A DNA stretch of 64,000 nt. Source: Alphaproteobacteria bacterium. Lineage in GTDB: Bacteria > Pseudomonadota > Alphaproteobacteria > Rhizobiales > Rhizobiaceae. Positions 1 through 64,000 of the stretch are shown one piece after another. The notes beneath the pieces were generated by a model that did not search any database, was not told the DNA's origin, and worked only from the letters and a program-made list of their open reading frames with translations. The stretch spans positions 2,480,001-2,544,000 of the forward strand of contig JANSYK010000001.1 in NCBI GenBank assembly GCA_024742485.1, written 5' to 3'. A program made the position numbers and the translations under genes. The first letter of the stretch is position 1; the number at the start of each line of letters is the position of its first letter.

Positions 1-152
1 AGATCGCCACCTTCGCAGAGGCATTTTCGTCCATCTGCTGGGCCGGCTGCGCCGCGTTGGTGGCCGTCGGCAATTGGCTCGCGATCATCCCGGCAATGCT
101 GGCCTTGGCCGTGCTCGGTCTCATCTGGACCATCCGCCCACGCGAGACCTGA
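1..152 (+). CDS. C-terminal end of a membrane transporter, probably MFS (partial)
   Basis: Only the last 49 codons are in the window, read in the frame starting at base 3 and ending in TGA at 150-152. The peptide is hydrophobic (GNWLAIIPAMLALAVLGL) and ends in a short basic tail, IRPRET. That is what the last transmembrane helix of a 12-helix transporter such as an MFS permease looks like. The 5' part lies outside the window, so the family is a guess from hydrophobicity and length. It converges on the SDR gene only 25 bases away. Confidence 0.5.
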   Translation, partial: IATFAEAFSSICWAGCAALVAVGNWLAIIPAMLALAVLGLIWTIRPRET

Positions 153-177
153 GATCAGGCACAGTGGGAACGGCGCC

Positions 178-876
178 CTAAAACCGCTCCACCCAGGGCC
201 GTATGGCCAGTTCGTTGCTCCAGGTCGAGCGATCCTGACGGATGAGATGGAGGTAATTTTTTGCGATTGCATCCGGATCGAGCATGGAATCGGGGCTGTC
301 GGCCGGTTCCGAGCGACCCGGATTGCGTATGGCTCCGTCAATATTGACCCAGGCCACATGAATGCCCTTCGGGTGCAGTTCGCGCGCCATGGATTCAGCC
401 AGCCCGCGCTGCGCGAATTTGCCCATGGCAAAGGGTGCGGAAAGCGGAAATCCCTTGATGCCGGCAGATGCGCCGGTGAACAGGATCGTGCCGCGACAAC
501 CGCCTAGCTCTTCCTGGTCCTGCATGATCCGGGCAGCGGCCTGACCGACCAGAAACGCTCCAAACGCGGTCACCTCCACGGCCTCTCGCACCGCTTCGGG
601 GTCAAGCTCGGTCAACGGGCCGCGCTGCCGCGCGGAAGGATTGTAGACGACTACATCCAGCCGACCGTCCAGTCCGGCAAACAATTGATCCACATCGCCG
701 GTCTTCGAAGCATCGCAGGTGGCAACCTGCGCGCCCGTTTCACCCGCCAACGTACCGATTTTGCCGACATTGCGCGCCGCAAGGATCAGCCGGTAGCCCT
801 CCTGATGCAATTGTCTGGCGAGCGAAGCCGAAAGCCCGTCGCCAACTCCCACAATCAATGCCAATGGTTGTGTCAT
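178..876 (-). CDS. SDR-family protein with Phe in place of the catalytic Tyr
   Basis: 232 aa, one Rossmann domain of the short-chain dehydrogenase type. The N-terminus has a degenerate dinucleotide-binding loop (VGVGDGLSASLA), YNPSA stands where NNAG usually is, and TGASAG carries the active-site Ser. The expected YxxxK is FAMGK, so the Lys is present but the general acid/base Tyr is Phe. Some SDR subgroups carry this change, so activity may be altered rather than lost. The start is set by GGAGGCGAG directly upstream of ATG at 876. It stands alone, convergent with the upstream transporter. Substrate unknown. Confidence 0.85.
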   Translation of the reverse strand: MTQPLALIVGVGDGLSASLARQLHQEGYRLILAARNVGKIGTLAGETGAQVATCDASKTGDVDQLFAGLDGRLDVVVYNPSARQRGPLTELDPEAVREAVEVTAFGAFLVGQAAARIMQDQEELGGCRGTILFTGASAGIKGFPLSAPFAMGKFAQRGLAESMARELHPKGIHVAWVNIDGAIRNPGRSEPADSPDSMLDPDAIAKNYLHLIRQDRSTWSNELAIRPWVERF

Positions 877-1076
877 CTCGCCTCCAGGCCGGATGCCGAT
901 GCTTGCCTCCGCCCGGTTTCCGGCGTTGCGGAGCGGATTGCGTTTTGTCGAGATCGTGTCTCAGGTGATATGTAGGGTCAGGACCCAATAATTTCATCCA
1001 TTCTGCGCTGTCGCAAAGTCGCGCTGCCTTTCACTGGCGCCGCCAAGCGCGTATCCTCGGCAGGTTAAATCAGGGT

Positions 1077-1694
1077 ATGGCACATGAGGCGACGGAATTG
1101 AGCGAAACGGCGTCCAATCTTGCAACGAAAGGAATGCTGGTCGACCCTGGTAACCATTTCAAGGGCCGATACGAAGTCGAACGTAAGTATCGGGTCGATG
1201 ATCTTGAGGCAATGCGTACAAACCTGTGCGCCCTGGGTGCGGTCGGGTTCACGATCGGCAATTCCGAAACCGATGTCTTTTTCGACTTTCCCGATGGCCG
1301 GCTGGCGTCGAATGACCAGACACAAGTTTTGCGCCACATGCGCCCGTCGGGACGTGTGTTGTGGATATCAAAGGGGCCGGGTCCGGACGAATGCACAGCC
1401 ATGGACCTGACCGACAACGCACAGGCCACGGCCATGCTCTTGTCATTGGGCTTTATCGAAACCAATCGCATCGACAAGAAACGCGATATCTATTTCATCG
1501 ACACCTTTCATGCCACGCTCGACAGTGTCGACGGCCTCGGCACTTTTGTCGAATTGGCCGTGATGACCGACGATCAGGATGCGCTGCCGTCCCTGCGGCG
1601 CGGCGTCGATCAAATGGCCCTCAAGTTGAATCTGCTGGACACCATGGAGGAGACGCGGTCCTACCGGCAAATGCTGTTCGAACCCCATCCCTGA
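1077..1694 (+). CDS. CYTH-domain protein (class IV adenylate cyclase/thiamine-triphosphatase-like)
   Basis: 205 aa. The CYTH signature ExExK is seen as YEVERKYRV about residues 32-40, followed by the alternating charged strands of a triphosphate tunnel fold (TQVLRHMRPSG, DKKRDIYFID, GTFVELAVM). The family binds triphosphates with metal ions, and members include CyaB-type adenylate cyclases and inorganic or thiamine triphosphatases. The sequence does not say which. An internal Met at 1134, just before the CYTH motif and preceded by AAGGA, could also be the start. It has no operon partner. Confidence 0.85.
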   Translation: MAHEATELSETASNLATKGMLVDPGNHFKGRYEVERKYRVDDLEAMRTNLCALGAVGFTIGNSETDVFFDFPDGRLASNDQTQVLRHMRPSGRVLWISKGPGPDECTAMDLTDNAQATAMLLSLGFIETNRIDKKRDIYFIDTFHATLDSVDGLGTFVELAVMTDDQDALPSLRRGVDQMALKLNLLDTMEETRSYRQMLFEPHP

Positions 1695-1710
1695 CGCACG
1701 ACAAGGCCGG

Positions 1711-1983
1711 TCAGGCGTCCGGTTCTTCGATCAATCGGTGACTGTCCGCTGCGGTCAGGTCCAGCCGGTATGCGCGCTTCATCGCATCGATAAACGCTCT
1801 GGAATCCGCGTCGAACGGGCTTTTGCCCTCGAAAGCATGAAGGACAATGCCCTCCAGCAGGTCACCCAGCGTCATCTCATGATGGGTCGCCACGGCCTTC
1901 AATACCTTCAAAAGACGTTTTTCCAAACGCACGCCCGTCTGGGTGCGCTCGATTTTGCTTCTTTCCCTGGACATCTCAATCAT
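1711..1983 (-). CDS. Small ribbon-helix-helix-like protein
   Basis: 90 aa, very basic N-terminus. RTQTGVRLEKRLLKVLKAVA resembles the beta-strand and first helix of a ribbon-helix-helix DNA-binding domain, and EMTLGDLLEGIVLHAFEG would be the second helix. The C-terminal 30 residues are acidic. It may bind DNA as a dimer. No toxin gene is next to it, so it is not a clear antitoxin. An imperfect palindrome lies in its upstream region at 2017-2030. Function unknown. Confidence 0.65.
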   Translation of the reverse strand: MIEMSRERSKIERTQTGVRLEKRLLKVLKAVATHHEMTLGDLLEGIVLHAFEGKSPFDADSRAFIDAMKRAYRLDLTAADSHRLIEEPDA

Positions 1984-2016
1984 CCATCCGCAAGCCGGCC
2001 CGCTTTACAGCAATTC

Positions 2017-2030
2017 GGTAACATGGTACC
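2017..2030. promoter_or_regulatory. 14-bp imperfect palindrome between divergent genes
   Basis: GGTAACATGGTACC pairs with itself except for one central pair. It sits 34 bases upstream of the RHH-like gene (minus) and 40 bases upstream of the DMT transporter gene (plus). RHH proteins bind short palindromes of this size, so autoregulation is possible. Evidence is sequence symmetry only. Confidence 0.3.
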
Positions 2031-2070
2031 AATATAACAAATTCAGCCGACAAAGTCACGCAAGACACGG

Positions 2071-2976
2071 ATGTCGTTCATGCCTCCCAATCTGAACGGG
2101 GTTCTTTTGGCGATGGCTGCAACGGCAATGTTTTCGGTGGCGGCGGCCCTGACCAAATTGGCAAGCGCCGACTACAATGTGCTGCAGATCCTGTTCATCC
2201 GGCAGATCATCATGCTGGTTGCGATCCTTCCCATCTTGACGCGGAACGTCCCGCACAATCTGAAGACGCGGCATGCCGGTCTTCACGCGATACGGCTGAC
2301 CGGTGCCTTCATCGCCCTTTCCTGCGGATTTTGGGCAGTGGCCGTTCTGCCGCTGACCACAGCAACCGTTCTGGCCTTTTCGTCGGTATTCTTCACCACA
2401 TTGCTGGCGGCTGTGTTTCTAGGCGAACGGGTCGGTGCCCCGCGGATCGCCGCCATTGCCGTCGGCTTTGCGGGTGTTCTCATCGTGGTGCGGCCCAGCG
2501 TCAGTGGCATGGCCGACCTTTATGCGCTGATCGCCATTGCGGCGGCGCTTGGCGCCGCGACCGCGAAGACAACCATTCGGCGGCTGTCGAAATCGGAGAG
2601 CACCGCGACCCTCCTGGCCTATCAGGCGATCTTCATCGGGGTCCTGGCCGGTTTGCCGATGGCCTGGCTTTGGGCGACCCCGGACTGGAACGGAGCTGTC
2701 CTGCTGATTTCCATCGGCCTCGTCTCGACACTCGCCCAATGGGTCGGCGTGATGGCCCTTCGCGCGGGAGAGGCCAGCCTTGTGACCAGCATCGACTATA
2801 TGCAGCTCATTTACGCGGCCATTCTTGGCTACTGGCTTTTTTCCGAATGGCCCGACCTCTACACATTCGCCGGTGCCGCACTGATCGTCGGTTCAGCCCT
2901 GTTCACCGTCCGGCGGGAAGCCCGAAGACGTCATGACAGACGCGCATCAGGTCCCCAGCGACCGCAGCAGGGTTGA
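2071..2976 (+). CDS. EamA/DMT-family transporter
   Basis: 301 aa with about ten hydrophobic segments in two repeats of five, the EamA duplication (first repeat roughly residues 8-140, second 148-282). Conserved features include FIRQIIMLVAILP and LGERVGAPRIAAIAVGFAGV in repeat one and MQLIYAAILGYWLFSEWPDL in repeat two. The family exports metabolites such as amino acids or purines at the inner membrane, and the substrate cannot be read from sequence. Its 3' end overlaps the convergent TetR gene by 30 bp. Confidence 0.9.
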   Translation: MSFMPPNLNGVLLAMAATAMFSVAAALTKLASADYNVLQILFIRQIIMLVAILPILTRNVPHNLKTRHAGLHAIRLTGAFIALSCGFWAVAVLPLTTATVLAFSSVFFTTLLAAVFLGERVGAPRIAAIAVGFAGVLIVVRPSVSGMADLYALIAIAAALGAATAKTTIRRLSKSESTATLLAYQAIFIGVLAGLPMAWLWATPDWNGAVLLISIGLVSTLAQWVGVMALRAGEASLVTSIDYMQLIYAAILGYWLFSEWPDLYTFAGAALIVGSALFTVRREARRRHDRRASGPQRPQQG

Positions 2977-3564
2977 CAGCGCATCCCGGAACGCACGCGG
3001 TGCGCCTCTGTCGCCGTTGAGTTTGCGCTGCAGATAGTAACGAAACAGTGCGTCGAACCTTAGGTACAGATCAAGTGGATCGAGCCCGTTCAGTTCGACC
3101 CGGTCCAGCAGGCGACCGCAAAAATCGATCATGGAGTTTTCAAGATCCGAAACCACGTGGGTGAAACTGTCATCGAATAGGGCTTGCGAGCGAATGTCGT
3201 ACCAAAGCCGATGTTTTTCGGCATCGTTTTCGACCGAAGCGACCAATACGTCGATCATGCGCTCGGCGGTGCGCTGCGGCGAACCGGACGCCTTCAGATT
3301 CACCTCAAGTCCGGCCAGGAACTCCTCCTTGTAGAGCTGCACGCAACAAAGGATCAGTTCCGCCTTGTCCTCGAAGTAGTAATGCAGAATACCGACGGAA
3401 ACGCCCGACTGTTCTGCAATATCGCGCAAACTGGTACGCGCGTAGCCCAGTTGCGAAAGAGTGGACAATGTATGCTCGGCCAGCGCGCGCTTTTTGCCGT
3501 TTCGCTTGTCGATGCGCCGTGTTGCTTCTTCCCTCAACCGGACGATCTTGTTTGCTGTTGCCAT
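2947..3564 (-). CDS. TetR-family transcriptional regulator
   Basis: 205 aa. The N-terminal TetR helix-turn-helix is clear: ALAEHTLSTLSQLGYARTSL then DIAEQSGVSVGILHYYFEDK, about residues 25-70. The C-terminal ligand domain is helical and resembles BetI-like regulators. The start chosen is ATG at 3564; an upstream GTG would add 12 residues. It lies 59 bases downstream of the aldehyde dehydrogenase gene on the same strand and is probably co-transcribed. This makes it a candidate to bind the palindromes at 5434-5447 and 5573-5589. Confidence 0.88.
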   Translation of the reverse strand: MATANKIVRLREEATRRIDKRNGKKRALAEHTLSTLSQLGYARTSLRDIAEQSGVSVGILHYYFEDKAELILCCVQLYKEEFLAGLEVNLKASGSPQRTAERMIDVLVASVENDAEKHRLWYDIRSQALFDDSFTHVVSDLENSMIDFCGRLLDRVELNGLDPLDLYLRFDALFRYYLQRKLNGDRGAPRAFRDALSTLLRSLGT

Positions 3565-3623
3565 GGTTGTCACCCGATTGCTGGAAGAATGGGCGCACAT
3601 CCCGACACGCCCGACAAGGCCTT

Positions 3624-5360
3624 CTAACCCAGAAGCGCGTTGAGGAAAATACGCGGCAATTTTGTCCAGCCCGGGCGATGTCGAAACCCTGTCAGCAACG
3701 GTCCGATCTTGTGCTGTCTTCTATTCGTTATGAACCAGGGTGGCCGTGGCAACAGGCTCCACTCTCTGCTCAGCAGGTTTCGCGGAAACGGCCTGAACGG
3801 TGCCCGAATGACCGATCGCTCCGGGCGGTCGAACAGGAACGTGTTGTGGACGAAGTCGATGCCGCTCTGGACATCGTCAAGCGTGTGACCGGGAAAGGCA
3901 CCCCAAGGGGTCTCGAGCAGCAAAAAGCCGACGCCGGTCCAGCAATTGATTGCGATGCAGCCATAGTGAAGCTCACCGATGAGCGCCTCGAATTTCTTCC
4001 GGCCGATTTGCTGCACCGTCGCCGGATGAATGAGAATGGAGGCCCCAAGCGTGCCGCGAAGCCGGCGATTGGCATAACCGATGGCCGCGCGGAGATAGGC
4101 TTCCGGATCGGTGCCGCCAATGCGATAGGTGTTCATCGCCGGCGCAAACACCTCCGTCGTCTCGAACCAGGCATGATTGCCCCTGGCGACCGGCGCAACG
4201 AGACAGTTGGGGCCGCCGGGGCGAGAGAAGGACACGACGGACTCGCTCTGGTCCTCGAATTCGGCCATCCGCTTATCGGCACCCGGATAGTAGAGAGGCC
4301 GCGACGGCGCGCGAGCCATGACACGTTCGATCTGCCTGAGCAGAGTGTCCGTCTTGTTCCAGTCGTCCGGCAGCACCAGCATCTGGCAGGCAACGCAGTT
4401 GAAGCCCGAATTATGCAGTTTCTGGGTGGCAATATGTTCGGCCTGAAAGGCAAGGTCGGCTTCGGTCCAGGGGCCCGGAACCACGATGGTCGGGCAGACT
4501 GCGCCAAGTTCCGATGTAATGCGACGCGTATTGCGCGGCGTACCATTGGCCTTGTTGCGGATGCCCTCCTTGCCGGCACCCCAGACAATGGCATCATGCG
4601 AGGCCTCGGCGCCAGTGATATGGATTTCGTCAATTCCGGGCTGCTCGCAAAGGGCAGCACCGACATCGGCCCCGCCCGAAACGATCTGCAGGGCGCCGAA
4701 ATCGATAAATGGCTTCAATGAAGCGGTAAGATACTCAAGAAGATAGTCATTCACCGGGTTCAGTTTCAACAGCGTGACCTGATGGTCCATCAGCAGTTTG
4801 TGAAGGCAGTCGAGCGGCGCAATCGATGAGATGTTGCCGGCCCCCAGCACCAGCGCGACCCGGCCCACGCGATGCTCGGGCGGCGTGTCATAGGTGGATG
4901 CGGTGTCGTTGGGGAGATTGTCTGTCGTGACACCCTTTTGCATCCACACCTCGGCCTCAATGCCGGAAAAGAGCAACTTGTCCCAGATGGAGCGCGGAAG
5001 CACCTTGACGGCAATCTGCCCGCTTTCCAGGTGACGCACGGGAAGGCCGTTGAGATAGGTTTTGCCTTCTATTCCCGAAAGGGTTTCCGTCAGCAACATG
5101 CAGGCAGATATCAGGGCATAGGGACCGGACAGCCACTCTTCGCCGACCAGAGGCGAATCGGCCGGAATTTGTTTTTGCCGTGCGGCCTCAAGCGCCCAGT
5201 CTTCGGCAACATCCATCACGGCGTTCTGGACGGAGGCGATCATGGCGATGCGCTCGTCCGTGGTTGTGCGGGCCCATCGGTCCCTGTTGGCCACAAGACC
5301 TTCGACCACCCGGTCAAGATGATCCTGTTCGTGTCTTTCTTCTGTTGCCGCCTGCGCCAT
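3624..5360 (-). CDS. Aldehyde dehydrogenase family protein
   Basis: 578 aa, longer than the usual ~490 because of extensions at both ends. The catalytic Cys is in GFNCVACQM, the Glu in SELGAVCP, and the nucleotide-binding turn in GRVALVLGAGNISSIAPLD. The family oxidises aldehydes, or acylates CoA, with NAD(P). The start chosen is ATG at 5360 preceded by GGGAAGGG; an in-frame GTG lies at 5387. It is divergent from korAB and probably co-transcribed with the TetR gene. Aldehyde from a shared substrate is plausible but not shown. Confidence 0.85.
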   Translation of the reverse strand: MAQAATEERHEQDHLDRVVEGLVANRDRWARTTTDERIAMIASVQNAVMDVAEDWALEAARQKQIPADSPLVGEEWLSGPYALISACMLLTETLSGIEGKTYLNGLPVRHLESGQIAVKVLPRSIWDKLLFSGIEAEVWMQKGVTTDNLPNDTASTYDTPPEHRVGRVALVLGAGNISSIAPLDCLHKLLMDHQVTLLKLNPVNDYLLEYLTASLKPFIDFGALQIVSGGADVGAALCEQPGIDEIHITGAEASHDAIVWGAGKEGIRNKANGTPRNTRRITSELGAVCPTIVVPGPWTEADLAFQAEHIATQKLHNSGFNCVACQMLVLPDDWNKTDTLLRQIERVMARAPSRPLYYPGADKRMAEFEDQSESVVSFSRPGGPNCLVAPVARGNHAWFETTEVFAPAMNTYRIGGTDPEAYLRAAIGYANRRLRGTLGASILIHPATVQQIGRKKFEALIGELHYGCIAINCWTGVGFLLLETPWGAFPGHTLDDVQSGIDFVHNTFLFDRPERSVIRAPFRPFPRNLLSREWSLLPRPPWFITNRRQHKIGPLLTGFRHRPGWTKLPRIFLNALLG

Positions 5361-5433
5361 CGCGCCGTCCCTTCCCTGGACCGCCACTGAACGGTTGTAT
5401 CATCAGTGGCAAAACAATCTTGGACAACAATTT

Positions 5434-5447
5434 TGGACATATGTCCA
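5434..5447. promoter_or_regulatory. Perfect 14-bp palindrome, candidate operator of the aldehyde dehydrogenase/kor promoters
   Basis: TGGACATATGTCCA is a perfect palindrome in the divergent intergenic region, 74 bases upstream of the aldehyde dehydrogenase start. A direct repeat of its half site, TTGGACA, lies at 5420-5426. The same GGACA/TGTCC half sites recur at 5573-5589 beside the kor start. Confidence 0.5.
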
Positions 5448-5572
5448 GTTTTTTGAAAACAAGCTCAATTTGCCTGTTTTGCAGCCGTGGATTGGCCCGT
5501 TCGGACGACATGACAATTTGTTAGTACACAAACGAATATGGCTGCGCTATATTCTCCGTCGTATTGGTGAAA

Positions 5573-5589
5573 CGGACATGTGTTGTCCG
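5573..5589. promoter_or_regulatory. Inverted repeat CGGACA-N5-TGTCCG upstream of korA
   Basis: Six-base perfect arms with spacer TGTGT. The half sites GGACA/TGTCC match those of the palindrome at 5434-5447 but with a wider spacer. It covers the alternative GTG start at 5580, which favours the downstream ATG at 5613 as the real korA start. Likely bound by the same regulator, perhaps the nearby TetR protein (inference). Confidence 0.45.
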
Positions 5590-5612
5590 AAACAATTGGA
5601 TCGATTCAGGCC

Positions 5613-7475
5613 ATGGGTCCACATATCAAGCAAGCCGCAGTCCAAGAGCGGAAAACCGCGGAAACCGTTGTGGTTCGATTTGCCGGCGATTCCGGCGATG
5701 GCATCCAGGTGATCGGTTCGCAGCTCGGACTGGCCAGCGCCATGTCCGACAATGACCTGGGCACATTTCCGGAATATCCGTCCGAAGTGCGCGCACCGGT
5801 CGGCACCACCTACGGCGTGTCGGCATTCCAGGTGCATTTTGGCGGGCGTCCGATCAAGACGATTGGTGACGAAGCAGACATGTTGGTGGCTCTCAACCCG
5901 GCAGCGTTGAAAACCAATCTCGACATGCTGAAAAAGGGCGGTCTTGTGCTGATCGATGCCGGCTCCTTCACCCAGCGCAACTTCGACAAGGCGGGCTATG
6001 CGGCTTCACCACTTGAAGACGGCACGCTGGATGACTACCAGCTCATGGCGCCCGACATTTCCAAATTGACCATGGAGAGTGTTGCAGAGATCGGGCTCAA
6101 CAAGAAGGCGTCTCTGCGCTGCAAGAATTTCTGGGCTCTTGGCCTGGTCTACTGGATGTATGGCCGGGACCGGCAGCCGACGATCGACTGGCTCGACAAC
6201 AAATTCGCAAAACTTCCCGATGTGGCCGCTGCCAATGTCGCTGCTCTGAATGCAGGTCACGCCTACGGCGAAACGGTCGAGGCGGCCGGATATGATGTGG
6301 CACGGATCGACATGGAACCGGGCCCATACAGTTTTGTCACCGGCTATGAGGCACTCGCCTGGGGACTGGCCGCCGCCGCCGAACTGTCGGATCGCAAACT
6401 GGTGTTCGCGTCCTATCCGATCACCCCCGCCTCACCCGTGTTGCACACACTGGCGCGTCTCAGCGATATCGGCGTGACGACGTTCCAGGCCGAAGACGAG
6501 ATTGCCGCAATCTGTGCGGCCATCGGCGTCTCGTTTGCCGGCGGCCTCGGCGTAACATCGAGTTCCGGTCCCGGCATATCACTCAAGCAGGAAGCCATGG
6601 GCCTGGCCGTCTCGGCCGAGCTGCCGCTGATTATCGTCAACACCCAGCGCGCCGGCCCCTCCACCGGCATGCCCACCAAGACAGAGCAATCGGATCTCAA
6701 TCAGGCCCTTTATGGTCGGCACGGGGAAAGCCCGGTGCCCGTTCTGGCAGCCGGGTCACCCGCCGAGTGTTTCGAAATGGCGATCGAGGCGGCAAGGATT
6801 GCCCTGACCTATATGACACCGGTCATCCTGTTGTCGGACGGCTTCGTTGCCAATGCCTCGAGCCCATGGGCCCTGCCAGATCTCGACGCCCTGCCGCGCA
6901 TTTCCGTGCAGAACCACAAGGATGCGGATGATTTCAATCCCTATCGGCGCGATCCCGAAACGCTGGCCCGAAGTTGGGCAGTGCCCGGAACACCGGGCTG
7001 CGAGCACCGGATCGGCGGCATCGAAAAGGACTTTGCCAGCGGTCACATTTCCTACGAACCGGAAAATCACCAGAAGATGACCGATGTGCGCGCCGACAAG
7101 GTGGCCGGCATCGCCAAAACCATCCCGCCGATCGCCGTGGACCAGGGTGACGCGAACGGCGATCTGCTTCTGGTTGGTTGGGGATCGACCTATGGGCCGA
7201 TCTCCCGAGCGGTCGGCAATATGCGCGCCCGCGGGTGCCGGGTCTCGCATCTGCATGTGCGGCACATCAAACCCTTCGCGCCCAATCAGAACGAATTGCT
7301 TGACGGCTTCAAACAGGTCCTGGTGCCCGAAATGAACAGTGGCCAATTGGTCAATCTGCTGCGGGTAGAGGGTTGCGCCCACGCCGAAGGCCTGAGCAAG
7401 ATGACCGGCAGACCCTTTCAGGTGAGCGAAATCGAGGATGCGATCCTCGCCCGCGTGGAGACGAGCAATGAATGA
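5613..7475 (+). CDS. korA: 2-oxoacid:acceptor oxidoreductase, alpha subunit with fused gamma domain
   Basis: 620 aa. The N-terminal gamma domain begins at VVRFAGDSGDGIQVIG and spans about residues 18-200. The alpha (pyrimidine-binding) domain follows with SYPITPASPVLH, SSSGPGISLKQEAMGLAV and GPSTGMPTKTEQSDL. The C-terminal swivel domain has SHLHVRHIKPFAP. The enzyme oxidatively decarboxylates a 2-oxoacid (2-oxoglutarate by family habit) to acyl-CoA with ferredoxin or a similar acceptor. It overlaps korB by 8 bp. A GTG at 5580 is an alternative start. Confidence 0.9.
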   Translation: MGPHIKQAAVQERKTAETVVVRFAGDSGDGIQVIGSQLGLASAMSDNDLGTFPEYPSEVRAPVGTTYGVSAFQVHFGGRPIKTIGDEADMLVALNPAALKTNLDMLKKGGLVLIDAGSFTQRNFDKAGYAASPLEDGTLDDYQLMAPDISKLTMESVAEIGLNKKASLRCKNFWALGLVYWMYGRDRQPTIDWLDNKFAKLPDVAAANVAALNAGHAYGETVEAAGYDVARIDMEPGPYSFVTGYEALAWGLAAAAELSDRKLVFASYPITPASPVLHTLARLSDIGVTTFQAEDEIAAICAAIGVSFAGGLGVTSSSGPGISLKQEAMGLAVSAELPLIIVNTQRAGPSTGMPTKTEQSDLNQALYGRHGESPVPVLAAGSPAECFEMAIEAARIALTYMTPVILLSDGFVANASSPWALPDLDALPRISVQNHKDADDFNPYRRDPETLARSWAVPGTPGCEHRIGGIEKDFASGHISYEPENHQKMTDVRADKVAGIAKTIPPIAVDQGDANGDLLLVGWGSTYGPISRAVGNMRARGCRVSHLHVRHIKPFAPNQNELLDGFKQVLVPEMNSGQLVNLLRVEGCAHAEGLSKMTGRPFQVSEIEDAILARVETSNE

Positions 7476-8481
7476 ACATGCCTCCGCCAACAAATTGACG
7501 GCAAACGATTTCGCCACGGACCAGGAAGTCCGCTGGTGCCCGGGCTGTGGCGACTATGCCGTACTCAAGGCGGTGCGAACCGTTCTGGCCGACATCGGTG
7601 CCCGGCGCGAAAACACGGTTTTCGTCTCCGGCATCGGCTGTTCCTCCCGCTTTCCCTATTACATTGACACCTATGGCTTCCATACGATCCATGGCCGCGC
7701 GCCGGCCGTCGCCACGGGCATGCTCCTGGCCAATCCGGATCTCGATGTCTGGATCATCACCGGCGATGGCGATGGCCTGTCGATCGGCGGCAATCATCTC
7801 CTTCACATCCTGCGGCGCAATCTGAACTGCCAGATCCTGCTGTTCAACAATGAAACCTATGGCCTGACGAAGGGCCAGTTCTCGCCGACATCGCATCTGG
7901 CGACACGCACGCCCTCTTCGCCTGGCGGCAGTATAGACAACCCCGTCGATCCGTCGCGATTTGCCCTTGGCTGCGGTGCGCGCTTCGTTGCCCGCGGCGT
8001 CGATACCCAGATCAAACAGCTGGTCGAGGTGCTGAAAGCTGCGCATCGCCACCAGGGTGCCGCCTTTGTCGAAATCTTCCAGAACTGCATCGTTTTCAAC
8101 GAAGACGTATTCGAAGGCTTCACCGCCAAGGCCAATGTCGCCCAACGCCAGCTTCAGGCTGAGCATGGCAAGCCGCTGACCTTCGGCGCTGATGGAACAC
8201 ACGCCCTGGCGTTCGATCCACAGAGCCTCGGCCTGAAGACGGTGGATGTGTCCGACGGCGCGCAACCATTGATCCATGATGCAACCAACCACAATCTGGC
8301 AAGCGCACTGGCCCGCATGGAAAATCCCGACTTTCCGATGGCGACCGGAGTGCTTTACGACAATCCGGGTCCCGTCTATCGCAGTTCGACGGCCGACCAG
8401 GATGCAGCGGGCGCGCCGCGCAAGCTCAAGGACGTCATGCGCGCCGGCCTGAGCTGGCATGTCGGAGAGACCCCAGAGTAA
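7468..8481 (+). CDS. korB: 2-oxoacid:acceptor oxidoreductase, beta (TPP-binding) subunit
   Basis: 337 aa. WCPGCGDYAVLKA near residues 23-35 carries two of the usual cysteines, followed by GIGCSSRFPYY. The thiamine-diphosphate/metal motif is GDGDGLSIGGNH and the substrate loop is NNETYGLTKGQFSPTS. The subunit supplies the TPP and electron-transfer half of the KorAB enzyme in the cytoplasm. The ATG at 7468 gives translational coupling with korA. The final 60 residues are family-typical, with no sign of truncation. Confidence 0.92.
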   Translation: MNEHASANKLTANDFATDQEVRWCPGCGDYAVLKAVRTVLADIGARRENTVFVSGIGCSSRFPYYIDTYGFHTIHGRAPAVATGMLLANPDLDVWIITGDGDGLSIGGNHLLHILRRNLNCQILLFNNETYGLTKGQFSPTSHLATRTPSSPGGSIDNPVDPSRFALGCGARFVARGVDTQIKQLVEVLKAAHRHQGAAFVEIFQNCIVFNEDVFEGFTAKANVAQRQLQAEHGKPLTFGADGTHALAFDPQSLGLKTVDVSDGAQPLIHDATNHNLASALARMENPDFPMATGVLYDNPGPVYRSSTADQDAAGAPRKLKDVMRAGLSWHVGETPE

Positions 8482-8698
8482 TACCAACGGCCCTCAATAT
8501 CGATCCCGCCGGTTTTTGTTGTCGGCCGGTTCATTTGAACTTTCCGCCATCCGCGCCCGATCCGGCAGACAGACCATCACACATGATTGAATCGGATCCA
8601 GCGCAAGGCGCCATGGATGCGCATTTCGCCATTGCTCACAGCTTTGGCTCTGCCCCCTCCTGACGATCCGCAGGGCCCCACAATGGCGGATTCCGATA

Positions 8699-8739
8699 TT
8701 TTATGTGTATTTTACAATAATTGTGGTATACATATAAAA
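8699..8739. promoter_or_regulatory. 41-bp interrupted palindrome touching the marR start codon
   Basis: The outer arms TTTTATGTGTAT (8699-8710) and ATACATATAAAA (8728-8739) pair with one mismatch. An inner palindrome, ACAATAATTGT (8714-8724), has the same centre, base 8719. The last base is the A of the proposed ATG. TACAAT at 8713-8718 resembles a -10 box. MarR proteins typically bind AT-rich palindromes over their own promoter, so this is a strong autoregulation candidate. Confidence 0.6.
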
Positions 8740-9227
8740 TGCTCGACTACGAAACCATACCCCTGCATTGGGTCAACCGGCTCGGCTTTCTCGTTCGCAA
8801 GGAGCTGGGGCAACTGTTCATGCAAGGCGGATACGATGTCAGTCCCGAGGAATGGGCGGTTCTGCTTTTGCTCTGGAGAGACACATCGAAAACTCCCGGC
8901 GACATTGCCGCCGTTACGTTCCGGGACCGTACCACTGTGACCCGCCTGATAGACGGCATGGTCAGCAAAGGTCTGGTTTTCAGGGATATGGATCCCTCGG
9001 ACCGGCGCAAATCCGTCGTCAAGGCAACGGACAGAGGCAACGACCTGGAACAGGAATTGGTTCCAATAGCTCGCGGCCTCATCGCGCGGGCCCTGAATGG
9101 AATCGACCCTGGTGACGTGGAAACCACGGTTCGCTCGCTCAGGACCATGACGCGGAACCTGTCGTCCGAACGTGACCGTCACAAAACGCTACAACAGACA
9201 AAGGAGGAGGACCATGTCCAGCTATAA
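8739..9227 (+). CDS. MarR-family transcriptional regulator
   Basis: 162 aa. The winged helix is clear: TPGDIAAVTFRDRTTVTRLI for the helix-turn-helix and DMDPSDRRKSVVKAT for the wing with its conserved DxRxK-like DRRK. The start is ATG at 8739; a TTG at 8721 would add six residues but lies inside the palindrome. Neither start has a Shine-Dalgarno sequence, so the mRNA may have a very short leader. It overlaps the next gene by 14 bp, so the regulator and the deiodinase-like protein form one operon. Confidence 0.9.
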   Translation: MLDYETIPLHWVNRLGFLVRKELGQLFMQGGYDVSPEEWAVLLLLWRDTSKTPGDIAAVTFRDRTTVTRLIDGMVSKGLVFRDMDPSDRRKSVVKATDRGNDLEQELVPIARGLIARALNGIDPGDVETTVRSLRTMTRNLSSERDRHKTLQQTKEEDHVQL

Positions 9228-9930
9228 CTACGACAGCTTTTCATCCGAAGATTATGATTTCGATCACTCAACCGGACCCGCTGTGGGTGAAAAGGCCCCG
9301 GACTTCCTGTTGACCACCAGCGCGGGCGACAAGAGAAATCTTCTGGATTTTGACGGCGAAATCCTCGTTCTGGAAATGGGCAGCATCACCTGTCCGTTGT
9401 TTCAGGGCAGGCGAAAGACAATGGAAACGCTGGATGTCGATGACAAACGTGTCAGCCAGGCGGTGCTCTATGTGCGTGAAGCGCATCCGGGCGCCGACAT
9501 TCCGCAGCACCGTGATTTAGACGCCAAGCGGCAATGCGCACGAAGGCTTGAAGAGGAAGATGGCGAAACCCGGCTCATCCTGGTCGATGACATCGAAGGA
9601 ACGGCACACAATGCCTATGGCGCGATGCCGAACACGGTCTTCATCATCAACCGAAATGGATGTGTCGTTTTCCGCGCGGAATGGAACAATGCTTCCGCCA
9701 CAAAGGCGGCTGTCATCGCGCTTCTCAATGGTCAGAGCTACAGGGCAAAGAGCTTTTTCCGTCCGGGACCGCCGGCCGTCTCCATCCGAACATTGCGCCG
9801 GGCCGGAAAGGGATCGGTATCGGATTTCCTGCGCAGTTTCCCGATCTTGTTCTTGAACAATATCATCAAGCGGAACATGCGACTGCTCTTCAATCGCCCG
9901 ACCGATCTTTCGAGGAATACGACCTGCTAA
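9214..9930 (+). CDS. Iodothyronine deiodinase-like thioredoxin-fold protein (Cys form)
   Basis: 238 aa. GEKAPDFLLTTSAGDKRNLL starts a thioredoxin-like domain at about residue 25. EMGSITCPLFQGRR places Cys60 where animal deiodinases have selenocysteine. The proline-containing strand AMPNTVFIINRNGCVVFR follows near residue 145. Bacterial members are poorly characterised and may be peroxiredoxin-like reductases. The start is fixed by AAGGAGGAGG at 9201-9210. The basic C-terminal 70 residues match no domain I know. Its link to MarR suggests control by oxidative or phenolic stress. Confidence 0.8.
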   Translation: MSSYNYDSFSSEDYDFDHSTGPAVGEKAPDFLLTTSAGDKRNLLDFDGEILVLEMGSITCPLFQGRRKTMETLDVDDKRVSQAVLYVREAHPGADIPQHRDLDAKRQCARRLEEEDGETRLILVDDIEGTAHNAYGAMPNTVFIINRNGCVVFRAEWNNASATKAAVIALLNGQSYRAKSFFRPGPPAVSIRTLRRAGKGSVSDFLRSFPILFLNNIIKRNMRLLFNRPTDLSRNTTC

Positions 9931-10092
9931 GGCAATTCAGGCTTTGGCGGATTCGGCAAAACCTGAATGCATCAGCAAAATCAAAGGCGGACACCGTTGT
10001 CCCGTTCCTGACAAATCGTGAAACGGTCTGGGGTCGGGATCTGACGAAATCACCGGCCGCCGGTTGCGACGAACCCCGGTCCTGCGGCCCGG

Positions 10093-10929
10093 TCAGAACC
10101 GCTCTCCCAAAAGGCGATAGCACCAGAACGCCTCTTCCGACTGGATCAGCCGGTTGATGCGCGCCGGCGAAAACCCGGTCGAGCGGCGTACGGCGCGTCC
10201 CATGTGGGACTGATCGGAGAAGCCGGCTTCGCTGGCGAGTTCCGCCAATGGCGCGTCCGGTTGTTCAACGGTACGGCGATGCAGGTCTTCGATGGCCACA
10301 AAGTGATCCAGGTGCTGTCTGGTCTTGCCGGTCCACTGTTTGAGGCGTCGCTCCAGGGTCCGAGCGCTGCGCCCCGGCGCGCTCCGCCCGATCCGCTGGA
10401 ACAGATGGCCGGACCAATCCGAAAGGCGGTCCGATCCAGGCCAATCGGGTATGCCGCCCTCATGCCGTTTGGCGTTCCAGACCGGCACAAGCGTGTTGCA
10501 GAAACTGTTCCAGCTGACCTGCGGATCGCGATCAGCCCCCAGCGCGCTCAACAGCGGACCGAGAGCCTCCGGCAAAGCGCCCTCGATCGGGTTTCCTCCG
10601 AGCTTGCGCCACGCATCCGGAAAGAAGCCAACGGTAAAGGCACACACGTCTGACGGGCTCCAGCTCACCGTCGGCCGGTCTTGCGGCGGCATGACGGACA
10701 GTCCCGGCATGGGCGGTGTTGATCGTGCGCCATTGATGTCACCGACGACATCCACCAGTCGCAACTCGCCCGCGACGATACAGGTTGCCGACACCAGGGG
10801 CGTCGTCGGGAAACAGTTGAACCGGTCGGTGTCGGACAGGTCAGCGCCCCTTGTATCCCGAAATATCCCCGCCGCCACGCAGCTCGACAGGGACTTCGGC
10901 GGAGACAGCAAAATGGACTTGGGTTTCAC
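10093..10929 (-). CDS. AraC-family transcriptional regulator
   Basis: 278 aa. The DNA-binding domain is C-terminal: LAELASEAGFSDQSHMGRAV is the second helix-turn-helix, followed by STGFSPARINRLI. The N-terminal ~150 residues lack an obvious cupin and resemble the AraC_N/DUF6597 type of sensor. The region just before the HTH (GRSARTLERRLKQWTGKTRQ) is typical of that subgroup. It is divergent from the HSL-type esterase gene and probably regulates it. Confidence 0.85.
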   Translation of the reverse strand: MKPKSILLSPPKSLSSCVAAGIFRDTRGADLSDTDRFNCFPTTPLVSATCIVAGELRLVDVVGDINGARSTPPMPGLSVMPPQDRPTVSWSPSDVCAFTVGFFPDAWRKLGGNPIEGALPEALGPLLSALGADRDPQVSWNSFCNTLVPVWNAKRHEGGIPDWPGSDRLSDWSGHLFQRIGRSAPGRSARTLERRLKQWTGKTRQHLDHFVAIEDLHRRTVEQPDAPLAELASEAGFSDQSHMGRAVRRSTGFSPARINRLIQSEEAFWCYRLLGERF

Positions 10930-11019
10930 GCAGGCCGTTCCTCGGGTGTCGCAATCATTCTATATCGCGGACATCGCCATAGGCCAGAAATCCACCAGTG
11001 AAAATTCCAGGTGGATATC

Positions 11020-12141
11020 ATGGCGAAAATTCGAACCCAAGGACCCCTCTCACATCGGCTGACCAGCCTGTTGACGATCAACAGGATCGCTTTGCAAACC
11101 TATGCCCGGCACGCCATCGGGCGTCGTTTGGAGCCGAGCTGGAATGCCGAAATGGAAATTGGCATCCGCTTCTGGCGGCACCAGTTCACCAGGGCCATGA
11201 GACAGGCCGACATCAGAACGGGGCGCGCCATTTTCAACAGTCTGCAGACCGAAACCGACGACATTTATGACGTGACCGTCAAGAAATGCCGGTCACCGAA
11301 GGGCACATGGTATCGCCCGCGACACATCACGAGCCCGGCCACCCTGCTCTATTTTCACGGAGGCGGATACACGTTCAACGGGCCAGTGAGCGCGCGGTTT
11401 GCGGCGATGTTCGCGCACCACACCGGAGCACAATTGTTTGCGCCCGATTACCGGCTGACCCCGGAACACCCCCATCCGGCACAGGCAGAGGATGCCCTGG
11501 CAGCCTGGCGATATGTAACAGCGGACATTCCGGAGCAGAGCTTGGTCGTCATGGGTGACAGCGCGGGAGGGCATATGGCGCTGATGTTGCTGCAAACACT
11601 CAAGCGCACTGGATTACAGCAGCCGGCGCTTTGCATTGGGCTTTGTCCCTGGACGGATATCGGCGCGCGCGGCGACAGCCTGCATGACAATGACCGGTAC
11701 GATCTGGTGCAGAGTTGGATGGCGCTGCAGTTCGGCCAATGGCTCGATCCGGATGAAACCTTCGGCCGCGAAGCCCTCTCACCCATTTCTCATGATTATG
11801 CAGGGCTTGCCCCGCTCTATCTTCAGGCCGGCGGCCGCGAGATCCTGCGCGACATGATCTGTGAATTTGCCCGAGACCAACAGCACAATGGCGCTGACAT
11901 CACGCTCGATCTGTGGGACGACATGCCCCATAATTTCCAGGCCTATGACAGTTTCAAATCATCATCGACACAGGCACTCCTGCGCATAAGACAGGCCATC
12001 GAAGGACGCGTCGAAAACAGCACGGCTCTGGCGCCGGGTGAAAACACGCTGATTGCCGGATCCTCCCGCCATGTCAAAAGGTCGGGCCGCCACATCTGCC
12101 CCCGGAAGCACAAAGCTGAACGCTTCATGCGCGGCCCCTAA
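11020..12141 (+). CDS. Alpha/beta hydrolase of the hormone-sensitive lipase (HSL) family
   Basis: 373 aa. The oxyanion-hole motif HGGG is in LLYFHGGGYTFNG (about residue 115) and the nucleophile elbow is VVMGDSAGGHMAL (about 180). The catalytic Asp is probably in the GREILRD region, and the His is in DMPHNFQAY (about 305). The family hydrolyses acyl esters. The last ~50 residues are basic and low in structure, and extend beyond the usual fold. The ATG at 11020 was chosen over a GTG at 11011. It is divergent from the AraC gene. Confidence 0.87.
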   Translation: MAKIRTQGPLSHRLTSLLTINRIALQTYARHAIGRRLEPSWNAEMEIGIRFWRHQFTRAMRQADIRTGRAIFNSLQTETDDIYDVTVKKCRSPKGTWYRPRHITSPATLLYFHGGGYTFNGPVSARFAAMFAHHTGAQLFAPDYRLTPEHPHPAQAEDALAAWRYVTADIPEQSLVVMGDSAGGHMALMLLQTLKRTGLQQPALCIGLCPWTDIGARGDSLHDNDRYDLVQSWMALQFGQWLDPDETFGREALSPISHDYAGLAPLYLQAGGREILRDMICEFARDQQHNGADITLDLWDDMPHNFQAYDSFKSSSTQALLRIRQAIEGRVENSTALAPGENTLIAGSSRHVKRSGRHICPRKHKAERFMRGP

Positions 12142-12153
12142 CCGCAAAGGCAA

Positions 12154-12984
12154 TCAGGCACTGCGTGAACCGATGTCACCCATGAAACGCAGCAGATGCT
12201 GATCGAATGCCTCCGGATGCTCCCAGAAGGGCGCATGGCCGATCCCGTCCAGTATGTGCACCTGGTCTTCCCAAAGGTTCTGATAATCCAATGACGACAC
12301 GAAGTCGTTGTTGACGAAAGGCTCGTCGCCGCCATTGACGATCGCCAGCGGGACCCTGGATCGCACGGCAACATCGTGCTGATTGCATCCGACCCCATCG
12401 GCAAACCGGGAAAACATTATTTCACGGGCCCGTCCGTCGGTCCGGGCAACCGCATCCCGCAGAAAGTCTTCATAGGGTGCGTTGATGCCGCAGGTCGATC
12501 GGGCATAGGCGTCAACTTCCGCCTGCGTGAATTCCCGCTGGCCGGCCAGATGCATGTGCTCCGACACCAGAAATCCTGCGCCGAGCGCATCCGCCCCCTT
12601 TCCGACCGGCGGCGTACCGGTGATCATCAGGCCGGTCACGGCATCGGAGCGATCAATCATCTCCAGACCGATATGACCGCCAAGCGACCAGCCCAGGACG
12701 GCGAAATCTCCATGGCCGAGCACGTCCATGAGTTCCAGTGCGGCATCGGCATAACCCGGCATCGAATAGGTGGTGTCCGGAGCGTCGGCGTCGCCGGACA
12801 GGCCATGCCCCGGCAGGTCCATCGCGATGCAATGATGGTCCTTTCCGACCCGTCCCAGCAACTGGTTGCGGAACACCTCCTTGCAGGACGAATTGCCGTG
12901 GATCATGAGCAGGGTTGGCCCCTGCCCCTCCGTTTCGCATAGGGCCAATCTGCAATGGCTGGTATCGACCGTTCGTTCACGCAT
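12154..12984 (-). CDS. Alpha/beta hydrolase, last gene of the amide-uptake operon
   Basis: 276 aa. HGNSS is the oxyanion-hole segment, GWSLGGH the nucleophile elbow and GIGHAPFWEHP carries the catalytic His. MDLPGHGLSGD is the usual loop before the elbow. The start at 12984 has GGGAGG seven bases upstream; in-frame starts at 12990 and 13080 are less well placed. It lies 193 bases downstream of livM on the same strand, with a MITE-like repeat between them, so it may be the end of that operon or have its own promoter. Substrate unknown. Confidence 0.87.
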   Translation of the reverse strand: MRERTVDTSHCRLALCETEGQGPTLLMIHGNSSCKEVFRNQLLGRVGKDHHCIAMDLPGHGLSGDADAPDTTYSMPGYADAALELMDVLGHGDFAVLGWSLGGHIGLEMIDRSDAVTGLMITGTPPVGKGADALGAGFLVSEHMHLAGQREFTQAEVDAYARSTCGINAPYEDFLRDAVARTDGRAREIMFSRFADGVGCNQHDVAVRSRVPLAIVNGGDEPFVNNDFVSSLDYQNLWEDQVHILDGIGHAPFWEHPEAFDQHLLRFMGDIGSRSA

Positions 12985-13087
12985 GCCCATCCTCCCTGGT
13001 GTGGTGGATTTGAAGTTCCTATCATTGTTTGCAGTGCACTCGGGAAGGAACTGCAAATCCATAAACCGCACTGGAATCATAAGGTTG

Positions 13088-13163
13088 CTAGTGTCCGGAT
13101 TGAATCTGAAGTTCGTTCTGAAAATGCTGCTTAATGTGGCGAACTTCAGATCCAGGACACTAG
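13088..13163. repeat. MITE-like inverted repeat
   Basis: The ends CTAGTGTCC (13088) and GGACACTAG (13163) are perfect inverted repeats. The pairing continues inwards as ATCTGAAGTTCG against CGAACTTCAGAT, with a 4-base slippage. The whole is about 76 bp with a ~24-base loop and TA at each outer edge, as in IS630/Tc1-type insertions. It could instead be a fold-back transcription-end structure of the liv operon. No second copy was seen in this window. Confidence 0.5.
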
Positions 13164-13177
13164 GCCAAGAGTGTGGT

Positions 13178-14125
13178 TCAAATCTTCAGGCGGTTCAAAA
13201 GCCCCAGCAGCCCACCTGGCGCAAGGCGCAGAACGAGGATCATTGCCACCGCCACGATGATGAAGCGGGCCTCCTCCAGCCCCCGAATACCGGCGAGCGA
13301 CTCGGTCGCGAAGGTCAGTGCCAGGGCAGCGGCTATCGGCCCGTAGGTGGTACCGGTTCCGCCGATCAGTACCATCGAGAGCGCCAGGGCAAGTGTTCCG
13401 AAACCGAACACCTCCGGCGAGGCAACACGCAGATAGATGGCGTAGAACCCTCCGGCCACGCCGGTAAAGACAGCACTGAGAACCAGCACGAGAATACGCT
13501 GCGTCGAAACGGAGATACCACGCGATTCCGCATAGTCCTCCGCATCCCGAACCGCTTTGAGCGATTTGCCGAAGGGTGAATTGATCACCGCCAGCAGGAA
13601 CAGGGTCGAAAGGACCAGAAGACCCAGGCCAACATAGTAATAGCCGAGCTTGTAATCGCGCACGAAGGAATAATCACCGATGCGCATGAAGGGTATGCGC
13701 ACCATGCCCTCGGCTCCGCCGGTTATCTGAGACTGACTGAGCACCAGTTGCATCGCCAGTTGACTGAAGGCGAAGGTAACCAGAACCACGTAGATTCCCT
13801 TCAGGCGCGCAACCGGGGTTGCGATCAGAAAAGCCGCGAAGGCCGCCGTCACGCCGCCAAGCCATATCGCGATCCATGGGTTGATGCCAAAGGTCTTGGC
13901 CGCGATGGCCGCTGTGTAAACGCCGACGCCGAAAAAGGTCAGATGACCGAAATTGAACACCCCGCAATGGCCAAGGCTCAAATTCCAGTTGGACGCGATG
14001 ATCCCATAGATAAACGCGATGATGAACAGGTGACGGGTATAGGATTCCGTTGCCACCAGAGGCACCAGCGCAAGAACCGCAAGGCAGGCCAACGGCACGA
14101 GGATATCTCTGGCCCGCGTGCTCAT
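13178..14125 (-). CDS. livM: Branched-chain amino acid-type ABC transporter permease LivM
   Basis: 315 aa, hydrophobic, with about eight to nine membrane segments. The LivM signature is seen in NWNLSLGHCGVFNFGHLTFF, and the coupling loop in SPFGKSLKAVRDAEDYAES. It forms the inner-membrane channel with LivH. The start ATG at 14125 overlaps the livH stop (ATGA), although an ORF extends further upstream. The family also moves amides, urea and aromatic acids, so the substrate is not necessarily leucine. Confidence 0.92.
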   Translation of the reverse strand: MSTRARDILVPLACLAVLALVPLVATESYTRHLFIIAFIYGIIASNWNLSLGHCGVFNFGHLTFFGVGVYTAAIAAKTFGINPWIAIWLGGVTAAFAAFLIATPVARLKGIYVVLVTFAFSQLAMQLVLSQSQITGGAEGMVRIPFMRIGDYSFVRDYKLGYYYVGLGLLVLSTLFLLAVINSPFGKSLKAVRDAEDYAESRGISVSTQRILVLVLSAVFTGVAGGFYAIYLRVASPEVFGFGTLALALSMVLIGGTGTTYGPIAAALALTFATESLAGIRGLEEARFIIVAVAMILVLRLAPGGLLGLLNRLKI

Positions 14126-14991
14126 TCCTTGCCCCCGAAAATGCCGTTCGGACGAAACACCAGCACGATGATCATCATCAGGAACAGGACAAACGGCGTC
14201 CAGTAGAGCCCCAGCCACACGATCAGCAGCGCCTCGATCAGTCCGATGAGATAGGCGGCACCGGCAGTTGCGCCCAGACTGCCGAGACCGCCGAATATGA
14301 CCACGATCATGGCCTTGACCAGGGGCTCGGCACCCATCACCGGGGTGATGAATCGGATCGAACCGAGCAGCGCACCCGTCAATCCGGCCAGCGCCGCCGA
14401 CAGCCCGAAGGCGATCGCGAACGCCACCGGCACATCGATGCCGATCAGAGCCGCCGAATTCTGGTTCTGGCCCACGGCCCGCAGGCTCCTGCCGGTCCTG
14501 GTTTTCAAGGTAAAGCGCCAGATGGCAAACAGGATCAGCGGCGCCAGCCCCACCAGCACGGCCTCATGCGCCGAGATCGTCGCACCGAGGATCGACACCT
14601 CGCCGTCAATCAGCCGGGGAAGCTGCTTGAGGCGCGCGCCCCAGATGATCTGGGCACCCTTTTCAAGAATGATCATGGCAGCCAGCGTTGTCATGACCGT
14701 GATCAGCAACATGCTGCGATGGCCATAAAACGGACGAACCAGCAACCGCTCGATCAGAACACCGAGCAGCGCCGCAACCAGCGTACCGGCGGCAATGCCG
14801 GTCAACAGCCCCAGCCCCGCTGCTTCGCTGACGGTCCAGGCAACAAAGGCGCCGACCATCATCAGCGCGCCATGCGCAAAATTGAACACGCCCAAAGTGG
14901 TCCAAACGACGCTCAGTCCGCTTGCCATCAGCGCATAGAGAGAGCCGAGAACCAGACCGGAGACCAGCGCGGCCAGAAGTGTTTCGATCAT
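14122..14991 (-). CDS. livH: Branched-chain amino acid-type ABC transporter permease LivH
   Basis: 289 aa with about eight membrane segments. The LivH hallmarks are SLYALMASGLSVVWTTLGVF, NFAHGALMMVGAFVAW and the coupling segment RTGRSLRAVGQNQNSAALIG. It pairs with LivM. ATGA overlaps on both sides (14122-14125 and 14988-14991) show tight translational coupling with livF and livM. Confidence 0.93.
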   Translation of the reverse strand: MIETLLAALVSGLVLGSLYALMASGLSVVWTTLGVFNFAHGALMMVGAFVAWTVSEAAGLGLLTGIAAGTLVAALLGVLIERLLVRPFYGHRSMLLITVMTTLAAMIILEKGAQIIWGARLKQLPRLIDGEVSILGATISAHEAVLVGLAPLILFAIWRFTLKTRTGRSLRAVGQNQNSAALIGIDVPVAFAIAFGLSAALAGLTGALLGSIRFITPVMGAEPLVKAMIVVIFGGLGSLGATAGAAYLIGLIEALLIVWLGLYWTPFVLFLMMIIVLVFRPNGIFGGKE

Positions 14992-15710
14992 CCGGCGGCC
15001 TCCCCGAAATAGAGGCGCATCACTTCGTCATGATCGGGCGCGTTGGCGCGGTCGATTTCGCGCACGACTTCACCGTGCTCGATCAGATACAGCCTGTCGG
15101 CCAGGGCCATCAGGAACTCGACATCCTGCTCCACGACAATCAGTGGAATACCCTCTTTGGCGATGCTGCCGACGGCCTGTGCCAGTTCCTCCTTCAGGCG
15201 CGGCGACAGACCCAAGGTCGGTTCATCAAGCATCAGCAGACGCGGCGCGCACATCAGCGCACAGCCGATCGACAGCATCTGGCGCTCACCGCCTGACAAA
15301 GTCCGCGCCTTCTGGGGGCGCCGTTCTTCCAGCCTTGGAAAGAGCGCAAAGACCTTTTCCAGATTGCTCTGCCGATCATCGCGTGCATGTTTCGAAAAGG
15401 CAGCCAGTTCGAGAGTTTCCTGGACCCGCATGTCGCCAAACAGGGTGTTGCCTTGGGGCGACTGAACCAGCCCGGCTTCCACGATGTGCGGCGGCCTGAG
15501 CCGGGTCAATTCGCGACCATCGAATTCAATCGAGCCGCTGGTGGGCCGGATCAGCCCCGATATGGTCTGCAGCAGGGTCGTCTTGCCATGTCCGTTCGGA
15601 CCGAAAAGACCGATACATTCTCCCGCCCCCAGATGCAGGCTCAGCCCGCGCAGCACGGTGATCGGTCCGTAGCCGGCCGTCACGCCCGAAACGGTCAGCA
15701 GATTGTCCAT
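14988..15710 (-). CDS. livF: ABC transporter ATP-binding protein LivF
   Basis: 240 aa, one complete ABC ATPase domain: Walker A GPNGHGKTT, signature LSGGERQML, Walker B LLMLDEPTLGL, and an H-loop region where VVEQDVEF replaces the more usual His-containing form. LivF is the smaller of the two Liv ATPases and lacks the LivG-specific insert. It shares a single base with the livG stop (15710). Confidence 0.93.
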   Translation of the reverse strand: MDNLLTVSGVTAGYGPITVLRGLSLHLGAGECIGLFGPNGHGKTTLLQTISGLIRPTSGSIEFDGRELTRLRPPHIVEAGLVQSPQGNTLFGDMRVQETLELAAFSKHARDDRQSNLEKVFALFPRLEERRPQKARTLSGGERQMLSIGCALMCAPRLLMLDEPTLGLSPRLKEELAQAVGSIAKEGIPLIVVEQDVEFLMALADRLYLIEHGEVVREIDRANAPDHDEVMRLYFGEAAG

Positions 15711-16441
15711 CAGCCGCGCCCCCCGAGATAGGCTTCGATCACGGCAGGATTCTTGACCACGGTCTGGGGATCGCCTTCAGCGAGGATTTGTCCGTAATTG
15801 AGCACCATCAGCCGTTCGGACACCGACAGCAGCAGACTGAGCACATGTTCGATCAGTAGGATGGTCACACCGGTCCTGTTGACGGCGATCAACAGCGCAT
15901 CAAGTTTTTCGATCTCCGGCTTGGTGAGCCCGGATGCCGGCTCGTCCAGCATCAGGACAGACGGGTTCGAGACAAGCGCGGACGCGATCATCAATTGTTT
16001 CTTCTCGTAGACCGACAATTCGTCCGACCGCATCGTCCGGCGGTCGGGATCGAAATCGACCAGCGTCAGAGCCTTGTCCACATTGTCTGCGGCGTCTCTG
16101 CGGCGTTGCCCGCCATTGTAAACCGCGCTGATCTGCAGGGTCTCGTCGGCCGACAGCTCGGGAAATTCGGCATCCTTCTGAAACGTCCGGCAAAGACCCG
16201 CCCGCGCAATGCGGTGGGCTGGCCAGCGATCAATGCGGCGGCCGTCAAAATGCACCTCGCCGGCGGACGGTCCATAGGGAATTCCGGTCATCAGGTTGAA
16301 CAATGTGCTCTTTCCGGATCCGTTGGGACCGGCGATACCGAATATCTCGCCCGAATTGACACGGAACGAGACGTCGTCAACGGCCTTCAGGCCTCCAAAA
16401 GTCTTGCAGGCGCCGGTTATGGAAAGAGCAGGTTCTGACAT
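15710..16441 (-). CDS. livG: ABC transporter ATP-binding protein LivG, unusual signature motif
   Basis: 243 aa. Walker A is GPNGSGKST, Walker B SVLMLDEPASGL and the switch His is in LLIEHVLSLL. The expected ABC signature (LSYGE/LSGGQ) reads LSVYEKKQL, so the glycine that contacts ATP is missing. This may make the composite ATP site at this subunit weak. The rest, including GLCRTFQKDAEFPELSADE, is normal for LivG. It follows livK by 52 bases with a strong hairpin between. Confidence 0.92.
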   Translation of the reverse strand: MSEPALSITGACKTFGGLKAVDDVSFRVNSGEIFGIAGPNGSGKSTLFNLMTGIPYGPSAGEVHFDGRRIDRWPAHRIARAGLCRTFQKDAEFPELSADETLQISAVYNGGQRRRDAADNVDKALTLVDFDPDRRTMRSDELSVYEKKQLMIASALVSNPSVLMLDEPASGLTKPEIEKLDALLIAVNRTGVTILLIEHVLSLLLSVSERLMVLNYGQILAEGDPQTVVKNPAVIEAYLGGRG

Positions 16442-16453
16442 GGAATGTCCGGT

Positions 16454-16482
16454 GCCGTGGCCTGCGGTGCGCAGGCCACGGC
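16454..16482 (-). terminator. 13-bp perfect hairpin between livK and livG
   Basis: The stem GCCGTGGCCTGCG pairs with its exact complement across a 3-base loop. In the minus-strand transcript it follows the livK stop by 11 bases and has no U-tract after it, so it looks like a 3'-end-protecting or attenuating hairpin, not a full terminator. Hairpins here commonly keep the binding-protein mRNA more abundant than the permease genes. Confidence 0.7.
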
Positions 16483-16493
16483 TTTTTCTGTAA

Positions 16494-17726
16494 TTACTTC
16501 ATCCAGCCAGGCTGTTCGAATGAACCCGTGGCATATTGATCCGGGTAGAACAAGATGCGCTCGCCATCGCGAATCTGGTAAAATTGGATGGGCACACCAT
16601 CATTGCTCTGCACCGACAAATGCGTAGCCGGATCAAACTGGATCTTGCCCATGGCCGTCTGCTTGCTGGTCTTGGCGATTTCGGCACCGATTTCTGCCCG
16701 CTTTGACGGATCACCCACCTTGCCCAATGCATCAGCATAGATCAGAACCTGCTCATAGAGCGCCGGACCGTAGGTTCCCGGCTCATTGCCGAATGCGGCC
16801 TTGTATTTTCCAAGAACCTCTGCGGCGCGCGGATTAGTCGGTGTGTTGAGAACGCCGCCAAGCAGGTTGTAGACGACACCGCTTGATTTCTCCTTGGTCA
16901 GCTCCAGAAATTCCGGCACGGACGGGGCATACTGAATGAATACCAGGCTGTTGGTCGGATCTTCCATGAACTGGTTCATGAAGGTTGCGGCATTGGCCGA
17001 AACATAGTCTGTATTGATCAGCACGGCCGGCGGATTTTGCCTGATCTTGGCAAGAAAAGCCCGCCAGTCGTTGATTTCGCCGAACGGCAGCAGGTCATTT
17101 TCAGTCACTTCCCAGCCGGCTTCGCCAAAGGCAACCACCATTCCCTCGGCAATACCCTTGGAGTAGGGATTGTCGGATGAGATGATGGCCACCTTCTTGT
17201 TTGGCAGGGTCAGCTTACCATCGGCGACGAGACCTTCGATCACCGGAACGATTTCCGTATTGTAGCCTGCATAGGACGGCGTCATCGACCAAACCGTGCC
17301 GAAATCATCCGGGCTCGGCGCGATGATGCCCTCGGTCTGGGCTGAATTCGCGGAGACGAGATACACCATGTCCTGCTCGGCCATCATCTCGATCTCGAAA
17401 TTCGATCCCGAGGCATAGCCGGTCATGATCGCGCCCATCGCCCGGTCGCCAAGCAGCCGTTCCGCGGCGGTTGCCACCGCATCGGCACTGGCATCGCCCA
17501 CATCGCCAACCGAAAGCTCGAATGTGTGGCCCGCAACACCACCGGCCTTGTTCAGCTCATCGACCGCCATTTGCGCACCGTTGACCATTTCCTGGCCATC
17601 GGCCGCGGCCTTTCCGGTCACCGGTGCCAGCACACCGATCTTGATCACGTCTGCGTGGGCCAGGACCGCTGAGGTCGCCAGGGCCAATGCGCACACCGCA
17701 CCTGTGAAGAGTCGTCTGTTTAACAT
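16494..17726 (-). CDS. Periplasmic substrate-binding protein of the Liv-type transporter
   Basis: 410 aa. A Sec signal peptide, MLNRRLFTGAVCALALATSA up to about AHA, precedes a mature start at DVIKIGVLAPVTG, the typical Peripla_BP_6 beginning. GDVGDASADAVATAAERLL and NSAQTEGIIAPSPDDFGTVW are standard family blocks. It captures the substrate in the periplasm for LivHMGF. Its place directly behind the M20 gene (31 bases) suggests the ligand is what the three upstream hydrolases process. Confidence 0.92.
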   Translation of the reverse strand: MLNRRLFTGAVCALALATSAVLAHADVIKIGVLAPVTGKAAADGQEMVNGAQMAVDELNKAGGVAGHTFELSVGDVGDASADAVATAAERLLGDRAMGAIMTGYASGSNFEIEMMAEQDMVYLVSANSAQTEGIIAPSPDDFGTVWSMTPSYAGYNTEIVPVIEGLVADGKLTLPNKKVAIISSDNPYSKGIAEGMVVAFGEAGWEVTENDLLPFGEINDWRAFLAKIRQNPPAVLINTDYVSANAATFMNQFMEDPTNSLVFIQYAPSVPEFLELTKEKSSGVVYNLLGGVLNTPTNPRAAEVLGKYKAAFGNEPGTYGPALYEQVLIYADALGKVGDPSKRAEIGAEIAKTSKQTAMGKIQFDPATHLSVQSNDGVPIQFYQIRDGERILFYPDQYATGSFEQPGWMK

Positions 17727-17757
17727 GATGTTCTCCTGCTCTTATTGATTGTCGGGA

Positions 17758-19068
17758 TTACTTGGTGCCGCAATTGTCGATCACCGCCGCAGCGATGACT
17801 TTTGTCGATTCCACGAGGCTCTCGATATCCACACATTCATTGTTGGCGTGAAATCCATCACCGCTGGGTCCGTAAATCAGTGCGTCGACGCCGGCTCCGG
17901 CATAGTGCGCCGCGTCCGTCACCGCCTCGAATCCCTTGATCACGGGCGGGGTCGCCTGCACCTGACCCGCGCGGTTCGCGAGAGAAAGCGTCAAGGGGTG
18001 ATCCACCGGAGTATTCATCGGCGGGAAATTGAGATCGAAGAGATCCCACAGGATCTTGGGCGGGTTTTCGCGCATCCAGGAATCGGTTGCAGCGAAATGA
18101 TGAACGAAATCCTCGAATTCGGCTTTGACGTCCTCGAAACGTTCATCCGGCATGAACTTGTAATCCAGGTCGATGGTCACGACATCCGAGATCATCGCCG
18201 CATTGCTCATGACGGCCGGCAAACCGTTTTCACCCATTCCGGCGCCGCCGTGGATCACCCCGGGATTGATGGTCGCAATTCCGGTCGGCATCAGCGGATG
18301 CCAGTGATCGCGGCAGCGCGACGCTTCGAATTCCCGCAAGGCATTGAGAAACCGGGTCGCCAGTTCGATCGCGTTGACACCCGGTTCGATGCGGTCCGCG
18401 GTGTGCGGCTGCGGAAAAATCGAATTGAATCGCCAGCCCGCATGCGCCTGCTTTCCGAAGATGGTCACCCGCACCCAGGTCAGTCCACCTTCGGCCGCGA
18501 CAACGTCGCCCCAGGTCGGTTCGGCAATGATGGCACGCTTGGCCAGGCGGCGGTTTTTCGCGATATCCATCGCGCCGAAACCACCTGCTTCCTCATCCAC
18601 GACACTGTGAATGGCCAGTCTGCCGTCAAGCTCGATTCCAGCGGCACGAATGGCATTCGCGGCCGCCACGCAGCACGCCACGCCCCCTTTCATGTCGACA
18701 GCGCCCCGGCCCCAGATCTTGCCCTTGTCGATATCCGCACAGAAGGGATCACGGTCCCAGGCGGTGCTGTCGCCAACCGGCACAACATCAATGTGACCGC
18801 ATAATATGAGGCTCTTTTCGTCAGAACCCTCCCACTCGCCGATCACATTGGGGCGATCCGGAAAGACATCCCAGCGTTCGGTGGCAAAGCCATCGCTCTG
18901 CAGCTGACGCTCGATGACATCCTGTACTTCCGGCTCCCGATTGATCTCCGGATCGACCTGGAATTTGGGATTGACCGAGGGGATCTTCACCAGTTCCCTG
19001 GTCAGGTCGATAACGAAGTCCCGGTCCTTGTCGATCCGCTCCCAAACACTGTTGACGGCATCATTCAT
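17758..19068 (-). CDS. M20-family amidohydrolase (ArgE/DapE type)
   Basis: 436 aa. The metal-binding sequence set is complete: LCGHIDVVPVG (His), GRGAVDMKGG (bridging Asp), VDEEAGG (general base Glu and ligand Glu), AEPTWGD, and HANNE near the C-terminus. A dimerisation lid domain lies between. The family hydrolyses N-acyl or N-carbamoyl amino acids. The start at 19068 overlaps the upstream stop by 4 bp (ATGA). Substrate is undetermined; acetylornithine is possible, but the operon context points to a catabolic acyl-amino acid. Confidence 0.9.
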   Translation of the reverse strand: MNDAVNSVWERIDKDRDFVIDLTRELVKIPSVNPKFQVDPEINREPEVQDVIERQLQSDGFATERWDVFPDRPNVIGEWEGSDEKSLILCGHIDVVPVGDSTAWDRDPFCADIDKGKIWGRGAVDMKGGVACCVAAANAIRAAGIELDGRLAIHSVVDEEAGGFGAMDIAKNRRLAKRAIIAEPTWGDVVAAEGGLTWVRVTIFGKQAHAGWRFNSIFPQPHTADRIEPGVNAIELATRFLNALREFEASRCRDHWHPLMPTGIATINPGVIHGGAGMGENGLPAVMSNAAMISDVVTIDLDYKFMPDERFEDVKAEFEDFVHHFAATDSWMRENPPKILWDLFDLNFPPMNTPVDHPLTLSLANRAGQVQATPPVIKGFEAVTDAAHYAGAGVDALIYGPSGDGFHANNECVDIESLVESTKVIAAAVIDNCGTK

Positions 19069-19712
19069 GATTGGCTCCCGTTCAGTTCCTCGATGAGGGC
19101 TTGCGTGGTACGCTGACGGCAATATCCGCGAATGGTGTTCAGCGAATTGTCGTGGCGCTCTTGGCTGTAGGTGGCGCAGGCATCTGTCACCAGAGTGACC
19201 AGATAGCCAAGGTCACAGGCGTCGCGGACGGCGCTTTCGACACATTGATCGGTGATAAGGCCGCTGATGATCAGTTGGCGGATACCGAGATTGCGCAAAA
19301 TGTAGTCAATGGAGGTTGAAATGAAGACTGATGAAGAGGCTTTCGGCAAGACGATCTCGTCATCGCCGGGCTTCAGCGCATCGATGACCTTGCCGTCCCA
19401 GGACCCCTTGGGTACGTTGAAACCGGTTATCTTGTAGTCAAGGCTGCGGTCCCGCCCGTCCTTGGTCAGGCTTTCGATCGTGGTGTACATCACCTCGATT
19501 TCTGCCGACCGGCAGGCCTTTTGCAGGCGCTGCATGTTGGGCAGGGTCCGGTTCGAAAGCGTATCGAAAAACCAGCCATATTTTTCACGGAATTCGGTTT
19601 CGGAAAGATCCGCGAATTCGCCCCCCTTTCGGTGAGCGCAAAAATTCTGGACATCGATAAACAGCAGCGCAGTCTGATCGGGAACCACCGGTATGTCACG
19701 GGACAAACTCAT
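19065..19712 (-). CDS. Isochorismatase-like cysteine hydrolase
   Basis: 215 aa. The catalytic triad is visible: Asp in LLFIDVQNF, Lys in VLPKASSSVF and Cys in GLITDQCVESAVRDA. The cis-peptide region is present just before the Cys. Members with Cys act on amides such as N-carbamoylsarcosine, nicotinamide, biuret or ureidoacrylate. It is coupled by ATGA overlaps to the genes on both sides. Which amide it cleaves cannot be read from sequence. Confidence 0.88.
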   Translation of the reverse strand: MSLSRDIPVVPDQTALLFIDVQNFCAHRKGGEFADLSETEFREKYGWFFDTLSNRTLPNMQRLQKACRSAEIEVMYTTIESLTKDGRDRSLDYKITGFNVPKGSWDGKVIDALKPGDDEIVLPKASSSVFISTSIDYILRNLGIRQLIISGLITDQCVESAVRDACDLGYLVTLVTDACATYSQERHDNSLNTIRGYCRQRTTQALIEELNGSQS

Positions 19713-20509
19713 GACACCGCCTCCCCGAGAAACCTCGTGACAGCACCCGCCAGTGCCCGGCCCCAGGCGATACAAGCATCCTCGCTGACGATCCGGTCAT
19801 TGCGGATTTCGATCAGGCTGTGGGCAATGCCACGCCCTTCCCCGTGATGGGGCACGAACCAGTCTGTCCGGTCTTCTACATTGTAGGGCGCATTCATCCC
19901 GATGTTCAGTTCGTCGATCCCCGGCAATTGCAAGGCCATGTCGCCCATGGCGGTCGCCAGTGCCGAAGAAGTGGCCTCGTCCTTGCGATACAGAAAGCCC
20001 ACATCCCACGGCCGAACCGCGCCATTGAGGATCCGTGTGAAACTGTGAACGGCAAACACCGCCTTGCGCGGCGTCTCGTCCAGATGCGCCGACACCGCAT
20101 CGTGATAGGGGGTAAAAATCTCGTCGATCCGCTGTTGCCGCTGCATTGGACTCAATTGCCTGTTTCCGGCAATCGGCACGCCATGGCTGGTTTCCAGGAT
20201 CGATTCGGGTGAATCAACCGGCCTGTTGCAGTCGATGACAAGCCGGCTGTAGGGCTGCAACACGAGCGGCGCATTGAGAACGGCCGCCATTTCACGCGAC
20301 ACCCGTTCCGCGCCGATATCATAGGCGATGTGAAGATCAAGCTCCGCCGGTGACAGTCCAAGGTCTCCCAGGGCCGACGGAATGGCGCGGCCCGCATGTT
20401 CACAGATCACCACGACCGGACTGTTTTCCGCACCTGCCACAATTGTGTAAGGTTGCGGATCCGTTGGGCGCAACAGACGGTTGAGCTGGTTCACTGCGCC
20501 TTCGTTCAC
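19709..20509 (-). CDS. N-formylglutamate amidohydrolase family protein
   Basis: 266 aa. The family block VVVICEHAGRAIPSALGDLG (about residues 30-50) carries metal-ligand candidates. DIGAERVSREMAAVLNAPLV, SRLVIDCNRPVDSPESI and VFAVHSFTRILNG follow in the expected order. HutG-type enzymes release formate from N-formylglutamate; related members act on other N-formyl acids. No hut genes are nearby, so a histidine pathway role is not supported. It is the first gene of the long minus-strand operon. Confidence 0.87.
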   Translation of the reverse strand: MNEGAVNQLNRLLRPTDPQPYTIVAGAENSPVVVICEHAGRAIPSALGDLGLSPAELDLHIAYDIGAERVSREMAAVLNAPLVLQPYSRLVIDCNRPVDSPESILETSHGVPIAGNRQLSPMQRQQRIDEIFTPYHDAVSAHLDETPRKAVFAVHSFTRILNGAVRPWDVGFLYRKDEATSSALATAMGDMALQLPGIDELNIGMNAPYNVEDRTDWFVPHHGEGRGIAHSLIEIRNDRIVSEDACIAWGRALAGAVTRFLGEAVS

Positions 20510-20542
20510 GGCAATTCCACTTCGGTTTCGATGTGGTCATTA

Positions 20543-20562
20543 AATGGAAGAATAATTTCATT
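20543..20562. promoter_or_regulatory. Candidate RpiR operator, site 1
   Basis: AATGGAA and TTTCATT pair with one mismatch across a 6-base spacer, in the AT-rich space between the divergent amidohydrolase and rpiR genes. TGAAA/TTTCA half sites are common in RpiR-family operators. It lies 34 bases upstream of the amidohydrolase start. Confidence 0.35.
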
Positions 20563-20593
20563 GTCAATTTTCGAGTTGGTATTGACGAATTTT

Positions 20594-20606
20594 TTTCAAA
20601 ATGAAA
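20594..20606. promoter_or_regulatory. Candidate RpiR operator, site 2
   Basis: TTTCA and TGAAA are perfect inverted arms with spacer AAA. It lies 21 bases upstream of the rpiR start and shares half sites with site 1. Two such sites suggest control of both divergent promoters by the RpiR protein (inference). Confidence 0.4.
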
Positions 20607-20627
20607 TTCTGTCGGGAAGGAGAGCAC

Positions 20628-21482
20628 ATGGATCTGCGCGACCGCATTGAACAGATGTCGAAGGATTTCACATCGGCCGAGCGCAAGCTGGCCTCGGCGC
20701 TGCTTTCCGACTACCCGTTTGCCGGTCTGGAAACGATCCAGTCCTTCGCGCAGAAGACCCACACATCGGCACCGTCAATCACGCGGTTCGTTCAAAAACT
20801 GGGAATAAACGGCTACCAGGAGTTTCAGCGACAACTGATCGGGGAGCTGAAGGAAAGCAAACTTTCTCCCGTCCAGCTTCGCCGTGGCTCCATGCCCGTC
20901 AAGGACAGCTTCCTGAGGGAACATCTCAACGACACGTCGCAGATTGTCGCGTCGGTCTCCGATGGCGTAACCGCCACCCAATTCGAGCGGGTGTGCGGAT
21001 TGCTGGCCGACCAGAAACGCGCAATCTATTTCCTCGGCGGTCGCATAAGTGATCCGATCCTGCAATATCTGTCGCGCCATCTGCGCCAGATTCGGCAGAA
21101 CGTCTTTCATCTGCCGGCCGACACGGAGGTCTGGCCCGAATATCTGCTGCGCATGCGTCCGCGGGACATCTTCGTGACCATCGATTTTCGGCGCTACGAG
21201 GCAAGATTGGAGGAGCTTTCCGCAAAAATCGCCAACAAGCGCGGGTCGCAGATCATCTTGCTGACCGACAAGTGGCTTTCACCGGTTGCCAGACACGCCA
21301 ATGAAGTATTGACCATTCCGATTGAAAGCGCATCGGCTTGGGGTACATATAGCGGCGCCCTGGCGCTCACCGAAGCAATGATCACCTATATTTCGGAGCA
21401 GGATTGGGACGCAACCGAGAAGCGCATTGGCCAATGGGACGCGCTTCGACTGGACAATGAGGACGTTGATCTTGAGGAATGA
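20628..21482 (+). CDS. RpiR/MurR-family transcriptional regulator
   Basis: 284 aa. The N-terminal HTH_6 domain (residues 1-80) includes TSAERKLASALLSDYPFAGL and TSAPSITRFVQKLGINGYQE. A SIS domain follows (about 125-260) with AIYFLGGRISDPILQYLSRH and RGSQIILLTDKWLSPVA. SIS domains sense phosphosugars in sugar-related members, but many RpiR proteins next to amidohydrolases sense other ligands. The start at 20628 has GGAAGGAGAGC upstream. Divergent from the amide operon. Confidence 0.9.
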   Translation: MDLRDRIEQMSKDFTSAERKLASALLSDYPFAGLETIQSFAQKTHTSAPSITRFVQKLGINGYQEFQRQLIGELKESKLSPVQLRRGSMPVKDSFLREHLNDTSQIVASVSDGVTATQFERVCGLLADQKRAIYFLGGRISDPILQYLSRHLRQIRQNVFHLPADTEVWPEYLLRMRPRDIFVTIDFRRYEARLEELSAKIANKRGSQIILLTDKWLSPVARHANEVLTIPIESASAWGTYSGALALTEAMITYISEQDWDATEKRIGQWDALRLDNEDVDLEE

Positions 21483-22785
21483 ACCACTAATCGTCGCCGC
21501 AACATCGGATTTTGCCGGCCAGGTGCGCGGCAAAGCTTTTCCTGCCGTTGAACTCGACAAGCGGCTGAAACGCGGCATCGGGTGGACGCCCACCAATGTC
21601 CAGATCACCTGTTTCGACCTGATCGCTGAAAGCCCGTTCGGTGCGCTTGGCGATCTCGTTCTCATTCCCGACCCGGCCACCTTGGTCAAGGTGGATTATG
21701 ATGACGGGTGCCCGGCCGAACAATTCGTCTTCGGCGATATTCTCGATATGGCGGGCGATCCCTGGCAATGCTGCACCCGCTCGATCCTCAAGGCCGCTCT
21801 GAAACGGCTGGAAGACGCGTCCGGACTGTCACTGAAAGGCGCGTTCGAACATGAATTTCATTTTTGCGATCGCGACGCTCCGTCGGCTGGTGCCTACACG
21901 GCCGCCGGTTTTCGCGCGGAGCGGGAATTCGGCGAGACGCTGTTTTCCGTCGCCGCAAATGCCGGATTGAAGCCCGATACCTTCATGAAGGAATATGGCC
22001 CCGATCAGTATGAGGTGACGATCGGTCCGTCCATGGGGCTGGCCGTGGCCGATCAGGCGTCGATTTTGCGGGAACTGGTCCGCATCACGGCGGATCGGCT
22101 TGGACAGCGGACGAGCTTTACCCCGCTGCGCAACCCGGATGGCGTCGGAAACGGTGTGCATATTCATATGAGCCTGCGTGACGGTAACGGCAAACCGGCA
22201 ACCTATGACGCAAACGGTCCGCATCAACTCAGCCGGACGGCCGGGCAGTTCGTTGCCGGTATTTTGAAATATCTCGACCGCATCGTCGCGATCACCGCCC
22301 CCAGTGTTGTCTCCTACACCCGGCTGACCCCGCATCGATGGAGTGCGGCCTATAACAATCTCGGATATCGCGACCGCGAGGCCTCGGTGCGGATCTGTCC
22401 GGTATCCGATATCAGTGACATCAAGGCAGCGGAACAGTTCAATTTCGAATACCGCGCGGCCGACGCAGCCGCCAGCCCCTATCTGGCGCTGGCCGCCATT
22501 GTCCATGCCGGCGTCCAGGGCATCGAGGAGGGTCTGGCCTGCCCCGAGGCCACCCACGAGGATCTCTCACTGCTTCCCGAGCAGGAACTGGAAGCCAGAG
22601 GCTTTCTTCGGCTACCGCAAACCTTGGAAAGCGCTCTGGACCGATTTGCCGACGACGACACCGTCACCGGTTGGTTTCCCGACGGATTTGCCCAGATATA
22701 TCGCCTGCACAAACTGGGTGAGATCGAATTCCTCAAGGACAAGACCGAAATCGATACCTGCGCGGCCTATGAAGCGGCCTACTGA
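21457..22785 (+). CDS. Glutamine synthetase family protein (PuuA/GlnT-like ligase)
   Basis: 442 aa, the length of gamma-glutamyl ligases of the GS family. Motifs are EHEFHF for metal-binding glutamate, NGVHIHMSLRDGNG for the His/Asn loop, PHRWSAAYNNLGYRDREAS for ATP and glutamate binding, and FEYRAADAAASPYLALAAI. These enzymes ligate glutamate to an amine (putrescine, ethanolamine, anilines) using ATP. The ATG at 21457 overlaps rpiR by 26 bp and has no good Shine-Dalgarno; TTG at 21472 is an alternative start. Confidence 0.85.
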   Translation: MRTLILRNEPLIVAATSDFAGQVRGKAFPAVELDKRLKRGIGWTPTNVQITCFDLIAESPFGALGDLVLIPDPATLVKVDYDDGCPAEQFVFGDILDMAGDPWQCCTRSILKAALKRLEDASGLSLKGAFEHEFHFCDRDAPSAGAYTAAGFRAEREFGETLFSVAANAGLKPDTFMKEYGPDQYEVTIGPSMGLAVADQASILRELVRITADRLGQRTSFTPLRNPDGVGNGVHIHMSLRDGNGKPATYDANGPHQLSRTAGQFVAGILKYLDRIVAITAPSVVSYTRLTPHRWSAAYNNLGYRDREASVRICPVSDISDIKAAEQFNFEYRAADAAASPYLALAAIVHAGVQGIEEGLACPEATHEDLSLLPEQELEARGFLRLPQTLESALDRFADDDTVTGWFPDGFAQIYRLHKLGEIEFLKDKTEIDTCAAYEAAY

Positions 22786-22968
22786 TCCGTCACACGGGTG
22801 CGCGGTCGGACACTGGCTCCATTGCGCATCGAAAAAACCGACTGGTGTGTCATGCCGTCGGGCGGAAACCGGGATCACGCTGCCTTGATTCTGCAACCTG
22901 GCGTGCCTTCACAATCCGGCCATGGTGCCCTAAGAAATGCATCAACTGCAGTTGGTTGGAGCCGCTCT

Positions 22969-25347
22969 ATGTCCCGAATTTTCAGGTTACTGGCCCGTAT
23001 CACCATTCTGGTCGCTCTCTGTTTGGCCTTTGTTTCACTGGACCAGCCCGCGGCCCGTGCTCAGCTCATGCTGGGAGCCGGCTCCTCCGGTTCCGACGAG
23101 ACGCCGCCTGATGGAATGGAAACGCTGCTGGAGGAAGCACGAAAGGACGGATCGACCGTCATTATTATCAAACCGGGTGAGGACGCGAGCGCGGCAGCCG
23201 CCGAGGACAGCGCGACACAAGCGGAACAGTTCTATCAGGCCAGGTCGCGGATTGAGAGTGTCGTTGCCAGCGTTCCGACACTCTGGCCGAATATTCTTGA
23301 AACGCTGGAAATCGCCAGTCCCAACGGGTCGTATTTCTGGATTGCCAGGGCGGTCGGCACCGCCCTTCTTGGACTGTTCATCGGCTCGCTGGCCATCAAG
23401 CCGATCCTGCGCCGGGGGCGCGATTATTTCCAGTACATGTACGATCCAGATCCGGCGACCACTGCTGACAAGGCGAAGTACCTTATCTTCCGGGTCATCT
23501 TGGCGCTGGTATACATTTGCATTTTTTTCGTCATGGCCATGGCCGTGGCATTTGCCCTGGACACCGGTCACGAACCCTCCCGGCGGATCATATTCGAGAT
23601 CGTTGTGGCCTATCTGTTTTACCGGCTGATGATCCGCGCGGTGTCTTGGAACCTGTTTGCCTATGATGCGCCGAGCCACCGCATCGTCAATCTGAGTGAT
23701 GACGAGGCCAATCGAATTCATCGCGACTGGGGCATCGCGGTTGCGGTGGTGGTGATCTTTGCCGCCGGCGCACGGTCATTGACCTATATTGGTGAGGAAC
23801 AAGGTTACGCCGGCCTGACGGTCGAGAACATATTGTTCATCCAGATTTGCACCGCGTGTCTTGCAACACTGGTCCTGGCCATTCTCGACATCAAGAACTG
23901 GAAAATATGGCAGCATATTTTCGAGCCGAAGGCCAAGAGCGCCTGGCTTTATCGTCTGCGGGCAACTCTGGCGCGGTCGGTCCCTGCAGTATTTCTCTTC
24001 TACATGCTGATCGCCCTGGGTGTGTTCGTCTACCGGCTGGCGCTCGGCTTGACCAATCCCGGCGCGGTGATTGCCGCGCCCTTCATCGTCTTCTGGGCGG
24101 CTCTGATGGCCTATGGGCTGGTGATCATCATCATTCAGGCCTTGTACAACCGACGCATTCGGTATTTCGAGGAACGCGCAGCCGCCGAGCAGGAGCGCCT
24201 GGCAAAGGAAGCCGGGACGGTGGATTCCGATGCCGGTGAGGAGATGGTGGTCGGACCGTCAAGCGCCAATTTCGAGTATCAGCCGATTTTCAAACCGTTC
24301 TTCGAAATGGCCGCCATGGCCATCATCGCAACCATTGCCGTTGGTGAATTGATCCGCAGCTGGGGCGTGGACCTCAACAGCGGCGGCAATTTCTGGTCGT
24401 CATTGCTCGACATCATTCTTGCATCCGTCCTGTGCTGGCTGGCCTATCGTGCTGTTTCCCTGCTCATCGACAGAAGGCTCGAACAGGAGGGCGGTGCGCC
24501 CGAAACGGACGAGGAAGAACTGGGTGGTGAAGGCGGCGGCGCCGGTGCGACGCGCGTGGCGACCCTGTTGCCCATCATGCGCTACATGATGATCATCGTT
24601 CTGTTCTCCATTGCCGCCATGATTGTCCTGTCACGTCTCGGGTTCGACATCGGCCCGATTTTTGCCGGTGCCGGCGTCGTTGGCATCGCCGTTGGCTTTG
24701 GTGCGCAAACCCTCATCCGGGACATATTTTCCGGTGCATTCTTCCTGCTCGACGACGCGTTTCGCAATGGAGAATATGTGGAGATCGACGGCATCAAGGG
24801 AACCGTTGAGAGAATTTCGATCCGGTCGTTCCAGTTGCGCCACCATCTTGGTGCGCTGCACACGATCCCCTTTGGCGAGATCAAGCGCCTGACGAATTTC
24901 TCGCGCGACTGGGTACTGATGAAACTGCCCTTGCGCGTCACCTATGACACGGATGTCGACAAGGTCCGCAAGCTTGTGAAGAAACTGGGGCAGGAATTGC
25001 TCAACCATCCCCAGATCGGCCACACCTTCATGCAGCCCCTGAAGTCGCAGGGCGTCTACAAGATGGAAGATTCCGCGATGATCATTCGCGTCAAGTTCAT
25101 GACCAAGCCGGGCGAACAGTTCGTGACCCGCAAGGTGGTCTATGAATCCATTCAGGATCTCTTCGCCCGCGAAGGCATCCATTTTGCGCACAAGCAGGTA
25201 ACGGTTCGCCTTGAAGATGGCCAAAGGGCCGACGGCCTTACGGAGGACGAAAAAAAGGCCGTATCGGCGGCGGCACGCTCGGTCATCGATGAGGAGGAAG
25301 CCGCCGCGCTGGCAGCAAAGGGAACAACCGGGTCAGGCGATCGCTAA
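22969..25347 (+). CDS. Large mechanosensitive channel of the MscS family
   Basis: 792 aa. A signal peptide (MSRIFRLLARITILVALCLA to AAARAQ-like region) is followed by a short periplasmic part and about nine to ten membrane helices. The MscS core is C-terminal: GPIFAGAGVVGIAVGFGAQT is the pore helix TM3, FRNGEYVEIDGIKGTVERIS is the beta domain, and the cytoplasmic vestibule follows. It gates under membrane tension to release osmolytes. The start at 22969 has TTGGAG upstream; the frame stays open further 5' without a good start. Confidence 0.9.
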   Translation: MSRIFRLLARITILVALCLAFVSLDQPAARAQLMLGAGSSGSDETPPDGMETLLEEARKDGSTVIIIKPGEDASAAAAEDSATQAEQFYQARSRIESVVASVPTLWPNILETLEIASPNGSYFWIARAVGTALLGLFIGSLAIKPILRRGRDYFQYMYDPDPATTADKAKYLIFRVILALVYICIFFVMAMAVAFALDTGHEPSRRIIFEIVVAYLFYRLMIRAVSWNLFAYDAPSHRIVNLSDDEANRIHRDWGIAVAVVVIFAAGARSLTYIGEEQGYAGLTVENILFIQICTACLATLVLAILDIKNWKIWQHIFEPKAKSAWLYRLRATLARSVPAVFLFYMLIALGVFVYRLALGLTNPGAVIAAPFIVFWAALMAYGLVIIIIQALYNRRIRYFEERAAAEQERLAKEAGTVDSDAGEEMVVGPSSANFEYQPIFKPFFEMAAMAIIATIAVGELIRSWGVDLNSGGNFWSSLLDIILASVLCWLAYRAVSLLIDRRLEQEGGAPETDEEELGGEGGGAGATRVATLLPIMRYMMIIVLFSIAAMIVLSRLGFDIGPIFAGAGVVGIAVGFGAQTLIRDIFSGAFFLLDDAFRNGEYVEIDGIKGTVERISIRSFQLRHHLGALHTIPFGEIKRLTNFSRDWVLMKLPLRVTYDTDVDKVRKLVKKLGQELLNHPQIGHTFMQPLKSQGVYKMEDSAMIIRVKFMTKPGEQFVTRKVVYESIQDLFAREGIHFAHKQVTVRLEDGQRADGLTEDEKKAVSAAARSVIDEEEAAALAAKGTTGSGDR

Positions 25348-25437
25348 ACCGGTCTTCGTCGACCAGGCATGTGTGAAAAGGGCATCAAGGTGCCCTGCCT
25401 CGAGATTTGACACAAGGGATCGACCGCGAGCGGTCCC

Positions 25438-26751
25438 CTATTGCGCCAATCCCCTGGCAAATGCGTGATAGGACGCTTTTGGCGTTCGTACCAGCGTATC
25501 GAAATCCACATGGATCAGGCCGAAGCGCTTCTCGTAGCCGAATGCCCACTCGAAATTGTCGAGCAGAGACCAGTAAAAGAAACCCTGCAGGTTCGCGCCG
25601 CGATCAATGGCGTCACGCGCCGCAGAGAGATGAGCTGCCGTATATTCGACTCGCTGTTCATCATTGACTGCACCATCGACCACGTCATCGGCCCAGGCCA
25701 TGCCGTTTTCGGTCACGAATATCGGCAGGTCGCCAACATAATCCCGGGCCATGCGTTCCAGAATATTGCTGAGCCCATCGGAATGGATCTCCCAACCCAT
25801 CTGGGTCTTGGGCAGCGGGCCCGCATGGCGTTCGACGCCAGGCCAGGGAGCATCCGGATCGGCCGAGACGATTTCACGGGTGTAGTAGTTGACGCCGAGC
25901 CAGTCGATGGGCGTTGAGATGGTCGCCATATCGTCTTCCCATTGGGCCGGCATATGGGCAACCAAGCCTTCCAGCGCATCGGCCGGGTAGGTTCCCCTGG
26001 CAATCGATTCGATGAACCAGGCGTTGCTGATTGCATCCGCCCTCGCTGCGGCCCTCGCTTCGTCGTCATTCAGCGGGGTGATGTCGACAAAATTCAGAAC
26101 CACTCCGAGGTCGCCATGCCCGGCTGAACGCAGACGCTCAACCGCCAGCCCGTGGGCCAATTGAATGTGATGCATGGAGCGTGCCGCAGCGCGGATGTCA
26201 CGCAATCCCGGTGCATGGTGGCCGACATAGTGAGACAGCCAACTGACACACCAGGGTTCGTTGACCGTCGCGGTGCGCGTGATGCGATCTCCCAGCCGGG
26301 CCATGACCGTTTCTGAAAAATCGGCAAAGCGTTCCGCTGTCTCGCGGTTTGTCCACCCACCCCGATCGGCGAGAGCTGACGGCAGCTCCCAGTGATAAAG
26401 CGTCAAATAGGGTTGCAGACCACGCTCCACCATTCCGTCGACCAATCGATCGTAAAAGTCGAGCCCGTCCGGATTCACCGTCACCCCATCCGGCATGACC
26501 CGCGCCCAGCTTGTCGAAAATCGGTAGGCGTCGAATCCCCCATTCTTCAGAAAATCGAGATCGTCCGCCCACCGGTGATAGTGATCGCAAGCCAGCGCGC
26601 CGTCTTCATGGCCCACCACATTGCCCGGCGTAGCGGCAAACGTATCCCAGTGACAGGATCCGGCGCCGCCGAACCGTTGCCCCTCGATCTGATAGGCTGC
26701 GGTTGCGGCCCCAAAGGTAAAGCCTTCGGGAAAGGTTGAACGTTTGAACAT
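25438..26751 (-). CDS. GH1 beta-glucosidase
   Basis: 437 aa, one TIM-barrel glycoside hydrolase family 1 domain. The acid/base Glu165 is in TVNEPW, the nucleophile Glu348 in FVTENG, and the aglycone-side FYWSLLDNFEWAFGY segment is intact. ATAAYQIEG opens the family. No signal peptide, so it works in the cytoplasm on imported beta-glucosides or cello-oligosaccharides. It is the last gene of the Opp-type operon, 15 bases after the second ATPase. Confidence 0.93.
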   Translation of the reverse strand: MFKRSTFPEGFTFGAATAAYQIEGQRFGGAGSCHWDTFAATPGNVVGHEDGALACDHYHRWADDLDFLKNGGFDAYRFSTSWARVMPDGVTVNPDGLDFYDRLVDGMVERGLQPYLTLYHWELPSALADRGGWTNRETAERFADFSETVMARLGDRITRTATVNEPWCVSWLSHYVGHHAPGLRDIRAAARSMHHIQLAHGLAVERLRSAGHGDLGVVLNFVDITPLNDDEARAAARADAISNAWFIESIARGTYPADALEGLVAHMPAQWEDDMATISTPIDWLGVNYYTREIVSADPDAPWPGVERHAGPLPKTQMGWEIHSDGLSNILERMARDYVGDLPIFVTENGMAWADDVVDGAVNDEQRVEYTAAHLSAARDAIDRGANLQGFFYWSLLDNFEWAFGYEKRFGLIHVDFDTLVRTPKASYHAFARGLAQ

Positions 26752-26766
26752 AGGGACCTGTCGCTT

Positions 26767-27738
26767 CTAATAGAGGTGACAACGCACGAAGTGATCCTCG
26801 CCAAGCTTTGTTGCCGCGGGCATTTCGGTTTTGCAATGATCCATCGCCTGCAGGCAGCGTTCCGCAAAGGGGCAACCGCGACTTTCAGGCGAGCGAACCG
26901 GAATATCGGCTTTCTTGGCCATGCTTTCACGATCTTTGCGCACGCCTGCTTCCGGCACCGCACTGATCAGGAGCTGCGTATAGGGGTGTTTGGGGTTTTG
27001 CGTTACGCTGTCGCTTTCGCCCCACTCGACCATGTGGCCGACATACATCACCGCCGTCCGCTCCGCAAAATACCGCGCGGTGGCGATATCGTGGGTGATA
27101 TACATGAACCCGATACCGTCCTTCTTCATGTCGTCCATCAGGTTCAGGATGCCCAGTCGGATTGAAACATCCAGCATCGAGATCGGTTCGTCGGCGAGGA
27201 TAAACTGCGCACCGACGGCCACGGCACGGGCAATGGCCACCCGCTGTCTTTGGCCGCCGGACAGTTCATAGGGAAACTTGTCGGCGGTTTGCTTGGCCGG
27301 AGACAGGCCGACCCGTTCAAGGGACGATATCGTCAGCTCTTCCACCTGGTCTCCCGTCAGCCCGGGATTGTGAATCCTGATCGGCCGGGCCATGTGGTGG
27401 CGGATGGTGTGCACCGGATTGAGCGACCCGAAAGGGTCCTGGAAGATCATCTGCACCTTGGCGGCATAATCCCGCTGGCTCCACTTGAATGCGGGCGAGG
27501 TGATTTCTTCTCCATCGACCGTAATCTTGCCTGAGGTCGGCGGATAGATGCGGCAGATGGCCCGGGCACATGTGCTCTTGCCGCTGCCGCTTTCGCCGAC
27601 AATGGCCAACGCCTCGCCCGAACGAAGCGTCAGGCTGACCTCGCTGGAGGCGCGCAGATAGTTTTTCTTGAAGAGGCCGCCACCAACAGGGAAATCGATG
27701 ACAAGATCTTCGACGATGATTTCTGCTGCTTCACTCAT
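26767..27738 (-). CDS. Oligopeptide/oligosaccharide ABC transporter ATP-binding protein (OppF/DppF type)
   Basis: 323 aa. Walker A is GESGSGKST, signature LSGGQRQRVAIARA, Walker B FILADEPISMLD, switch His ITHDIATA. The C-terminal oligo_HPY domain has NPKHPYTQLLISAVPE and the cysteine cluster CPFAERCLQAMDHC. It energises the transporter together with the OppD-type protein. The start overlaps the upstream stop by 4 bp. With a GH1 enzyme next to it the cargo is probably a beta-glucoside, not a peptide. Confidence 0.92.
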   Translation of the reverse strand: MSEAAEIIVEDLVIDFPVGGGLFKKNYLRASSEVSLTLRSGEALAIVGESGSGKSTCARAICRIYPPTSGKITVDGEEITSPAFKWSQRDYAAKVQMIFQDPFGSLNPVHTIRHHMARPIRIHNPGLTGDQVEELTISSLERVGLSPAKQTADKFPYELSGGQRQRVAIARAVAVGAQFILADEPISMLDVSIRLGILNLMDDMKKDGIGFMYITHDIATARYFAERTAVMYVGHMVEWGESDSVTQNPKHPYTQLLISAVPEAGVRKDRESMAKKADIPVRSPESRGCPFAERCLQAMDHCKTEMPAATKLGEDHFVRCHLY

Positions 27739-28742
27739 GCCGCCGACTCCTCACGCATGCGATTCAGATGACAGGCCGCGAAGTGGGGTGGATTGTCACC
27801 CACCTGCTCCAGGCCCGGTGTTTCCGTCTTGCAGGGCGCAAAGCACTTCGCGCATCGTTCCTGAAAGTAGCAACCCTGTGGAAGGTTCAGCAGATTCACC
27901 GGGTTACCCGGTATGCCGTAAAGCCGTTCCTTCGGGCCATGGATTGTCGGAAACGAACTGACCAGCCCGGCCGTATAGGGATGTTGCGGATTTTCGAGCA
28001 CCTGGTCGGCATCCCCGAGTTCCACAAGATTGCCCGCATACATGATGCCGATCCGGTCGCAGATCTCGCCCATGAGACCGAGATCGTGAGAAATGAACAG
28101 AATCGCAAATCCGAACTTTTTCTTCAGATCAAACAGTTCGTCCATGATTTCCCGCTCGACAACGACATCGAGGGCCGTTGTGGGCTCATCCATGACGATC
28201 AGCTTGGGCTGCAGCACGAGAGCAATGGCAATCACCACCCGTTGGCGCATTCCGCCGGACAATTGATGCGGATAGGACGTCATGCGCGTCTTGCTGATGC
28301 CGACGGTTTCGAGCAATTCCTCGCCCCGTGCGATGGCTTCATCGGGACTGACATCCCGGTGGGCCATGATCACATCCGTCAATTGTTCTCCGATAGTGAT
28401 GACCGGATTGAGAGCATTCATTGCGCTCTGGAACACCATCGAGGTCTCTTTCCATCGAAAGTCACGCAGTTCCCGATCGTTCATCTTCAGGATGTCGCGG
28501 TCTTCGAACAGGATTTCGCCCTCGGAAATCAACGCCGGCGGATTGTGCATGCGCGTGATGGCAAAGGCGAGTGTCGACTTTCCGCAACCGGATTCACCCG
28601 CAAGCCCCACGGTTTCTCCGGGATGGATGTCCAAGGTGATGCGATTGCACGCCCGGGCATTGCCGGAAGAGGTGACATAGTCCACCGAAACGCCGCGGCA
28701 GCGCAGCAGCGGGCCGGTCGAATTGTGTTGAGACGCGTTCAT
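27735..28742 (-). CDS. Oligopeptide/oligosaccharide ABC transporter ATP-binding protein (OppD/DppD type)
   Basis: 335 aa. Walker A is GESGCGKST, signature [15 protein letters not shown], Walker [13 protein letters not shown], followed by LFISHDLGLMGE. The oligo_HPY tail has NPQHPYTAGLVSSFPT and CYFQERCAKCFAPC, where the cysteines could hold an Fe-S cluster as seen in some Dpp ATPases. Three bases separate it from the permease upstream. Confidence 0.92.
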   Translation of the reverse strand: MNASQHNSTGPLLRCRGVSVDYVTSSGNARACNRITLDIHPGETVGLAGESGCGKSTLAFAITRMHNPPALISEGEILFEDRDILKMNDRELRDFRWKETSMVFQSAMNALNPVITIGEQLTDVIMAHRDVSPDEAIARGEELLETVGISKTRMTSYPHQLSGGMRQRVVIAIALVLQPKLIVMDEPTTALDVVVEREIMDELFDLKKKFGFAILFISHDLGLMGEICDRIGIMYAGNLVELGDADQVLENPQHPYTAGLVSSFPTIHGPKERLYGIPGNPVNLLNLPQGCYFQERCAKCFAPCKTETPGLEQVGDNPPHFAACHLNRMREESAA

Positions 28743-28745
28743 CGA

Positions 28746-29666
28746 TCAGGCCTCCCTGCGCTTGGCTTGGACTTCGGCATTCAGCCTCCGCCACTTCTTC
28801 AGATAGGAGCCGGTTTTCAGCTTGGGGTTGGACACCTCGTCGATCGAGATATTGATGAGCGCAAGCCCGCCACCGATCAGCGCGATGAACGTGCCGGGGA
28901 CAAGGAAGTCCCACCAGGCACCGACGAAGAAAGCCGCCGAGGATTGTGCCCAGTAGAGCATCGTTCCCCAACTGATGACCGTCGGATCACCGAGGCCCAG
29001 AAACTCAAGTCCGGCTTGCGCGCCGATGGCATACAGTGCGGTGCCGACGAACATGCCGGCTGCAAGACTGATCAGGTTCGGCATGATCTCGACGACGATG
29101 ATGCGCCATTTGCTTTCGCCCATGATCTCGGCCGCAGTGATGAACTCCTTGTTTCGGATCGCCAGAGTCTGCGAACGCATCACCCGGGCACCCCAGGGCC
29201 AGGACGTCAGACCCAGTATGAGCGCAATGATGAACGGGCCGACATTGCCCAGAAATGCCGCCAGTATGATCAGCAGTGGTAATTGTGGAAACACCAGCAT
29301 GACGTTCGTGACCGCCATCAGGGTTTCGTCTATCCGGCCACCGAAATAACCTGCGGAAACACCAATTGCGAGCGCAATGATTGATGTGACCGTGGCAGCG
29401 GCAAACGCCACCATCAGCGACACCCGGCCACCATAGAGGGCCTGCGACCAGACATCCTTGCCGGCCCGCGTGGAGCCCATGATGTGTTCCGCGCTGGGCG
29501 GTTCATGGCCCCGTGCCACCCGCTTGTTCGGATCATATTCTGTCAGCGCCGGCGCCGAAAGGCACATCACGACGATGATGGCGACAATGGTCGTGCCGAT
29601 GATACCGGCCGCATTGCCCTGGTAGAAACCGGCAATGCCGCCAATGATGGAGAGAAGGGTTTTCAT
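28746..29666 (-). CDS. ABC transporter permease (OppC/DppC type)
   Basis: 306 aa with six membrane segments. The EAA coupling loop is seen around EFITAAEIMGESKWRIIVVE, and the periplasmic loop carries HIMGSTRAGKDVWSQALYGG, the usual DppC 'G-T-D-x-x-G-R-D' region. The start ATG at 29666 is 8 bases after the upstream permease stop. The C-terminus (SYLKKWRRLNAEVQAKRREA) is longer and more basic than usual. Confidence 0.9.
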   Translation of the reverse strand: MKTLLSIIGGIAGFYQGNAAGIIGTTIVAIIVVMCLSAPALTEYDPNKRVARGHEPPSAEHIMGSTRAGKDVWSQALYGGRVSLMVAFAAATVTSIIALAIGVSAGYFGGRIDETLMAVTNVMLVFPQLPLLIILAAFLGNVGPFIIALILGLTSWPWGARVMRSQTLAIRNKEFITAAEIMGESKWRIIVVEIMPNLISLAAGMFVGTALYAIGAQAGLEFLGLGDPTVISWGTMLYWAQSSAAFFVGAWWDFLVPGTFIALIGGGLALINISIDEVSNPKLKTGSYLKKWRRLNAEVQAKRREA

Positions 29667-29673
29667 ATCAGCC

Positions 29674-30648
29674 TCACTTCCGCAGACGTGGGTCAAGCCA
29701 GACATAAAGAATGTCGGCAATGAAATTGGCGATCAGAACGCAGATGACGATCAGCAGAAAACAGGCCTGCATCAGCGGATAGTCCCGCGCGGCAACGGCC
29801 TTGATGATCAACTGTCCGACGCCGGGATAGTTGTAGACGGTCTCGATGAAGACCTGACCTGCGACGGCAAAGCCCAGTGCCATCGAAACGGCGGTGACCA
29901 CCGGCAGGATGGCATTTCGGGCTGCGTAATGGGTCATGATCCGCCGCGCCGACAAGCCCTTGGCCTTTGCCATGGCGATGTAATCTTCGCCCAGGACATT
30001 CACCATGGAGTTGCGCATGGTGAAAACCCAGGTGGCAATCATCGACAGGACCAATGTCACCAGCGGCAGGACCGCATGATAAAGGATGGTACCGATGAAG
30101 CCCGGCGTGACTGCGGGCTCCATATCCGGGTTGAAACCAAAACCGAGCGGGAACCATTTCAGGGTCAGCGCGAAGACAAAGAAGATCAGAAGCGCCGTGA
30201 CCGCCTGCGGCATGGAGGCGACGAACTGCCAGAAAACCGGCACATATTTGTCGACAAAACCGCCGCGGTTATAGGAGGCATAAAGGCCGATGAAGCAGCC
30301 GATGAAAATCGCGAGGATCGTCGCCGTGCCGGCCAGGAAGACGGTCCAGGGCAAGGTGTTCGACAGGACCTGGGTCACCGGAGTCGGAAAGAGCATGATC
30401 GACGGCCCGAGATCGAAGGTCACGACGCTTTTGAGATATTGCAGATATTGCTGCCACAGAGGCGCGTCGACGAAGCCAAGCATCTCCTGATAGGCGGCGA
30501 GCGTCTCCGGTGGCAGCTTGCCTCCGGCGGCGGCAAACATCGCATCCACCGGGTCGCCGGGCATCAAGCGCGGCATGATGAAGTTGAATGTGATGGCAAC
30601 AAAAATGGCGACGGAATAGAATACCAGGCGCCTGAGGATGAAAGCCAT
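29674..30648 (-). CDS. ABC transporter permease (OppB/DppB type)
   Basis: 324 aa, six membrane segments. FNFIMPRLMPGDPVDAMFAA is the DppB N-terminal block, and the EAA loop is EDYIAMAKAKGLSARRIMTH. It forms the channel with the OppC-type partner. Its Shine-Dalgarno AGGAG lies in a small hairpin (30655-30669), which may hold permease translation below that of the binding protein. Confidence 0.92.
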   Translation of the reverse strand: MAFILRRLVFYSVAIFVAITFNFIMPRLMPGDPVDAMFAAAGGKLPPETLAAYQEMLGFVDAPLWQQYLQYLKSVVTFDLGPSIMLFPTPVTQVLSNTLPWTVFLAGTATILAIFIGCFIGLYASYNRGGFVDKYVPVFWQFVASMPQAVTALLIFFVFALTLKWFPLGFGFNPDMEPAVTPGFIGTILYHAVLPLVTLVLSMIATWVFTMRNSMVNVLGEDYIAMAKAKGLSARRIMTHYAARNAILPVVTAVSMALGFAVAGQVFIETVYNYPGVGQLIIKAVAARDYPLMQACFLLIVICVLIANFIADILYVWLDPRLRK

Positions 30649-30654
30649 GGTGAT

Positions 30655-30669
30655 ACTCCTCCCAGGAGT
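30655..30669 (-). promoter_or_regulatory. Hairpin covering the ribosome-binding site of the OppB-type permease
   Basis: In the minus-strand RNA ACUCCU-GGG-AGGAGU forms a 6-bp stem whose 3' arm is the Shine-Dalgarno, six bases before AUG. Translation may therefore depend on unwinding by upstream ribosomes. Weak stem, so moderate confidence. Confidence 0.45.
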
Positions 30670-30737
30670 TGGCTGCGCGTTCGGGCACGCCCGTCAACAC
30701 GAAGCAAAATGCCTTGAGTGATAGGATTGAAAGAGGA

Positions 30738-30755
30738 GGCGGCCCGGAGACCGCC
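30738..30755 (-). other. Small GC hairpin just after the binding-protein gene
   Basis: GGCGG/CCGCC stem with an 8-base loop, starting eight bases after the binding-protein stop on the minus-strand transcript. It is the weaker counterpart of the hairpins at 16454-16482 and 34833-34863. Confidence 0.3.
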
Positions 30756-30762
30756 CCGCCCC

Positions 30763-32409
30763 TTACTTCTGGTAGAGACCTTCGAACGTGATCAGCTTGC
30801 GCCCGTTGGAATAGAACACCGGCTGCACCGTCGGGTTGTCCGCAGTCGGCCAACCGCCAATCCGGCTCGCATTGTACTGATACCAGGTCGGGTTGGAAAA
30901 CAGCGGCACGAAGGGCATGTTCTCGCCGGTATATTCCATCAGCTGCGCAAGAATTTCACTGCGGCGGGCCTCGTCGGTGGTTTGACCGTACTCGTCGATC
31001 AACGCACCCATTTCTTCGGACGCGAAGCCGTGATTGGTGTGCCAGCTCTGGCCGACCCGATCCGGATGGAAATAGTCATTATAGGCCTGGATGGGGTTCA
31101 CATTGGCAACCGACCAGTTGATCGAAGCCTGGTAGCTGCCATCCTTCAGCGCGCTGTCATAAACCGACCAGTCGACCGTTTTGGTGTTGGCCTTGATTCC
31201 GACTTCGGCAAGGTTCTCGGTGACCATCTGCACCGATTGAACCCAATCGGTCCAGCCGTTCACCACATTGATGTCGAAGTCGATCTTGGACCCGTCGGGA
31301 TTCTCCCGGAAGCCATCACCATCCGTGTCGACATAGCCCGCCTCGTCCAGCAGCGCGATGGCCGCGTCGGGATTGTAGGTCACGAACGCATCGAATTTCT
31401 TGTTCACATCGTCATTGAAACTGGAGGCGTAGTACTCGCCAATTCCGGTTGCATGGGTCGCGACGGTCGGATAGCCATAGGCGGCCAGGTCAACGATCCC
31501 TTCCCGGTCCAGCGCCATGGACACGGCGCGCCGGAACCGAACATCGTTGAACGGCGCTTCGCGGGTGTTCATGTAGATGTTGATCAGGTCATTGGCCGGA
31601 TACCAGAACCCGTTGTTTTCAGGGTCACGCTCCACATAGGTCCGCTCGACATCAGCGATGAAGTTGGAGCCCCAGTCGATTTCCCCGGCCATCAGCGCCG
31701 GCTGGATCTGCGAATTGTCGGAATATTGCCGGAACTTGATGCAGTCGAGATACGGAAGGCCCTGGTCGGCCTTGTAGTAGTGCGGATTGCGGCAGATTTC
31801 GACCTGATTGTCGCGAACGGTTTTCACTTCGGTGATCGGACCGGAACCAACCGGGTTGGCATTATTGAAGGTGATCTTGTCGTCGACATCCTTCCAGATG
31901 TGCTGGGGCACGATATAGGCCTGCTCCAGATACCAGTCGAGCGTCGAATCCGGTCGATTGAACGTGATCTTGATGGTCAGTGGATCGACCGCTTCAACCG
32001 AGGCGATCAGACCGTCTGACCATTTCCCGGTCTTGTCCAGGGTCGGGTCTTCATTGCCAAGGTTCAGTGAGTAGACGACATCATCGGCATCCAGCGTTTC
32101 ACCATCGGACCATGTCAGGCCGTCGCGCAGCTTGATGGTCATCGACATCAGGTCGTCGGCATATTCGAAGCTCTCGGCCAGGCGGTAATTGATGTCGCCC
32201 TGCATGACATTGTGTGCCCACAGCGGCTCGAACATCGTGCCGCGGACAAAATCCTCCTGCGCATTGGAGAACGGGTTGAAGTCTTCAACGAAGGTTGCGG
32301 TGATGATGGGCACCGTCAACGTGCCGCCTTGCGGATGGGCTGCATGAGCGCTTGCCGACAGGCCGGCAACAACAGCAATCGTCGATATCGATAGGGCTAC
32401 GCGATTCAT
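30763..32409 (-). CDS. Extracellular solute-binding protein, family 5 (sugar-type)
   Basis: 548 aa. Signal peptide of about 23 residues ending ASAHA. The SBP_bac_5 core shows FVRGTMFEPLWAHNV, GDINYRLAESFEYADDLMSM, LRDGLTWSDGETLDADDVVY and RFRRAVSMALDREGIVDLA. It traps the ligand in the periplasm. The start at 32409 has GGGAGGT seven bases upstream. First gene of the six-gene operon with a GH1 enzyme, so the ligand is probably a cello- or other beta-linked oligosaccharide (inference from context). Confidence 0.92.
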   Translation of the reverse strand: MNRVALSISTIAVVAGLSASAHAAHPQGGTLTVPIITATFVEDFNPFSNAQEDFVRGTMFEPLWAHNVMQGDINYRLAESFEYADDLMSMTIKLRDGLTWSDGETLDADDVVYSLNLGNEDPTLDKTGKWSDGLIASVEAVDPLTIKITFNRPDSTLDWYLEQAYIVPQHIWKDVDDKITFNNANPVGSGPITEVKTVRDNQVEICRNPHYYKADQGLPYLDCIKFRQYSDNSQIQPALMAGEIDWGSNFIADVERTYVERDPENNGFWYPANDLINIYMNTREAPFNDVRFRRAVSMALDREGIVDLAAYGYPTVATHATGIGEYYASSFNDDVNKKFDAFVTYNPDAAIALLDEAGYVDTDGDGFRENPDGSKIDFDINVVNGWTDWVQSVQMVTENLAEVGIKANTKTVDWSVYDSALKDGSYQASINWSVANVNPIQAYNDYFHPDRVGQSWHTNHGFASEEMGALIDEYGQTTDEARRSEILAQLMEYTGENMPFVPLFSNPTWYQYNASRIGGWPTADNPTVQPVFYSNGRKLITFEGLYQK

Positions 32410-32427
32410 TTGATTACCTCCCAATGA

Positions 32428-32468
32428 AATCTAAAACGTTACAGATTTAATCTATAACGATTTAGATT
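32428..32468. promoter_or_regulatory. Double LacI-type operator
   Basis: Two 20-bp units (32428-32447 and 32449-32468) are inverted copies of each other, agreeing at 18 of 20 positions. Each has a central CG (AACGTT and AACGAT) between AATCTA/TAGATT-like ends, as LacI-family operators do. The centres are 21 bp apart, two helical turns, so two dimers can sit on one face. It lies 18 bases upstream of the binding-protein start and close to the lacI start. Confidence 0.75.
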
Positions 32469-32520
32469 GACAAATCAAGCCCCGCTGAGCAATGTCTCGA
32501 AATGCACCGGAAATTGGGTT

Positions 32521-33546
32521 ATGAACAGGCGCCACATGGACAATGCCAAGCTGAACAAGACCGACACACCCGAACGGCCGACATTGCGGACGATCGCCCG
32601 CATCAGCGGGCTGGCGGTCGCGACGGTTTCACGCGCCCTCGGTGACGCGCCTGATATCAGCGCCCGAACCAAGCAGCGCGTTCGCGAGATCGCGGATGAC
32701 GTCGGCTATGTTCCCAACCGGGCGGGTGTGCGTCTGCGCACGGGCCAGACCAATGTCATCGGCCTGGTGCTGGAAACCGAATTTGACATCATGAACATGA
32801 CGTCCCGCCTGATTGCCTCGATCGCCAATGGCCTTCGGGGAACGCGGTACCACCTGGTCATGACCGCCGAGACGCCCGACCAGGATCCTTTGGAGGCGGT
32901 GCGGTATATTGTCGAAACCCGGTCTGCCGATGCGGTCATCATCAACCGGATCCAGCCCGAGGACGCGCGCGTCAAATATCTGCTGGAACGCAATTTCCCG
33001 TTCGTTACGCACGGACGCTCCTTGTGGAGCGACGATCACGCCTATTTCGACTACGACAATGAAGCCTTTGGACGCCTGGCGGTCGAGACACTGGCCGGGC
33101 GCGGGCGGCGCAAGATCCTGCTCCTGGCCCCGCCCACCGATCAGAACTATGCGCTCGAAATGGTCAAGGGGGCGGTCGCGTCGGCAAAAAAATGTGCCGT
33201 CGAACTGATCATCGCCGATGGTTTCACCAGCGACAGCGAACGCAGCATCGTCAACCAGGGGATCGAAGAAAGCCTGTTGCAGTTTCCCGGGCTAGATGCG
33301 GTCATCTCCGCATCGCCCAATGCGACAATGGTGGTCACGTCGGCAATTGAAAATGCCGGCCTGACCATTGGATCCGATTTTGACATTTTCTCGAAGGAAA
33401 CGGTTCCGTTTCTCAAACTCTTCCGTCCGAGCATTCTGTCTATGCAGGAAGATGTCGAAAAGGCCGGCCTCTTCCTGGCAAAGGCAGCAATGCATGAAAT
33501 CACCCGGCAGGGCGGCGACCATTTGCAGGAAATTGACCGGCCCTGA
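32521..33546 (+). CDS. LacI-family transcriptional regulator
   Basis: 341 aa. The LacI helix-turn-helix and hinge are clear: TLRTIARISGLAVATVSRAL, then KQRVREIADDVGYVPNRAGV. A periplasmic-binding-like sensor domain follows (TNVIGLVLETEFD, DNEAFGRLAVETLAGRGRRK). Start could be 32521, 32536 or an earlier in-frame codon. It diverges from the beta-glucoside operon and most likely represses it through the double operator at 32428-32468 until sugar is present. Confidence 0.92.
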   Translation: MNRRHMDNAKLNKTDTPERPTLRTIARISGLAVATVSRALGDAPDISARTKQRVREIADDVGYVPNRAGVRLRTGQTNVIGLVLETEFDIMNMTSRLIASIANGLRGTRYHLVMTAETPDQDPLEAVRYIVETRSADAVIINRIQPEDARVKYLLERNFPFVTHGRSLWSDDHAYFDYDNEAFGRLAVETLAGRGRRKILLLAPPTDQNYALEMVKGAVASAKKCAVELIIADGFTSDSERSIVNQGIEESLLQFPGLDAVISASPNATMVVTSAIENAGLTIGSDFDIFSKETVPFLKLFRPSILSMQEDVEKAGLFLAKAAMHEITRQGGDHLQEIDRP

Positions 33547-33693
33547 TTTTCCAATGATGGGCCGATTGCACCCGTCCTGACGGACATGTCGATGTGAGCA
33601 AACGCTGATCGCATCCCGGGACGTGATCAGGGCCAAATTGAAGATTTCCGCCTCCCTTCCGATTCAATGGAACCGCAATCGATACGTAACACC

Positions 33694-33716
33694 TATCGAT
33701 ATACAGTTCATTGATA
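33694..33716. promoter_or_regulatory. Candidate LysR box upstream of the Pot-like operon
   Basis: TATCGAT and ATTGATA form an inverted repeat (one mismatch) across 9 bases, fitting the T-N11-A pattern. The preceding ACACC plus TATCGAT matches ACACCTATCAAT in front of the lysR gene (40141-40151). The two sites may be bound by the LysR protein encoded at the end of the operon. Confidence 0.45.
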
Positions 33717-33782
33717 TTAGAATTCTCTCAACTCCCTGCGTATCGTCCGCGCCCATACACGAGAGCGAACAGGGAGAATGAA

Positions 33783-34817
33783 ATGGCAAAACGAATGACA
33801 AGTGCGATGGCTGCTCTGCTGTCGTTTTCCATTATGTCATGCGCGGGTGCGGCAAATGCGGCTGATCTGACGATATCACTGTGGGGCGGCGGCTACGGCG
33901 AGCGATTCACCGAGCATCTGATCAAGCCTTTTGAGGAAGCCAATGGAGTGGAAATCGCGGTCGACGGCGGCCGGTCATCGGAGCGGCTCAGCAAGTTGAT
34001 CGCGACCAAGGGCCGAGGAGTCGACCTTGTGTTCCTCAGCGATTTCCAGATGTACGAGGCCTATTCGCGTGGATTGATCGAGGGCATCGACGTTGCCAAT
34101 GTGCCGAACCGGGCAAATCTGCGCGATTTCGCCAAAGATCCTTTTGGTGGAGACACCTGCCCCGCTTTTGTCGTTCTCGGTGCCGGCCTTGCCTACAACA
34201 CTGACGAATTCGGCGACACCCCACCGAGCTCATGGAACGACCTGCTGAGAACCGACTTGAAGGGAAAAGCCGGATATCCCGACATTGGAATTTCCTATGC
34301 CACATTGCTGGCCATTCAGATGGCCGAGATGCATGGCGGCGGCATTGATAATGTGGGCGCCGGATTTGATGCCCTCAACAAGTCACGCGACAATCTACAG
34401 TTCTATGCATCGAGGGAAATCCTGGAATCCGTTGTTCGGGGTGACGTGTCCCTGACGCCGCAATTGAATATTTTCGTGCGGAAAAACGCCGACGTTCCGA
34501 TGGCCTTTGCCTGGCCGAAGGAGGGCGGACTGGGTGTTCTCAACCTCATGTGCGTCGTCAAGGGATCGAAAAACGCTGACCTTGCAGAGAAATTCGTCAA
34601 CTACATGCTGTCGGACGAGGTTCAGAACAAACTGCTGAACACACAGGGCGAAACGCCGGTTTCGGCCAATGTCGACATGTCCGGCGCCGCCGAGATGTCA
34701 CGGAATGTCCTGACCCTGGAAGACATTGAGAAGCTGAATTTCTGGGACACGAAAACGATTTCCGAGAACAAGGCCAAATGGGTTGAGCTTTGGCAGGAAA
34801 CCGTCGTCGCCAACTGA
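33783..34817 (+). CDS. Periplasmic substrate-binding protein, PotD-like (SBP_bac_1/6 fold)
   Basis: 344 aa. Signal peptide MAKRMTSAMAALLSFSIMSC... ending near ANA, mature start ADLTISLWGGGYGERF. SSWNDLLRTDLKGKAGYPDI and VNYMLSDEVQNKLLNTQGET are typical of PotD/FbpA-like proteins. GGGAG precedes the ATG at 33783. The downstream adenosine-deaminase-like and PrpD genes suggest an organic ligand, but whether it is a polyamine, nucleoside or other compound cannot be told. Confidence 0.9.
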   Translation: MAKRMTSAMAALLSFSIMSCAGAANAADLTISLWGGGYGERFTEHLIKPFEEANGVEIAVDGGRSSERLSKLIATKGRGVDLVFLSDFQMYEAYSRGLIEGIDVANVPNRANLRDFAKDPFGGDTCPAFVVLGAGLAYNTDEFGDTPPSSWNDLLRTDLKGKAGYPDIGISYATLLAIQMAEMHGGGIDNVGAGFDALNKSRDNLQFYASREILESVVRGDVSLTPQLNIFVRKNADVPMAFAWPKEGGLGVLNLMCVVKGSKNADLAEKFVNYMLSDEVQNKLLNTQGETPVSANVDMSGAAEMSRNVLTLEDIEKLNFWDTKTISENKAKWVELWQETVVAN

Positions 34818-34832
34818 CAAACCGCGAAAATT

Positions 34833-34863
34833 CGGCGGGGCCGTCAACCTTATGGCCCCGCCG
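34833..34863 (+). terminator. 10-bp GC-rich hairpin after the PotD-like gene
   Basis: CGGCGGGGCC pairs perfectly with GGCCCCGCCG across an 11-base loop, 15 bases after the stop codon. AATT flanks extend the stem with one bulge. No T-tract follows, so readthrough into the ATPase gene is expected. Probably a mRNA-stabilising or attenuating structure, like the one at 16454-16482. Confidence 0.7.
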
Positions 34864-34888
34864 GAATTCGGAATAGTGGAGAGCTGCC

Positions 34889-35932
34889 GTGTCATCCGTG
34901 GAAGTCAGGAACCTCGTCAAGAAATATGGTGCCTTCACCGCGGTTCGGGACGCCAGCTTCAAGGCTGAATCGGGATCGCTCATCAGCATTCTCGGCCCCA
35001 GCGGATGCGGCAAGACCACAACGCTGCGCACCATTGCCGGTTTCGAGGACATAACAAGCGGCGAGATATTGCTGGACGACCGGCCCCTGGCAAACACCCC
35101 GCCCTGGCGCCGCAACATCGGGATCGTCTTTCAATCCTATGCGTTGTTTCCGTTCATGACCGTCGGCGCCAATGTTGGTTACGGCCTGAAGATGCGCAAG
35201 CTTGCCAAATCCGACATCGACCGCAGGACCGATGAGGCGCTGAAGCGCGTCGGTCTGCCGGACAGCCAATCAAAGTATCCCCGTCAACTCAGCGGTGGCC
35301 AAAGGCAACGCGTGGCCCTGGCCAGAGCTCTCGTTTTCGAACCCGATGTCATGCTTCTGGACGAGCCGCTATCCGCTCTTGACGCGAAACTGCGCGACGA
35401 GATGCGGTTCGAGTTGAAGCGAATCCAGAAACAGTCGGGTGTGACGACACTGTTGGTGACGCATGATCAGGAGGAGGCCTTCACGCTGTCGGATCAGATC
35501 GTCGTGATGAACAATGCAATCGTCAAGCAGGTCGGGACACCCCGCGAGATATGGGACCAGCCAGGCAGCGCATTCGTGGCGGACTTCATTGGGGTTGAAA
35601 ACATCTTTCCGGCCGAAACCGTGGCTGGTGGCATCGAAATATCCGGAAATCGCTTCTCCGCCGGTTCGCCCAACAATCGTCCCGATCCATTCAAGGTCGG
35701 TTTTCGCTCATCCGATCTTGTTTTGGTCGATGCCGACAACGTCGAAACCGAAAACAGAATAACCGGCGAGGTGATCGGAGAAGCCTATACCGGCGACAGC
35801 AATGTCTATCAGGTGCAAACCGGTCTGGGTGCCGAACCGGTTATTTTGAAATCCAAAAAGGACCAAAAACTCCACGGCAATGTCCACATGCGTTTGCCAC
35901 CGGAAAAAATACTGGTCCTGGAAGAGGACTGA
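34889..35932 (+). CDS. ABC transporter ATP-binding protein, PotA-like
   Basis: 347 aa. Walker A is GPSGCGKTT, signature LSGGQRQRVALARA, Walker B VMLLDEPLSALD, switch LLVTHDQEEAFTLSD. The C-terminal TOBE/OB domain (about 270-345) includes KVGFRSSDLVLVDADNV. The start is a GTG at 34889 preceded by GGAGAG. It energises the two permeases that follow. Confidence 0.92.
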   Translation: MSSVEVRNLVKKYGAFTAVRDASFKAESGSLISILGPSGCGKTTTLRTIAGFEDITSGEILLDDRPLANTPPWRRNIGIVFQSYALFPFMTVGANVGYGLKMRKLAKSDIDRRTDEALKRVGLPDSQSKYPRQLSGGQRQRVALARALVFEPDVMLLDEPLSALDAKLRDEMRFELKRIQKQSGVTTLLVTHDQEEAFTLSDQIVVMNNAIVKQVGTPREIWDQPGSAFVADFIGVENIFPAETVAGGIEISGNRFSAGSPNNRPDPFKVGFRSSDLVLVDADNVETENRITGEVIGEAYTGDSNVYQVQTGLGAEPVILKSKKDQKLHGNVHMRLPPEKILVLEED

Positions 35933-35935
35933 CCG

Positions 35936-36778
35936 GTGCCAATGTCCTCAACCCAGCGCGATTGGGCCCTGTCGCTGCCAGCCTTCGTGATTGTCGGACT
36001 GCTGGCCGTCATACCAGCTTTGATGTTGTTCGTTTCGGCCTTTACTTCGCCGGACATTGAAGGTTTTACACTCGCCAATTTCGACAAGCTCTGGAACAGC
36101 AAACTTGCGACCCAGGCCTTTTGGCGAACGATCCGCGTCGCACTGAGCGTAACCGTCATCACGATTATTCTTGGATATCCCCTGGCGATCGGATTCCTGC
36201 GGGCAAATGCCCGTCTCCAGCCCGTTCTGCTGACGCTTCTGGTTTTCCCGTTGATGGTGTCGGTTGTGGTGCGCGCCTATGGCTGGATCGTCGTTCTGAG
36301 CCCGAGTGGAATCCTCAATCAGACCCTGTTGGCAATGGGTCTGGTGTCGGAGCCGGTTGAAATTCTGCACACGGAATACGCTGTCATATTGGGTGAGAGC
36401 CAGTTGCTCCTGCCCTACATGGTGCTCTCATTGATCGCCAGTCTCCAGAAAGCCGACTCCAATCTCGAAGAAGCGTCAATGAGCCTTGGCGCCAACCCCG
36501 TCACGACATTTTTCAGAATTGTCGTGCCGGTCAGTGTTCCCGGCCTGCTGACCGGCACGCTGCTGGTTTTTGCGCTGGCGCTGACGGCATTCGCAACCCC
36601 TCTTCTTCTCGGGGGCGGACGGACCCCCCTGTTGACAACGCTGATCTACACATTCGCCTTCACGACATTCGACTGGTCGGCCGCTGCGGCGGTCGGGCTG
36701 ATCTTGATCGTCCTGGCGCTGGTCTTTGTCGCCTTGCAGCGGTGGGTCGGAGCAAAGGTCCTGAAATCCTATGAATAG
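35936..36778 (+). CDS. ABC transporter permease, PotB-like
   Basis: 280 aa with six membrane helices. The coupling (EAA) loop is NLEEASMSLGANPVTTFFRI. The start is GTG at 35936 or ATG at 35942. It lies 3 bases after the ATPase stop and overlaps the next permease by 8 bp, so the transporter genes are translationally coupled. Confidence 0.9.
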   Translation: MPMSSTQRDWALSLPAFVIVGLLAVIPALMLFVSAFTSPDIEGFTLANFDKLWNSKLATQAFWRTIRVALSVTVITIILGYPLAIGFLRANARLQPVLLTLLVFPLMVSVVVRAYGWIVVLSPSGILNQTLLAMGLVSEPVEILHTEYAVILGESQLLLPYMVLSLIASLQKADSNLEEASMSLGANPVTTFFRIVVPVSVPGLLTGTLLVFALALTAFATPLLLGGGRTPLLTTLIYTFAFTTFDWSAAAAVGLILIVLALVFVALQRWVGAKVLKSYE

Positions 36779-37607
36779 TCCAGTGAGCATATCCGGCCGA
36801 ACGGAGGACGCCTTGCTGCTCGCAGGCCGGTCCCTGTCAGTGGCAATGATGGTGTTTGGTTTCTTGTTTCTTCTCGGCCCGATCCTGATTGTGGTTGTTT
36901 CATCCTTCACGTCTGCGTCCTATCTGACCTTTCCGCCCACGGAGTATTCCGTCCGCTGGTATGCGGAGGTGTTTTCACTGTCGTGGTTTACACGCTCGAT
37001 CGTCTCCAGTTTTGTCATTGCGATCATTGCCACCGCCATTTCGGCCGTGGTGGGCATTTTGGTGGCCCGTGCGCTGGCGCGTGGAACGTTCAAGGCGAAG
37101 GCACTTGTCGAACTTGTCGTTCTCACACCCCTGCTGCTGCCCGTCATCGTCCTCGGATTTGCGCTGTTCAACATCCTTGTTTACTTCGCGCTCGAGGGAA
37201 ACAACTTCGTCAATCTGATCGGCGGCCACGTCCTGATAACGGTGCCATTTGTCGTCCGGTCCGTCTGGTCCGCGATGGCCGGCACGGACATCTCGCTGGA
37301 AGAGGCAAGCCTTGGGTTGGGTGCGCCGCCGTTCGTGACATTCATGAATGTCGTGCTGCCCATGGCCCGGCCCGGCATTGTGTCCGGTGGAATTCTGGCC
37401 TTCACCTATTCCTTCAACGACGTGTCCCTGTCGATCTTTCTGACCGGTCCCAGCGCCACGACACTTCCGGTCCAGATGATGTCCCATATCGAGTACTCCG
37501 CTGATCCCACGCCAGCGGCCATCTCGACGATCATGCTCACGATCACGCTTGTCATCTTTGTCATCACCAGCCGAACGGTCGGCCTCAAGATATTTGCCGA
37601 AAAATAG
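36771..37607 (+). CDS. ABC transporter permease, PotC-like
   Basis: 278 aa, six membrane helices. The EAA loop is SLEEASLGLGAPPFVTFMNV, followed by LPMARPGIVSGGILAFTYSF, the PotC hallmark. Together with the PotB-like protein it makes the inner-membrane pore. It is followed after 16 bases by the deaminase-like gene. Confidence 0.9.
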   Translation: MNSPVSISGRTEDALLLAGRSLSVAMMVFGFLFLLGPILIVVVSSFTSASYLTFPPTEYSVRWYAEVFSLSWFTRSIVSSFVIAIIATAISAVVGILVARALARGTFKAKALVELVVLTPLLLPVIVLGFALFNILVYFALEGNNFVNLIGGHVLITVPFVVRSVWSAMAGTDISLEEASLGLGAPPFVTFMNVVLPMARPGIVSGGILAFTYSFNDVSLSIFLTGPSATTLPVQMMSHIEYSADPTPAAISTIMLTITLVIFVITSRTVGLKIFAEK

Positions 37608-37623
37608 AAGCAGGGAACTGTCG

Positions 37624-38697
37624 ATGTCCAAGACCAGTGTCGTTGTGCCGGATGCGTTTTTTCAGGAGATCCCGAAGGTAGACATTCACTGCCATCTTTA
37701 TGGGACCATCCGGGAAAGCACTCTGAAGGAGTTCGCATGTGCCTCCAATGCACCCCTGTCCCAATCAGAGATTGGGGATTTCTACGTCCGGGGTGAAAAA
37801 CCCCGGGGCGTCTTGCATGCGTTTCGGTTCATGGAAGAGTTCATATTGGATAGCGCAGATCGACTTTACCGCCTGACCTACGAGTGCCTTGAAGACATGG
37901 CGGCTGAAACCGTGCGTTATACGGAACTGTTCTGGAATTCCACCGGCACCCTGAAACACCATCCCGGCCTGTCGTTTGAACTGGCCCAGTCGGCCATTAC
38001 AAAGGCAATGAGCGATGCTGGTATTGCGTTCGGCATCGAATCTCGCCTGATTCACGCAATCGACCGTCAGGCGCAGGCGGAAGACGCAGTTTCAATGGTG
38101 GAACTGATGATGCGCCACCGCGATCCATTGGCGGTGGGCATGGGTATTGACTACCTGGAGACGGATCATCCTCCCGAGGGATTTTGGAAATCTTTCCAGA
38201 TGGCACGTGAGGCCGGATTTCGAACAACGGCGCACGCCGGAGAGTTCGGTTGTCACTGGCGGAACATCGAAACGGCAATCAAGCTGCTGCAGGTCGATCG
38301 GCTCGATCATTGCTATACCATCCTCGACAATGAGGACCTCATTCAGGAATGCATCGCCAGGGATTTGGTCATCACGGTGGTACCGACCAATTCCTACTAT
38401 ATGCGAACGCTCGCGCGCGAGAAATGGGCCGACAAGCACCCGATCCGCCAGATGGCCCGTCGTGGCTTGAGGATCCATCCCAACACCGACGATCCGACAT
38501 TTCACAACATCACGCCAGCGCTGGTGTGGAAGATGATGCATGAGGATTTCGGCTATAGTCTTCAGGACCTTCGTTCGTTCATGGTGAACGGTCTCGACGG
38601 TGCCTGGATCGACGCCGACCGTCGCCGGCTTTGGAAGGCGGAACAACTGGCCGGGTTCGATGCCGCCCTGTCACGGCACAAACTGATTGCCGCGTGA
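37624..38697 (+). CDS. Adenosine deaminase-like amidohydrolase with altered pocket
   Basis: 357 aa, a metal-dependent TIM barrel of the adenosine/AMP deaminase family. The zinc ligands are H22 and H24 in DIHCHLYGTI, the His of TTAHAGEFG with its catalytic Glu, and the Asp pair of NTDDP. In true adenosine deaminases the first motif is HxHLDG; here Asp is Tyr, and the RIGHG-type strand reads RLDHC. That suggests a different substrate. The start at 37624 follows AGCAGGGAAC. Transporter and PrpD genes flank it in one operon. Confidence 0.85.
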   Translation: MSKTSVVVPDAFFQEIPKVDIHCHLYGTIRESTLKEFACASNAPLSQSEIGDFYVRGEKPRGVLHAFRFMEEFILDSADRLYRLTYECLEDMAAETVRYTELFWNSTGTLKHHPGLSFELAQSAITKAMSDAGIAFGIESRLIHAIDRQAQAEDAVSMVELMMRHRDPLAVGMGIDYLETDHPPEGFWKSFQMAREAGFRTTAHAGEFGCHWRNIETAIKLLQVDRLDHCYTILDNEDLIQECIARDLVITVVPTNSYYMRTLAREKWADKHPIRQMARRGLRIHPNTDDPTFHNITPALVWKMMHEDFGYSLQDLRSFMVNGLDGAWIDADRRRLWKAEQLAGFDAALSRHKLIAA

Positions 38698-38703
38698 CCC
38701 CAC

Positions 38704-40140
38704 ATGGGGATGTCGGCAGAAGGCATGGAAATGCAGAATGCGAGCGGGTCAGGTCGAGGCAGCCAATCGGACGTGTTTGCTGCCTTCGCACGTGCCTTTC
38801 GGCTGAAGGACGCTCCCCCGGCAATTCGCTCCTATGCGAAATGTCTTGTGCTGGACCTTCTTGGCTGTGCGATCGGCGCTCTCGACAGCCCTGAGGCGCA
38901 AAGTGCAAGCGCGGCATGCAGGGCGCTGGGCGGCAGCCCGGGACGGTCGGCACTCTGGGGCACAGGCATTGGAGCGGCGGCCGGTACGGCGGCCCTCTTC
39001 AATGGGACAGTCGCCCATGTTCTGGAACTTGATGATTTTCTAGGCATTGATCACACCGGCGCGGTGGTTCTCCCCGCCTTGTTTGCCGTCATGGATGACA
39101 CCGGCACCCATGATGAGGATCGTTTTCTGGAGGCCATGATCGTCTCCTATGAAATCGGACGCAGAATGCTCGACAAGGCGGGCGGATACCGCGCGCATAA
39201 TGGTTCGGGATGGCATACGACCGGCACCCTCGGATCCATTGCCGCAGCCGTGGCAATTGCAAAATATCTGAAGCTCGATCATGACCAGATGGTTTCGGCA
39301 ATCGGTCTGGCGGGCAGTTTTACCGGTGGGACCTGGGCATTTCATCGTGACGGAGCAATGAGCAAGCGGTTTCATTGCGGCAAGGCGGCGGAGGCCGGGA
39401 TCACGGCTGCCTATTTCGCACGGCAGGGATTCACCGGTCCCGCCCATATCATTGATGCCCAGTGGGGTGGCTACTTTGCCCTCCATGCACCGGATCATTG
39501 TGTCGACATGGATAGCCTGTTTGCGGATCTGGGCGAGGACCTCCGCATTGGCTGGACGGGAATCAAGCCCTACGCCTGTTGCCGTGGCAATCACAGCGTC
39601 ATCGACTCGATCTTCAAGATCAAGGCCCGCACATCGCTGGATCCCGACCGCATTAAATCCATTTCGGTGGAATGTTCCTCCACGCAGCTTCGGCAATTGG
39701 GAAACAGAAACCCGCAATCAATCGTCGAAGCACAGTTGAGCCTGCCCTTCGCGGTTGCCACCGCCATTCGTTTCAATGACGTCGACATCACGCGCTATTC
39801 CGCGGCCGCCATCCGGAACCGGGCCACGCTGCAGCTTTGCAATCGTGTCGAAATGACAGAAGGGAACGATTGGCCCGATGCAGCGGAACCCCGTCTGACG
39901 GTGGCCATGGCCGATGGGGCGCAATTCCGGCAGCAGGTGCAGGTTGCAAGAGGCGATCCCCGAAATCCGATGACGCCCTCCGAGGTTGTCAACAAGTTTG
40001 TCGGCTTGGTTCAACACCGGCTGACCGCTGATCAGATGCAGATATTGACGGATTTCGGCCTGGATCGGGGTGGTAGCCTGGCCAAAGTTGGCCAGGTCCT
40101 TTCATCAAAACTCGAAGTTCTGGCGAACAATAATATTTGA
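38704..40140 (+). CDS. MmgE/PrpD family protein
   Basis: 478 aa. The helical MmgE/PrpD domain is recognised by VLDLLGCAIGALDSPEAQ, ALFNGTVAHVLELDDF, HNGSGWHTTGTLGSIAAAVA, FHCGKAAEAGITAAYFARQG and KPYACCRGNHSVID. Family members include 2-methylcitrate dehydratase and isomerases or epimerases of dicarboxylates such as iminodisuccinate. No methylcitrate genes are near. The start at 38704 is uncertain: an ATG at 38731 is better spaced from AGAAGG. Confidence 0.88.
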   Translation: MGMSAEGMEMQNASGSGRGSQSDVFAAFARAFRLKDAPPAIRSYAKCLVLDLLGCAIGALDSPEAQSASAACRALGGSPGRSALWGTGIGAAAGTAALFNGTVAHVLELDDFLGIDHTGAVVLPALFAVMDDTGTHDEDRFLEAMIVSYEIGRRMLDKAGGYRAHNGSGWHTTGTLGSIAAAVAIAKYLKLDHDQMVSAIGLAGSFTGGTWAFHRDGAMSKRFHCGKAAEAGITAAYFARQGFTGPAHIIDAQWGGYFALHAPDHCVDMDSLFADLGEDLRIGWTGIKPYACCRGNHSVIDSIFKIKARTSLDPDRIKSISVECSSTQLRQLGNRNPQSIVEAQLSLPFAVATAIRFNDVDITRYSAAAIRNRATLQLCNRVEMTEGNDWPDAAEPRLTVAMADGAQFRQQVQVARGDPRNPMTPSEVVNKFVGLVQHRLTADQMQILTDFGLDRGGSLAKVGQVLSSKLEVLANNNI

Positions 40141-40144
40141 CACC

Positions 40145-40173
40145 TATCAATTGGGGTTTTCTAATAGCGATAG
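40145..40173. promoter_or_regulatory. Candidate LysR box between prpD-like and lysR genes
   Basis: CTATC (40144) and GATAG (40169-40173) are inverted. TATCAAT at 40145 with the preceding ACACC matches the motif at 33689-33700 upstream of the operon (TATCGAT). It lies 14 bases upstream of the TTG start of lysR, a place for autoregulation. Confidence 0.4.
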
Positions 40174-40186
40174 CCTTGCCAGATGA

Positions 40187-41137
40187 TTGAACAGCCCATT
40201 GCAAACAACTCTTGAACGACTGACCGCCAGTCACCTCGATCCCCGTATCAGCCGACGCAATCTGAGCTATTTCTATTTCGCCGCCACCGAACTCAATTTC
40301 ACCCGGGCGGCGAAGTCCGCGGGCGTTGCCCAGCCCTCCTTGAGCCGCGGCATCGTCTTGCTCGAAGCTGCTCTCAACGATCAACTGTTCGAAAGAATTG
40401 GCAAGACGGTGCAGTTGACCCCACGCGGGCGCGCGTTGCTGCCGGCGGTCGAATACTATCTCAACCAGTATCTCGACTTTGCCGAGTGGCTGGACGCACA
40501 AAAATTCGGTGACAGCACAAGGCTGAGGATTTCAGCCATTTCGACGTTGACGGCCGAATTGCTGCCGCGGATCATCAGTGACTACCAACGGGCCAATCCG
40601 GCGACAACCGTCGAATTGAATGACGGTATCAATGACGAGATCGTCCGGTCGGTGCTGGTCGGCAGTGTTGATCTGGGCATCACGACCACCGTTGAAAACC
40701 CGTCGCAATTCCGCACCAAACTTCTGTTCAAGGACCGATATGCGGTGGCCGTGAACAGCGCACATCGCTTGTTCGATCGTGAAGTTGTCAGCTGGAAAGA
40801 ACTGGAAGGGGAACAAATTGCGACGTTCGAAAGAAGTTCCAGCCTGTTCCATGATGTTCAACAATCCTTCCAGACCGTCGGGATTCACTTTGAGCCGAAA
40901 ACCAAGGTCAAATACCGCAACACGCTGATGGGGCTTGTCAGGCATCAGGGCATGATCACCATTCTTCCCAAACTGGCGATCCAGGAAAGTCTGCAACCGA
41001 ATGTGCGCGCGATTCCAATTATCGACCCGATCGTCGAACGGTCCTACTACATTCTCACGAGGAAGGATCACCTGGACAATTCAGCCATTCGTCGGTTTCA
41101 CGACTATCTGCAGGCGCAACTGGGGAGCAGGCATTGA
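40187..41137 (+). CDS. LysR-family transcriptional regulator
   Basis: 316 aa. The N-terminal winged helix is NLSYFYFAATELNFTRAAKS then AGVAQPSLSRGIVLLEAAL. The C-terminal effector domain follows (VDLGITTTVENPSQFRTKLL, GLVRHQGMITILPKLAI). No ATG fits, and TTG at 40187 or 40199 is the likely start. It sits 46 bases after the PrpD-like gene on the same strand, and probably controls the Pot-like operon through the related boxes at 33694-33716 and 40145-40173. Confidence 0.9.
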   Translation: MNSPLQTTLERLTASHLDPRISRRNLSYFYFAATELNFTRAAKSAGVAQPSLSRGIVLLEAALNDQLFERIGKTVQLTPRGRALLPAVEYYLNQYLDFAEWLDAQKFGDSTRLRISAISTLTAELLPRIISDYQRANPATTVELNDGINDEIVRSVLVGSVDLGITTTVENPSQFRTKLLFKDRYAVAVNSAHRLFDREVVSWKELEGEQIATFERSSSLFHDVQQSFQTVGIHFEPKTKVKYRNTLMGLVRHQGMITILPKLAIQESLQPNVRAIPIIDPIVERSYYILTRKDHLDNSAIRRFHDYLQAQLGSRH

Positions 41138-41268
41138 TACCCCTGCAACACATCGCCTGGCAGATCCCATTTGCACGGGATATCGAGCCCGTTTCCATTG
41201 TCGACACATTGCGCCGCCCCGTGCATGGCATGTTCCGACTGGGAACGCAGGTGGCCAATAACCCAAAA

Positions 41269-41751
41269 CTAAATGGCCTCCGTTTCCAGACGATATTTTC
41301 GAAAGATTGCACCATCGTATTCGACTTCGCCTAGATGCTTTGCTCCGATCCTTTCAAGCGCGCCCAGATGCTTGCGGGAGGGTGGCAGAAGAAAAGTCAC
41401 GAACGGAATGCGTTTGTCGGACCTGGCAAACTGGATGGCCTTCCTTGAAATGCGTGCACCCAGACCAAACGCATCCGGCTTGAGAACCAGGCCGTAATCC
41501 CACTCGCCCCCTTCCTTTTGAAAGCCGCCCCACCCGACATAGGCACTGTCCGACAGGATGGCCCAATGCCCAAGTCCGTCGCGCGCCCAGCACGCTTCCT
41601 TGGTCGCAACAAATTCGGCCACGGCCGCAGCATCCCATGTGAATGTCAGCAGCGGCATGTGTGCGGCGACACGCGGATCGGACATGTGATCGATGATATC
41701 GTCCGGCGCGATCTCGGATAATCGGACAAAGGTGATTTCGGGTTTCACCAT
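41269..41751 (-). CDS. GNAT-family N-acetyltransferase
   Basis: 160 aa, one GNAT domain. The acetyl-CoA-binding stretch is KPDAFGLGARISRKAIQFA and the late strand is SRKHLGALERIGAKHLGEVE. Substrate unknown. The ATG at 41751 is chosen; a GTG three codons earlier is possible. It converges on lysR and is 40 bases downstream of the next GNAT gene, so the two may be co-transcribed. Confidence 0.8.
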   Translation of the reverse strand: MVKPEITFVRLSEIAPDDIIDHMSDPRVAAHMPLLTFTWDAAAVAEFVATKEACWARDGLGHWAILSDSAYVGWGGFQKEGGEWDYGLVLKPDAFGLGARISRKAIQFARSDKRIPFVTFLLPPSRKHLGALERIGAKHLGEVEYDGAIFRKYRLETEAI

Positions 41752-41791
41752 AATCTCCACGTCGGCACACAGGTTAAATGGTCACAACAGC

Positions 41792-42799
41792 CTAGTGCGA
41801 CGGGCGCTTCTTGAACCAGGTCATGGCGTTGCTGTAACCGGCGGCCTCCAACATTTTTCTCTTTGAGGTCCAAGCCGCAGGGCATACGACAAACGCTGCG
41901 TTGTTCCCGCGAGCCGCAAGCGCTGCCTCTGCCGCGAGCAACAGATCGGAAGCGCCCTTTGCGTCATCGGGAAGTGCGGTCGGATCGGCCGTATCGACAT
42001 GGTAATAATCATCGATCTTGCCGACGGCGCTGATGTCATGCGGTATCGGGAAATGCATATGTGTGACCGGTTGCGAAATGGCATAACCATTGAACTCGCC
42101 ATCGCTGCTTGAAACAAACATGTCGTGATCCGCCAGCGTAAGACTTTTTCTCATCCATGCGGCAAAACGGGCATTGGCATCGCTTGATGGTTTCCAGAAC
42201 ACATTGAGATCGTCGAGAATACGTCTGTGCTCGGCACTCGCGGTGACGATGTCCTCGATGTCACTGTCTTCCGCAGCACGGATATCAGGCAGGTTCCCGG
42301 CCTGACGCAGTCCCGTTTTTGCCAAATACAATGTGAGCGGCTCATAGCCGCGTTTTTCATATTCCTTTTCCAGAACTCGACCAACCGCAGACTGTCCAAG
42401 AAGCGTTTCCGCGCCGGCTTGAACAAGGTCGGCTTCAGCAGCTTCGATCAGGGCTTGCCACGCACCTGCCGGCGCATCTTCGGTGACATAACAATCTTCC
42501 AGGATCAGTCCCGGAGGCCCGTATGCCCCACCGGCATAAATGGGCGGGACAGGCAATATCATTGTATGTGCAATCCCGATGGTCTTTCGACCTGTCTCGG
42601 CAAGGAGCAGCGCCTGATGGAAAGCCCGATGTTCAATTTCCATGAAAGCTCTGACCGCCGGATAGATCTTGTCCCGGGGAGCCGGCTTCACCTTCCAGAA
42701 TATCGGGTCCGCTGCCTCTCGCCGCTTTGCATCCGCAATAAGAAGCTCGACGACGGTATCGAGATCACTGAGTTGGGCGGTGCGAACCGAAATAGACAT
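41792..42799 (-). CDS. Two-domain GNAT-like acetyltransferase
   Basis: 335 aa. The first half looks like a GNAT domain (SVRTAQLSDLDTVVELLIAD at the start, LEDCYVTEDAPAGAWQALIE in the middle, LGQSAVGRVLEKEYEKRGYE for the CoA region). The second half begins with another GNAT start, PDIRAAEDSDIEDIVTASAE, and ends in MLEAAGYSNAMTWFKKRP. Tandem GNAT proteins often modify small polar molecules or antibiotics; no substrate can be named. The start at 42799 follows AAGAGAAGA. Confidence 0.75.
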   Translation of the reverse strand: MSISVRTAQLSDLDTVVELLIADAKRREAADPIFWKVKPAPRDKIYPAVRAFMEIEHRAFHQALLLAETGRKTIGIAHTMILPVPPIYAGGAYGPPGLILEDCYVTEDAPAGAWQALIEAAEADLVQAGAETLLGQSAVGRVLEKEYEKRGYEPLTLYLAKTGLRQAGNLPDIRAAEDSDIEDIVTASAEHRRILDDLNVFWKPSSDANARFAAWMRKSLTLADHDMFVSSSDGEFNGYAISQPVTHMHFPIPHDISAVGKIDDYYHVDTADPTALPDDAKGASDLLLAAEAALAARGNNAAFVVCPAAWTSKRKMLEAAGYSNAMTWFKKRPSH

Positions 42800-43039
42800 T
42801 AATCTTCTCTTGCAAATGACGGCGGACTGCGCTGTGGAAAAAAGCCAGAACGACCGCTTCAGGCATGCACAAGGTTGCAGGCATTCTCTCTGCCACAATC
42901 GCAGCGAGCAGTTGAACTGTCAAACCGGCTGCCGCTACAGACGGTTCGACACCGATAGGCAGTTCTGATGCCGGGCGGACACACACCCGGATCCCGTTAC
43001 ACGAGCGAAAAAATCAATTCGGCGCTTGATTCGGCATAT

Positions 43040-43061
43040 TATATCAATTATTCATGATATA
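43040..43061. promoter_or_regulatory. ArsR operator overlapping the arsR start codon
   Basis: TATATCA and TGATATA are perfect 7-bp arms across an 8-base spacer. The last base is the A of the arsR ATG. TTGATT (43026-43031) and TATTCA (43049-43054), 17 bases apart, would place transcription start at about 43061. That fits a leaderless transcript repressed by ArsR bound over the promoter (inference). Confidence 0.65.
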
Positions 43062-43393
43062 TGGATTCAATAGAAGCCCTCTCGGCATTCTCCGCCCTCA
43101 GCCAATCGACCCGCCTCGATGTCTTCCGCCTGCTGGTCAAGGTGGGGTCCCAAGGTCTGCCATCGGGAGAAATCGGCGAAAGGCTGGGCGTGCGGCAAAA
43201 CACCATGTCCGCCAACCTCACTGTCCTGTTGAATGCCGGGCTGGTGCGCAATGAGCGGGAGGGTCGCACGATCCGTTACTTCGCCGATTTCGAAACCATG
43301 CGTGGCCTGCTCGGCTTCCTGATGGAGGACTGCTGCGGCGGACGTCCGGATTTGTGCCAGCCTGTTATTGAAGAAATAGCCTGTATCCTCTGA
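43061..43393 (+). CDS. arsR: ArsR-family arsenite-responsive repressor
   Basis: 110 aa. Winged helix: LSQSTRLDVFRLLVKVG, LPSGEIGERLGVRQNTMSAN, and wing NEREGRTIRYFADF. C91, C92 and C99 near the C-terminus (EDCCGGRPDLCQ) match the As(III) site of the Acidithiobacillus-type ArsR (C95, C96, C102), not the helix-3 CVC site of plasmid ArsR. There is no Shine-Dalgarno, because the operator runs to the start codon. First gene of the ars cluster. Confidence 0.92.
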   Translation: MDSIEALSAFSALSQSTRLDVFRLLVKVGSQGLPSGEIGERLGVRQNTMSANLTVLLNAGLVRNEREGRTIRYFADFETMRGLLGFLMEDCCGGRPDLCQPVIEEIACIL

Positions 43394-43402
43394 GGTAGAA
43401 CC

Positions 43403-43912
43403 ATGACCGATCCCGTCTACAATGTGCTGTTTTTGTGCACCGGAAATTCCGCCCGTTCGATCCTGGCGGAAGCCATCATGAACCGCCTTGGCCAGGGTCG
43501 CTTCAAGGCCTATTCCGCAGGCTCCCAGCCCAGGGGTGACGTACATCCGCAATCGATTGCGCTCCTCAAACGTCTGAATTTCGACACTGCCTTCGCCCGC
43601 TCCAAGGACTGGGAGGAGTTCGCTGGAGCCGACGCGCCCAAACTCGATTTCGTTTTCACTGTTTGTGACAACGCGGCAAACGAGGCCTGCCCGGTCTGGC
43701 CCGGCCAACCCATGTCAGCCCATTGGGGTGTCCCCGATCCGGCTGCCGTTGAGGGAACCGAGACGGAAATTGCGTTGGCATTCTCGGAGGCCTACAGAAT
43801 GCTCAACAGCCGGATTTCCGTGTTCACCTCGCTGCCACTGACCAGTATCGACCGGCTCTCTTTGCAGGATCGGCTCAACGAGATCGGCGCCAGCGAAACC
43901 GCAGACGTCTGA
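43403..43912 (+). CDS. arsC: Arsenate reductase, low-molecular-weight phosphatase type
   Basis: 169 aa. The P-loop CTGNSARS (C12, R18) is the CX5R motif of LMW phosphatase-like Ars[21 protein letters not shown] contains the two further cysteines used for disulfide relay, and [11 protein letters not shown] has the general-acid Asp. It reduces arsenate to arsenite in the cytoplasm, probably with thioredoxin or glutaredoxin. Ten bases after arsR. Confidence 0.93.
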
Positions 43913-43913
43913 G

Positions 43914-44648
43914 ATGTTGAAACAAACCGAATCCACCACCGACCTTCCAAATGTCGATCGTCAACTCCTGCATCCGATCGATAGGGTGAATCTGGCATTG
44001 CCCACGGAACCCGATCATCCGCCGCGTGTGCTGATGCTCTACGGATCGCTGCGTGTGCATTCCTATTCACGGTTTTTGACACAGGAAGCGGCCCGTGTGC
44101 TGAAGGAACTGGGCGCAGAGACCCGGATTTTCGATCCCGCCGGATTACCACTGGTCGACGATGCACCGGACACCCATGAGAAAGTGGTGGAACTGCGTGA
44201 ACTTTCGCTCTGGTCAGAGGCTCAGGTCTGGTGCTCGCCGGAACGCCACGGTGCGATGACCGGCATCATGAAGACTCAGATCGACTGGTTACCGCTTTCA
44301 CCGATCGGCGGCGTGCGCCCCACCCAGGGACGAACGGTTGCACTGATGCAGGTATGCGGCGGCTCGCAGAGCTTCAACGCCGTCAATCAGCTGCGTATTC
44401 TGGGTCGCTGGATGCGCATGATCACCATTCCCAACCAGTCATCTGTTCCCAAGGCCTTTCTCGAATTCGGCCCTGACGGCCGCATGAAGCCGTCACCCTA
44501 TTACAACCGAATGGTCGATGTGATGGAGGAGTTGATGAAATTCACCATCCTCACCCGTGGACGCTCCGCCTATCTGGTCGATCGCTATTCGGAGCGTGTG
44601 GAAAGCGCCGAACAACTGTCCAAACGCGTGAATATGGAATCCATATGA
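43914..44648 (+). CDS. arsH: ArsH organoarsenical/NADPH flavoreductase
   Basis: 244 aa, flavodoxin-like. The FMN-binding loop is [13 protein letters not shown], followed by [20 protein letters not shown] and [20 protein letters not shown], all diagnostic of ArsH. ArsH oxidises trivalent organoarsenicals or acts as an NADPH:FMN/quinone reductase. One base separates it from arsC. No arsenite efflux gene (arsB or acr3) follows in this window. Confidence 0.93.
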
Positions 44649-44670
44649 GGATCCGGTCCGCCCGTTCGTT

Positions 44671-45483
44671 TCAGCCGAACCGGTAACTGGACACCGAGGT
44701 TGCGCCGAAAAAGTCATCCTGATGATAAAGCCGCGTCGCCGGTTCATTTTCCGCCGCACCCAGCGCCACCATCATCGGAACGAGATGATCTTCCTCTGGA
44801 TGCGCCTTTCGGGCACTCGGGGCCTGATCCCATTTGAGCACACCAGCTATACGCCGGTCCGGGTCCCTCTCGGTCAGGGTGTCATGAAGCCATGTATCGA
44901 ATTCGGCAGACTCCGCCCGGGCAACGTCCGGGTTCCGAATGTTTCGGAGATTGTGATAGGACAACCCGCTGCCGATGATCACCACGCCCTGCTGGCGCAG
45001 CGGCGCCAGGTCCCGACCAAGTTGAAGATGGGTCTGAACATCGTAATCGGATCGGATCGATACCTGCAGGATCGGCACATCAGCGTCAGGATACATGCAG
45101 ACAGCAATCGTGAAGACACCGTGATCATAGCCGCGTTCGCCGTCCAGCCAGGTAGTGTGATGCTTCGACGCCAGTAAGGCCCGAATGTCCTCGGCAAGGT
45201 CCGGCGCGCCGGGTGAGGGATATTGGACCGAATAGGTGTGTTCCGGAAATCCGCGATAATCGTAGAACATGGGTGGCTTTGCGGCTGACATCACACCAAA
45301 GCCGTCCGCCTCCTCCCAATGTCCCGACACCATAAGGATCGCACGCGGCTTTTCACCGATCTCATCGCGCACCCGCAGCAGGGATGCTTCAAGCTCCTTG
45401 TAGACGGTGTGGCGCTCCGGCAGCCATGGCCATGGCCCGCCGCCATGGCTCAGAAAGTAGGTGGGCAGACGATCAAATGACAC
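44671..45483 (-). CDS. DODA-type extradiol dioxygenase family protein (YgiD-like)
   Basis: 270 aa. The metal-ligand candidates are His in YFLSHGGGPWPWL, His in SGHWEEADGF, and GSGLSYHNLRN with its His; GYDHGVFTIAVCMYPDADVP is a strong family block. Members cleave 4,5-DOPA or similar catechols, or protocatechuate-like rings. The start is a GTG at 45483 preceded by GGGAG; upstream frame extension has no good start. Convergent with arsH and probably unrelated to arsenic resistance. Confidence 0.88.
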   Translation of the reverse strand: MSFDRLPTYFLSHGGGPWPWLPERHTVYKELEASLLRVRDEIGEKPRAILMVSGHWEEADGFGVMSAAKPPMFYDYRGFPEHTYSVQYPSPGAPDLAEDIRALLASKHHTTWLDGERGYDHGVFTIAVCMYPDADVPILQVSIRSDYDVQTHLQLGRDLAPLRQQGVVIIGSGLSYHNLRNIRNPDVARAESAEFDTWLHDTLTERDPDRRIAGVLKWDQAPSARKAHPEEDHLVPMMVALGAAENEPATRLYHQDDFFGATSVSSYRFG

Positions 45484-45695
45484 AGTTGTACTCCCATGAA
45501 ACCTTCCGGGACCGGCCGGTCGAATGCACCCGTTTCGATCCATTCACCCGAACATAGCTCGTAACTTTGTCATGTCATCGCGCAATCGGTGAATGGTCCG
45601 TTCAGCTTTCGGCTACGCTTCGTTGGACCGGACATCGTGCAGCCGGCAGATCAGGCAGCGCAGAACATTCCGTTAGGAATTTTTGCGTATATATG

Positions 45696-45714
45696 CCCCC
45701 TAGAATTTTGGGGG
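45696..45714 (+). promoter_or_regulatory. Hairpin holding the G-rich ribosome-binding region of the first GGDEF gene
   Basis: CCCCC (45696-45700) can pair with GGGGG (45710-45714) across nine bases, with a flanking G-U extension. GGGGG lies nine bases before the ATG at 45724, where the Shine-Dalgarno would be. It could gate translation of the diguanylate cyclase. Confidence 0.4.
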
Positions 45715-45723
45715 TTCTACTAC

Positions 45724-46689
45724 ATGCTTATTCGCGAATTGCTGGATCAAACAGATCCTGGAACGGTCAAATGCATACGGCCCGACAGGACTCTATATGA
45801 GCTGGCCGCTGAATTGCGCGCGCACAATATCGGGGCCATGCTGGTCACTGACGGCAACGATACACTGGTTGGCATGGTTTCCGAGCGCGACCTGGTCCGC
45901 GCGATCACGGAGTTTGGCGAGGGTTTTGGCAGCCGATCCGTTACCGATGTCATCACCCGCGACGTAATCACCTGTGCGCCCGGTGACAATGTCATCGACA
46001 CACTGGCGGTGATGAACGACAAGCGCATCCGCCACATCCCGGTACTGGATACCGGAAAACCGCTCGCCATGATCAGCATCCGCGAGTTTGAGCATATTTG
46101 CACGCAATTGCGGATCCAGTCTCGGACCGACTTTTTGACCGGCCTGTCAAACAGGCGTTACTTCATGGAGACGCTCGAGGCCGAACTGGCCAGAGGCAAA
46201 CGCTACGGAATTCCGCTATCCCTTGCCATTCTCGACATCGATCACTTCAAGCATATCAATGATACGTTTGGTCATGGTGCTGGTGATCGGGTTCTCTATG
46301 ACCTCGCCAATTTGCTGGTTCACGAGCTCCGCAATTTTGATGTGGTCGGTCGTCTCGGCGGCGAAGAATTTGCCATTCTTTTTCCCAACACCAGCGCACC
46401 ACAAGCCGAATTGGCCTGTGAACGCCTTATCACCGCCATTCGCGCTCAGGAAATCGTAACCGACGAGGGCACCATCCGCTTTACCGTCAGTTTCGGGTTG
46501 ACCGATGCGGCAGTCAGCGTGCCTGACGGACGCGCCTTCTTGCAGGCCGCTGACCAGCTCCTCTACCGGGCAAAAAACGAGGGCCGCAACCGGCTGGTCG
46601 CCGCCCGGTCCAACCAGCAGTTCGATCCAACCGTCACCACGGATGGTTCCCGGATCTGCAATACCCGGCCATCCAGACAGATGGCGTAA
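45724..46689 (+). CDS. CBS-CBS-GGDEF diguanylate cyclase, copy 1
   Basis: 321 aa. Two CBS domains (about 10-60 and 70-125), then a GGDEF domain (about 130-295). The catalytic motif is RLGGEEFAI, preceded by the inhibitory I-site RxxD as RNFD; both are intact, so product-inhibited c-di-GMP synthesis is expected. CBS pairs bind adenine nucleotides, so activity may follow energy state or ligand. The start ATG at 45724 is the position equivalent to copy 2 (MLIRELL). No transmembrane segment, so it is cytoplasmic. Confidence 0.9.
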   Translation: MLIRELLDQTDPGTVKCIRPDRTLYELAAELRAHNIGAMLVTDGNDTLVGMVSERDLVRAITEFGEGFGSRSVTDVITRDVITCAPGDNVIDTLAVMNDKRIRHIPVLDTGKPLAMISIREFEHICTQLRIQSRTDFLTGLSNRRYFMETLEAELARGKRYGIPLSLAILDIDHFKHINDTFGHGAGDRVLYDLANLLVHELRNFDVVGRLGGEEFAILFPNTSAPQAELACERLITAIRAQEIVTDEGTIRFTVSFGLTDAAVSVPDGRAFLQAADQLLYRAKNEGRNRLVAARSNQQFDPTVTTDGSRICNTRPSRQMA

Positions 46690-46786
46690 TGCCCAAAGCA
46701 TGCCGCCTTTGAGACCGGGATGGAAGATTCCATTAACCATATTCCTCTAACTGTGTGCGAACAGTCGCTGCGGAGGAATCCACACC

Positions 46787-47770
46787 ATGCTCATCCGGGA
46801 ATTGCTGGCAAAAAGGGGGGATGCTCCGGTTCAGACCATCGAACCTGAATGCACCCTGTTCGATCTGTCCGTCAAATTGCGAAAACACGATATCGGTGCT
46901 TTGCTCGTAGTGGATGGCCGCAATACTGTGGTGGGCGTCGTGTCGGAGCGCGACGTCGTCCGCGCCATTACCAAATTCGATGACGGACTTGTCCGCACAC
47001 CCGTTGCCGACATCATGACACGCTCGGTCATAACCTGCGCTCCCGGTGACGACGTGGTCGACACGCTGGAACTGATGAACCGGAAACATATTCGGCACAT
47101 GCCGGTACTGGATCAGGGAAAACCGCTGGCGATGATCAGCATTCGGGAATTCGACAGTATCTGTCGCCATCTGCAGGTTCAGTCGCGAACCGATGAACTC
47201 ACCGGCCTCGCCAACCGCCGCTATTTCCTTGAAATGCTGGAAACCGAGATAGCCCGCAGTCGGCGCTATCACACACCGCTCTCGCTCGCCATCCTGGATA
47301 TCGATCATTTCAAGCATATCAACGACACCCTGGGCCACGATGCCGGTGACACGGTATTGTGTGATCTCGGAAAGCTGCTGGTCCGCGAACTGCGGACATT
47401 CGACGGCATCGGCCGGCTCGGCGGAGAAGAATTTGCCATCCTGTTTGCCAACACACCGGCAGCCAATGCGAAGCTGGCCTGCGAGCGCCTCATCAGCGCC
47501 ATTCGGGCGCGGGAAGTCATCACAAGCGACGGCAGCACACGCTACACGGCCAGCTTCGGCCTGACCGACGCGGGAACAGATACGCCGGACGGACAAGCAC
47601 TTTTGAAAGCGGCGGACAAGTTGCTTTATCAGGCAAAAAATGAGGGTCGTAACCGTGTGGTTGCACGACAGACGGATCCGCAGTCCGATCCGATGCCCGG
47701 TTTCCACGATTCCACGAGCCCGACCGCCAGCTGCGAAGCACGAGAGGTTACACCCTATACGGCAACATAG
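46787..47770 (+). CDS. CBS-CBS-GGDEF diguanylate cyclase, copy 2
   Basis: 327 aa, a tandem paralogue of the gene before it with the same order. It starts MLIRELL, has two CBS domains (SERDVVRAI, PGDDVVDTLELMNRKHIRHM), then GGDEF with RLGGEEFAI and I-site RTFD. The catalytic residues are intact. The C-terminal tail (residues 290-327) differs from copy 1. GGAGGAA precedes the ATG. Its end overlaps the convergent lrp gene by 16 bp. Confidence 0.92.
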   Translation: MLIRELLAKRGDAPVQTIEPECTLFDLSVKLRKHDIGALLVVDGRNTVVGVVSERDVVRAITKFDDGLVRTPVADIMTRSVITCAPGDDVVDTLELMNRKHIRHMPVLDQGKPLAMISIREFDSICRHLQVQSRTDELTGLANRRYFLEMLETEIARSRRYHTPLSLAILDIDHFKHINDTLGHDAGDTVLCDLGKLLVRELRTFDGIGRLGGEEFAILFANTPAANAKLACERLISAIRAREVITSDGSTRYTASFGLTDAGTDTPDGQALLKAADKLLYQAKNEGRNRVVARQTDPQSDPMPGFHDSTSPTASCEAREVTPYTAT

Positions 47771-48213
47771 GTCTGACTCTTGATTTCCTTCAGGATCAGA
47801 TTTGTCTTCACATTGGCGACACCGGGAATCTGAAACAGAAATTCCTCCAGGAACCGGTTATAGGCCGCCAGATCCGCACAGATGACACGCAAATGGTAAT
47901 CTGCGTCTCCTGTCGTGGCCAGGCATTCCAGCACCTCTTCACGGTGCGCGACCGCAGTGATGAAATCCTGCAAATGGCCGCTTTCGTGACGGATCAGTGT
48001 CACATGGACCACCGCCTGAAAACCCATGCCGGCGGCAGCCGCATCAATCACCGCTGAATAGCGGCGAATGATCCCGGATTTCTCCAGGGCATTGACCCGC
48101 CGCCAGCAGACGGACGCGGACAGGCCAACCTTGTCGGCAAGTGCCTGATTGGAAATCTGACAGTCCTGTTGCAGATGCTGCAGCAACGCCCGGTCGTGGT
48201 GGTCGAGTGCCAT
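47755..48213 (-). CDS. Lrp/AsnC-family transcriptional regulator
   Basis: 152 aa. Helix-turn-helix DRALLQHLQQDCQISNQALA and KVGLSASVCWRRVNALEKSG, then the RAM sensing domain with VHVTLIRHESGHLQDF and ATTGDADYHLRVICADLAAY. It binds amino acids and probably controls the divergent indolepyruvate oxidoreductase operon. AT-rich palindromic sites in the 132-base gap (48249-48262 and 48308-48320) are candidates. Confidence 0.92.
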   Translation of the reverse strand: MALDHHDRALLQHLQQDCQISNQALADKVGLSASVCWRRVNALEKSGIIRRYSAVIDAAAAGMGFQAVVHVTLIRHESGHLQDFITAVAHREEVLECLATTGDADYHLRVICADLAAYNRFLEEFLFQIPGVANVKTNLILKEIKSQTYVAV

Positions 48214-48248
48214 CGGTCAATTCTTCTCAATTTGCCCTCAATCAGGTC

Positions 48249-48262
48249 ATTTTATCCAAAAT
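48249..48262. promoter_or_regulatory. Palindrome ATTTT-ATCC-AAAAT in the lrp/ior intergenic region
   Basis: Perfect 5-bp arms with a 4-base spacer, in an AT-rich stretch 36 bases upstream of the lrp start. Lrp proteins bind AT-rich palindromes of about this length. Confidence 0.35.
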
Positions 48263-48307
48263 ATGGGCGAATTCCAGGGTTATTGGACAAAAATACCGCT
48301 CTATTTC

Positions 48308-48320
48308 GGCTAAAATAGCC
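48308..48320. promoter_or_regulatory. Palindrome GGCTA-AAA-TAGCC upstream of the ior gene
   Basis: Perfect 5-bp arms with spacer AAA, 25 bases upstream of the ATG of the indolepyruvate oxidoreductase gene. It could be a second Lrp site or part of the promoter. Confidence 0.35.
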
Positions 48321-48345
48321 GCACTGACCATGCGGGAGCGACGTC

Positions 48346-51300
48346 ATGAACATGCATTCTCCGGCGATCGATACAGGCTACAGCCTGGATAAGCGCTACA
48401 CGTCCACGACCGGACGGGTCTATATGACCGGAACCCAGGCCCTCACCCGGATTGTTTTCGATCAGGCGCGGCGCGACCGGCAGGCCGGTCTCAACACCGC
48501 CGGCTTCGTCTCCGGCTATCGTGGCTCGCCCCTTGGCGGGGTCGATCTGGAAATGTGGCGCAACAAGGCGCTGCTTGAACAAAACAACATCGAATTCCTT
48601 CCGGCGGTCAATGAGGATCTCGCCGCGACCGCCATCCTCGGATCGCAACAGGTCGAGACCGATCCGAACCGGCTGGTCGAGGGCGTCTTCGGCCTGTGGT
48701 ACGGCAAGGGTCCCGGCGTCGACCGCGCCGGCGACGCCCTCAAACACGGCAATGCCTATGGTTCATCGCCACATGGCGGCGTTCTGGTGGTCGCGGGCGA
48801 TGACCATGGCTGCGTTTCATCCTCCATGCCGCACCAGTCCGATGTCGCTTTCATGGCCTGGTTCATGCCGACCTTGAATCCCGCCCATATCGGCGAATAT
48901 GGCAGCTTCGGTGAATATGGCTACGCACTCAGCCGCTACAGCGGCATGTGGATCGGTTTCAAGGCGATTTCGGAAACGGTCGAATCGGCCGCTTCGATCG
49001 ACATTCCCGCTGATCGCCCGTTCGTTATGCCATCCTTCGACATTCCCCCCGGCGGCCTGCACTATCGCTGGCCGGACCTGCCCGGCCCACAGATCGAGGA
49101 GCGCATGGAGGCCAAGAAGCAGGCTGTGTTTGCCTTTGCCGAGGCCAATCCGATTGACCGGCGCGTTTACAACGATCCCGATGCCATCTTCGGTATCGTC
49201 ACCACCGGCAAGGGCCATCTCGATCTGATGGAAGCCTTGCGCCTTCTGGAGCTCGACGAGCAGGCATGCCGGAGCCTCGGCATTGATGTCTACAAGGTCG
49301 GCATGGTCTGGCCGCTCGCCCGACGGGACGCGCTGGCTTTCGTGCGCGGCAAGCGCGAAGTGCTGGTGATCGAGGAAAAACGCGGCATCATCGAGAGCCA
49401 GTTCAAGGAATATTTCTACGACCACCCCGGGGACAAGCCCGATTACATGGTCGGCAAGCGCGACGAACACGGCAATCGGCTGATCCCATGGACCGGAGAA
49501 CTGTCGCCCCTGCAGCTTGTTCCGTTGGTGGCCAGCCGCCTTGACCGTGTGTTCGATACCGACCGCTTCAGCGCCCGCGCCCGCAAACTGGCGTCCCATC
49601 GGAGCGACCCCATCGCCATTGCCGGCGTCACCCGCACCCCCTATTTCTGTTCCGGCTGTCCGCACAATTCATCGACCAAGGTGCCGGAAGGCTCCAAGGC
49701 GCTGGCCGGCATCGGCTGCCACTTCATGGCCAGCTGGATGGACCGCGAAACCACCTCATTGATCCAGATGGGCGGCGAAGGCGTCAATTGGGCCGCATCG
49801 TCGAAATTCACCGGCGGCGGCCATATTTTCCAGAACCTCGGTGAAGGCACCTATTATCATTCCGGCTCCATGGCGATACGCCAGGCGATCGCCGCAGGTG
49901 CCAACATCACCTACAAGATCCTCTACAATGATGCGGTGGCGATGACCGGTGGACAGCCTGTTGACGGTCCGATCAGCGTCCAGGCCATCGCTCAGGAAGT
50001 GCGGGCCGAAGGTGTCGCGCGCATCGCACTCGTCTCCGACGATCCGGACAAATTCAACCTGTCTGCGTTTCCTGCGGGCACGACCCTGCATCACCGCCGC
50101 GACCTTGATCCGGTGCAGCGCGAAATGCGCGAGATCAAGGGCGTGTCCGTTTTGATCTACGAACAGGCCTGCGCCACGGAAAAGCGCCGCCGCCGCAAGC
50201 GCGGTCAGTTGGAAGACCCGAAACGTTTTGCCGTCATCAATGATCTGGTGTGCGAGGGCTGCGGCGATTGCTCGGTGGAATCGAACTGCCTGAGCGTCGA
50301 ACCGAAGGAAACGCCATTCGGCCGCAAGCGGCAGATCAACCTGTCATCCTGCAACAAGGATTTCAGCTGCCTCAACGGTTTCTGTCCGAGTTTTGTCACC
50401 CTCGAAGGCGCGACTCGCCGCCGAAAGGACCCTGCCGAACACGATCCCCGGGCGATTGCCGCCAGATTGCCGGAGCCCGATTGTACACCACTGGACCAAC
50501 CCTACGACCTGCTGGTCACGGGCGTGGGCGGCACTGGCGTCGTCACGGTCGGGGCGCTGATCACCATGGCGGCGCATCTGGAAGGCAAAGGCGCCTCGGT
50601 GCTGGATTTTACCGGATTTGCGCAGAAATTCGGGCCGGTGCTCAGCTTCATCCGGCTCGCTGGCAATCCGGCTGCCATCCACCAGGTGCGCATCGATCGA
50701 GGTTCTGCCGACGCGCTGATTGGCGGGGATATTGTCGTCTCCTCTTCGCCCAAGGCGTCCGCGACTTACCGCAACGGCACACGCGCCGTGCTCAATCTGG
50801 CTGAGGCGCCGACGGGCGATATCGTGCGCAGTCGCGATGCCGAGATCGAGGTGGACCGGCGCGCGGCCCGGATCGCCGAAACGATCGGCGGTCAGCCACC
50901 TCGCGCGATCAATGCCAATGCCCTGTCGGAAGCGCTTCTGGGTGATACGGTCTACGCCAACATGCTGATGCTGGGTTTTGCCTGGCAGGACGGGCTGGTC
51001 CCCGTTTCCATCGATGCTTTGCGGCGGGCCATCGAACTGAATGGCGTCGCCGTCGAGACCAATTTGAAGGCCTTTGACTGGGGCCGCCTCGCCCGCGGCA
51101 ATCCGCAGGCCTTGCCTCCGGTCGCGACGACACAGGACGTGACCGACGAAACTCTGGACGAAATGATCACCCGACGCGAGGCATTCCTGACGGCCTATCA
51201 GAATAAAGCCTACGCGGACCGCTTTCGCACGATCGTTGACCGCGTTCAGGTCCATGAGCACAACATCGGGACAACGGGGTTGACGAAGGCGGTCGCCCGC

Positions 51301-51792
51301 AGCCTGTTCAAGCTGATGGCCTACAAGGATGAGTATGAAGTTGCGCGTCTGCACACGGATCCGGCATTTCTGAGCAGCCTGAACGAGCGGTTCGAGGGTG
51401 ATTTTACCGTACACTACCATCTGGCGCCGCCGCTTCTGCCGCTCGGCACGGATGCCCGCGGCCGGCCCAACAAGCGTCAGTTTGGTCCATGGATGCGATC
51501 GGCCTTCCATATCCTGGCACGCCTGAAGTTTTTGCGTGGCACACCGTTCGATCCCTTTGGCTACACGCGGGAGCGAAACGAGGAACGGTCCCTGATCAGG
51601 TGGTATGAAGACCTGGTCACAGTCCATCTGCCCGAGATCACACAATCCAATATGGAAGTCTGGAAAAAGCGTCTTGAGGGACCGCTTCAAATGCGCGGCT
51701 ATGGACCGGTCAAGGCAGAAGCTGTAGCAAGGGTAAAATCCGAAATGGAAGCTGGCCTCGCACAGTCAGAATCCACCGTTGAAAACACCTGA
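48346..51792 (+). CDS. Fused indolepyruvate ferredoxin oxidoreductase (alpha-beta in one chain)
   Basis: 1148 aa, the size of the proteobacterial one-chain IOR. A pyrimidine-binding domain is at the N-terminus (SGYRGSPLGGVDLEM, DRAGDALKHGN). Next is the TPP half with FCSGCPHNSST near residue 435 and GGEGVNWAASS, and a cysteine cluster CEGCGDCSVESNC near 637 for Fe-S. A gamma-type domain begins at GVGGTGVVTVGA near 726. It decarboxylates aryl pyruvates to aryl-acyl-CoA. The following aminotransferase makes its substrates, so the pair degrades aromatic amino acids. Confidence 0.93.
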   Translation: MNMHSPAIDTGYSLDKRYTSTTGRVYMTGTQALTRIVFDQARRDRQAGLNTAGFVSGYRGSPLGGVDLEMWRNKALLEQNNIEFLPAVNEDLAATAILGSQQVETDPNRLVEGVFGLWYGKGPGVDRAGDALKHGNAYGSSPHGGVLVVAGDDHGCVSSSMPHQSDVAFMAWFMPTLNPAHIGEYGSFGEYGYALSRYSGMWIGFKAISETVESAASIDIPADRPFVMPSFDIPPGGLHYRWPDLPGPQIEERMEAKKQAVFAFAEANPIDRRVYNDPDAIFGIVTTGKGHLDLMEALRLLELDEQACRSLGIDVYKVGMVWPLARRDALAFVRGKREVLVIEEKRGIIESQFKEYFYDHPGDKPDYMVGKRDEHGNRLIPWTGELSPLQLVPLVASRLDRVFDTDRFSARARKLASHRSDPIAIAGVTRTPYFCSGCPHNSSTKVPEGSKALAGIGCHFMASWMDRETTSLIQMGGEGVNWAASSKFTGGGHIFQNLGEGTYYHSGSMAIRQAIAAGANITYKILYNDAVAMTGGQPVDGPISVQAIAQEVRAEGVARIALVSDDPDKFNLSAFPAGTTLHHRRDLDPVQREMREIKGVSVLIYEQACATEKRRRRKRGQLEDPKRFAVINDLVCEGCGDCSVESNCLSVEPKETPFGRKRQINLSSCNKDFSCLNGFCPSFVTLEGATRRRKDPAEHDPRAIAARLPEPDCTPLDQPYDLLVTGVGGTGVVTVGALITMAAHLEGKGASVLDFTGFAQKFGPVLSFIRLAGNPAAIHQVRIDRGSADALIGGDIVVSSSPKASATYRNGTRAVLNLAEAPTGDIVRSRDAEIEVDRRAARIAETIGGQPPRAINANALSEALLGDTVYANMLMLGFAWQDGLVPVSIDALRRAIELNGVAVETNLKAFDWGRLARGNPQALPPVATTQDVTDETLDEMITRREAFLTAYQNKAYADRFRTIVDRVQVHEHNIGTTGLTKAVARSLFKLMAYKDEYEVARLHTDPAFLSSLNERFEGDFTVHYHLAPPLLPLGTDARGRPNKRQFGPWMRSAFHILARLKFLRGTPFDPFGYTRERNEERSLIRWYEDLVTVHLPEITQSNMEVWKKRLEGPLQMRGYGPVKAEAVARVKSEMEAGLAQSESTVENT

Positions 51793-51806
51793 ACGGGAAG
51801 TTCGTC

Positions 51807-52991
51807 ATGTTTGAAACCATGCAAGCCGCACCAAAAGACAAGATCCTGGCACTGATGGCCCAGTACCGGGAGGATCCGCGGCCTCACAAGATCGATCTCG
51901 GCGTGGGTGTCTACAAGGATGAAGCAGGTGACACCACAGTCATGCGTGCCATCCGTGCCGCCGAAAAGCGTCTGCATGAGGCCCAGGACACCAAGACCTA
52001 TGTCGGCCCGCAGGGCGACAAGGCCTTCTGCGATGAGATGGGCCGGCTGGTCCTTGGGGACGCGGTGCCGTCTGAACGGCTGCGAATCTGCCAGGCGCCC
52101 GGCGGCTCCGGCGCGCTCAGCATCCTTGCCATGATGCTGCATCGAGCCCATCCGAATGCCACGCTCTGGCTGTCCGACCCGAGCTGGCCCAATCACATTC
52201 CGCTGCTGACCACCGCCGGCCTCAAGACACAATCCTATCCTTATTATGACGCGACCACCGGTTCGATCCTATTCGCCGAAATGCTGGAAGCGCTGAATAC
52301 GGCGCAACCCGGCGACATCCTTTTGCTCCATGGCTGCTGCCACAATCCGACCGGCGCCGATCTGAACATCGATCAATGGAAGGCCGTGGCCGATCTCTGT
52401 GTTGAAAAACAGCTCGTGCCCTTTGTCGATTTTGCCTATCTGGGTTTCGGTGACGGGCTTGATCACGACACGGCCGGCCTGCGCCTGCTCGCCGGTGCGG
52501 TCCCGGAGATGGTCATCGCAGTCAGCTGTTCGAAGAATTTCGCCGTTTATCGCGACCGCGTCGGTGCGGCGATCCTGATCGCTCGCAACAGCGCCGAAGC
52601 CGATGCGGCGTTCAGCCACCTCCTGTCGGTCACCCGCAGCGTTTATTCCATGCCGCCCGATCACGGTGCGGCGGTCGTGCGGCTGGTGCTGACCGACCCG
52701 GAATTGCAGGCCGACTGGCAGCAGGAACTGGAGGAAATGCGGATCCGCATGGAAACCTTGCGGCGCGAGTTTTCAGACGCCCTGCGCCGCGCCTCGAATT
52801 CGGACCGCTTTGATTTCATCGCCGGCCAGAAAGGCATGTTCTCCCGCCTCGGCCTGACCTCCGAACAGGTCGACAGGCTGCGCGAGGAGCACGGCATCTA
52901 CGCCGTCGCCGACAGCCGCATCAACATTGCCGGCCTGCCCGGCGACCGGTTGGATGACGTGGCCAGGGCGATTGTGGCGATCATGGACTAA
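51807..52991 (+). CDS. Aromatic amino-acid aminotransferase (class I, PLP)
   Basis: 394 aa, class I/II fold type I. The PLP Lys is in SCSKNFAVYRDRVGA, the ring-stacking and Asn/Asp motifs are HNPTGADL and DFAYLGFGDG, and the carboxylate Arg is in DSRINIAGL. It has the TyrB/AspC length. It transfers the amino group of Phe, Tyr, Trp or Asp to 2-oxoglutarate. Fourteen bases after the IOR gene and surely co-transcribed, with the products feeding IOR. Confidence 0.92.
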   Translation: MFETMQAAPKDKILALMAQYREDPRPHKIDLGVGVYKDEAGDTTVMRAIRAAEKRLHEAQDTKTYVGPQGDKAFCDEMGRLVLGDAVPSERLRICQAPGGSGALSILAMMLHRAHPNATLWLSDPSWPNHIPLLTTAGLKTQSYPYYDATTGSILFAEMLEALNTAQPGDILLLHGCCHNPTGADLNIDQWKAVADLCVEKQLVPFVDFAYLGFGDGLDHDTAGLRLLAGAVPEMVIAVSCSKNFAVYRDRVGAAILIARNSAEADAAFSHLLSVTRSVYSMPPDHGAAVVRLVLTDPELQADWQQELEEMRIRMETLRREFSDALRRASNSDRFDFIAGQKGMFSRLGLTSEQVDRLREEHGIYAVADSRINIAGLPGDRLDDVARAIVAIMD

Positions 52992-53031
52992 CCAGTCCTA
53001 TGCCTCCGGGCGCCATCTGACTGGCCTGCGC

Positions 53032-54042
53032 CTACGCCGCTGACGGTGTATGTCGGGTCTTCGCCTTTTCCTGGCGGCGCAATGCCCCCGGCGTTTCGCC
53101 CAACAGCCGTTTGTAGGCCCGGCAAAACGCCGCTTCAGATTGATAGCCGACACTGGCGGCAATGCTCGCCAGCGATTCGGATGTTTCACGCAAATGCAGA
53201 CGCGCCGTCTGCAGGCGCCACCGGGTCAGATATTGCATGGCGGGTTGTCCGACCAGTCTTGTGAAGCGATCGGAAAATGACGACCGGGACATGCCGGCGA
53301 TGCGCGCGAGGGTCGCCACGCTCCAGTCCCGTTCAGGTGCACGGTGAAGGGCGACCAGCGCCCGTCCGATCTGTTCGTCGCGCAGCCCGGCCAGCCAACA
53401 CCCATGGGCCGATGGCGCCGTTTCCAGCCAGGATCGGATGGCCTGGATAATGAGAATATCCGCCAGCCGGGTAATGACGGTTTCGCCACCCGGTTTCATG
53501 TCGCGAGCTTCCCGCGCAACGAACTGCATGGTGGTCTGCAGCCAGCCGCCGGGATCGTCGTTCAGCGCATTGACTGTGAGCACTCTGGGCAGCTGGGATA
53601 TCAGCATAAACGCCGCCACATGGTCGAGACGCACGACACCGTACATGGCGCGAGTGACCGCGCCACCGCCACCGTGGCGCAGTATCTCGTAGCGTTCGCT
53701 GATCATCTCGACCGGCAGATCAAATAGCGGCGTTGCCGGAGTGGATAGATCGCTACGAAGACAATGGGCGACCCCGTGCGGCAAGAGGGTAAGGCTTCCC
53801 GGCTCCAGCAACACCGGCTCCTCTCCGTCAATGTCCAACCAGGCGGACCCCGCCATGACAACCATGAAGGTCATCACGTCGTCAAAACGGGGAACGGCAA
53901 TACCCCAGGGTGCCGACAGTTCGGAACGGCAATACAGCGTGCCGGTCAATTGAAGAAGGTGCAGGGTTTCGGCGAAAGGATCGCCGGTATTGGGCGATGT
54001 GGCGGGAAGTCGCGGCACCGACGGATTTGAAACATGCTCCAT
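53032..54042 (-). CDS. AraC-family regulator with N-terminal cupin domain
   Basis: 336 aa. The N-terminal cupin_6-type sensor has MVVMAGSAWLDIDGEEPVLL and LLPHGVAHCLRSD. The C-terminal double HTH shows WSVATLARIAGMSRSSFSDR and SLASIAASVGYQSEAAFCRA. The closing tail is basic and short. It diverges from a DUF4345 membrane gene, which may be its target. Confidence 0.9.
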   Translation of the reverse strand: MEHVSNPSVPRLPATSPNTGDPFAETLHLLQLTGTLYCRSELSAPWGIAVPRFDDVMTFMVVMAGSAWLDIDGEEPVLLEPGSLTLLPHGVAHCLRSDLSTPATPLFDLPVEMISERYEILRHGGGGAVTRAMYGVVRLDHVAAFMLISQLPRVLTVNALNDDPGGWLQTTMQFVAREARDMKPGGETVITRLADILIIQAIRSWLETAPSAHGCWLAGLRDEQIGRALVALHRAPERDWSVATLARIAGMSRSSFSDRFTRLVGQPAMQYLTRWRLQTARLHLRETSESLASIAASVGYQSEAAFCRAYKRLLGETPGALRRQEKAKTRHTPSAA

Positions 54043-54180
54043 GCATTCATTGTGCAGCCATCAATGCCAGAAGTCCAACAATCTCGGACGAACGGCAAAG
54101 AAATTTGGACAAACTGGAATTGTTCGTCCGAAAACCACTGTTAATCTCGGTGAAGATCCAATCAACAAGGACGATCACCC

Positions 54181-54576
54181 ATGGAAATCTCGAAAGTGCA
54201 CACATTCATTCTGGTCGTGGCCGGTCTCATCGCAATTGTGGTGGGGGCCGGAATCCTGTTCGCACCCCAGGCCTTTCACGCCTCGGCAGGCATTGACCTG
54301 CGGGACGACGTTCGCCTGCTCAATGAGATGAGGGCTCCGGGCGGCGCCATTCTTGTTTGCGGACTGTTTGTGATCGCCGGAGCGTTTCGGGCCCGACTGG
54401 CCTTTCCCGCCACAATGCTGGCCTTTGTTCTCTACACGGCTTTCGGACTGTCCAGACTGGTCGGCATGGCGATTGACGGCCTGCCCGGACCGGCATTGGT
54501 CCAGATCACCATACTGGAACTCGCCGTGGGCCTGGTGTGCGGCCTCGCCCTGCTACGGTATCGCAAACTCGCATAG
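54181..54576 (+). CDS. DUF4345-like small membrane protein
   Basis: 131 aa with four predicted membrane helices (about 8-28, 50-70, 74-95, 105-125). GAGILFAPQAFHASAGIDL and NEMRAPGGAILVCGLFVIAG match the DUF4345 pattern as I know it. No biochemical role is known for the family. Its ATG has AAGGA nine bases upstream. AraC lies divergent in front. Confidence 0.75.
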   Translation: MEISKVHTFILVVAGLIAIVVGAGILFAPQAFHASAGIDLRDDVRLLNEMRAPGGAILVCGLFVIAGAFRARLAFPATMLAFVLYTAFGLSRLVGMAIDGLPGPALVQITILELAVGLVCGLALLRYRKLA

Positions 54577-54713
54577 GTCGAACTGCGGCATAAGAGACCG
54601 GTTTAGAGCTCTTGACCGGCCGACCGCTCCTGGGTTGGGTGAATTTTGGGATACTGTGAAGTTTCCGAAGACCCAAACCTCAGATTCTCTTGCCATGACG
54701 GCCTGCAATGGCG

Positions 54714-54743
54714 AGCGGGCAGGCTCTCCGATACCTGCCCGCT
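54714..54743. terminator. 10-bp hairpin between convergent genes
   Basis: AGCGGGCAGG pairs perfectly with CCTGCCCGCT across a 10-base loop. It sits between the DUF4345 gene (plus, ends 54576) and the SnoaL gene (minus, ends 54765). There is no T-tract, but the place between two 3' ends fits a bidirectional transcript end. Confidence 0.45.
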
Positions 54744-54764
54744 ATGCGGCAATGTGCCAAGAGA

Positions 54765-55535
54765 TCAGAACTTGCCGTTGTCGTGTGCCATGTCAGCCGG
54801 AATGGGCGCAACCACATCCCAGTGCTCAACGATCTTGCCGTCCTCGACGCGCCACAGATCGAAGAAGGCCCATGGTTCGCCGCCCATGATCGCATCCGTT
54901 GCGACGAAAACAAAATTGCCTTCCGCCACCACAATTTGCGGCTCGAACTTGGTGATGACCTGCCCTTGTGCGGCAAAGGCTTCAATGGCCGCCATAAGCC
55001 CGGCCAAACCGTCATCGATCAGCGGGTTGTGTTGCATATAGACGGCCGGATCCATGTATTTGGTGACATTCTCCGGCGCCGCGCTGCCGAGAACATCGCG
55101 GACAAAGCCGAGAACCAGCGCCTTGTTGTCCTGGGTCCGGTCGAGATCTGTGATCTCGGTCCCGCCATCCGTCATGCCGCGCCCGGAAACGGTGGTTTCC
55201 GGAATGGGCTGAAGATTGTCCCAGTGCTCGACCACCAGACCGTCTTCAACGCGAAAGACATCGAAAGCTGCCAGCGTGGGCGCACCGAAGGCATCGGCAT
55301 TTTCAAAGGTGTTGTGCAGAACAACCATATCGCCTTCGGAGATGACCCGATGGGTCGTGACCGTCATGCCGGATTGCTCGACAAGGGGAATGATGCCGAC
55401 CAAGCCGTCGGCACCGGTGACAATTTGTGGATTGTGCTGGATATAGTCCGGCGTAACCAATTGCCGTGCGGCCTCCGGATCATGATCGACAAAGGCTGCC
55501 ATGAACAGCGCGAGGACCAGTTCTTTGGGGGTCAT
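54765..55535 (-). CDS. Tandem SnoaL-like (NTF2-fold) protein
   Basis: 256 aa made of two similar NTF2-fold domains (about 5-112 and 130-250). Each carries a YIQHNPQI/YMQHNPLI block, a (V/I)-xEGD/N-FV strand and a FDxxRVEDGxxVEHWD strand. Polyketide cyclases, ester cyclases and ketosteroid isomerases share the fold, but key catalytic residues vary and no substrate can be named. Tandem copies in one chain may arise from gene fusion. Divergent from an HxlR gene. Confidence 0.85.
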   Translation of the reverse strand: MTPKELVLALFMAAFVDHDPEAARQLVTPDYIQHNPQIVTGADGLVGIIPLVEQSGMTVTTHRVISEGDMVVLHNTFENADAFGAPTLAAFDVFRVEDGLVVEHWDNLQPIPETTVSGRGMTDGGTEITDLDRTQDNKALVLGFVRDVLGSAAPENVTKYMDPAVYMQHNPLIDDGLAGLMAAIEAFAAQGQVITKFEPQIVVAEGNFVFVATDAIMGGEPWAFFDLWRVEDGKIVEHWDVVAPIPADMAHDNGKF

Positions 55536-55558
55536 GGAGCGTCTCCTTTAGATTTCCA

Positions 55559-55573
55559 TTACAAAAATAGTAA
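55559..55573. promoter_or_regulatory. Candidate HxlR operator
   Basis: TTAC and GTAA flank AAAAATA in a 15-base AT-rich site, 24 bases upstream of the SnoaL gene start. HxlR/YodB-type regulators bind sites of the form TTAC-N7-GTAA. The regulator gene lies divergent at 55718. Confidence 0.5.
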
Positions 55574-55717
55574 GTATCAAAAACGCACCAAGTTGCAATT
55601 ACGCACTTAATGGGAACATGGTTGTGTGGAGCATACCGTCATCGAAAACAATTACTTGCCTCGGGAATATCCGGTACTATGATTGATGCAGGTATTCATT
55701 TTGCACCGGAGATCGTC

Positions 55718-56098
55718 ATGTTGCCTGTCGGCGTGGCCAACAAGGCCGAAGCTTCGAACTGCTCCATTCGCTCCGTTCTTTCGAACGTCACTGGCAAATG
55801 GCGAATGATCATTGTGCTGGCCCTCGAGGACGAGCCTAAGCGATTTGGACAGATCAAGCGCTGCATCGGCGATATCACGCAGCGTGTCTTGACGGAAAAC
55901 CTGCGCGGTCTTCAACGTGACGGCTATCTGACCCGAACCGTCGATCCAGGACCACCCATTGCCGTCTCCTACGAATTGACACCACTCGGGCGCAGTCTGC
56001 TGGAAAGGCTCAAACCGCTGGTCTACTGGTCACACGAGCAGATGGACGAGGTGAAGACCGCCCGAATGGCCTATGAGCGAACACAGCAGCCGGACTGA
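55718..56098 (+). CDS. HxlR-family transcriptional regulator
   Basis: 126 aa. The HxlR start is diagnostic: NCSIRSVLSNVTGKWRMIIV, with the conserved Cys near residue 15 that senses thiol-reactive electrophiles in YodB/HypR. RFGQIKRCIGDITQRVLTEN then LRGLQRDGYLTRTV form the winged helix. The ATG at 55718 has GGAG six bases upstream; earlier starts at 55679 and 55610 are less likely. Probably controls the divergent SnoaL gene. Confidence 0.88.
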   Translation: MLPVGVANKAEASNCSIRSVLSNVTGKWRMIIVLALEDEPKRFGQIKRCIGDITQRVLTENLRGLQRDGYLTRTVDPGPPIAVSYELTPLGRSLLERLKPLVYWSHEQMDEVKTARMAYERTQQPD

Positions 56099-56223
56099 CG
56101 CGTCACGCCAGTTCGCCCTGCCCTGCGCGAAGGAGTGATCCGCTTGACCATTTCCGCCTCTGTGAACCTTCTATTCTCAATCGAACCCGCTGCCCGATTG
56201 AGATATCATCCCGCAAACGAACG

Positions 56224-56940
56224 ATGGAGACCGCAGTGTCAGTAGAAAATGTAGCATTGATCACAGCTGGCGGAAGCGGCATGGGCGCCGCTGCGGCGCG
56301 CCGTTTGGCGCAGGATGGTTTCAGGGTCGGCATCCTGTCGTCGTCGGGAAAGGGCGAAGCGCTCGGGACCGAATTGGGCGGATTTGGTGTCACCGGCTCC
56401 AATCTGAACAGCGACGATCTCGATGCTCTGGTGAAGGGCGCACAGGACCGTTGGGGACGCGTGGATGTCCTTGTAAACTCGGCCGGCCATGGACCAAAGG
56501 GCCCAGTGCTGGAGATTTCGGATGAAGACTGGCACAGCGGGATGGAAGTCTATCTGATGAATGTGATCCGCCCGACGCGGCTCGTGACGCCCTTGATGCA
56601 GGCACAGGGTGGTGGCGCGATCATCAACATCTCCACCTTTGCCGCATTCGAGCCCGATCCCCTGTTCCCCACATCCGGTGTTTTCCGCGCCGGCCTCGCC
56701 GCCTTCACAAAGCTTTATGCCGACAGATATGCCGCCGACAACATTCGCATGAACAATATCCTGCCGGGCTTTATTGACAGCCTGCCGGAAGCGGAGGATC
56801 GCAAAGCCCGCATTCCATTGGGACGATACGGCCGGGCCGAGGAAGTGTCATCGCTGATTTCATTTCTGGCGTCGGGACACGGCGGCTACATGACCGGCCA
56901 GAACCTTCGTATCGATGGCGGACTGACGCGCGCAGTATAG
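56224..56940 (+). CDS. SDR-family protein lacking the YxxxK catalytic motif
   Basis: 238 aa. Coenzyme loop TAGGSGMGAAAARRL is normal, as are NSAGHG and NISTFAAF. The catalytic Tyr position in LFPTSGVFRAGLAAFTK has no Tyr, and the family Lys lies later, so the fold is SDR but the chemistry may differ. Some SDR subgroups share this P-T-S-x-x-F-R form. It stands 125 bases after the HxlR gene on the same strand. Confidence 0.85.
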   Translation: METAVSVENVALITAGGSGMGAAAARRLAQDGFRVGILSSSGKGEALGTELGGFGVTGSNLNSDDLDALVKGAQDRWGRVDVLVNSAGHGPKGPVLEISDEDWHSGMEVYLMNVIRPTRLVTPLMQAQGGGAIINISTFAAFEPDPLFPTSGVFRAGLAAFTKLYADRYAADNIRMNNILPGFIDSLPEAEDRKARIPLGRYGRAEEVSSLISFLASGHGGYMTGQNLRIDGGLTRAV

Positions 56941-57094
56941 AACAAACCAGAGTCTGTGGATTTGCAGAATTGACCGCACAATCGGGTAGAACCGTCATCA
57001 TCGCAAGGGGTTGCATGATGAGACAGGGTGCAACAGGATCCTGCAAGGGCTCAGGACAGGCCCTTTGATTCCGCAAGACAACAGGGCGGCCGTG

Positions 57095-57520
57095 ATGCAT
57101 TCAACAGAGAAGATCGTTCGGCAATTTCATGAATCCTGGGATATGCGCGATCCGGATCTGGGTGCGGAAGTCATTGCAGATGATTGTAAATTCGAGGATG
57201 TTGCGCGCGGCGAGCAACTGCCTGGCAAAGCCGCCTACAAGGCCGACTACCACCGTTGGCGTGAGGCCTTCCCCGACGGACTGTGCAAGATTGAGAATGT
57301 CATCATCAGTCAATGCGGCGAATGGGCCACGGTCGAGTTTCGCAACACCGGAACCCATACGGGGATCCTTCGCTCAAGCCTCGGAGATTTTCCACCGACC
57401 GGCAGACGAGCCGACGTCCGCTATTGCTCGGTCATGAGGGTGAAGGGCAACAAGGTGGTTGAGGGTCGCGACTATTATGACAGCGCCACCATTGCTCGCC
57501 AGTTGGGGGTTGTGGACTAA
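57095..57520 (+). CDS. Ester cyclase/SnoaL-like protein
   Basis: 141 aa, NTF2-fold, SnoaL subgroup. IVRQFHESWDMRDPDLGAEV and NVIISQCGEWATVEFRNTGT followed by HTGIL match ester cyclase-type proteins. It probably binds a small hydrophobic molecule. The start is ATG at 57095 or the GTG before it. It is convergent with the membrane hydrolase gene. Function not known. Confidence 0.78.
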   Translation: MHSTEKIVRQFHESWDMRDPDLGAEVIADDCKFEDVARGEQLPGKAAYKADYHRWREAFPDGLCKIENVIISQCGEWATVEFRNTGTHTGILRSSLGDFPPTGRRADVRYCSVMRVKGNKVVEGRDYYDSATIARQLGVVD

Positions 57521-57616
57521 CGCCATTGGCAGCCTCGGAACACCAGGCGGAAACGCACGGTTCGACCACACGCAACTGCCGACCCCGAACATGAAGCCGC
57601 AAGGGATACAACGCGA

Positions 57617-58684
57617 TCAGCATGATGCGGAATTGCGTAAGCCCGGCGGTTCGGCGTCAACCGCTTCAGCCGTCCGGACGGATGGTTCACCGACAAAGCG
57701 TTGGGCGAGCCAGTTCATATCCTGTTGGAGGGAATTGATTCCACCCTGGATAGCCACCGGCGGGATCGGTGTCACCGCGCCATCGTCATAGTCGGCAATG
57801 GCAAATCTGAACACATAGCTCGGTGTCAGACCCATGCGCAGATCCGAGACGATGATTTTGCCGTCCTGCTCGGCCATGCGATAATATCCACGGCTGAACC
57901 ATTTGAGCTTTTCGAAGGCGTCCATTCCATTGAGACACCCGCTCAGATCCGGCCGGGTCGGATGGGTATAGATTCGCGCCTGATCATCATCGTCGAACAG
58001 CGACAGATAGAGATTGTGATATCGGTCGTCCTCCTGGCCGATAACCTTCCAGACAACCGTGTTGAGCGGACCGGCGATTGCAAAAATATTGCGCGCCTCA
58101 ATGCCCGCAGCGGCAAAAATGGCTTTGGCCCGGCGTTCCGCATTGTCCTGCAGCACGACGCTCAAACCCATATAGGCGGTGCTGAACACGAGCGCTGCGA
58201 TCAGCCCCCGCTGAAGCCGCAATGACCATTGACCGCGCATCAGGGCCCAGACGACCACGATAAGCAGGGGAATGGTGTAGAGCGGATCGATGATGAAAAT
58301 GGACCCGACACCGATCGGGTCGGGATAGAATGGCCAGAAAAGGCGGGTCCCATAAACCGTCATCCCGTCAATGATGGCGTGCGTCGAAAGGCACAGGAAC
58401 ACCGTCAACCAGACTCTCGCCCTGCTCTCTCTCAGTGCACCGATTGTGCGGACAAGCAGTTCACCGATGACGGGCGCCGCAACCGCATGCACGAACAGGG
58501 AATGGGTCCAGCCGCGATGCAGAACGAAGGCATCCACGGGGTTGTCGAAGGGGAGCAAGACATCAAGGTCCGGTAGCGTGCCGAGGACTCCGCCCACAAG
58601 CGCAGCCTTTCGCGGTCCGAGTTTTTTGCCAAGGCACACCGCGGCGACCGCCGCCCCGAGGGTGAATTGAGTCAGTGAATCCAT
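57617..58684 (-). CDS. Metal-dependent hydrolase, YdjM/LexA-binding inner-membrane type
   Basis: 355 aa. MDSLTQFTLGAAVAAVCLGK, GTLPDLDVLL, HRGWTHSLFVHAV and THAIIDGMTVYGTRLFWPF carry the histidines and aspartates of the DUF457 family of membrane-bound metal hydrolases. About five membrane helices are in the N-terminal half; the C-terminal 170 residues are soluble. Function unproven. The start at 58684 is supported by family alignment, not by a strong Shine-Dalgarno. Confidence 0.85.
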   Translation of the reverse strand: MDSLTQFTLGAAVAAVCLGKKLGPRKAALVGGVLGTLPDLDVLLPFDNPVDAFVLHRGWTHSLFVHAVAAPVIGELLVRTIGALRESRARVWLTVFLCLSTHAIIDGMTVYGTRLFWPFYPDPIGVGSIFIIDPLYTIPLLIVVVWALMRGQWSLRLQRGLIAALVFSTAYMGLSVVLQDNAERRAKAIFAAAGIEARNIFAIAGPLNTVVWKVIGQEDDRYHNLYLSLFDDDDQARIYTHPTRPDLSGCLNGMDAFEKLKWFSRGYYRMAEQDGKIIVSDLRMGLTPSYVFRFAIADYDDGAVTPIPPVAIQGGINSLQQDMNWLAQRFVGEPSVRTAEAVDAEPPGLRNSASC

Positions 58685-59072
58685 TGCGCCTCTTGATTCC
58701 CCCCGAGCCGTCGGCTGTTGGTCGCCGGCGGCCCATGTGGTGACCACGGCATGGCGTGAAGCAAGGCCTCAGATGCCGAAGGAACCGGCGCCGCGTCGTC
58801 GATTTCCTGGACCCAGGAGATAAGGCACCTGACAGGAAACTCAATGATGCGCCGGCTTATCAAACCAACATTTTTCGGTGCCGGACTTGAGGCACCGCGG
58901 CGGCCGACTGGAACGGTCTGAATGAAAAGACGGTCAGGACATGCCTTCACCCAGGCGTGGCACTATCCGGATGACAATGGCGAGCGTGGCTTCGGACACC
59001 TATTCGGGCAGCGTCAGAATGACACTTTCTGGATCAAACAGGCCGGCGTCGAATGGGCTTGCCGAAACCGTT
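58685..59072. other. 388-base gap without a recognised gene
   Basis: No frame gives a family-like protein. It should hold the promoter of the minus-strand membrane hydrolase gene. A perfect 7-bp stem (CGGTGCC at 58876-58882, GGCACCG at 58891-58897, 8-base loop) is present, with TTTTT on its 5' side only. That is not a terminator for the plus strand or the minus strand. Confidence 0.4.
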
Positions 59073-59480
59073 TCACGTTTCCCCGCTGTCGACTTCCGTC
59101 AAGGCGCTGGCCGCGTTGATGGCCGGGATATCCCAGCCTTCGGCAATCCGTCCATCCACCATGCGCCACACGGCCAGCGCATCGAGGACTATCGACTGAC
59201 CGTCAATGGCCATCGTGTCTCGCACATGCGCCACAACCAGTTCATCGCCATAGGCGGTTACCGAAATCGGCTCCACCTTGAATGTACCGGCAGATTTGCC
59301 GCCAAGGTTCCGAAAAAACCTCTGCAGACCGTCCAACCCGGCATAGTCACCCTCAAGATCAGGCAGCTTCGGATTGAAATAGTGCCAGACGAAGTCGGGC
59401 GCAAACAGGTCGGTCATCGCCCCGAGATTGCCGAGATCCAATTGTTTCAACAGTCGAACATTCGGATGGTCTGCAGTCAT
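59073..59480 (-). CDS. SnoaL-like small protein, downstream partner of the MBL-fold gene
   Basis: 135 aa, NTF2-fold. DLGNLGAMTDLFAPDFVWHY and LAVWRMVDGRIAEGWDIPAI are the family's first and last segments. It overlaps the metallo-beta-lactamase gene by 4 bp (ATGA), so they share an operon and perhaps a pathway. Substrate unknown. Confidence 0.8.
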   Translation of the reverse strand: MTADHPNVRLLKQLDLGNLGAMTDLFAPDFVWHYFNPKLPDLEGDYAGLDGLQRFFRNLGGKSAGTFKVEPISVTAYGDELVVAHVRDTMAIDGQSIVLDALAVWRMVDGRIAEGWDIPAINAASALTEVDSGET

Positions 59481-60415
59481 CGACCGGCACTCCGGGAAGC
59501 GGAAACGGGTCGCGGCGCCGTGGCATTGGCGATCAGATCGGCAGCGGCAAAATCATGCGAGGGCACGATGACAAGATCGGGGAGCCGGCTTTTGAGGTTT
59601 CGAACGTTTTCATAGGACGCACGCAGCAAATCCGCATCCCCGGTGCCGGGGATTGTGTCCTGATCCAGGAGAGCTGCTTCGTAGGTCAGGTCGCCGACCA
59701 GCAGGATAGGCGCCCAGCCGTCTTGCCGGATCAGCAGCGACAGGGAACCCGGCGTATGTCCAGGTGTCGGCAAAAGGACCATCGATCCATCACCGGCCAC
59801 ATCATAGATACCGTCAAAGCCTGCGAAGATTGGATCGTCGGTCGGCTGAAAGGCGAAGGGATGCCAATGCGCACCCAGCAGCTCGATATGGTCCCGCAAG
59901 ATCCATTCGCGTTCTGGATGTGGCTCCGACAGTTGCGCCCATTCCCGCTCACTGACCAACAATCTGGCTTTGGGAATGTGCGCGATGCCGCCAACATGGT
60001 CGAAATGGAGGTGAGAAATGACGGCCAGCCGGATGTCGCGTGCCGCGACGCCGTCCCTTGCAAGGATGGCATCCAGCCGATCATCGGCCGTCAGGTGAAA
60101 CCGGAATATCCGGTTGAGCAGGAAGCGACCCATGGCCTGCGAGATGTAATTGGGATCGGACACCAGGGCCGGATCAACACCGGTGTCGAACAGCACCGGC
60201 CCGTCCCGGTGATGGATCAGGAAAAAATTGATCGGCAGTTTGACCCAGCTTCGGGAGGTCAACGCCCATAACAGCCTGGGTTTCCAGCTGCCGTAGCGGT
60301 GTTCCCGATGCTGCTCGGCCCATCCGGTGGTCCGCACGTCGATTGAGCGGACTGGGCGGCGCCTATCCCGTTGTTCAGATCGTTCGGATACGTCGGAAGC
60401 GATGACCATGGGCAC
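59477..60415 (-). CDS. Metallo-beta-lactamase-fold hydrolase (AiiA-like)
   Basis: 312 aa. The zinc motif HxHxDH is H135-L-H137-F-D139-H140 in ISHLHFDHVGG. The next ligands are in LPTPGHTPGSLSLL, LLVGDLTYE and VPSHDF. LFDTGVDPALV is the N-terminal block of lactonase-type members. It may open lactones such as acyl-homoserine lactones, or hydrolyse other esters. The first 25 residues are basic and not part of the fold; ATG at 60409 is an alternative start. Confidence 0.85.
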   Translation of the reverse strand: MPMVIASDVSERSEQRDRRRPVRSIDVRTTGWAEQHREHRYGSWKPRLLWALTSRSWVKLPINFFLIHHRDGPVLFDTGVDPALVSDPNYISQAMGRFLLNRIFRFHLTADDRLDAILARDGVAARDIRLAVISHLHFDHVGGIAHIPKARLLVSEREWAQLSEPHPEREWILRDHIELLGAHWHPFAFQPTDDPIFAGFDGIYDVAGDGSMVLLPTPGHTPGSLSLLIRQDGWAPILLVGDLTYEAALLDQDTIPGTGDADLLRASYENVRNLKSRLPDLVIVPSHDFAAADLIANATAPRPVSASRSAGR

Positions 60416-60598
60416 CCTCCCCTTCTGGTTCCAACATTATTGCCGCGCCATTGGGCACGGCAACAAAGGAAAATTACAGCAGGGGTCAGTTTTCCGGTTT
60501 GACGCACGTCAATTATAACCGGGCGGGGACAATGGGTTTGACCCATCGGCATTCATGACACATCACACTGGTCGTGTGCTGTATTCCAGTCCGGATAT

Positions 60599-60832
60599 CT
60601 ATCGCTCCGAAATCTGTTTCACGCACATTATTGCGATCTTTTTCGTGTCATCGACGGTTGGCAGATATTCAGGTCGTCCGACCAGTTTGACGCCCACAGC
60701 ATCATGAACATCTTCAGCTTCGGGACGTCCCTTGCACCGCAGATTGACCGTGGCCCGTTGCGCTTGGAACGCCAGATCGTGGATACTCGATCGAGATGAT
60801 TTCAGCGCCACATCCATGTCCGCACTGAGGCC
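60599..60832 (-). other. Possible small ORF or remnant on the minus strand
   Basis: An open frame runs through this stretch, ending IAIMCVKQISER at 60599. The segment with AEDVHDAVGVKLVGRPEYLP has protein-like composition. It has no ribosome-binding site in front of the in-frame Met, and I do not recognise a family. The gap 60416-60598 holds nothing I can identify beyond the promoter area of the MBL-fold gene. Confidence 0.25.
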
Positions 60833-61060
60833 ATGCTCAGCATGGCGTCTCCACACCATGATTCCCTGACAATGTTGGCCGCACTCTATTCCTGTCTGGG
60901 CAATATCGAAAAGGCCAGGGAGACCATGACGGCCTATTTGAAGAAGCGACCAAACCGCAATCTGGCGATTGAAGCCGAATTTGTCGGGAAACAATGGGCC
61001 GATCAGGAGGTTCAAGAGCGATGGCTGAACGACATGAAACGGGCCGGGATGCCTCCATAG
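60833..61060 (+). pseudogene. C-terminal remnant of a TPR protein, perhaps an adenylate cyclase
   Basis: Frame ends at 61060. LAALYSCLGNIEKARETMTA plus YLKKRPN looks like a tetratricopeptide repeat, and QERWLNDMKRAGMPP is the tail seen on class III adenylate cyclase-TPR proteins of Rhizobiales. No upstream cyclase or TPR sequence remains; the bases before 60833 read as something else on the other strand. It is a truncated leftover, not a working gene. Confidence 0.5.
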
Positions 61061-61165
61061 AACAATCCAGGTTCTGACGAATCCGGCAAAGCCCAGATGC
61101 ACCGGTGCCCGCGCCGACCCAATTTGACCTGGAGCCTCCAAACGCTTTTCCGGCCTGAGAACCAA

Positions 61166-61942
61166 TCAATTGTTGCTCCACTCCGGAATGAACCGGTTGA
61201 CCATTTCGGCTTCCTGGCCCTGCATCAGGATCTGCGCGGTTTTCATGTGATCGGCCATGATCTGCCGGGCTCGCTCCGCATCCCCCGCCCGCAGCGCCTT
61301 GACGAGATTTTCCTGATAGTTTCGACCCTTCGACCACAATTCGATATTGGGCGGGGAGTAAAGCCGCCGGTAGACCGTAAGGTCCGACAGGATGCTGACC
61401 ATGAAATCGATCATGAAGCCCAGCAATTCGTTTTCGGATTGTTCGGCCAGCAGCGCATGAAACCGCAGCGATGCGATATGCTGCTCGCGCTCCTCCTCGA
61501 CGGTTTTGGCCGGTGTTGCATAACGGGCGATATTGTCCTCAAGTTGCTGCAACACCTCTTCGGCCAGATTCCCAGCCAGCGAGGCGGCCAGTTCCGGTTC
61601 CAGCGCCCGTCTTAACTGGTAGATGTCGGCAATGGTCAGGTCCTTGAAATAGAAATAGTTCCCCAGCAGCGCCCGTGCCCGCATGCGCGACACTTCATGG
61701 ACAAAGCTGCCCCCGCCGGGGCCGGTGCGGGTCTTGATCAGGCCCTGGGCTTCGAGAATGCGCATGGCCTCGCGGATCGTGCCCTTCGACATGGCGAACC
61801 GTTCGATGAGCTCCGGTTCACTCGGCAATCGGTCACCGGCTTTCAGGCCATGTTCGACCACCCAGTCCTTGATTGCCTCGGCAACCTGCACCGGCCGGCT
61901 CAGTCGAGGTTCAGTCTTCGATCGGGTGGTGGCAGGCGGCAA
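61166..61942 (-). CDS. FadR/GntR-family transcriptional regulator
   Basis: 258 aa. GntR winged helix: RPVQVAEAIKDWVVEHGLKA then LPSEPELIERFAMSKGTIRE. The FCD effector domain follows (LRRALEPELAASLAGN, RFHALLAEQSENELL, MADHMKTAQIL). No ATG is in front, and TTG at 61942 is the likely start after GGAG. It would overlap the ABC ATPase gene by 32 bp. Last gene of the minus-strand transporter operon; probably its regulator. Confidence 0.85.
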   Translation of the reverse strand: MPPATTRSKTEPRLSRPVQVAEAIKDWVVEHGLKAGDRLPSEPELIERFAMSKGTIREAMRILEAQGLIKTRTGPGGGSFVHEVSRMRARALLGNYFYFKDLTIADIYQLRRALEPELAASLAGNLAEEVLQQLEDNIARYATPAKTVEEEREQHIASLRFHALLAEQSENELLGFMIDFMVSILSDLTVYRRLYSPPNIELWSKGRNYQENLVKALRAGDAERARQIMADHMKTAQILMQGQEAEMVNRFIPEWSNN

Positions 61943-62867
61943 ATTGACCGTTCTCCATGGACGACAATTGAGGTTCCTGGTGTCGACACAGGTCGCTTGC
62001 CCGGAGACACCGCCCCGCAAAGGCGCAACCCGCGGGCGGGTTCAGGGGATCGGGCAATTCGTTATCTTTCTGTTCCGGCGCGGTCAATGGCCGCCCGACA
62101 ATTGGCGCGCTTTGAGCCAGCAGCCTTGTATAGGGGTGTTTGGGCGCATTGAAGATCGTCTCCGCATCCCCGATCTCCACCACAGAGCCGAAATACAGCA
62201 CGATCACGCGCTCGCTGACCGCCTCGACCACCGCCAGATCGTGGCTGATGAACAGATAGGTCAGTTCATATTGCTGCTTCAGTTCCGCCAGCAGGTTGAG
62301 GACCTGCGCCTGAACCGATACATCGAGTGCCGACACCGGTTCGTCGAGCACCATGATCCGGGGCGCCGCCGCCAGTGCGCGGGCAATGCCGATTCGCTGG
62401 GCCTGACCACCGGAAAACTCGTGCGGATAGCGGTCGAGAAACTCCTCACGCAGATTGACCTGTGAAAAGATCTCGCGGATGCGCACGTGGCGCTCCGCCT
62501 TGCCGAGCCCATGCAGCCGCTTGAGGGGCACCTCCATGATCTGCCGGATCGTCTTGCGCGGATTGAGACTGCTGATCGGATCCTGAAACACATATTGAAT
62601 TAGCCTGCCAAACGCTGCCGGGTCGGCATTGTCGAGCGCCCGCCCCTCGATCTCGATCGTTCCGGTGGACGGACTGAGAAGCCCCACCAGCATGCGCGCG
62701 AAGGTCGATTTGCCACAACCCGATTCCCCGACAATGCCCAGCGTCTCTCCCGTCCTGACAGAAAAGGATATGGGACGCACGGCCCGCACCCCTGGATGAG
62801 CCTTGCCGAAGAACGGACGACCAAGCGGGAATGTCTTCGACAGATTGTCGACCTTTAATGCGGTCAT
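61911..62867 (-). CDS. Oligopeptide/dipeptide ABC transporter ATP-binding protein (OppF/DppF type)
   Basis: 318 aa. Walker A is GESGCGKST, signature FSGGQAQRIGIARA (F for L, common in OppF), Walker B IMVLDEPVSALD, and FISHDLAVVE. The C-terminal HPYTRLL and CAFAGRCLRASDLC form the oligo_HPY domain. The start at 62867 overlaps the upstream stop (ATGA). It powers an Opp/Dpp-type importer whose other parts lie beyond the window. Confidence 0.92.
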   Translation of the reverse strand: MTALKVDNLSKTFPLGRPFFGKAHPGVRAVRPISFSVRTGETLGIVGESGCGKSTFARMLVGLLSPSTGTIEIEGRALDNADPAAFGRLIQYVFQDPISSLNPRKTIRQIMEVPLKRLHGLGKAERHVRIREIFSQVNLREEFLDRYPHEFSGGQAQRIGIARALAAAPRIMVLDEPVSALDVSVQAQVLNLLAELKQQYELTYLFISHDLAVVEAVSERVIVLYFGSVVEIGDAETIFNAPKHPYTRLLAQSAPIVGRPLTAPEQKDNELPDPLNPPAGCAFAGRCLRASDLCRHQEPQLSSMENGQFAACHHPIED

Positions 62868-64000
62868 GGCATCGCCTCCTCGGGGAAGAGGCAGCGTACG
62901 GTGCGCGGTGCCGTTCCCGAAAGCGAGATGTCGCCGGTCCGGCAGGCTTCCTGTGCCTTGTCGCACCTTTCGGCAAAGGCGCAGCCTGCCGGAAGCCTGT
63001 CCACGGCCGGTGGCAGGCCCGGAATGGCCGCCAGTTTGCGCCGGCCTTCCCCAAGCTCCGGCACACAGGCGATCAGACGCTTTGTATAGGGGTGAGCCGG
63101 TGCGGCGAGCACCGCCCCGGTCGGCCCCTCCTCGATGATCCGGCCGGCATACATGACGGCGACCCGGTCGCATAACTGGCCGACAACGCCGAAATCATGG
63201 GTAATGAAGATGATGGCCAGGCCGCGTTCCCGGCGCAGTTCATCCAGCAGGGTCAGGATCTGAGCCTGCACCGTCACATCCAACGCCGTCGTCGGTTCAT
63301 CGGCGATGATGACATCCGGTTCATTGGCAAGCGCCATGGCAATGCCGACCCGCTGGCGCATGCCGCCGGACATCTCATGGGGATAATTGTCGATACGGCT
63401 TTCGGCATTCGGGATGCGCACGGCCTTGAACAGATCGATGGCGCGGGCGCGGGCCTGTGCCTTGTCGATCCGGTGATGGGAACGGATCGCCTCCGCCAAT
63501 TGATCGCCGGTCCGGTAGAGCGGATGCAAGGTCGAGAGCGGATCCTGAAAAATATAGGCAACCCGGTCACCGCGCTTCTGCCGCAATTGCTCATAGGGCA
63601 TGCCGACCAGATCATCGCCCCTGAAACGGACAGCGCCACCGGTTATGACGCCGGGCGGAGAGGCAACTAGTCCCATCACCGACAATGCCGTGACAGATTT
63701 GCCCGATCCCGATTCACCGATCACGCCGAGACACTCTCCGGGCCTGACAGAAAGGCTGACCTGATTGACGGCCCGATAGGTGCGTTGACCCACATGGAAC
63801 TGGGTCTCGAGCTCCTGGATGGCCAGCAGATCGTCACTCGCCGCCGGAATCTCTCCCTGTCTTTCGACCAGCGTCGCGGCCCGCGGCCGGCTCAGTGCGC
63901 CCGAGCGCAAACGCGGATCGAGCGCGTCGCGCACACCGTCGCCCAGCAGGTTGATGCTCATGACGATGATGAAAATCATCAGACCGGGGATAACAGAAGT
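62864..64000 (-). CDS. Permease-ATPase fusion of a Dpp/Opp transporter (5' end outside window)
   Basis: Reading from the edge, the first ~33 codons are the end of a DppC-type permease ([19 protein letters not shown] then DALDPRLR). A linker of about 25 residues joins an OppD-type ATPase with Walker [10 protein letters not shown], signature [15 protein letters not shown], Walker [13 protein letters not shown] and an oligo_HPY tail. The frame stays open to base 64000. Fused DppC-DppD proteins are known, mainly in Rhizobiales. The 4-bp overlap couples it to the second ATPase. Confidence 0.85.

Follow-up and report, generated by a model that had tools for sequence, protein, structure and literature searches.

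What does a bacterium do with a PF05013 'N-formylglutamate amidohydrolase' family protein (FGase), an isochorismatase-family hydrolase and a glutamine synthetase (GS)-like ligase encoded beside a complete importer? This gene set is found at positions 12154-22785 of the window, the 64,000-nt stretch of DNA that was analyzed. All eleven genes are open reading frames at the positions given in a preliminary description, and ten of the eleven were assigned by Pfam with scores well above the cut-offs; the LivG ATPase (15710-16441) was outside the Pfam scan and its name rests on its open reading frame and position. The features are:

12154-13080, minus strand: AidH-like alpha/beta hydrolase, candidate N-acyl-homoserine lactonase (AidH structures 4g5x/4g9e, E = 7.8e-91)
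13178-14125, minus strand: LivM-type permease (BPD_transp_2, E = 8.5e-40)
14122-14991, minus strand: LivH-type permease (BPD_transp_2, E = 3.4e-38)
14988-15710, minus strand: LivF-type ATPase (ABC_tran, E = 1.5e-31; best models UrtE/LivF, under their cut-offs)
15710-16441, minus strand: LivG-type ATPase (243-aa open reading frame, ATPase motifs by eye, LivG position)
16494-17726, minus strand: Liv/HAAT-type periplasmic binding protein (Peripla_BP_6, E = 2.9e-38; nearest solved structure 3h5l, E = 1.6e-46)
17758-19068, minus strand: M20 ArgE/DapE-family deacylase, accessory of a Rhizobiaceae/Mesorhizobium sub-type (TIGR01910, 268.3 bits)
19065-19712, minus strand: isochorismatase-family cysteine hydrolase, proposed amidohydrolase of a glutamylated intermediate (Pfam, E = 1.2e-34)
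19709-20509, minus strand: FGase, PF05013 family, proposed gamma-glutamyl-amide (gamma-glutamyl-amino acid) hydrolase (Pfam, E = 3.7e-38)
20510-20600, no strand: A+T-rich region between the divergent genes, presumed site of the RpiR operator and of two promoters (sequence reading)
20601-21482 (alternative start ATG 20628), plus strand: RpiR-family regulator, SIS and HTH_6 (Pfam)
21457-22785 (ATG 21457 or TTG 21472), plus strand: GS-like glutamyl-organic-amine ligase, proposed gamma-glutamyl ligase (Gln-synt_C, E = 1.5e-68)

The layout described earlier was confirmed. The FGase, isochorismatase and M20 genes are joined by ATGA overlaps at 19709-19712 (FGase stop and isochorismatase ATG) and 19065-19068 (isochorismatase stop and M20 ATG), with the complete Liv set and the alpha/beta hydrolase following, and on the divergent side the RpiR stop (21480-21482) overlaps the start of the GS-like gene at either in-frame start codon. 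No consensus sigma-70 site was found in the region between the two transcription units; the promoter scan gave 2 sites compared with 3.6 in shuffles.

To determine which genes belong together we used 80 loci selected by their isochorismatase alone; they were the best 80 among 91 relatives, from a scan that favors close ones. The FGase was found near the isochorismatase in 73 of these 80 loci, the GS-like ligase also in 73 and RpiR in 59, and for the 51 loci flanked on each side by 7.5 kb or more the numbers were 48, 49 and 44, respectively. A nearby FGase was missing from 7/80 loci (3/51 of the full ones) and a ligase from 7/80 (2/51). By rough arithmetic, four FGase genes in this 6.87-Mb genome would place an FGase within 9.5 kb of about 1% of places, and the linkage seen in 73/80 loci is therefore beyond chance. 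A larger set of 102 loci comprised the 80 isochorismatase loci, 9 of 11 plasmid loci, 12 of 20 from a further set and the window (L130, L133, L155, L159, L161, L162, L164, L165, L167, and L169 were left out and examined separately; L028/L169, L035/L162, and L065/L159 are duplicate records). Of the 102 loci, 94 had both FGase and isochorismatase; the two genes shared a strand in 89 and the FGase was directly upstream in 78, and the ligase was on the strand opposite to the isochorismatase in 76 of 93 loci. The core is also present in pseudomonad-like genomes and on Klebsiella plasmids.

Distance correlations over 47 loci were 0.53 for the isochorismatase with the FGase, 0.57 with RpiR, 0.29 with the ligase and 0.39 with LivG; with the distance matrices of 65 loci, no permuted matrix attained the observed r in six pairs, the transporter pair LivG-RpiR included, these values being uncorrected for shared ancestry. 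Isochorismatases of 46-51% identity can also stand apart from the core, as in L130 (no FGase and no ligase) and in L164 and L165 (ligase only). An FmdA amidase was present in 19/80 loci, in line with an amide theme. A class-III aminotransferase lies near the module in some relatives, the aminotransferase counts having no identity threshold.

These data uphold the earlier view of one catabolic unit that combines hydrolases of the amide type with an importer and a glutamyl ligase, as FGase, isochorismatase, ligase and RpiR are co-conserved in most relatives, but they do not extend to every gene that was expected to co-occur: M20 was found in 7/80 loci, the window-type binding protein in 6/80 and the AidH-like hydrolase in 1/80. 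The transporter is exchangeable across loci (a TRAP match was found in 3/80), and conserved linkage of the hydrolases with the particular transporter seen here, on which the earlier proposal had partly staked itself, was found only in a few Rhizobiaceae/Mesorhizobium loci.

The window FGase is not of the HutG type. It scored 26.2 bits with the HutG model TIGR02017 (cut-off 278.75), and the FGase encoded in an ethanolamine-type operon elsewhere in this genome (L170) is 34% identical to it (133 bits), versus 29 bits for the HutG-like FGase. In a tree of 83 of 133 FGases (chosen by a length filter followed by random sampling of module members, with named ones added; L170 and L173 denote a single gene), the module and TRAP-operon FGases fall together on one side of a 3.92 branch (support 99/96), and the HutG rows, which have long branches flagged by the tool, are opposite with a fourth paralog. 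Because the window FGase groups with the ethanolamine-type operon FGase and not with HutG, its sequence does not imply an N-formyl substrate. A HutG/histidine route was rejected, since the hutH gene of this genome adjoins another FGase (C102) elsewhere and the tree separates HutG; the statement that no hut genes are present holds for the window at most.

The closest described pathway is the gamma-glutamylation route for ethanolamine, in which, according to passages on it, glutamylation is the first chemical step and a PF05013 enzyme reverses it at the end. The operon order given in such passages for Phaeobacter MED193 is RpiR - gamma-glutamylglycine amidohydrolase - TRAP - glutamylase - aldehyde dehydrogenase - alcohol dehydrogenase, the amidohydrolase having been assigned by context and induction. 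The operon is also found in Chromohalobacter salexigens, Agrobacterium C58 and Streptomyces coelicolor (SCO1610-SCO1615), and passages on the C. salexigens/S. coelicolor scheme give its amidohydrolase as PF05013. Like the window, it has RpiR (in MED193), a GS-like ligase, a PF05013 hydrolase and a dedicated importer; the ligase that such an operon requires is present in the window as a PF00120 match (E = 1.5e-68). This genome has an operon of this type at L170, with RpiR divergent from FGase - TRAP Q, M, P - GS - iron-containing alcohol dehydrogenase and no aldehyde dehydrogenase recognized beside it. Its FGase is divergent from RpiR as in the window, and the two RpiR proteins share 36% identity (186 bits). 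The ethanolamine operon differs in its importer (TRAP, as opposed to Liv here or APC in relatives) and in having two dehydrogenases where the window has an isochorismatase. Within 9.5 kb of the isochorismatase, an iron-containing alcohol dehydrogenase was found in 0/80 loci and an aldehyde dehydrogenase in 2/80, and neither type was among the 20 window proteins scanned; an isochorismatase match was likewise absent from the 30 loci L173-L202, within flanks of only 1.5 kb. The conclusion that this is not a standard route must accordingly be revised, as the scaffold is that of the gamma-glutamylation scheme already known, except that a hydrolase takes the place of the two dehydrogenases.

Among solved structures the window ligase is nearest to PA5508 (4hpp, E = 6.3e-97; next best 2.4e-32), and it is only 25% identical to the ligase of L170. 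From its sequence we propose that it is a PA5508-type glutamyl-organic-amine ligase, predicted to use an amine. The Puu (gamma-glutamylputrescine) pathway also has a GS-like ligase acting first and a gamma-glutamyl hydrolase acting late, but the window hydrolase is from another family than that of Puu, and PuuB, PuuC, and PuuD were not found among the window genes scanned. A Puu polyamine route is disfavored since the ligase scored 264 bits with the GGputSyn model NF045547 (cut-off 650), yet passages in several papers class PA5508 (PauA7) as a gamma-glutamyl-polyamine or monoamine/polyamine synthetase. Other passages report that PA5508 prefers bulky amines and that polyamines did not induce, and one paper files PA5506-PA5509 under 'glutamine synthesis' in the passage concerned. 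A substrate of the whole PA55xx cluster is not demonstrated in the relevant passages of PMC4409342, PMC6246594, PMC6478659, PMC11335346, PMC9397018, PMC5403932, PMC2542419, and PMC6235884; the 'PA5508' in those of PMC7996583 is a strain number. The pseudomonad-like loci L150-L152 appear to resemble the P. aeruginosa PA5506-PA5510 (PauA7) cluster in having RpiR-isochorismatase-GS-FGase-APC, and the match of the L150 GS to 4hpp, the PA5508 structure, has E = 8.9e-214. Unlike the window, they have an APC permease as importer, no M20 or AidH-like match and all genes in one row.

An Asp-Lys-Cys triad is characteristic of isochorismatase-family cysteine hydrolases. The window protein has it as D21, K125, and C158 (numbering from the GTG at 19715), and it is kept in at least 97% of the rows of an alignment of 118 rows from the loci and the window, to which the window was added a second time, with a few records in duplicate. 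The best solved relatives are 3kl2 and RutB, and RutB and BiuH, which are also D-K-C hydrolases of this family, are the nearest models, although the scores (82.5 bits versus a cut-off of 377.95, and 65.6 versus 370) are far under the equivalog cut-offs. The Rut, biuret and nicotinate/maleamate routes were rejected on these grounds, as five matched models all gave scores below their equivalog cut-offs and no partner genes, including the other Rut genes, were seen among the window genes scanned.

Our main reading, to which we assign a probability of about 0.55, is that RpiR, the GS-like ligase, the isochorismatase and the FGase, with an exchangeable importer, form a catabolic gamma-glutamylation module with a hydrolytic middle step. 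Its basis is gene content, conservation, tree position and the intact isochorismatase triad; the activities are predicted. The Liv transporter would import a compound, which in the M20 sub-type may carry an N-acyl group for the M20 deacylase to remove. By analogy with PA5508 and related ligases, the GS-like ligase would then use ATP to join glutamate to the amine, giving gamma-Glu-NH-R. The isochorismatase would cleave a C-N bond within R, a carboxamide being the most likely target (gamma-Glu-NH-R'-CONH2 to gamma-Glu-NH-R'-COOH and ammonia), in place of the alcohol and aldehyde dehydrogenases of the ethanolamine route; this is the weakest step. The FGase-family enzyme, based on homology to gamma-glutamylglycine amidohydrolase, is expected to split the gamma-glutamyl bond to yield glutamate and an amino acid, which in some relatives a nearby class-III aminotransferase may take on. 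RpiR would sense the substrate or an intermediate. We regard glutamylation followed by deglutamylation as probable, while the assignment of the isochorismatase as an amidase of the glutamylated intermediate is tentative, at somewhat less than even odds. The model leaves unexplained why an amino amide needs glutamylation before hydrolysis. No paper joining these gene families was found in the open-licence PMC literature.

The order of the steps is where the alternatives differ most. The same glutamylation module could operate with the isochorismatase ahead of the ligase, freeing an amine from an imported amide, ureide or imine; glutamylation of that amine, its use and deglutamylation would come afterward. 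Small free ureides/amides are the substrates of RutB and BiuH, and an M20 deacylase in the same operon (the ArgE/DapE assignment exceeds the TIGR01910 cut-off of 217.6 bits) fits deprotection as an opening step. Isochorismatase and M20 also occur together without the ligase: in 20.7 kb of L020, FGase, isochorismatase and M20 are present but neither ligase nor RpiR gave a match, and in 17 kb of L155 there are isochorismatase, M20 and RpiR, with no match for FGase or ligase. Because of these two loci we raised our estimate for this order slightly, to a level at which it is still rather unlikely, and because M20-type loci can lack a ligase or FGase beside them the main reading was lowered from 0.6 to its present value. 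In L154, no FGase lies between isochorismatase and RpiR. In the genomes of L154 and L155, FGase, ligase and isochorismatase genes are also found together in a second cluster (L154 at 0-3.5 kb; L156), and it is possible that the partners are supplied in trans. Against the isochorismatase acting ahead of the ligase, small clusters such as the pseudomonad-like RpiR-Iso-GS-FGase-APC would then contain no enzyme that alters the compound while it carries the glutamate, and adding and removing the tag would be futile unless enzymes elsewhere act.

The preliminary description had proposed that FGase, isochorismatase and M20 remove N-formyl, N-carbamoyl and N-acyl groups one after another, with the ligase acting last on the freed amine. 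Each of the three families is capable of C-N bond cleavage, and at this locus the three genes show translational coupling, but the rarity of M20, the exchangeable transporter and an FGase that groups with glutamylation-operon enzymes make this scheme improbable, and in the ethanolamine pathway glutamylation comes at the start. Still less probable is a quorum-signal unit, in which the AidH-like lactonase would open N-acyl-homoserine lactones, M20 would remove the acyl chain and the remaining enzymes would process homoserine or its amide. The AidH match is strong, with 60/103 residues identical in the first aligned block and counterparts of Ser102, His248, Glu219, Tyr160, and Asn33 kept; the Ser/His/Glu triad, Tyr160 and Asn33 are the AidH residues named in the passages of PMC3532132. 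The gene also lies behind the Liv genes in L020, but it was not near the isochorismatase in the other 79 loci and stands at the far end here, behind the transporter genes, so that its membership of the module is doubtful. Loci of the M20 sub-type have copies of LivG with 56-73% identity to the one here.

As to the origin of the substrate, an amino-acid oxidase/monooxygenase gene (3we0, E = 1.5e-276) lies downstream of the ligase in L006, L074, and L079. We take 3we0 to be a lysine-specific enzyme with 5-aminovaleramide as its product. Such a gene was found in 3/80 module loci, only 1 of 12 in 295 Rhodobacteraceae genomes sits at the module, and there is none in this genome; the tests for a lysine-derived substrate are thus weak. 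A separate Amidohydro_2-type protein is encoded beside the ligase in six relatives (L038, L045, L058, L075, L082, and L167), unlike at the window locus, and this recalls FluG of Aspergillus, in which an amidohydrolase domain is fused to a PA5508-like ligase. Fungal FluG is not known to have an isochorismatase partner. PA5508 could, according to passages on A. nidulans, stand in for the FluG ligase half. We speculate that there is a second gamma-glutamylation branch in Alphaproteobacteria, some Gammaproteobacteria and Klebsiella plasmids, with a hydrolytic middle step for carboxamide amines (omega-amino amides, imported or derived from lysine/ornithine via 2-monooxygenases) and with a FluG-like amidohydrolase replacing the FGase as deglutamylating enzyme in some loci. 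If so, the N-terminal half of fungal FluG would gain a testable reaction.

The cluster looks like a widespread bacterial amine-catabolism route in which a glutamate tag is added, a probably hydrolytic cut is made and the glutamate is removed. In our best model the gamma-glutamylation scaffold is known and what is new is an isochorismatase hydrolase where two oxidation enzymes stood. A gene set with misleading names (N-formylglutamate amidohydrolase, isochorismatase, glutamine synthetase) thereby acquires a function that can be tested, and partner genes are suggested for the PA5508 ligase, whose structure dates from 2012 and which has no settled pathway in the literature passages concerned. If the middle step is hydrolytic, glutamylation would serve as a protecting group of general use, compatible with different chemistries in the middle, and a swap of the middle enzyme would alter which amine can be eaten.

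Reading of the open reading frames in the window bore out the preliminary description of this locus in both gene content and arrangement, with all eleven of its genes present:

12154-13080, minus strand, alpha/beta hydrolase
13178-17726, minus strand, Liv transporter genes
17758-19068, minus strand, ArgE/DapE-family deacylase (M20)
19065-19712, minus strand, isochorismatase
19709-20509, minus strand, PF05013 family protein (FGase)
20601-21482, plus strand, RpiR
21457-22785, plus strand, GS-like ligase

Ten of the eleven genes had Pfam support, LivG being outside the Pfam scan. ATGA overlaps join the FGase gene to that of the isochorismatase (19709-19712) and the latter to M20 (19065-19068), and the GS-like gene overlaps RpiR with either of its in-frame starts (ATG 21457 or TTG 21472). 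A hairpin of 13 pairs (11 G-C) lies between the binding-protein gene and LivG (16454-16482) and may set unequal expression of the binding protein and the ABC genes.

To define which genes travel together, loci were retrieved with the isochorismatase alone (the best 80 of 91 relatives, 67-79% identity) and neighbors within 9.5 kb were scored. FGase and GS-like genes were each found in 73 of the 80 loci, RpiR in 59 and a LivH-type permease in 58. In the 51 loci whose flanks reached 7.5 kb or more on both sides, the counts were 48, 49, 44, and 43, respectively, and all four genes occurred jointly in 38. The M20 ortholog was present in seven of the 80 loci (L020, L022, L024, L037, L069, L071, and L077) and the window's binding protein in six; Liv transporters with other binding proteins were of type B (30/80), C (18/80) or D (3/80). 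Based on these counts, we consider the usual unit, or module, to be RpiR, ligase, FGase and isochorismatase, with the importer and M20 being exchangeable. Homologs of class-III aminotransferases were additional neighbors in 23 of the 80 loci, FmdA amidases in 19 and Amidohydro_2-type proteins in five. A FluG-N-like gene of the last type lies between ligase and isochorismatase in L058 (7.2-8.3 kb), L075 (5.8-6.9 kb) and L167 (10.4-11.5 kb); no FGase was found near it in these three loci, where its product possibly replaces FGase, and both genes are present in L038, L045, and L082. Directly before the FGase gene of a Sinorhizobium fredii plasmid, the annotation shows a small gene of the M20 family (L125 12716-13060) that may be what is left of the deacylase gene.

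The alpha/beta hydrolase aligns with AidH across 267 residues (E 7.8e-91) and retains the counterparts of AidH Ser102, His248, Glu219, Tyr160, and Asn33, making it by homology a good candidate for an AHL lactonase, a quorum-quenching enzyme adjoining the transporter operon. Since its linkage to the module was limited to one of the 80 loci (L020), we treat it as a mere neighbor. Elsewhere in the window are a 2-oxoacid:ferredoxin oxidoreductase alpha/beta pair (5580-8481), a protein (9172-9930) with a match to PF00837, the iodothyronine deiodinases (E 1.9e-12), that is probably a thioredoxin-fold relative, and a protein with POR domain and DUF6537, presumably indolepyruvate-oxidoreductase-like, followed by a class I/II aminotransferase (48346-52991).

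The module resembles the gamma-glutamylation route for ethanolamine. In the portions of two reports that describe this route, a GS-like enzyme first attaches glutamate to ethanolamine; the action of two dehydrogenases then leads to gamma-glutamylglycine, from which a member of the formylglutamate amidohydrolase family (PF05013) frees glycine and glutamate (PMC9397018, PMC6529630). The Phaeobacter MED193 operon, as listed by locus tag in part of another report, comprises RpiR, amidohydrolase, TRAP transporter, glutamylase, aldehyde dehydrogenase and alcohol dehydrogenase (PMC10132767). The window's genome (6.87 Mb in 161 contigs) has its own operon with the same gene order as the MED193 type, although an aldehyde dehydrogenase gene was not recognized beside it:

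L170 8824-16259 (C154:1605500-1625400): RpiR // FGase, DctQ, DctM, DctP, GS, Fe-ADH

The window's FGase is 34% identical to that of L170 (133 bits), versus just 29 bits for the FGase beside hutH, and the two RpiR proteins share 36% identity. A maximum-likelihood tree built from 83 FGases had a branch of 3.92 (support 99/96) setting the module and TRAP-operon FGases apart from HutG and a fourth paralog; the tool flagged both of the latter for their long branches. FGases from TRAP operons formed one clade (99/96) branching among the module FGases, its exact position being weakly supported. Of 133 located FGases, 103 were nearest to the window's, 99 of them with an isochorismatase nearby, while the ethanolamine type was the closest for 28 (20 with TRAP genes, one with an isochorismatase); the remaining two were HutG and the fourth paralog.

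The module also differs from the ethanolamine route. Where that route has its oxidation steps, the module has an isochorismatase-family hydrolase: Fe-ADH was found within 9.5 kb of the isochorismatase in none of the 80 loci and aldehyde dehydrogenase in two. Asp21, Lys125, and Cys158 of the isochorismatase (numbered from GTG 19715) are conserved across at least 97% of the aligned rows, and the protein falls under the cut-off of every NCBIfam model matched, RutB and BiuH being nearest. The ligase is also of another type. It is only 25% identical to that of L170, and its best match among solved structures is PA5508 (4hpp, E 6.3e-97, with the runner-up at 2.4e-32). In L150-L152, three genomes belonging to a single family, RpiR, isochorismatase, GS, FGase and APC stand in a row, in agreement with PA5506-PA5510 of P. 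aeruginosa, of which we take PA5506, PA5507, and PA5509 to be RpiR, isochorismatase and FGase; we call these genomes pseudomonad-like because the GS of L150 is so close to 4hpp (E 8.9e-214). In the relevant section of one study PA5508 favors bulky amines, e.g., catecholamines, and polyamines gave no induction (PMC6478659); elsewhere it is listed as a polyamine or monoamine/polyamine ligase. Excerpts of two further studies label PA5506-PA5509 "glutamine synthesis" (PMC6246594) and include PA5508 and PA5510 in a Crc regulon table (PMC6235884).

The most economical interpretation involving every core gene, to which we assign a probability of roughly 55%, is that the ligase would join glutamate to an amine, a C-N bond of the tagged compound would be hydrolyzed, and glutamate would be taken off last. 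With a primary carboxamide as the bond, the second step would yield a gamma-glutamyl amino acid, the class assigned to the PF05013 enzyme of the ethanolamine route, and the amino acid then freed would be a fitting substrate for the class-III aminotransferases. Support for an amide is thin: FmdA is present in 19 loci, in 17 of which it lies beyond the transporter genes, and three loci have, 3' of the ligase, a gene whose match is 3we0, a structure with the title L-amino acid oxidase/monooxygenase (E 1.5e-276); the gene is followed by FmdA in L006 and L079:

L006 5162-6826, ligase's strand, 3we0-like oxidase/2-monooxygenase
L074 4481-6130, ligase's strand, 3we0-like oxidase/2-monooxygenase
L079 4492-6141, ligase's strand, 3we0-like oxidase/2-monooxygenase

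We take 3we0 to be lysine-specific with 5-aminovaleramide as product; however, a survey of 295 Rhodobacteraceae genomes placed just one of 12 genes of this kind at a module, and none was found in the window's genome. Translational coupling joins M20 to the isochorismatase in the sub-type to which the window belongs, so an N-acylated form may be what is imported.

An alternative that we consider less likely is that the isochorismatase acts before the ligase, freeing the amine for glutamylation. In its favor are M20 sub-type loci and distant isochorismatases that lack FGase, ligase or both beside them. Among the former, neither ligase nor RpiR was matched in L020, the 17 kb of L155 gave no match to FGase or ligase, and in L154 the stretch from isochorismatase to RpiR contains no FGase. 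Two isochorismatase clusters are present in each of the genomes that contribute L154 and L155 (G462 and G465): one of M20 type with no FGase beside it, and one in which the isochorismatase is accompanied by FGase, ligase and RpiR (L154 at 0-3.5 kb; L156). Among isochorismatases of 46-51% identity, that of L130 had neither FGase nor ligase nearby and those of L164 and L165 had the ligase alone. These loci slightly lower the odds of the favored reading as a whole and raise those of this alternative.

The isochorismatase (E up to 1e-35) was found in 19 of 398 Pseudomonadota genomes, including the window's, and at E up to 1e-40 in 103 of 72,556 plasmid records, 46 of them Klebsiella. The two Klebsiella pneumoniae plasmids examined (L123 and L133, both typed IncFIB) and a Pantoea plasmid (L129) have RpiR-FGase-isochorismatase with ligase, APC permease and class-III aminotransferase divergent from them; a formamidase/ANTAR operon adjoins the module in L133. 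Plasmids of S. meliloti (pSymB, Ak57), S. fredii and Shinella have the core with Liv transporter and aminotransferase. A record titled Nocardioides marinus, an actinobacterium, has an alphaproteobacterial-type locus (L018, isochorismatase 77% identical) that is probably contamination.

The preliminary description had the locus import a compound with several amide, carbamoyl or formyl groups and strip them in order, the ligase handling the freed amine. This was partly right in spirit, but its chemistry and order appear wrong as far as homology tells. The module is a variant of an already known pathway type, and the variant itself is new.
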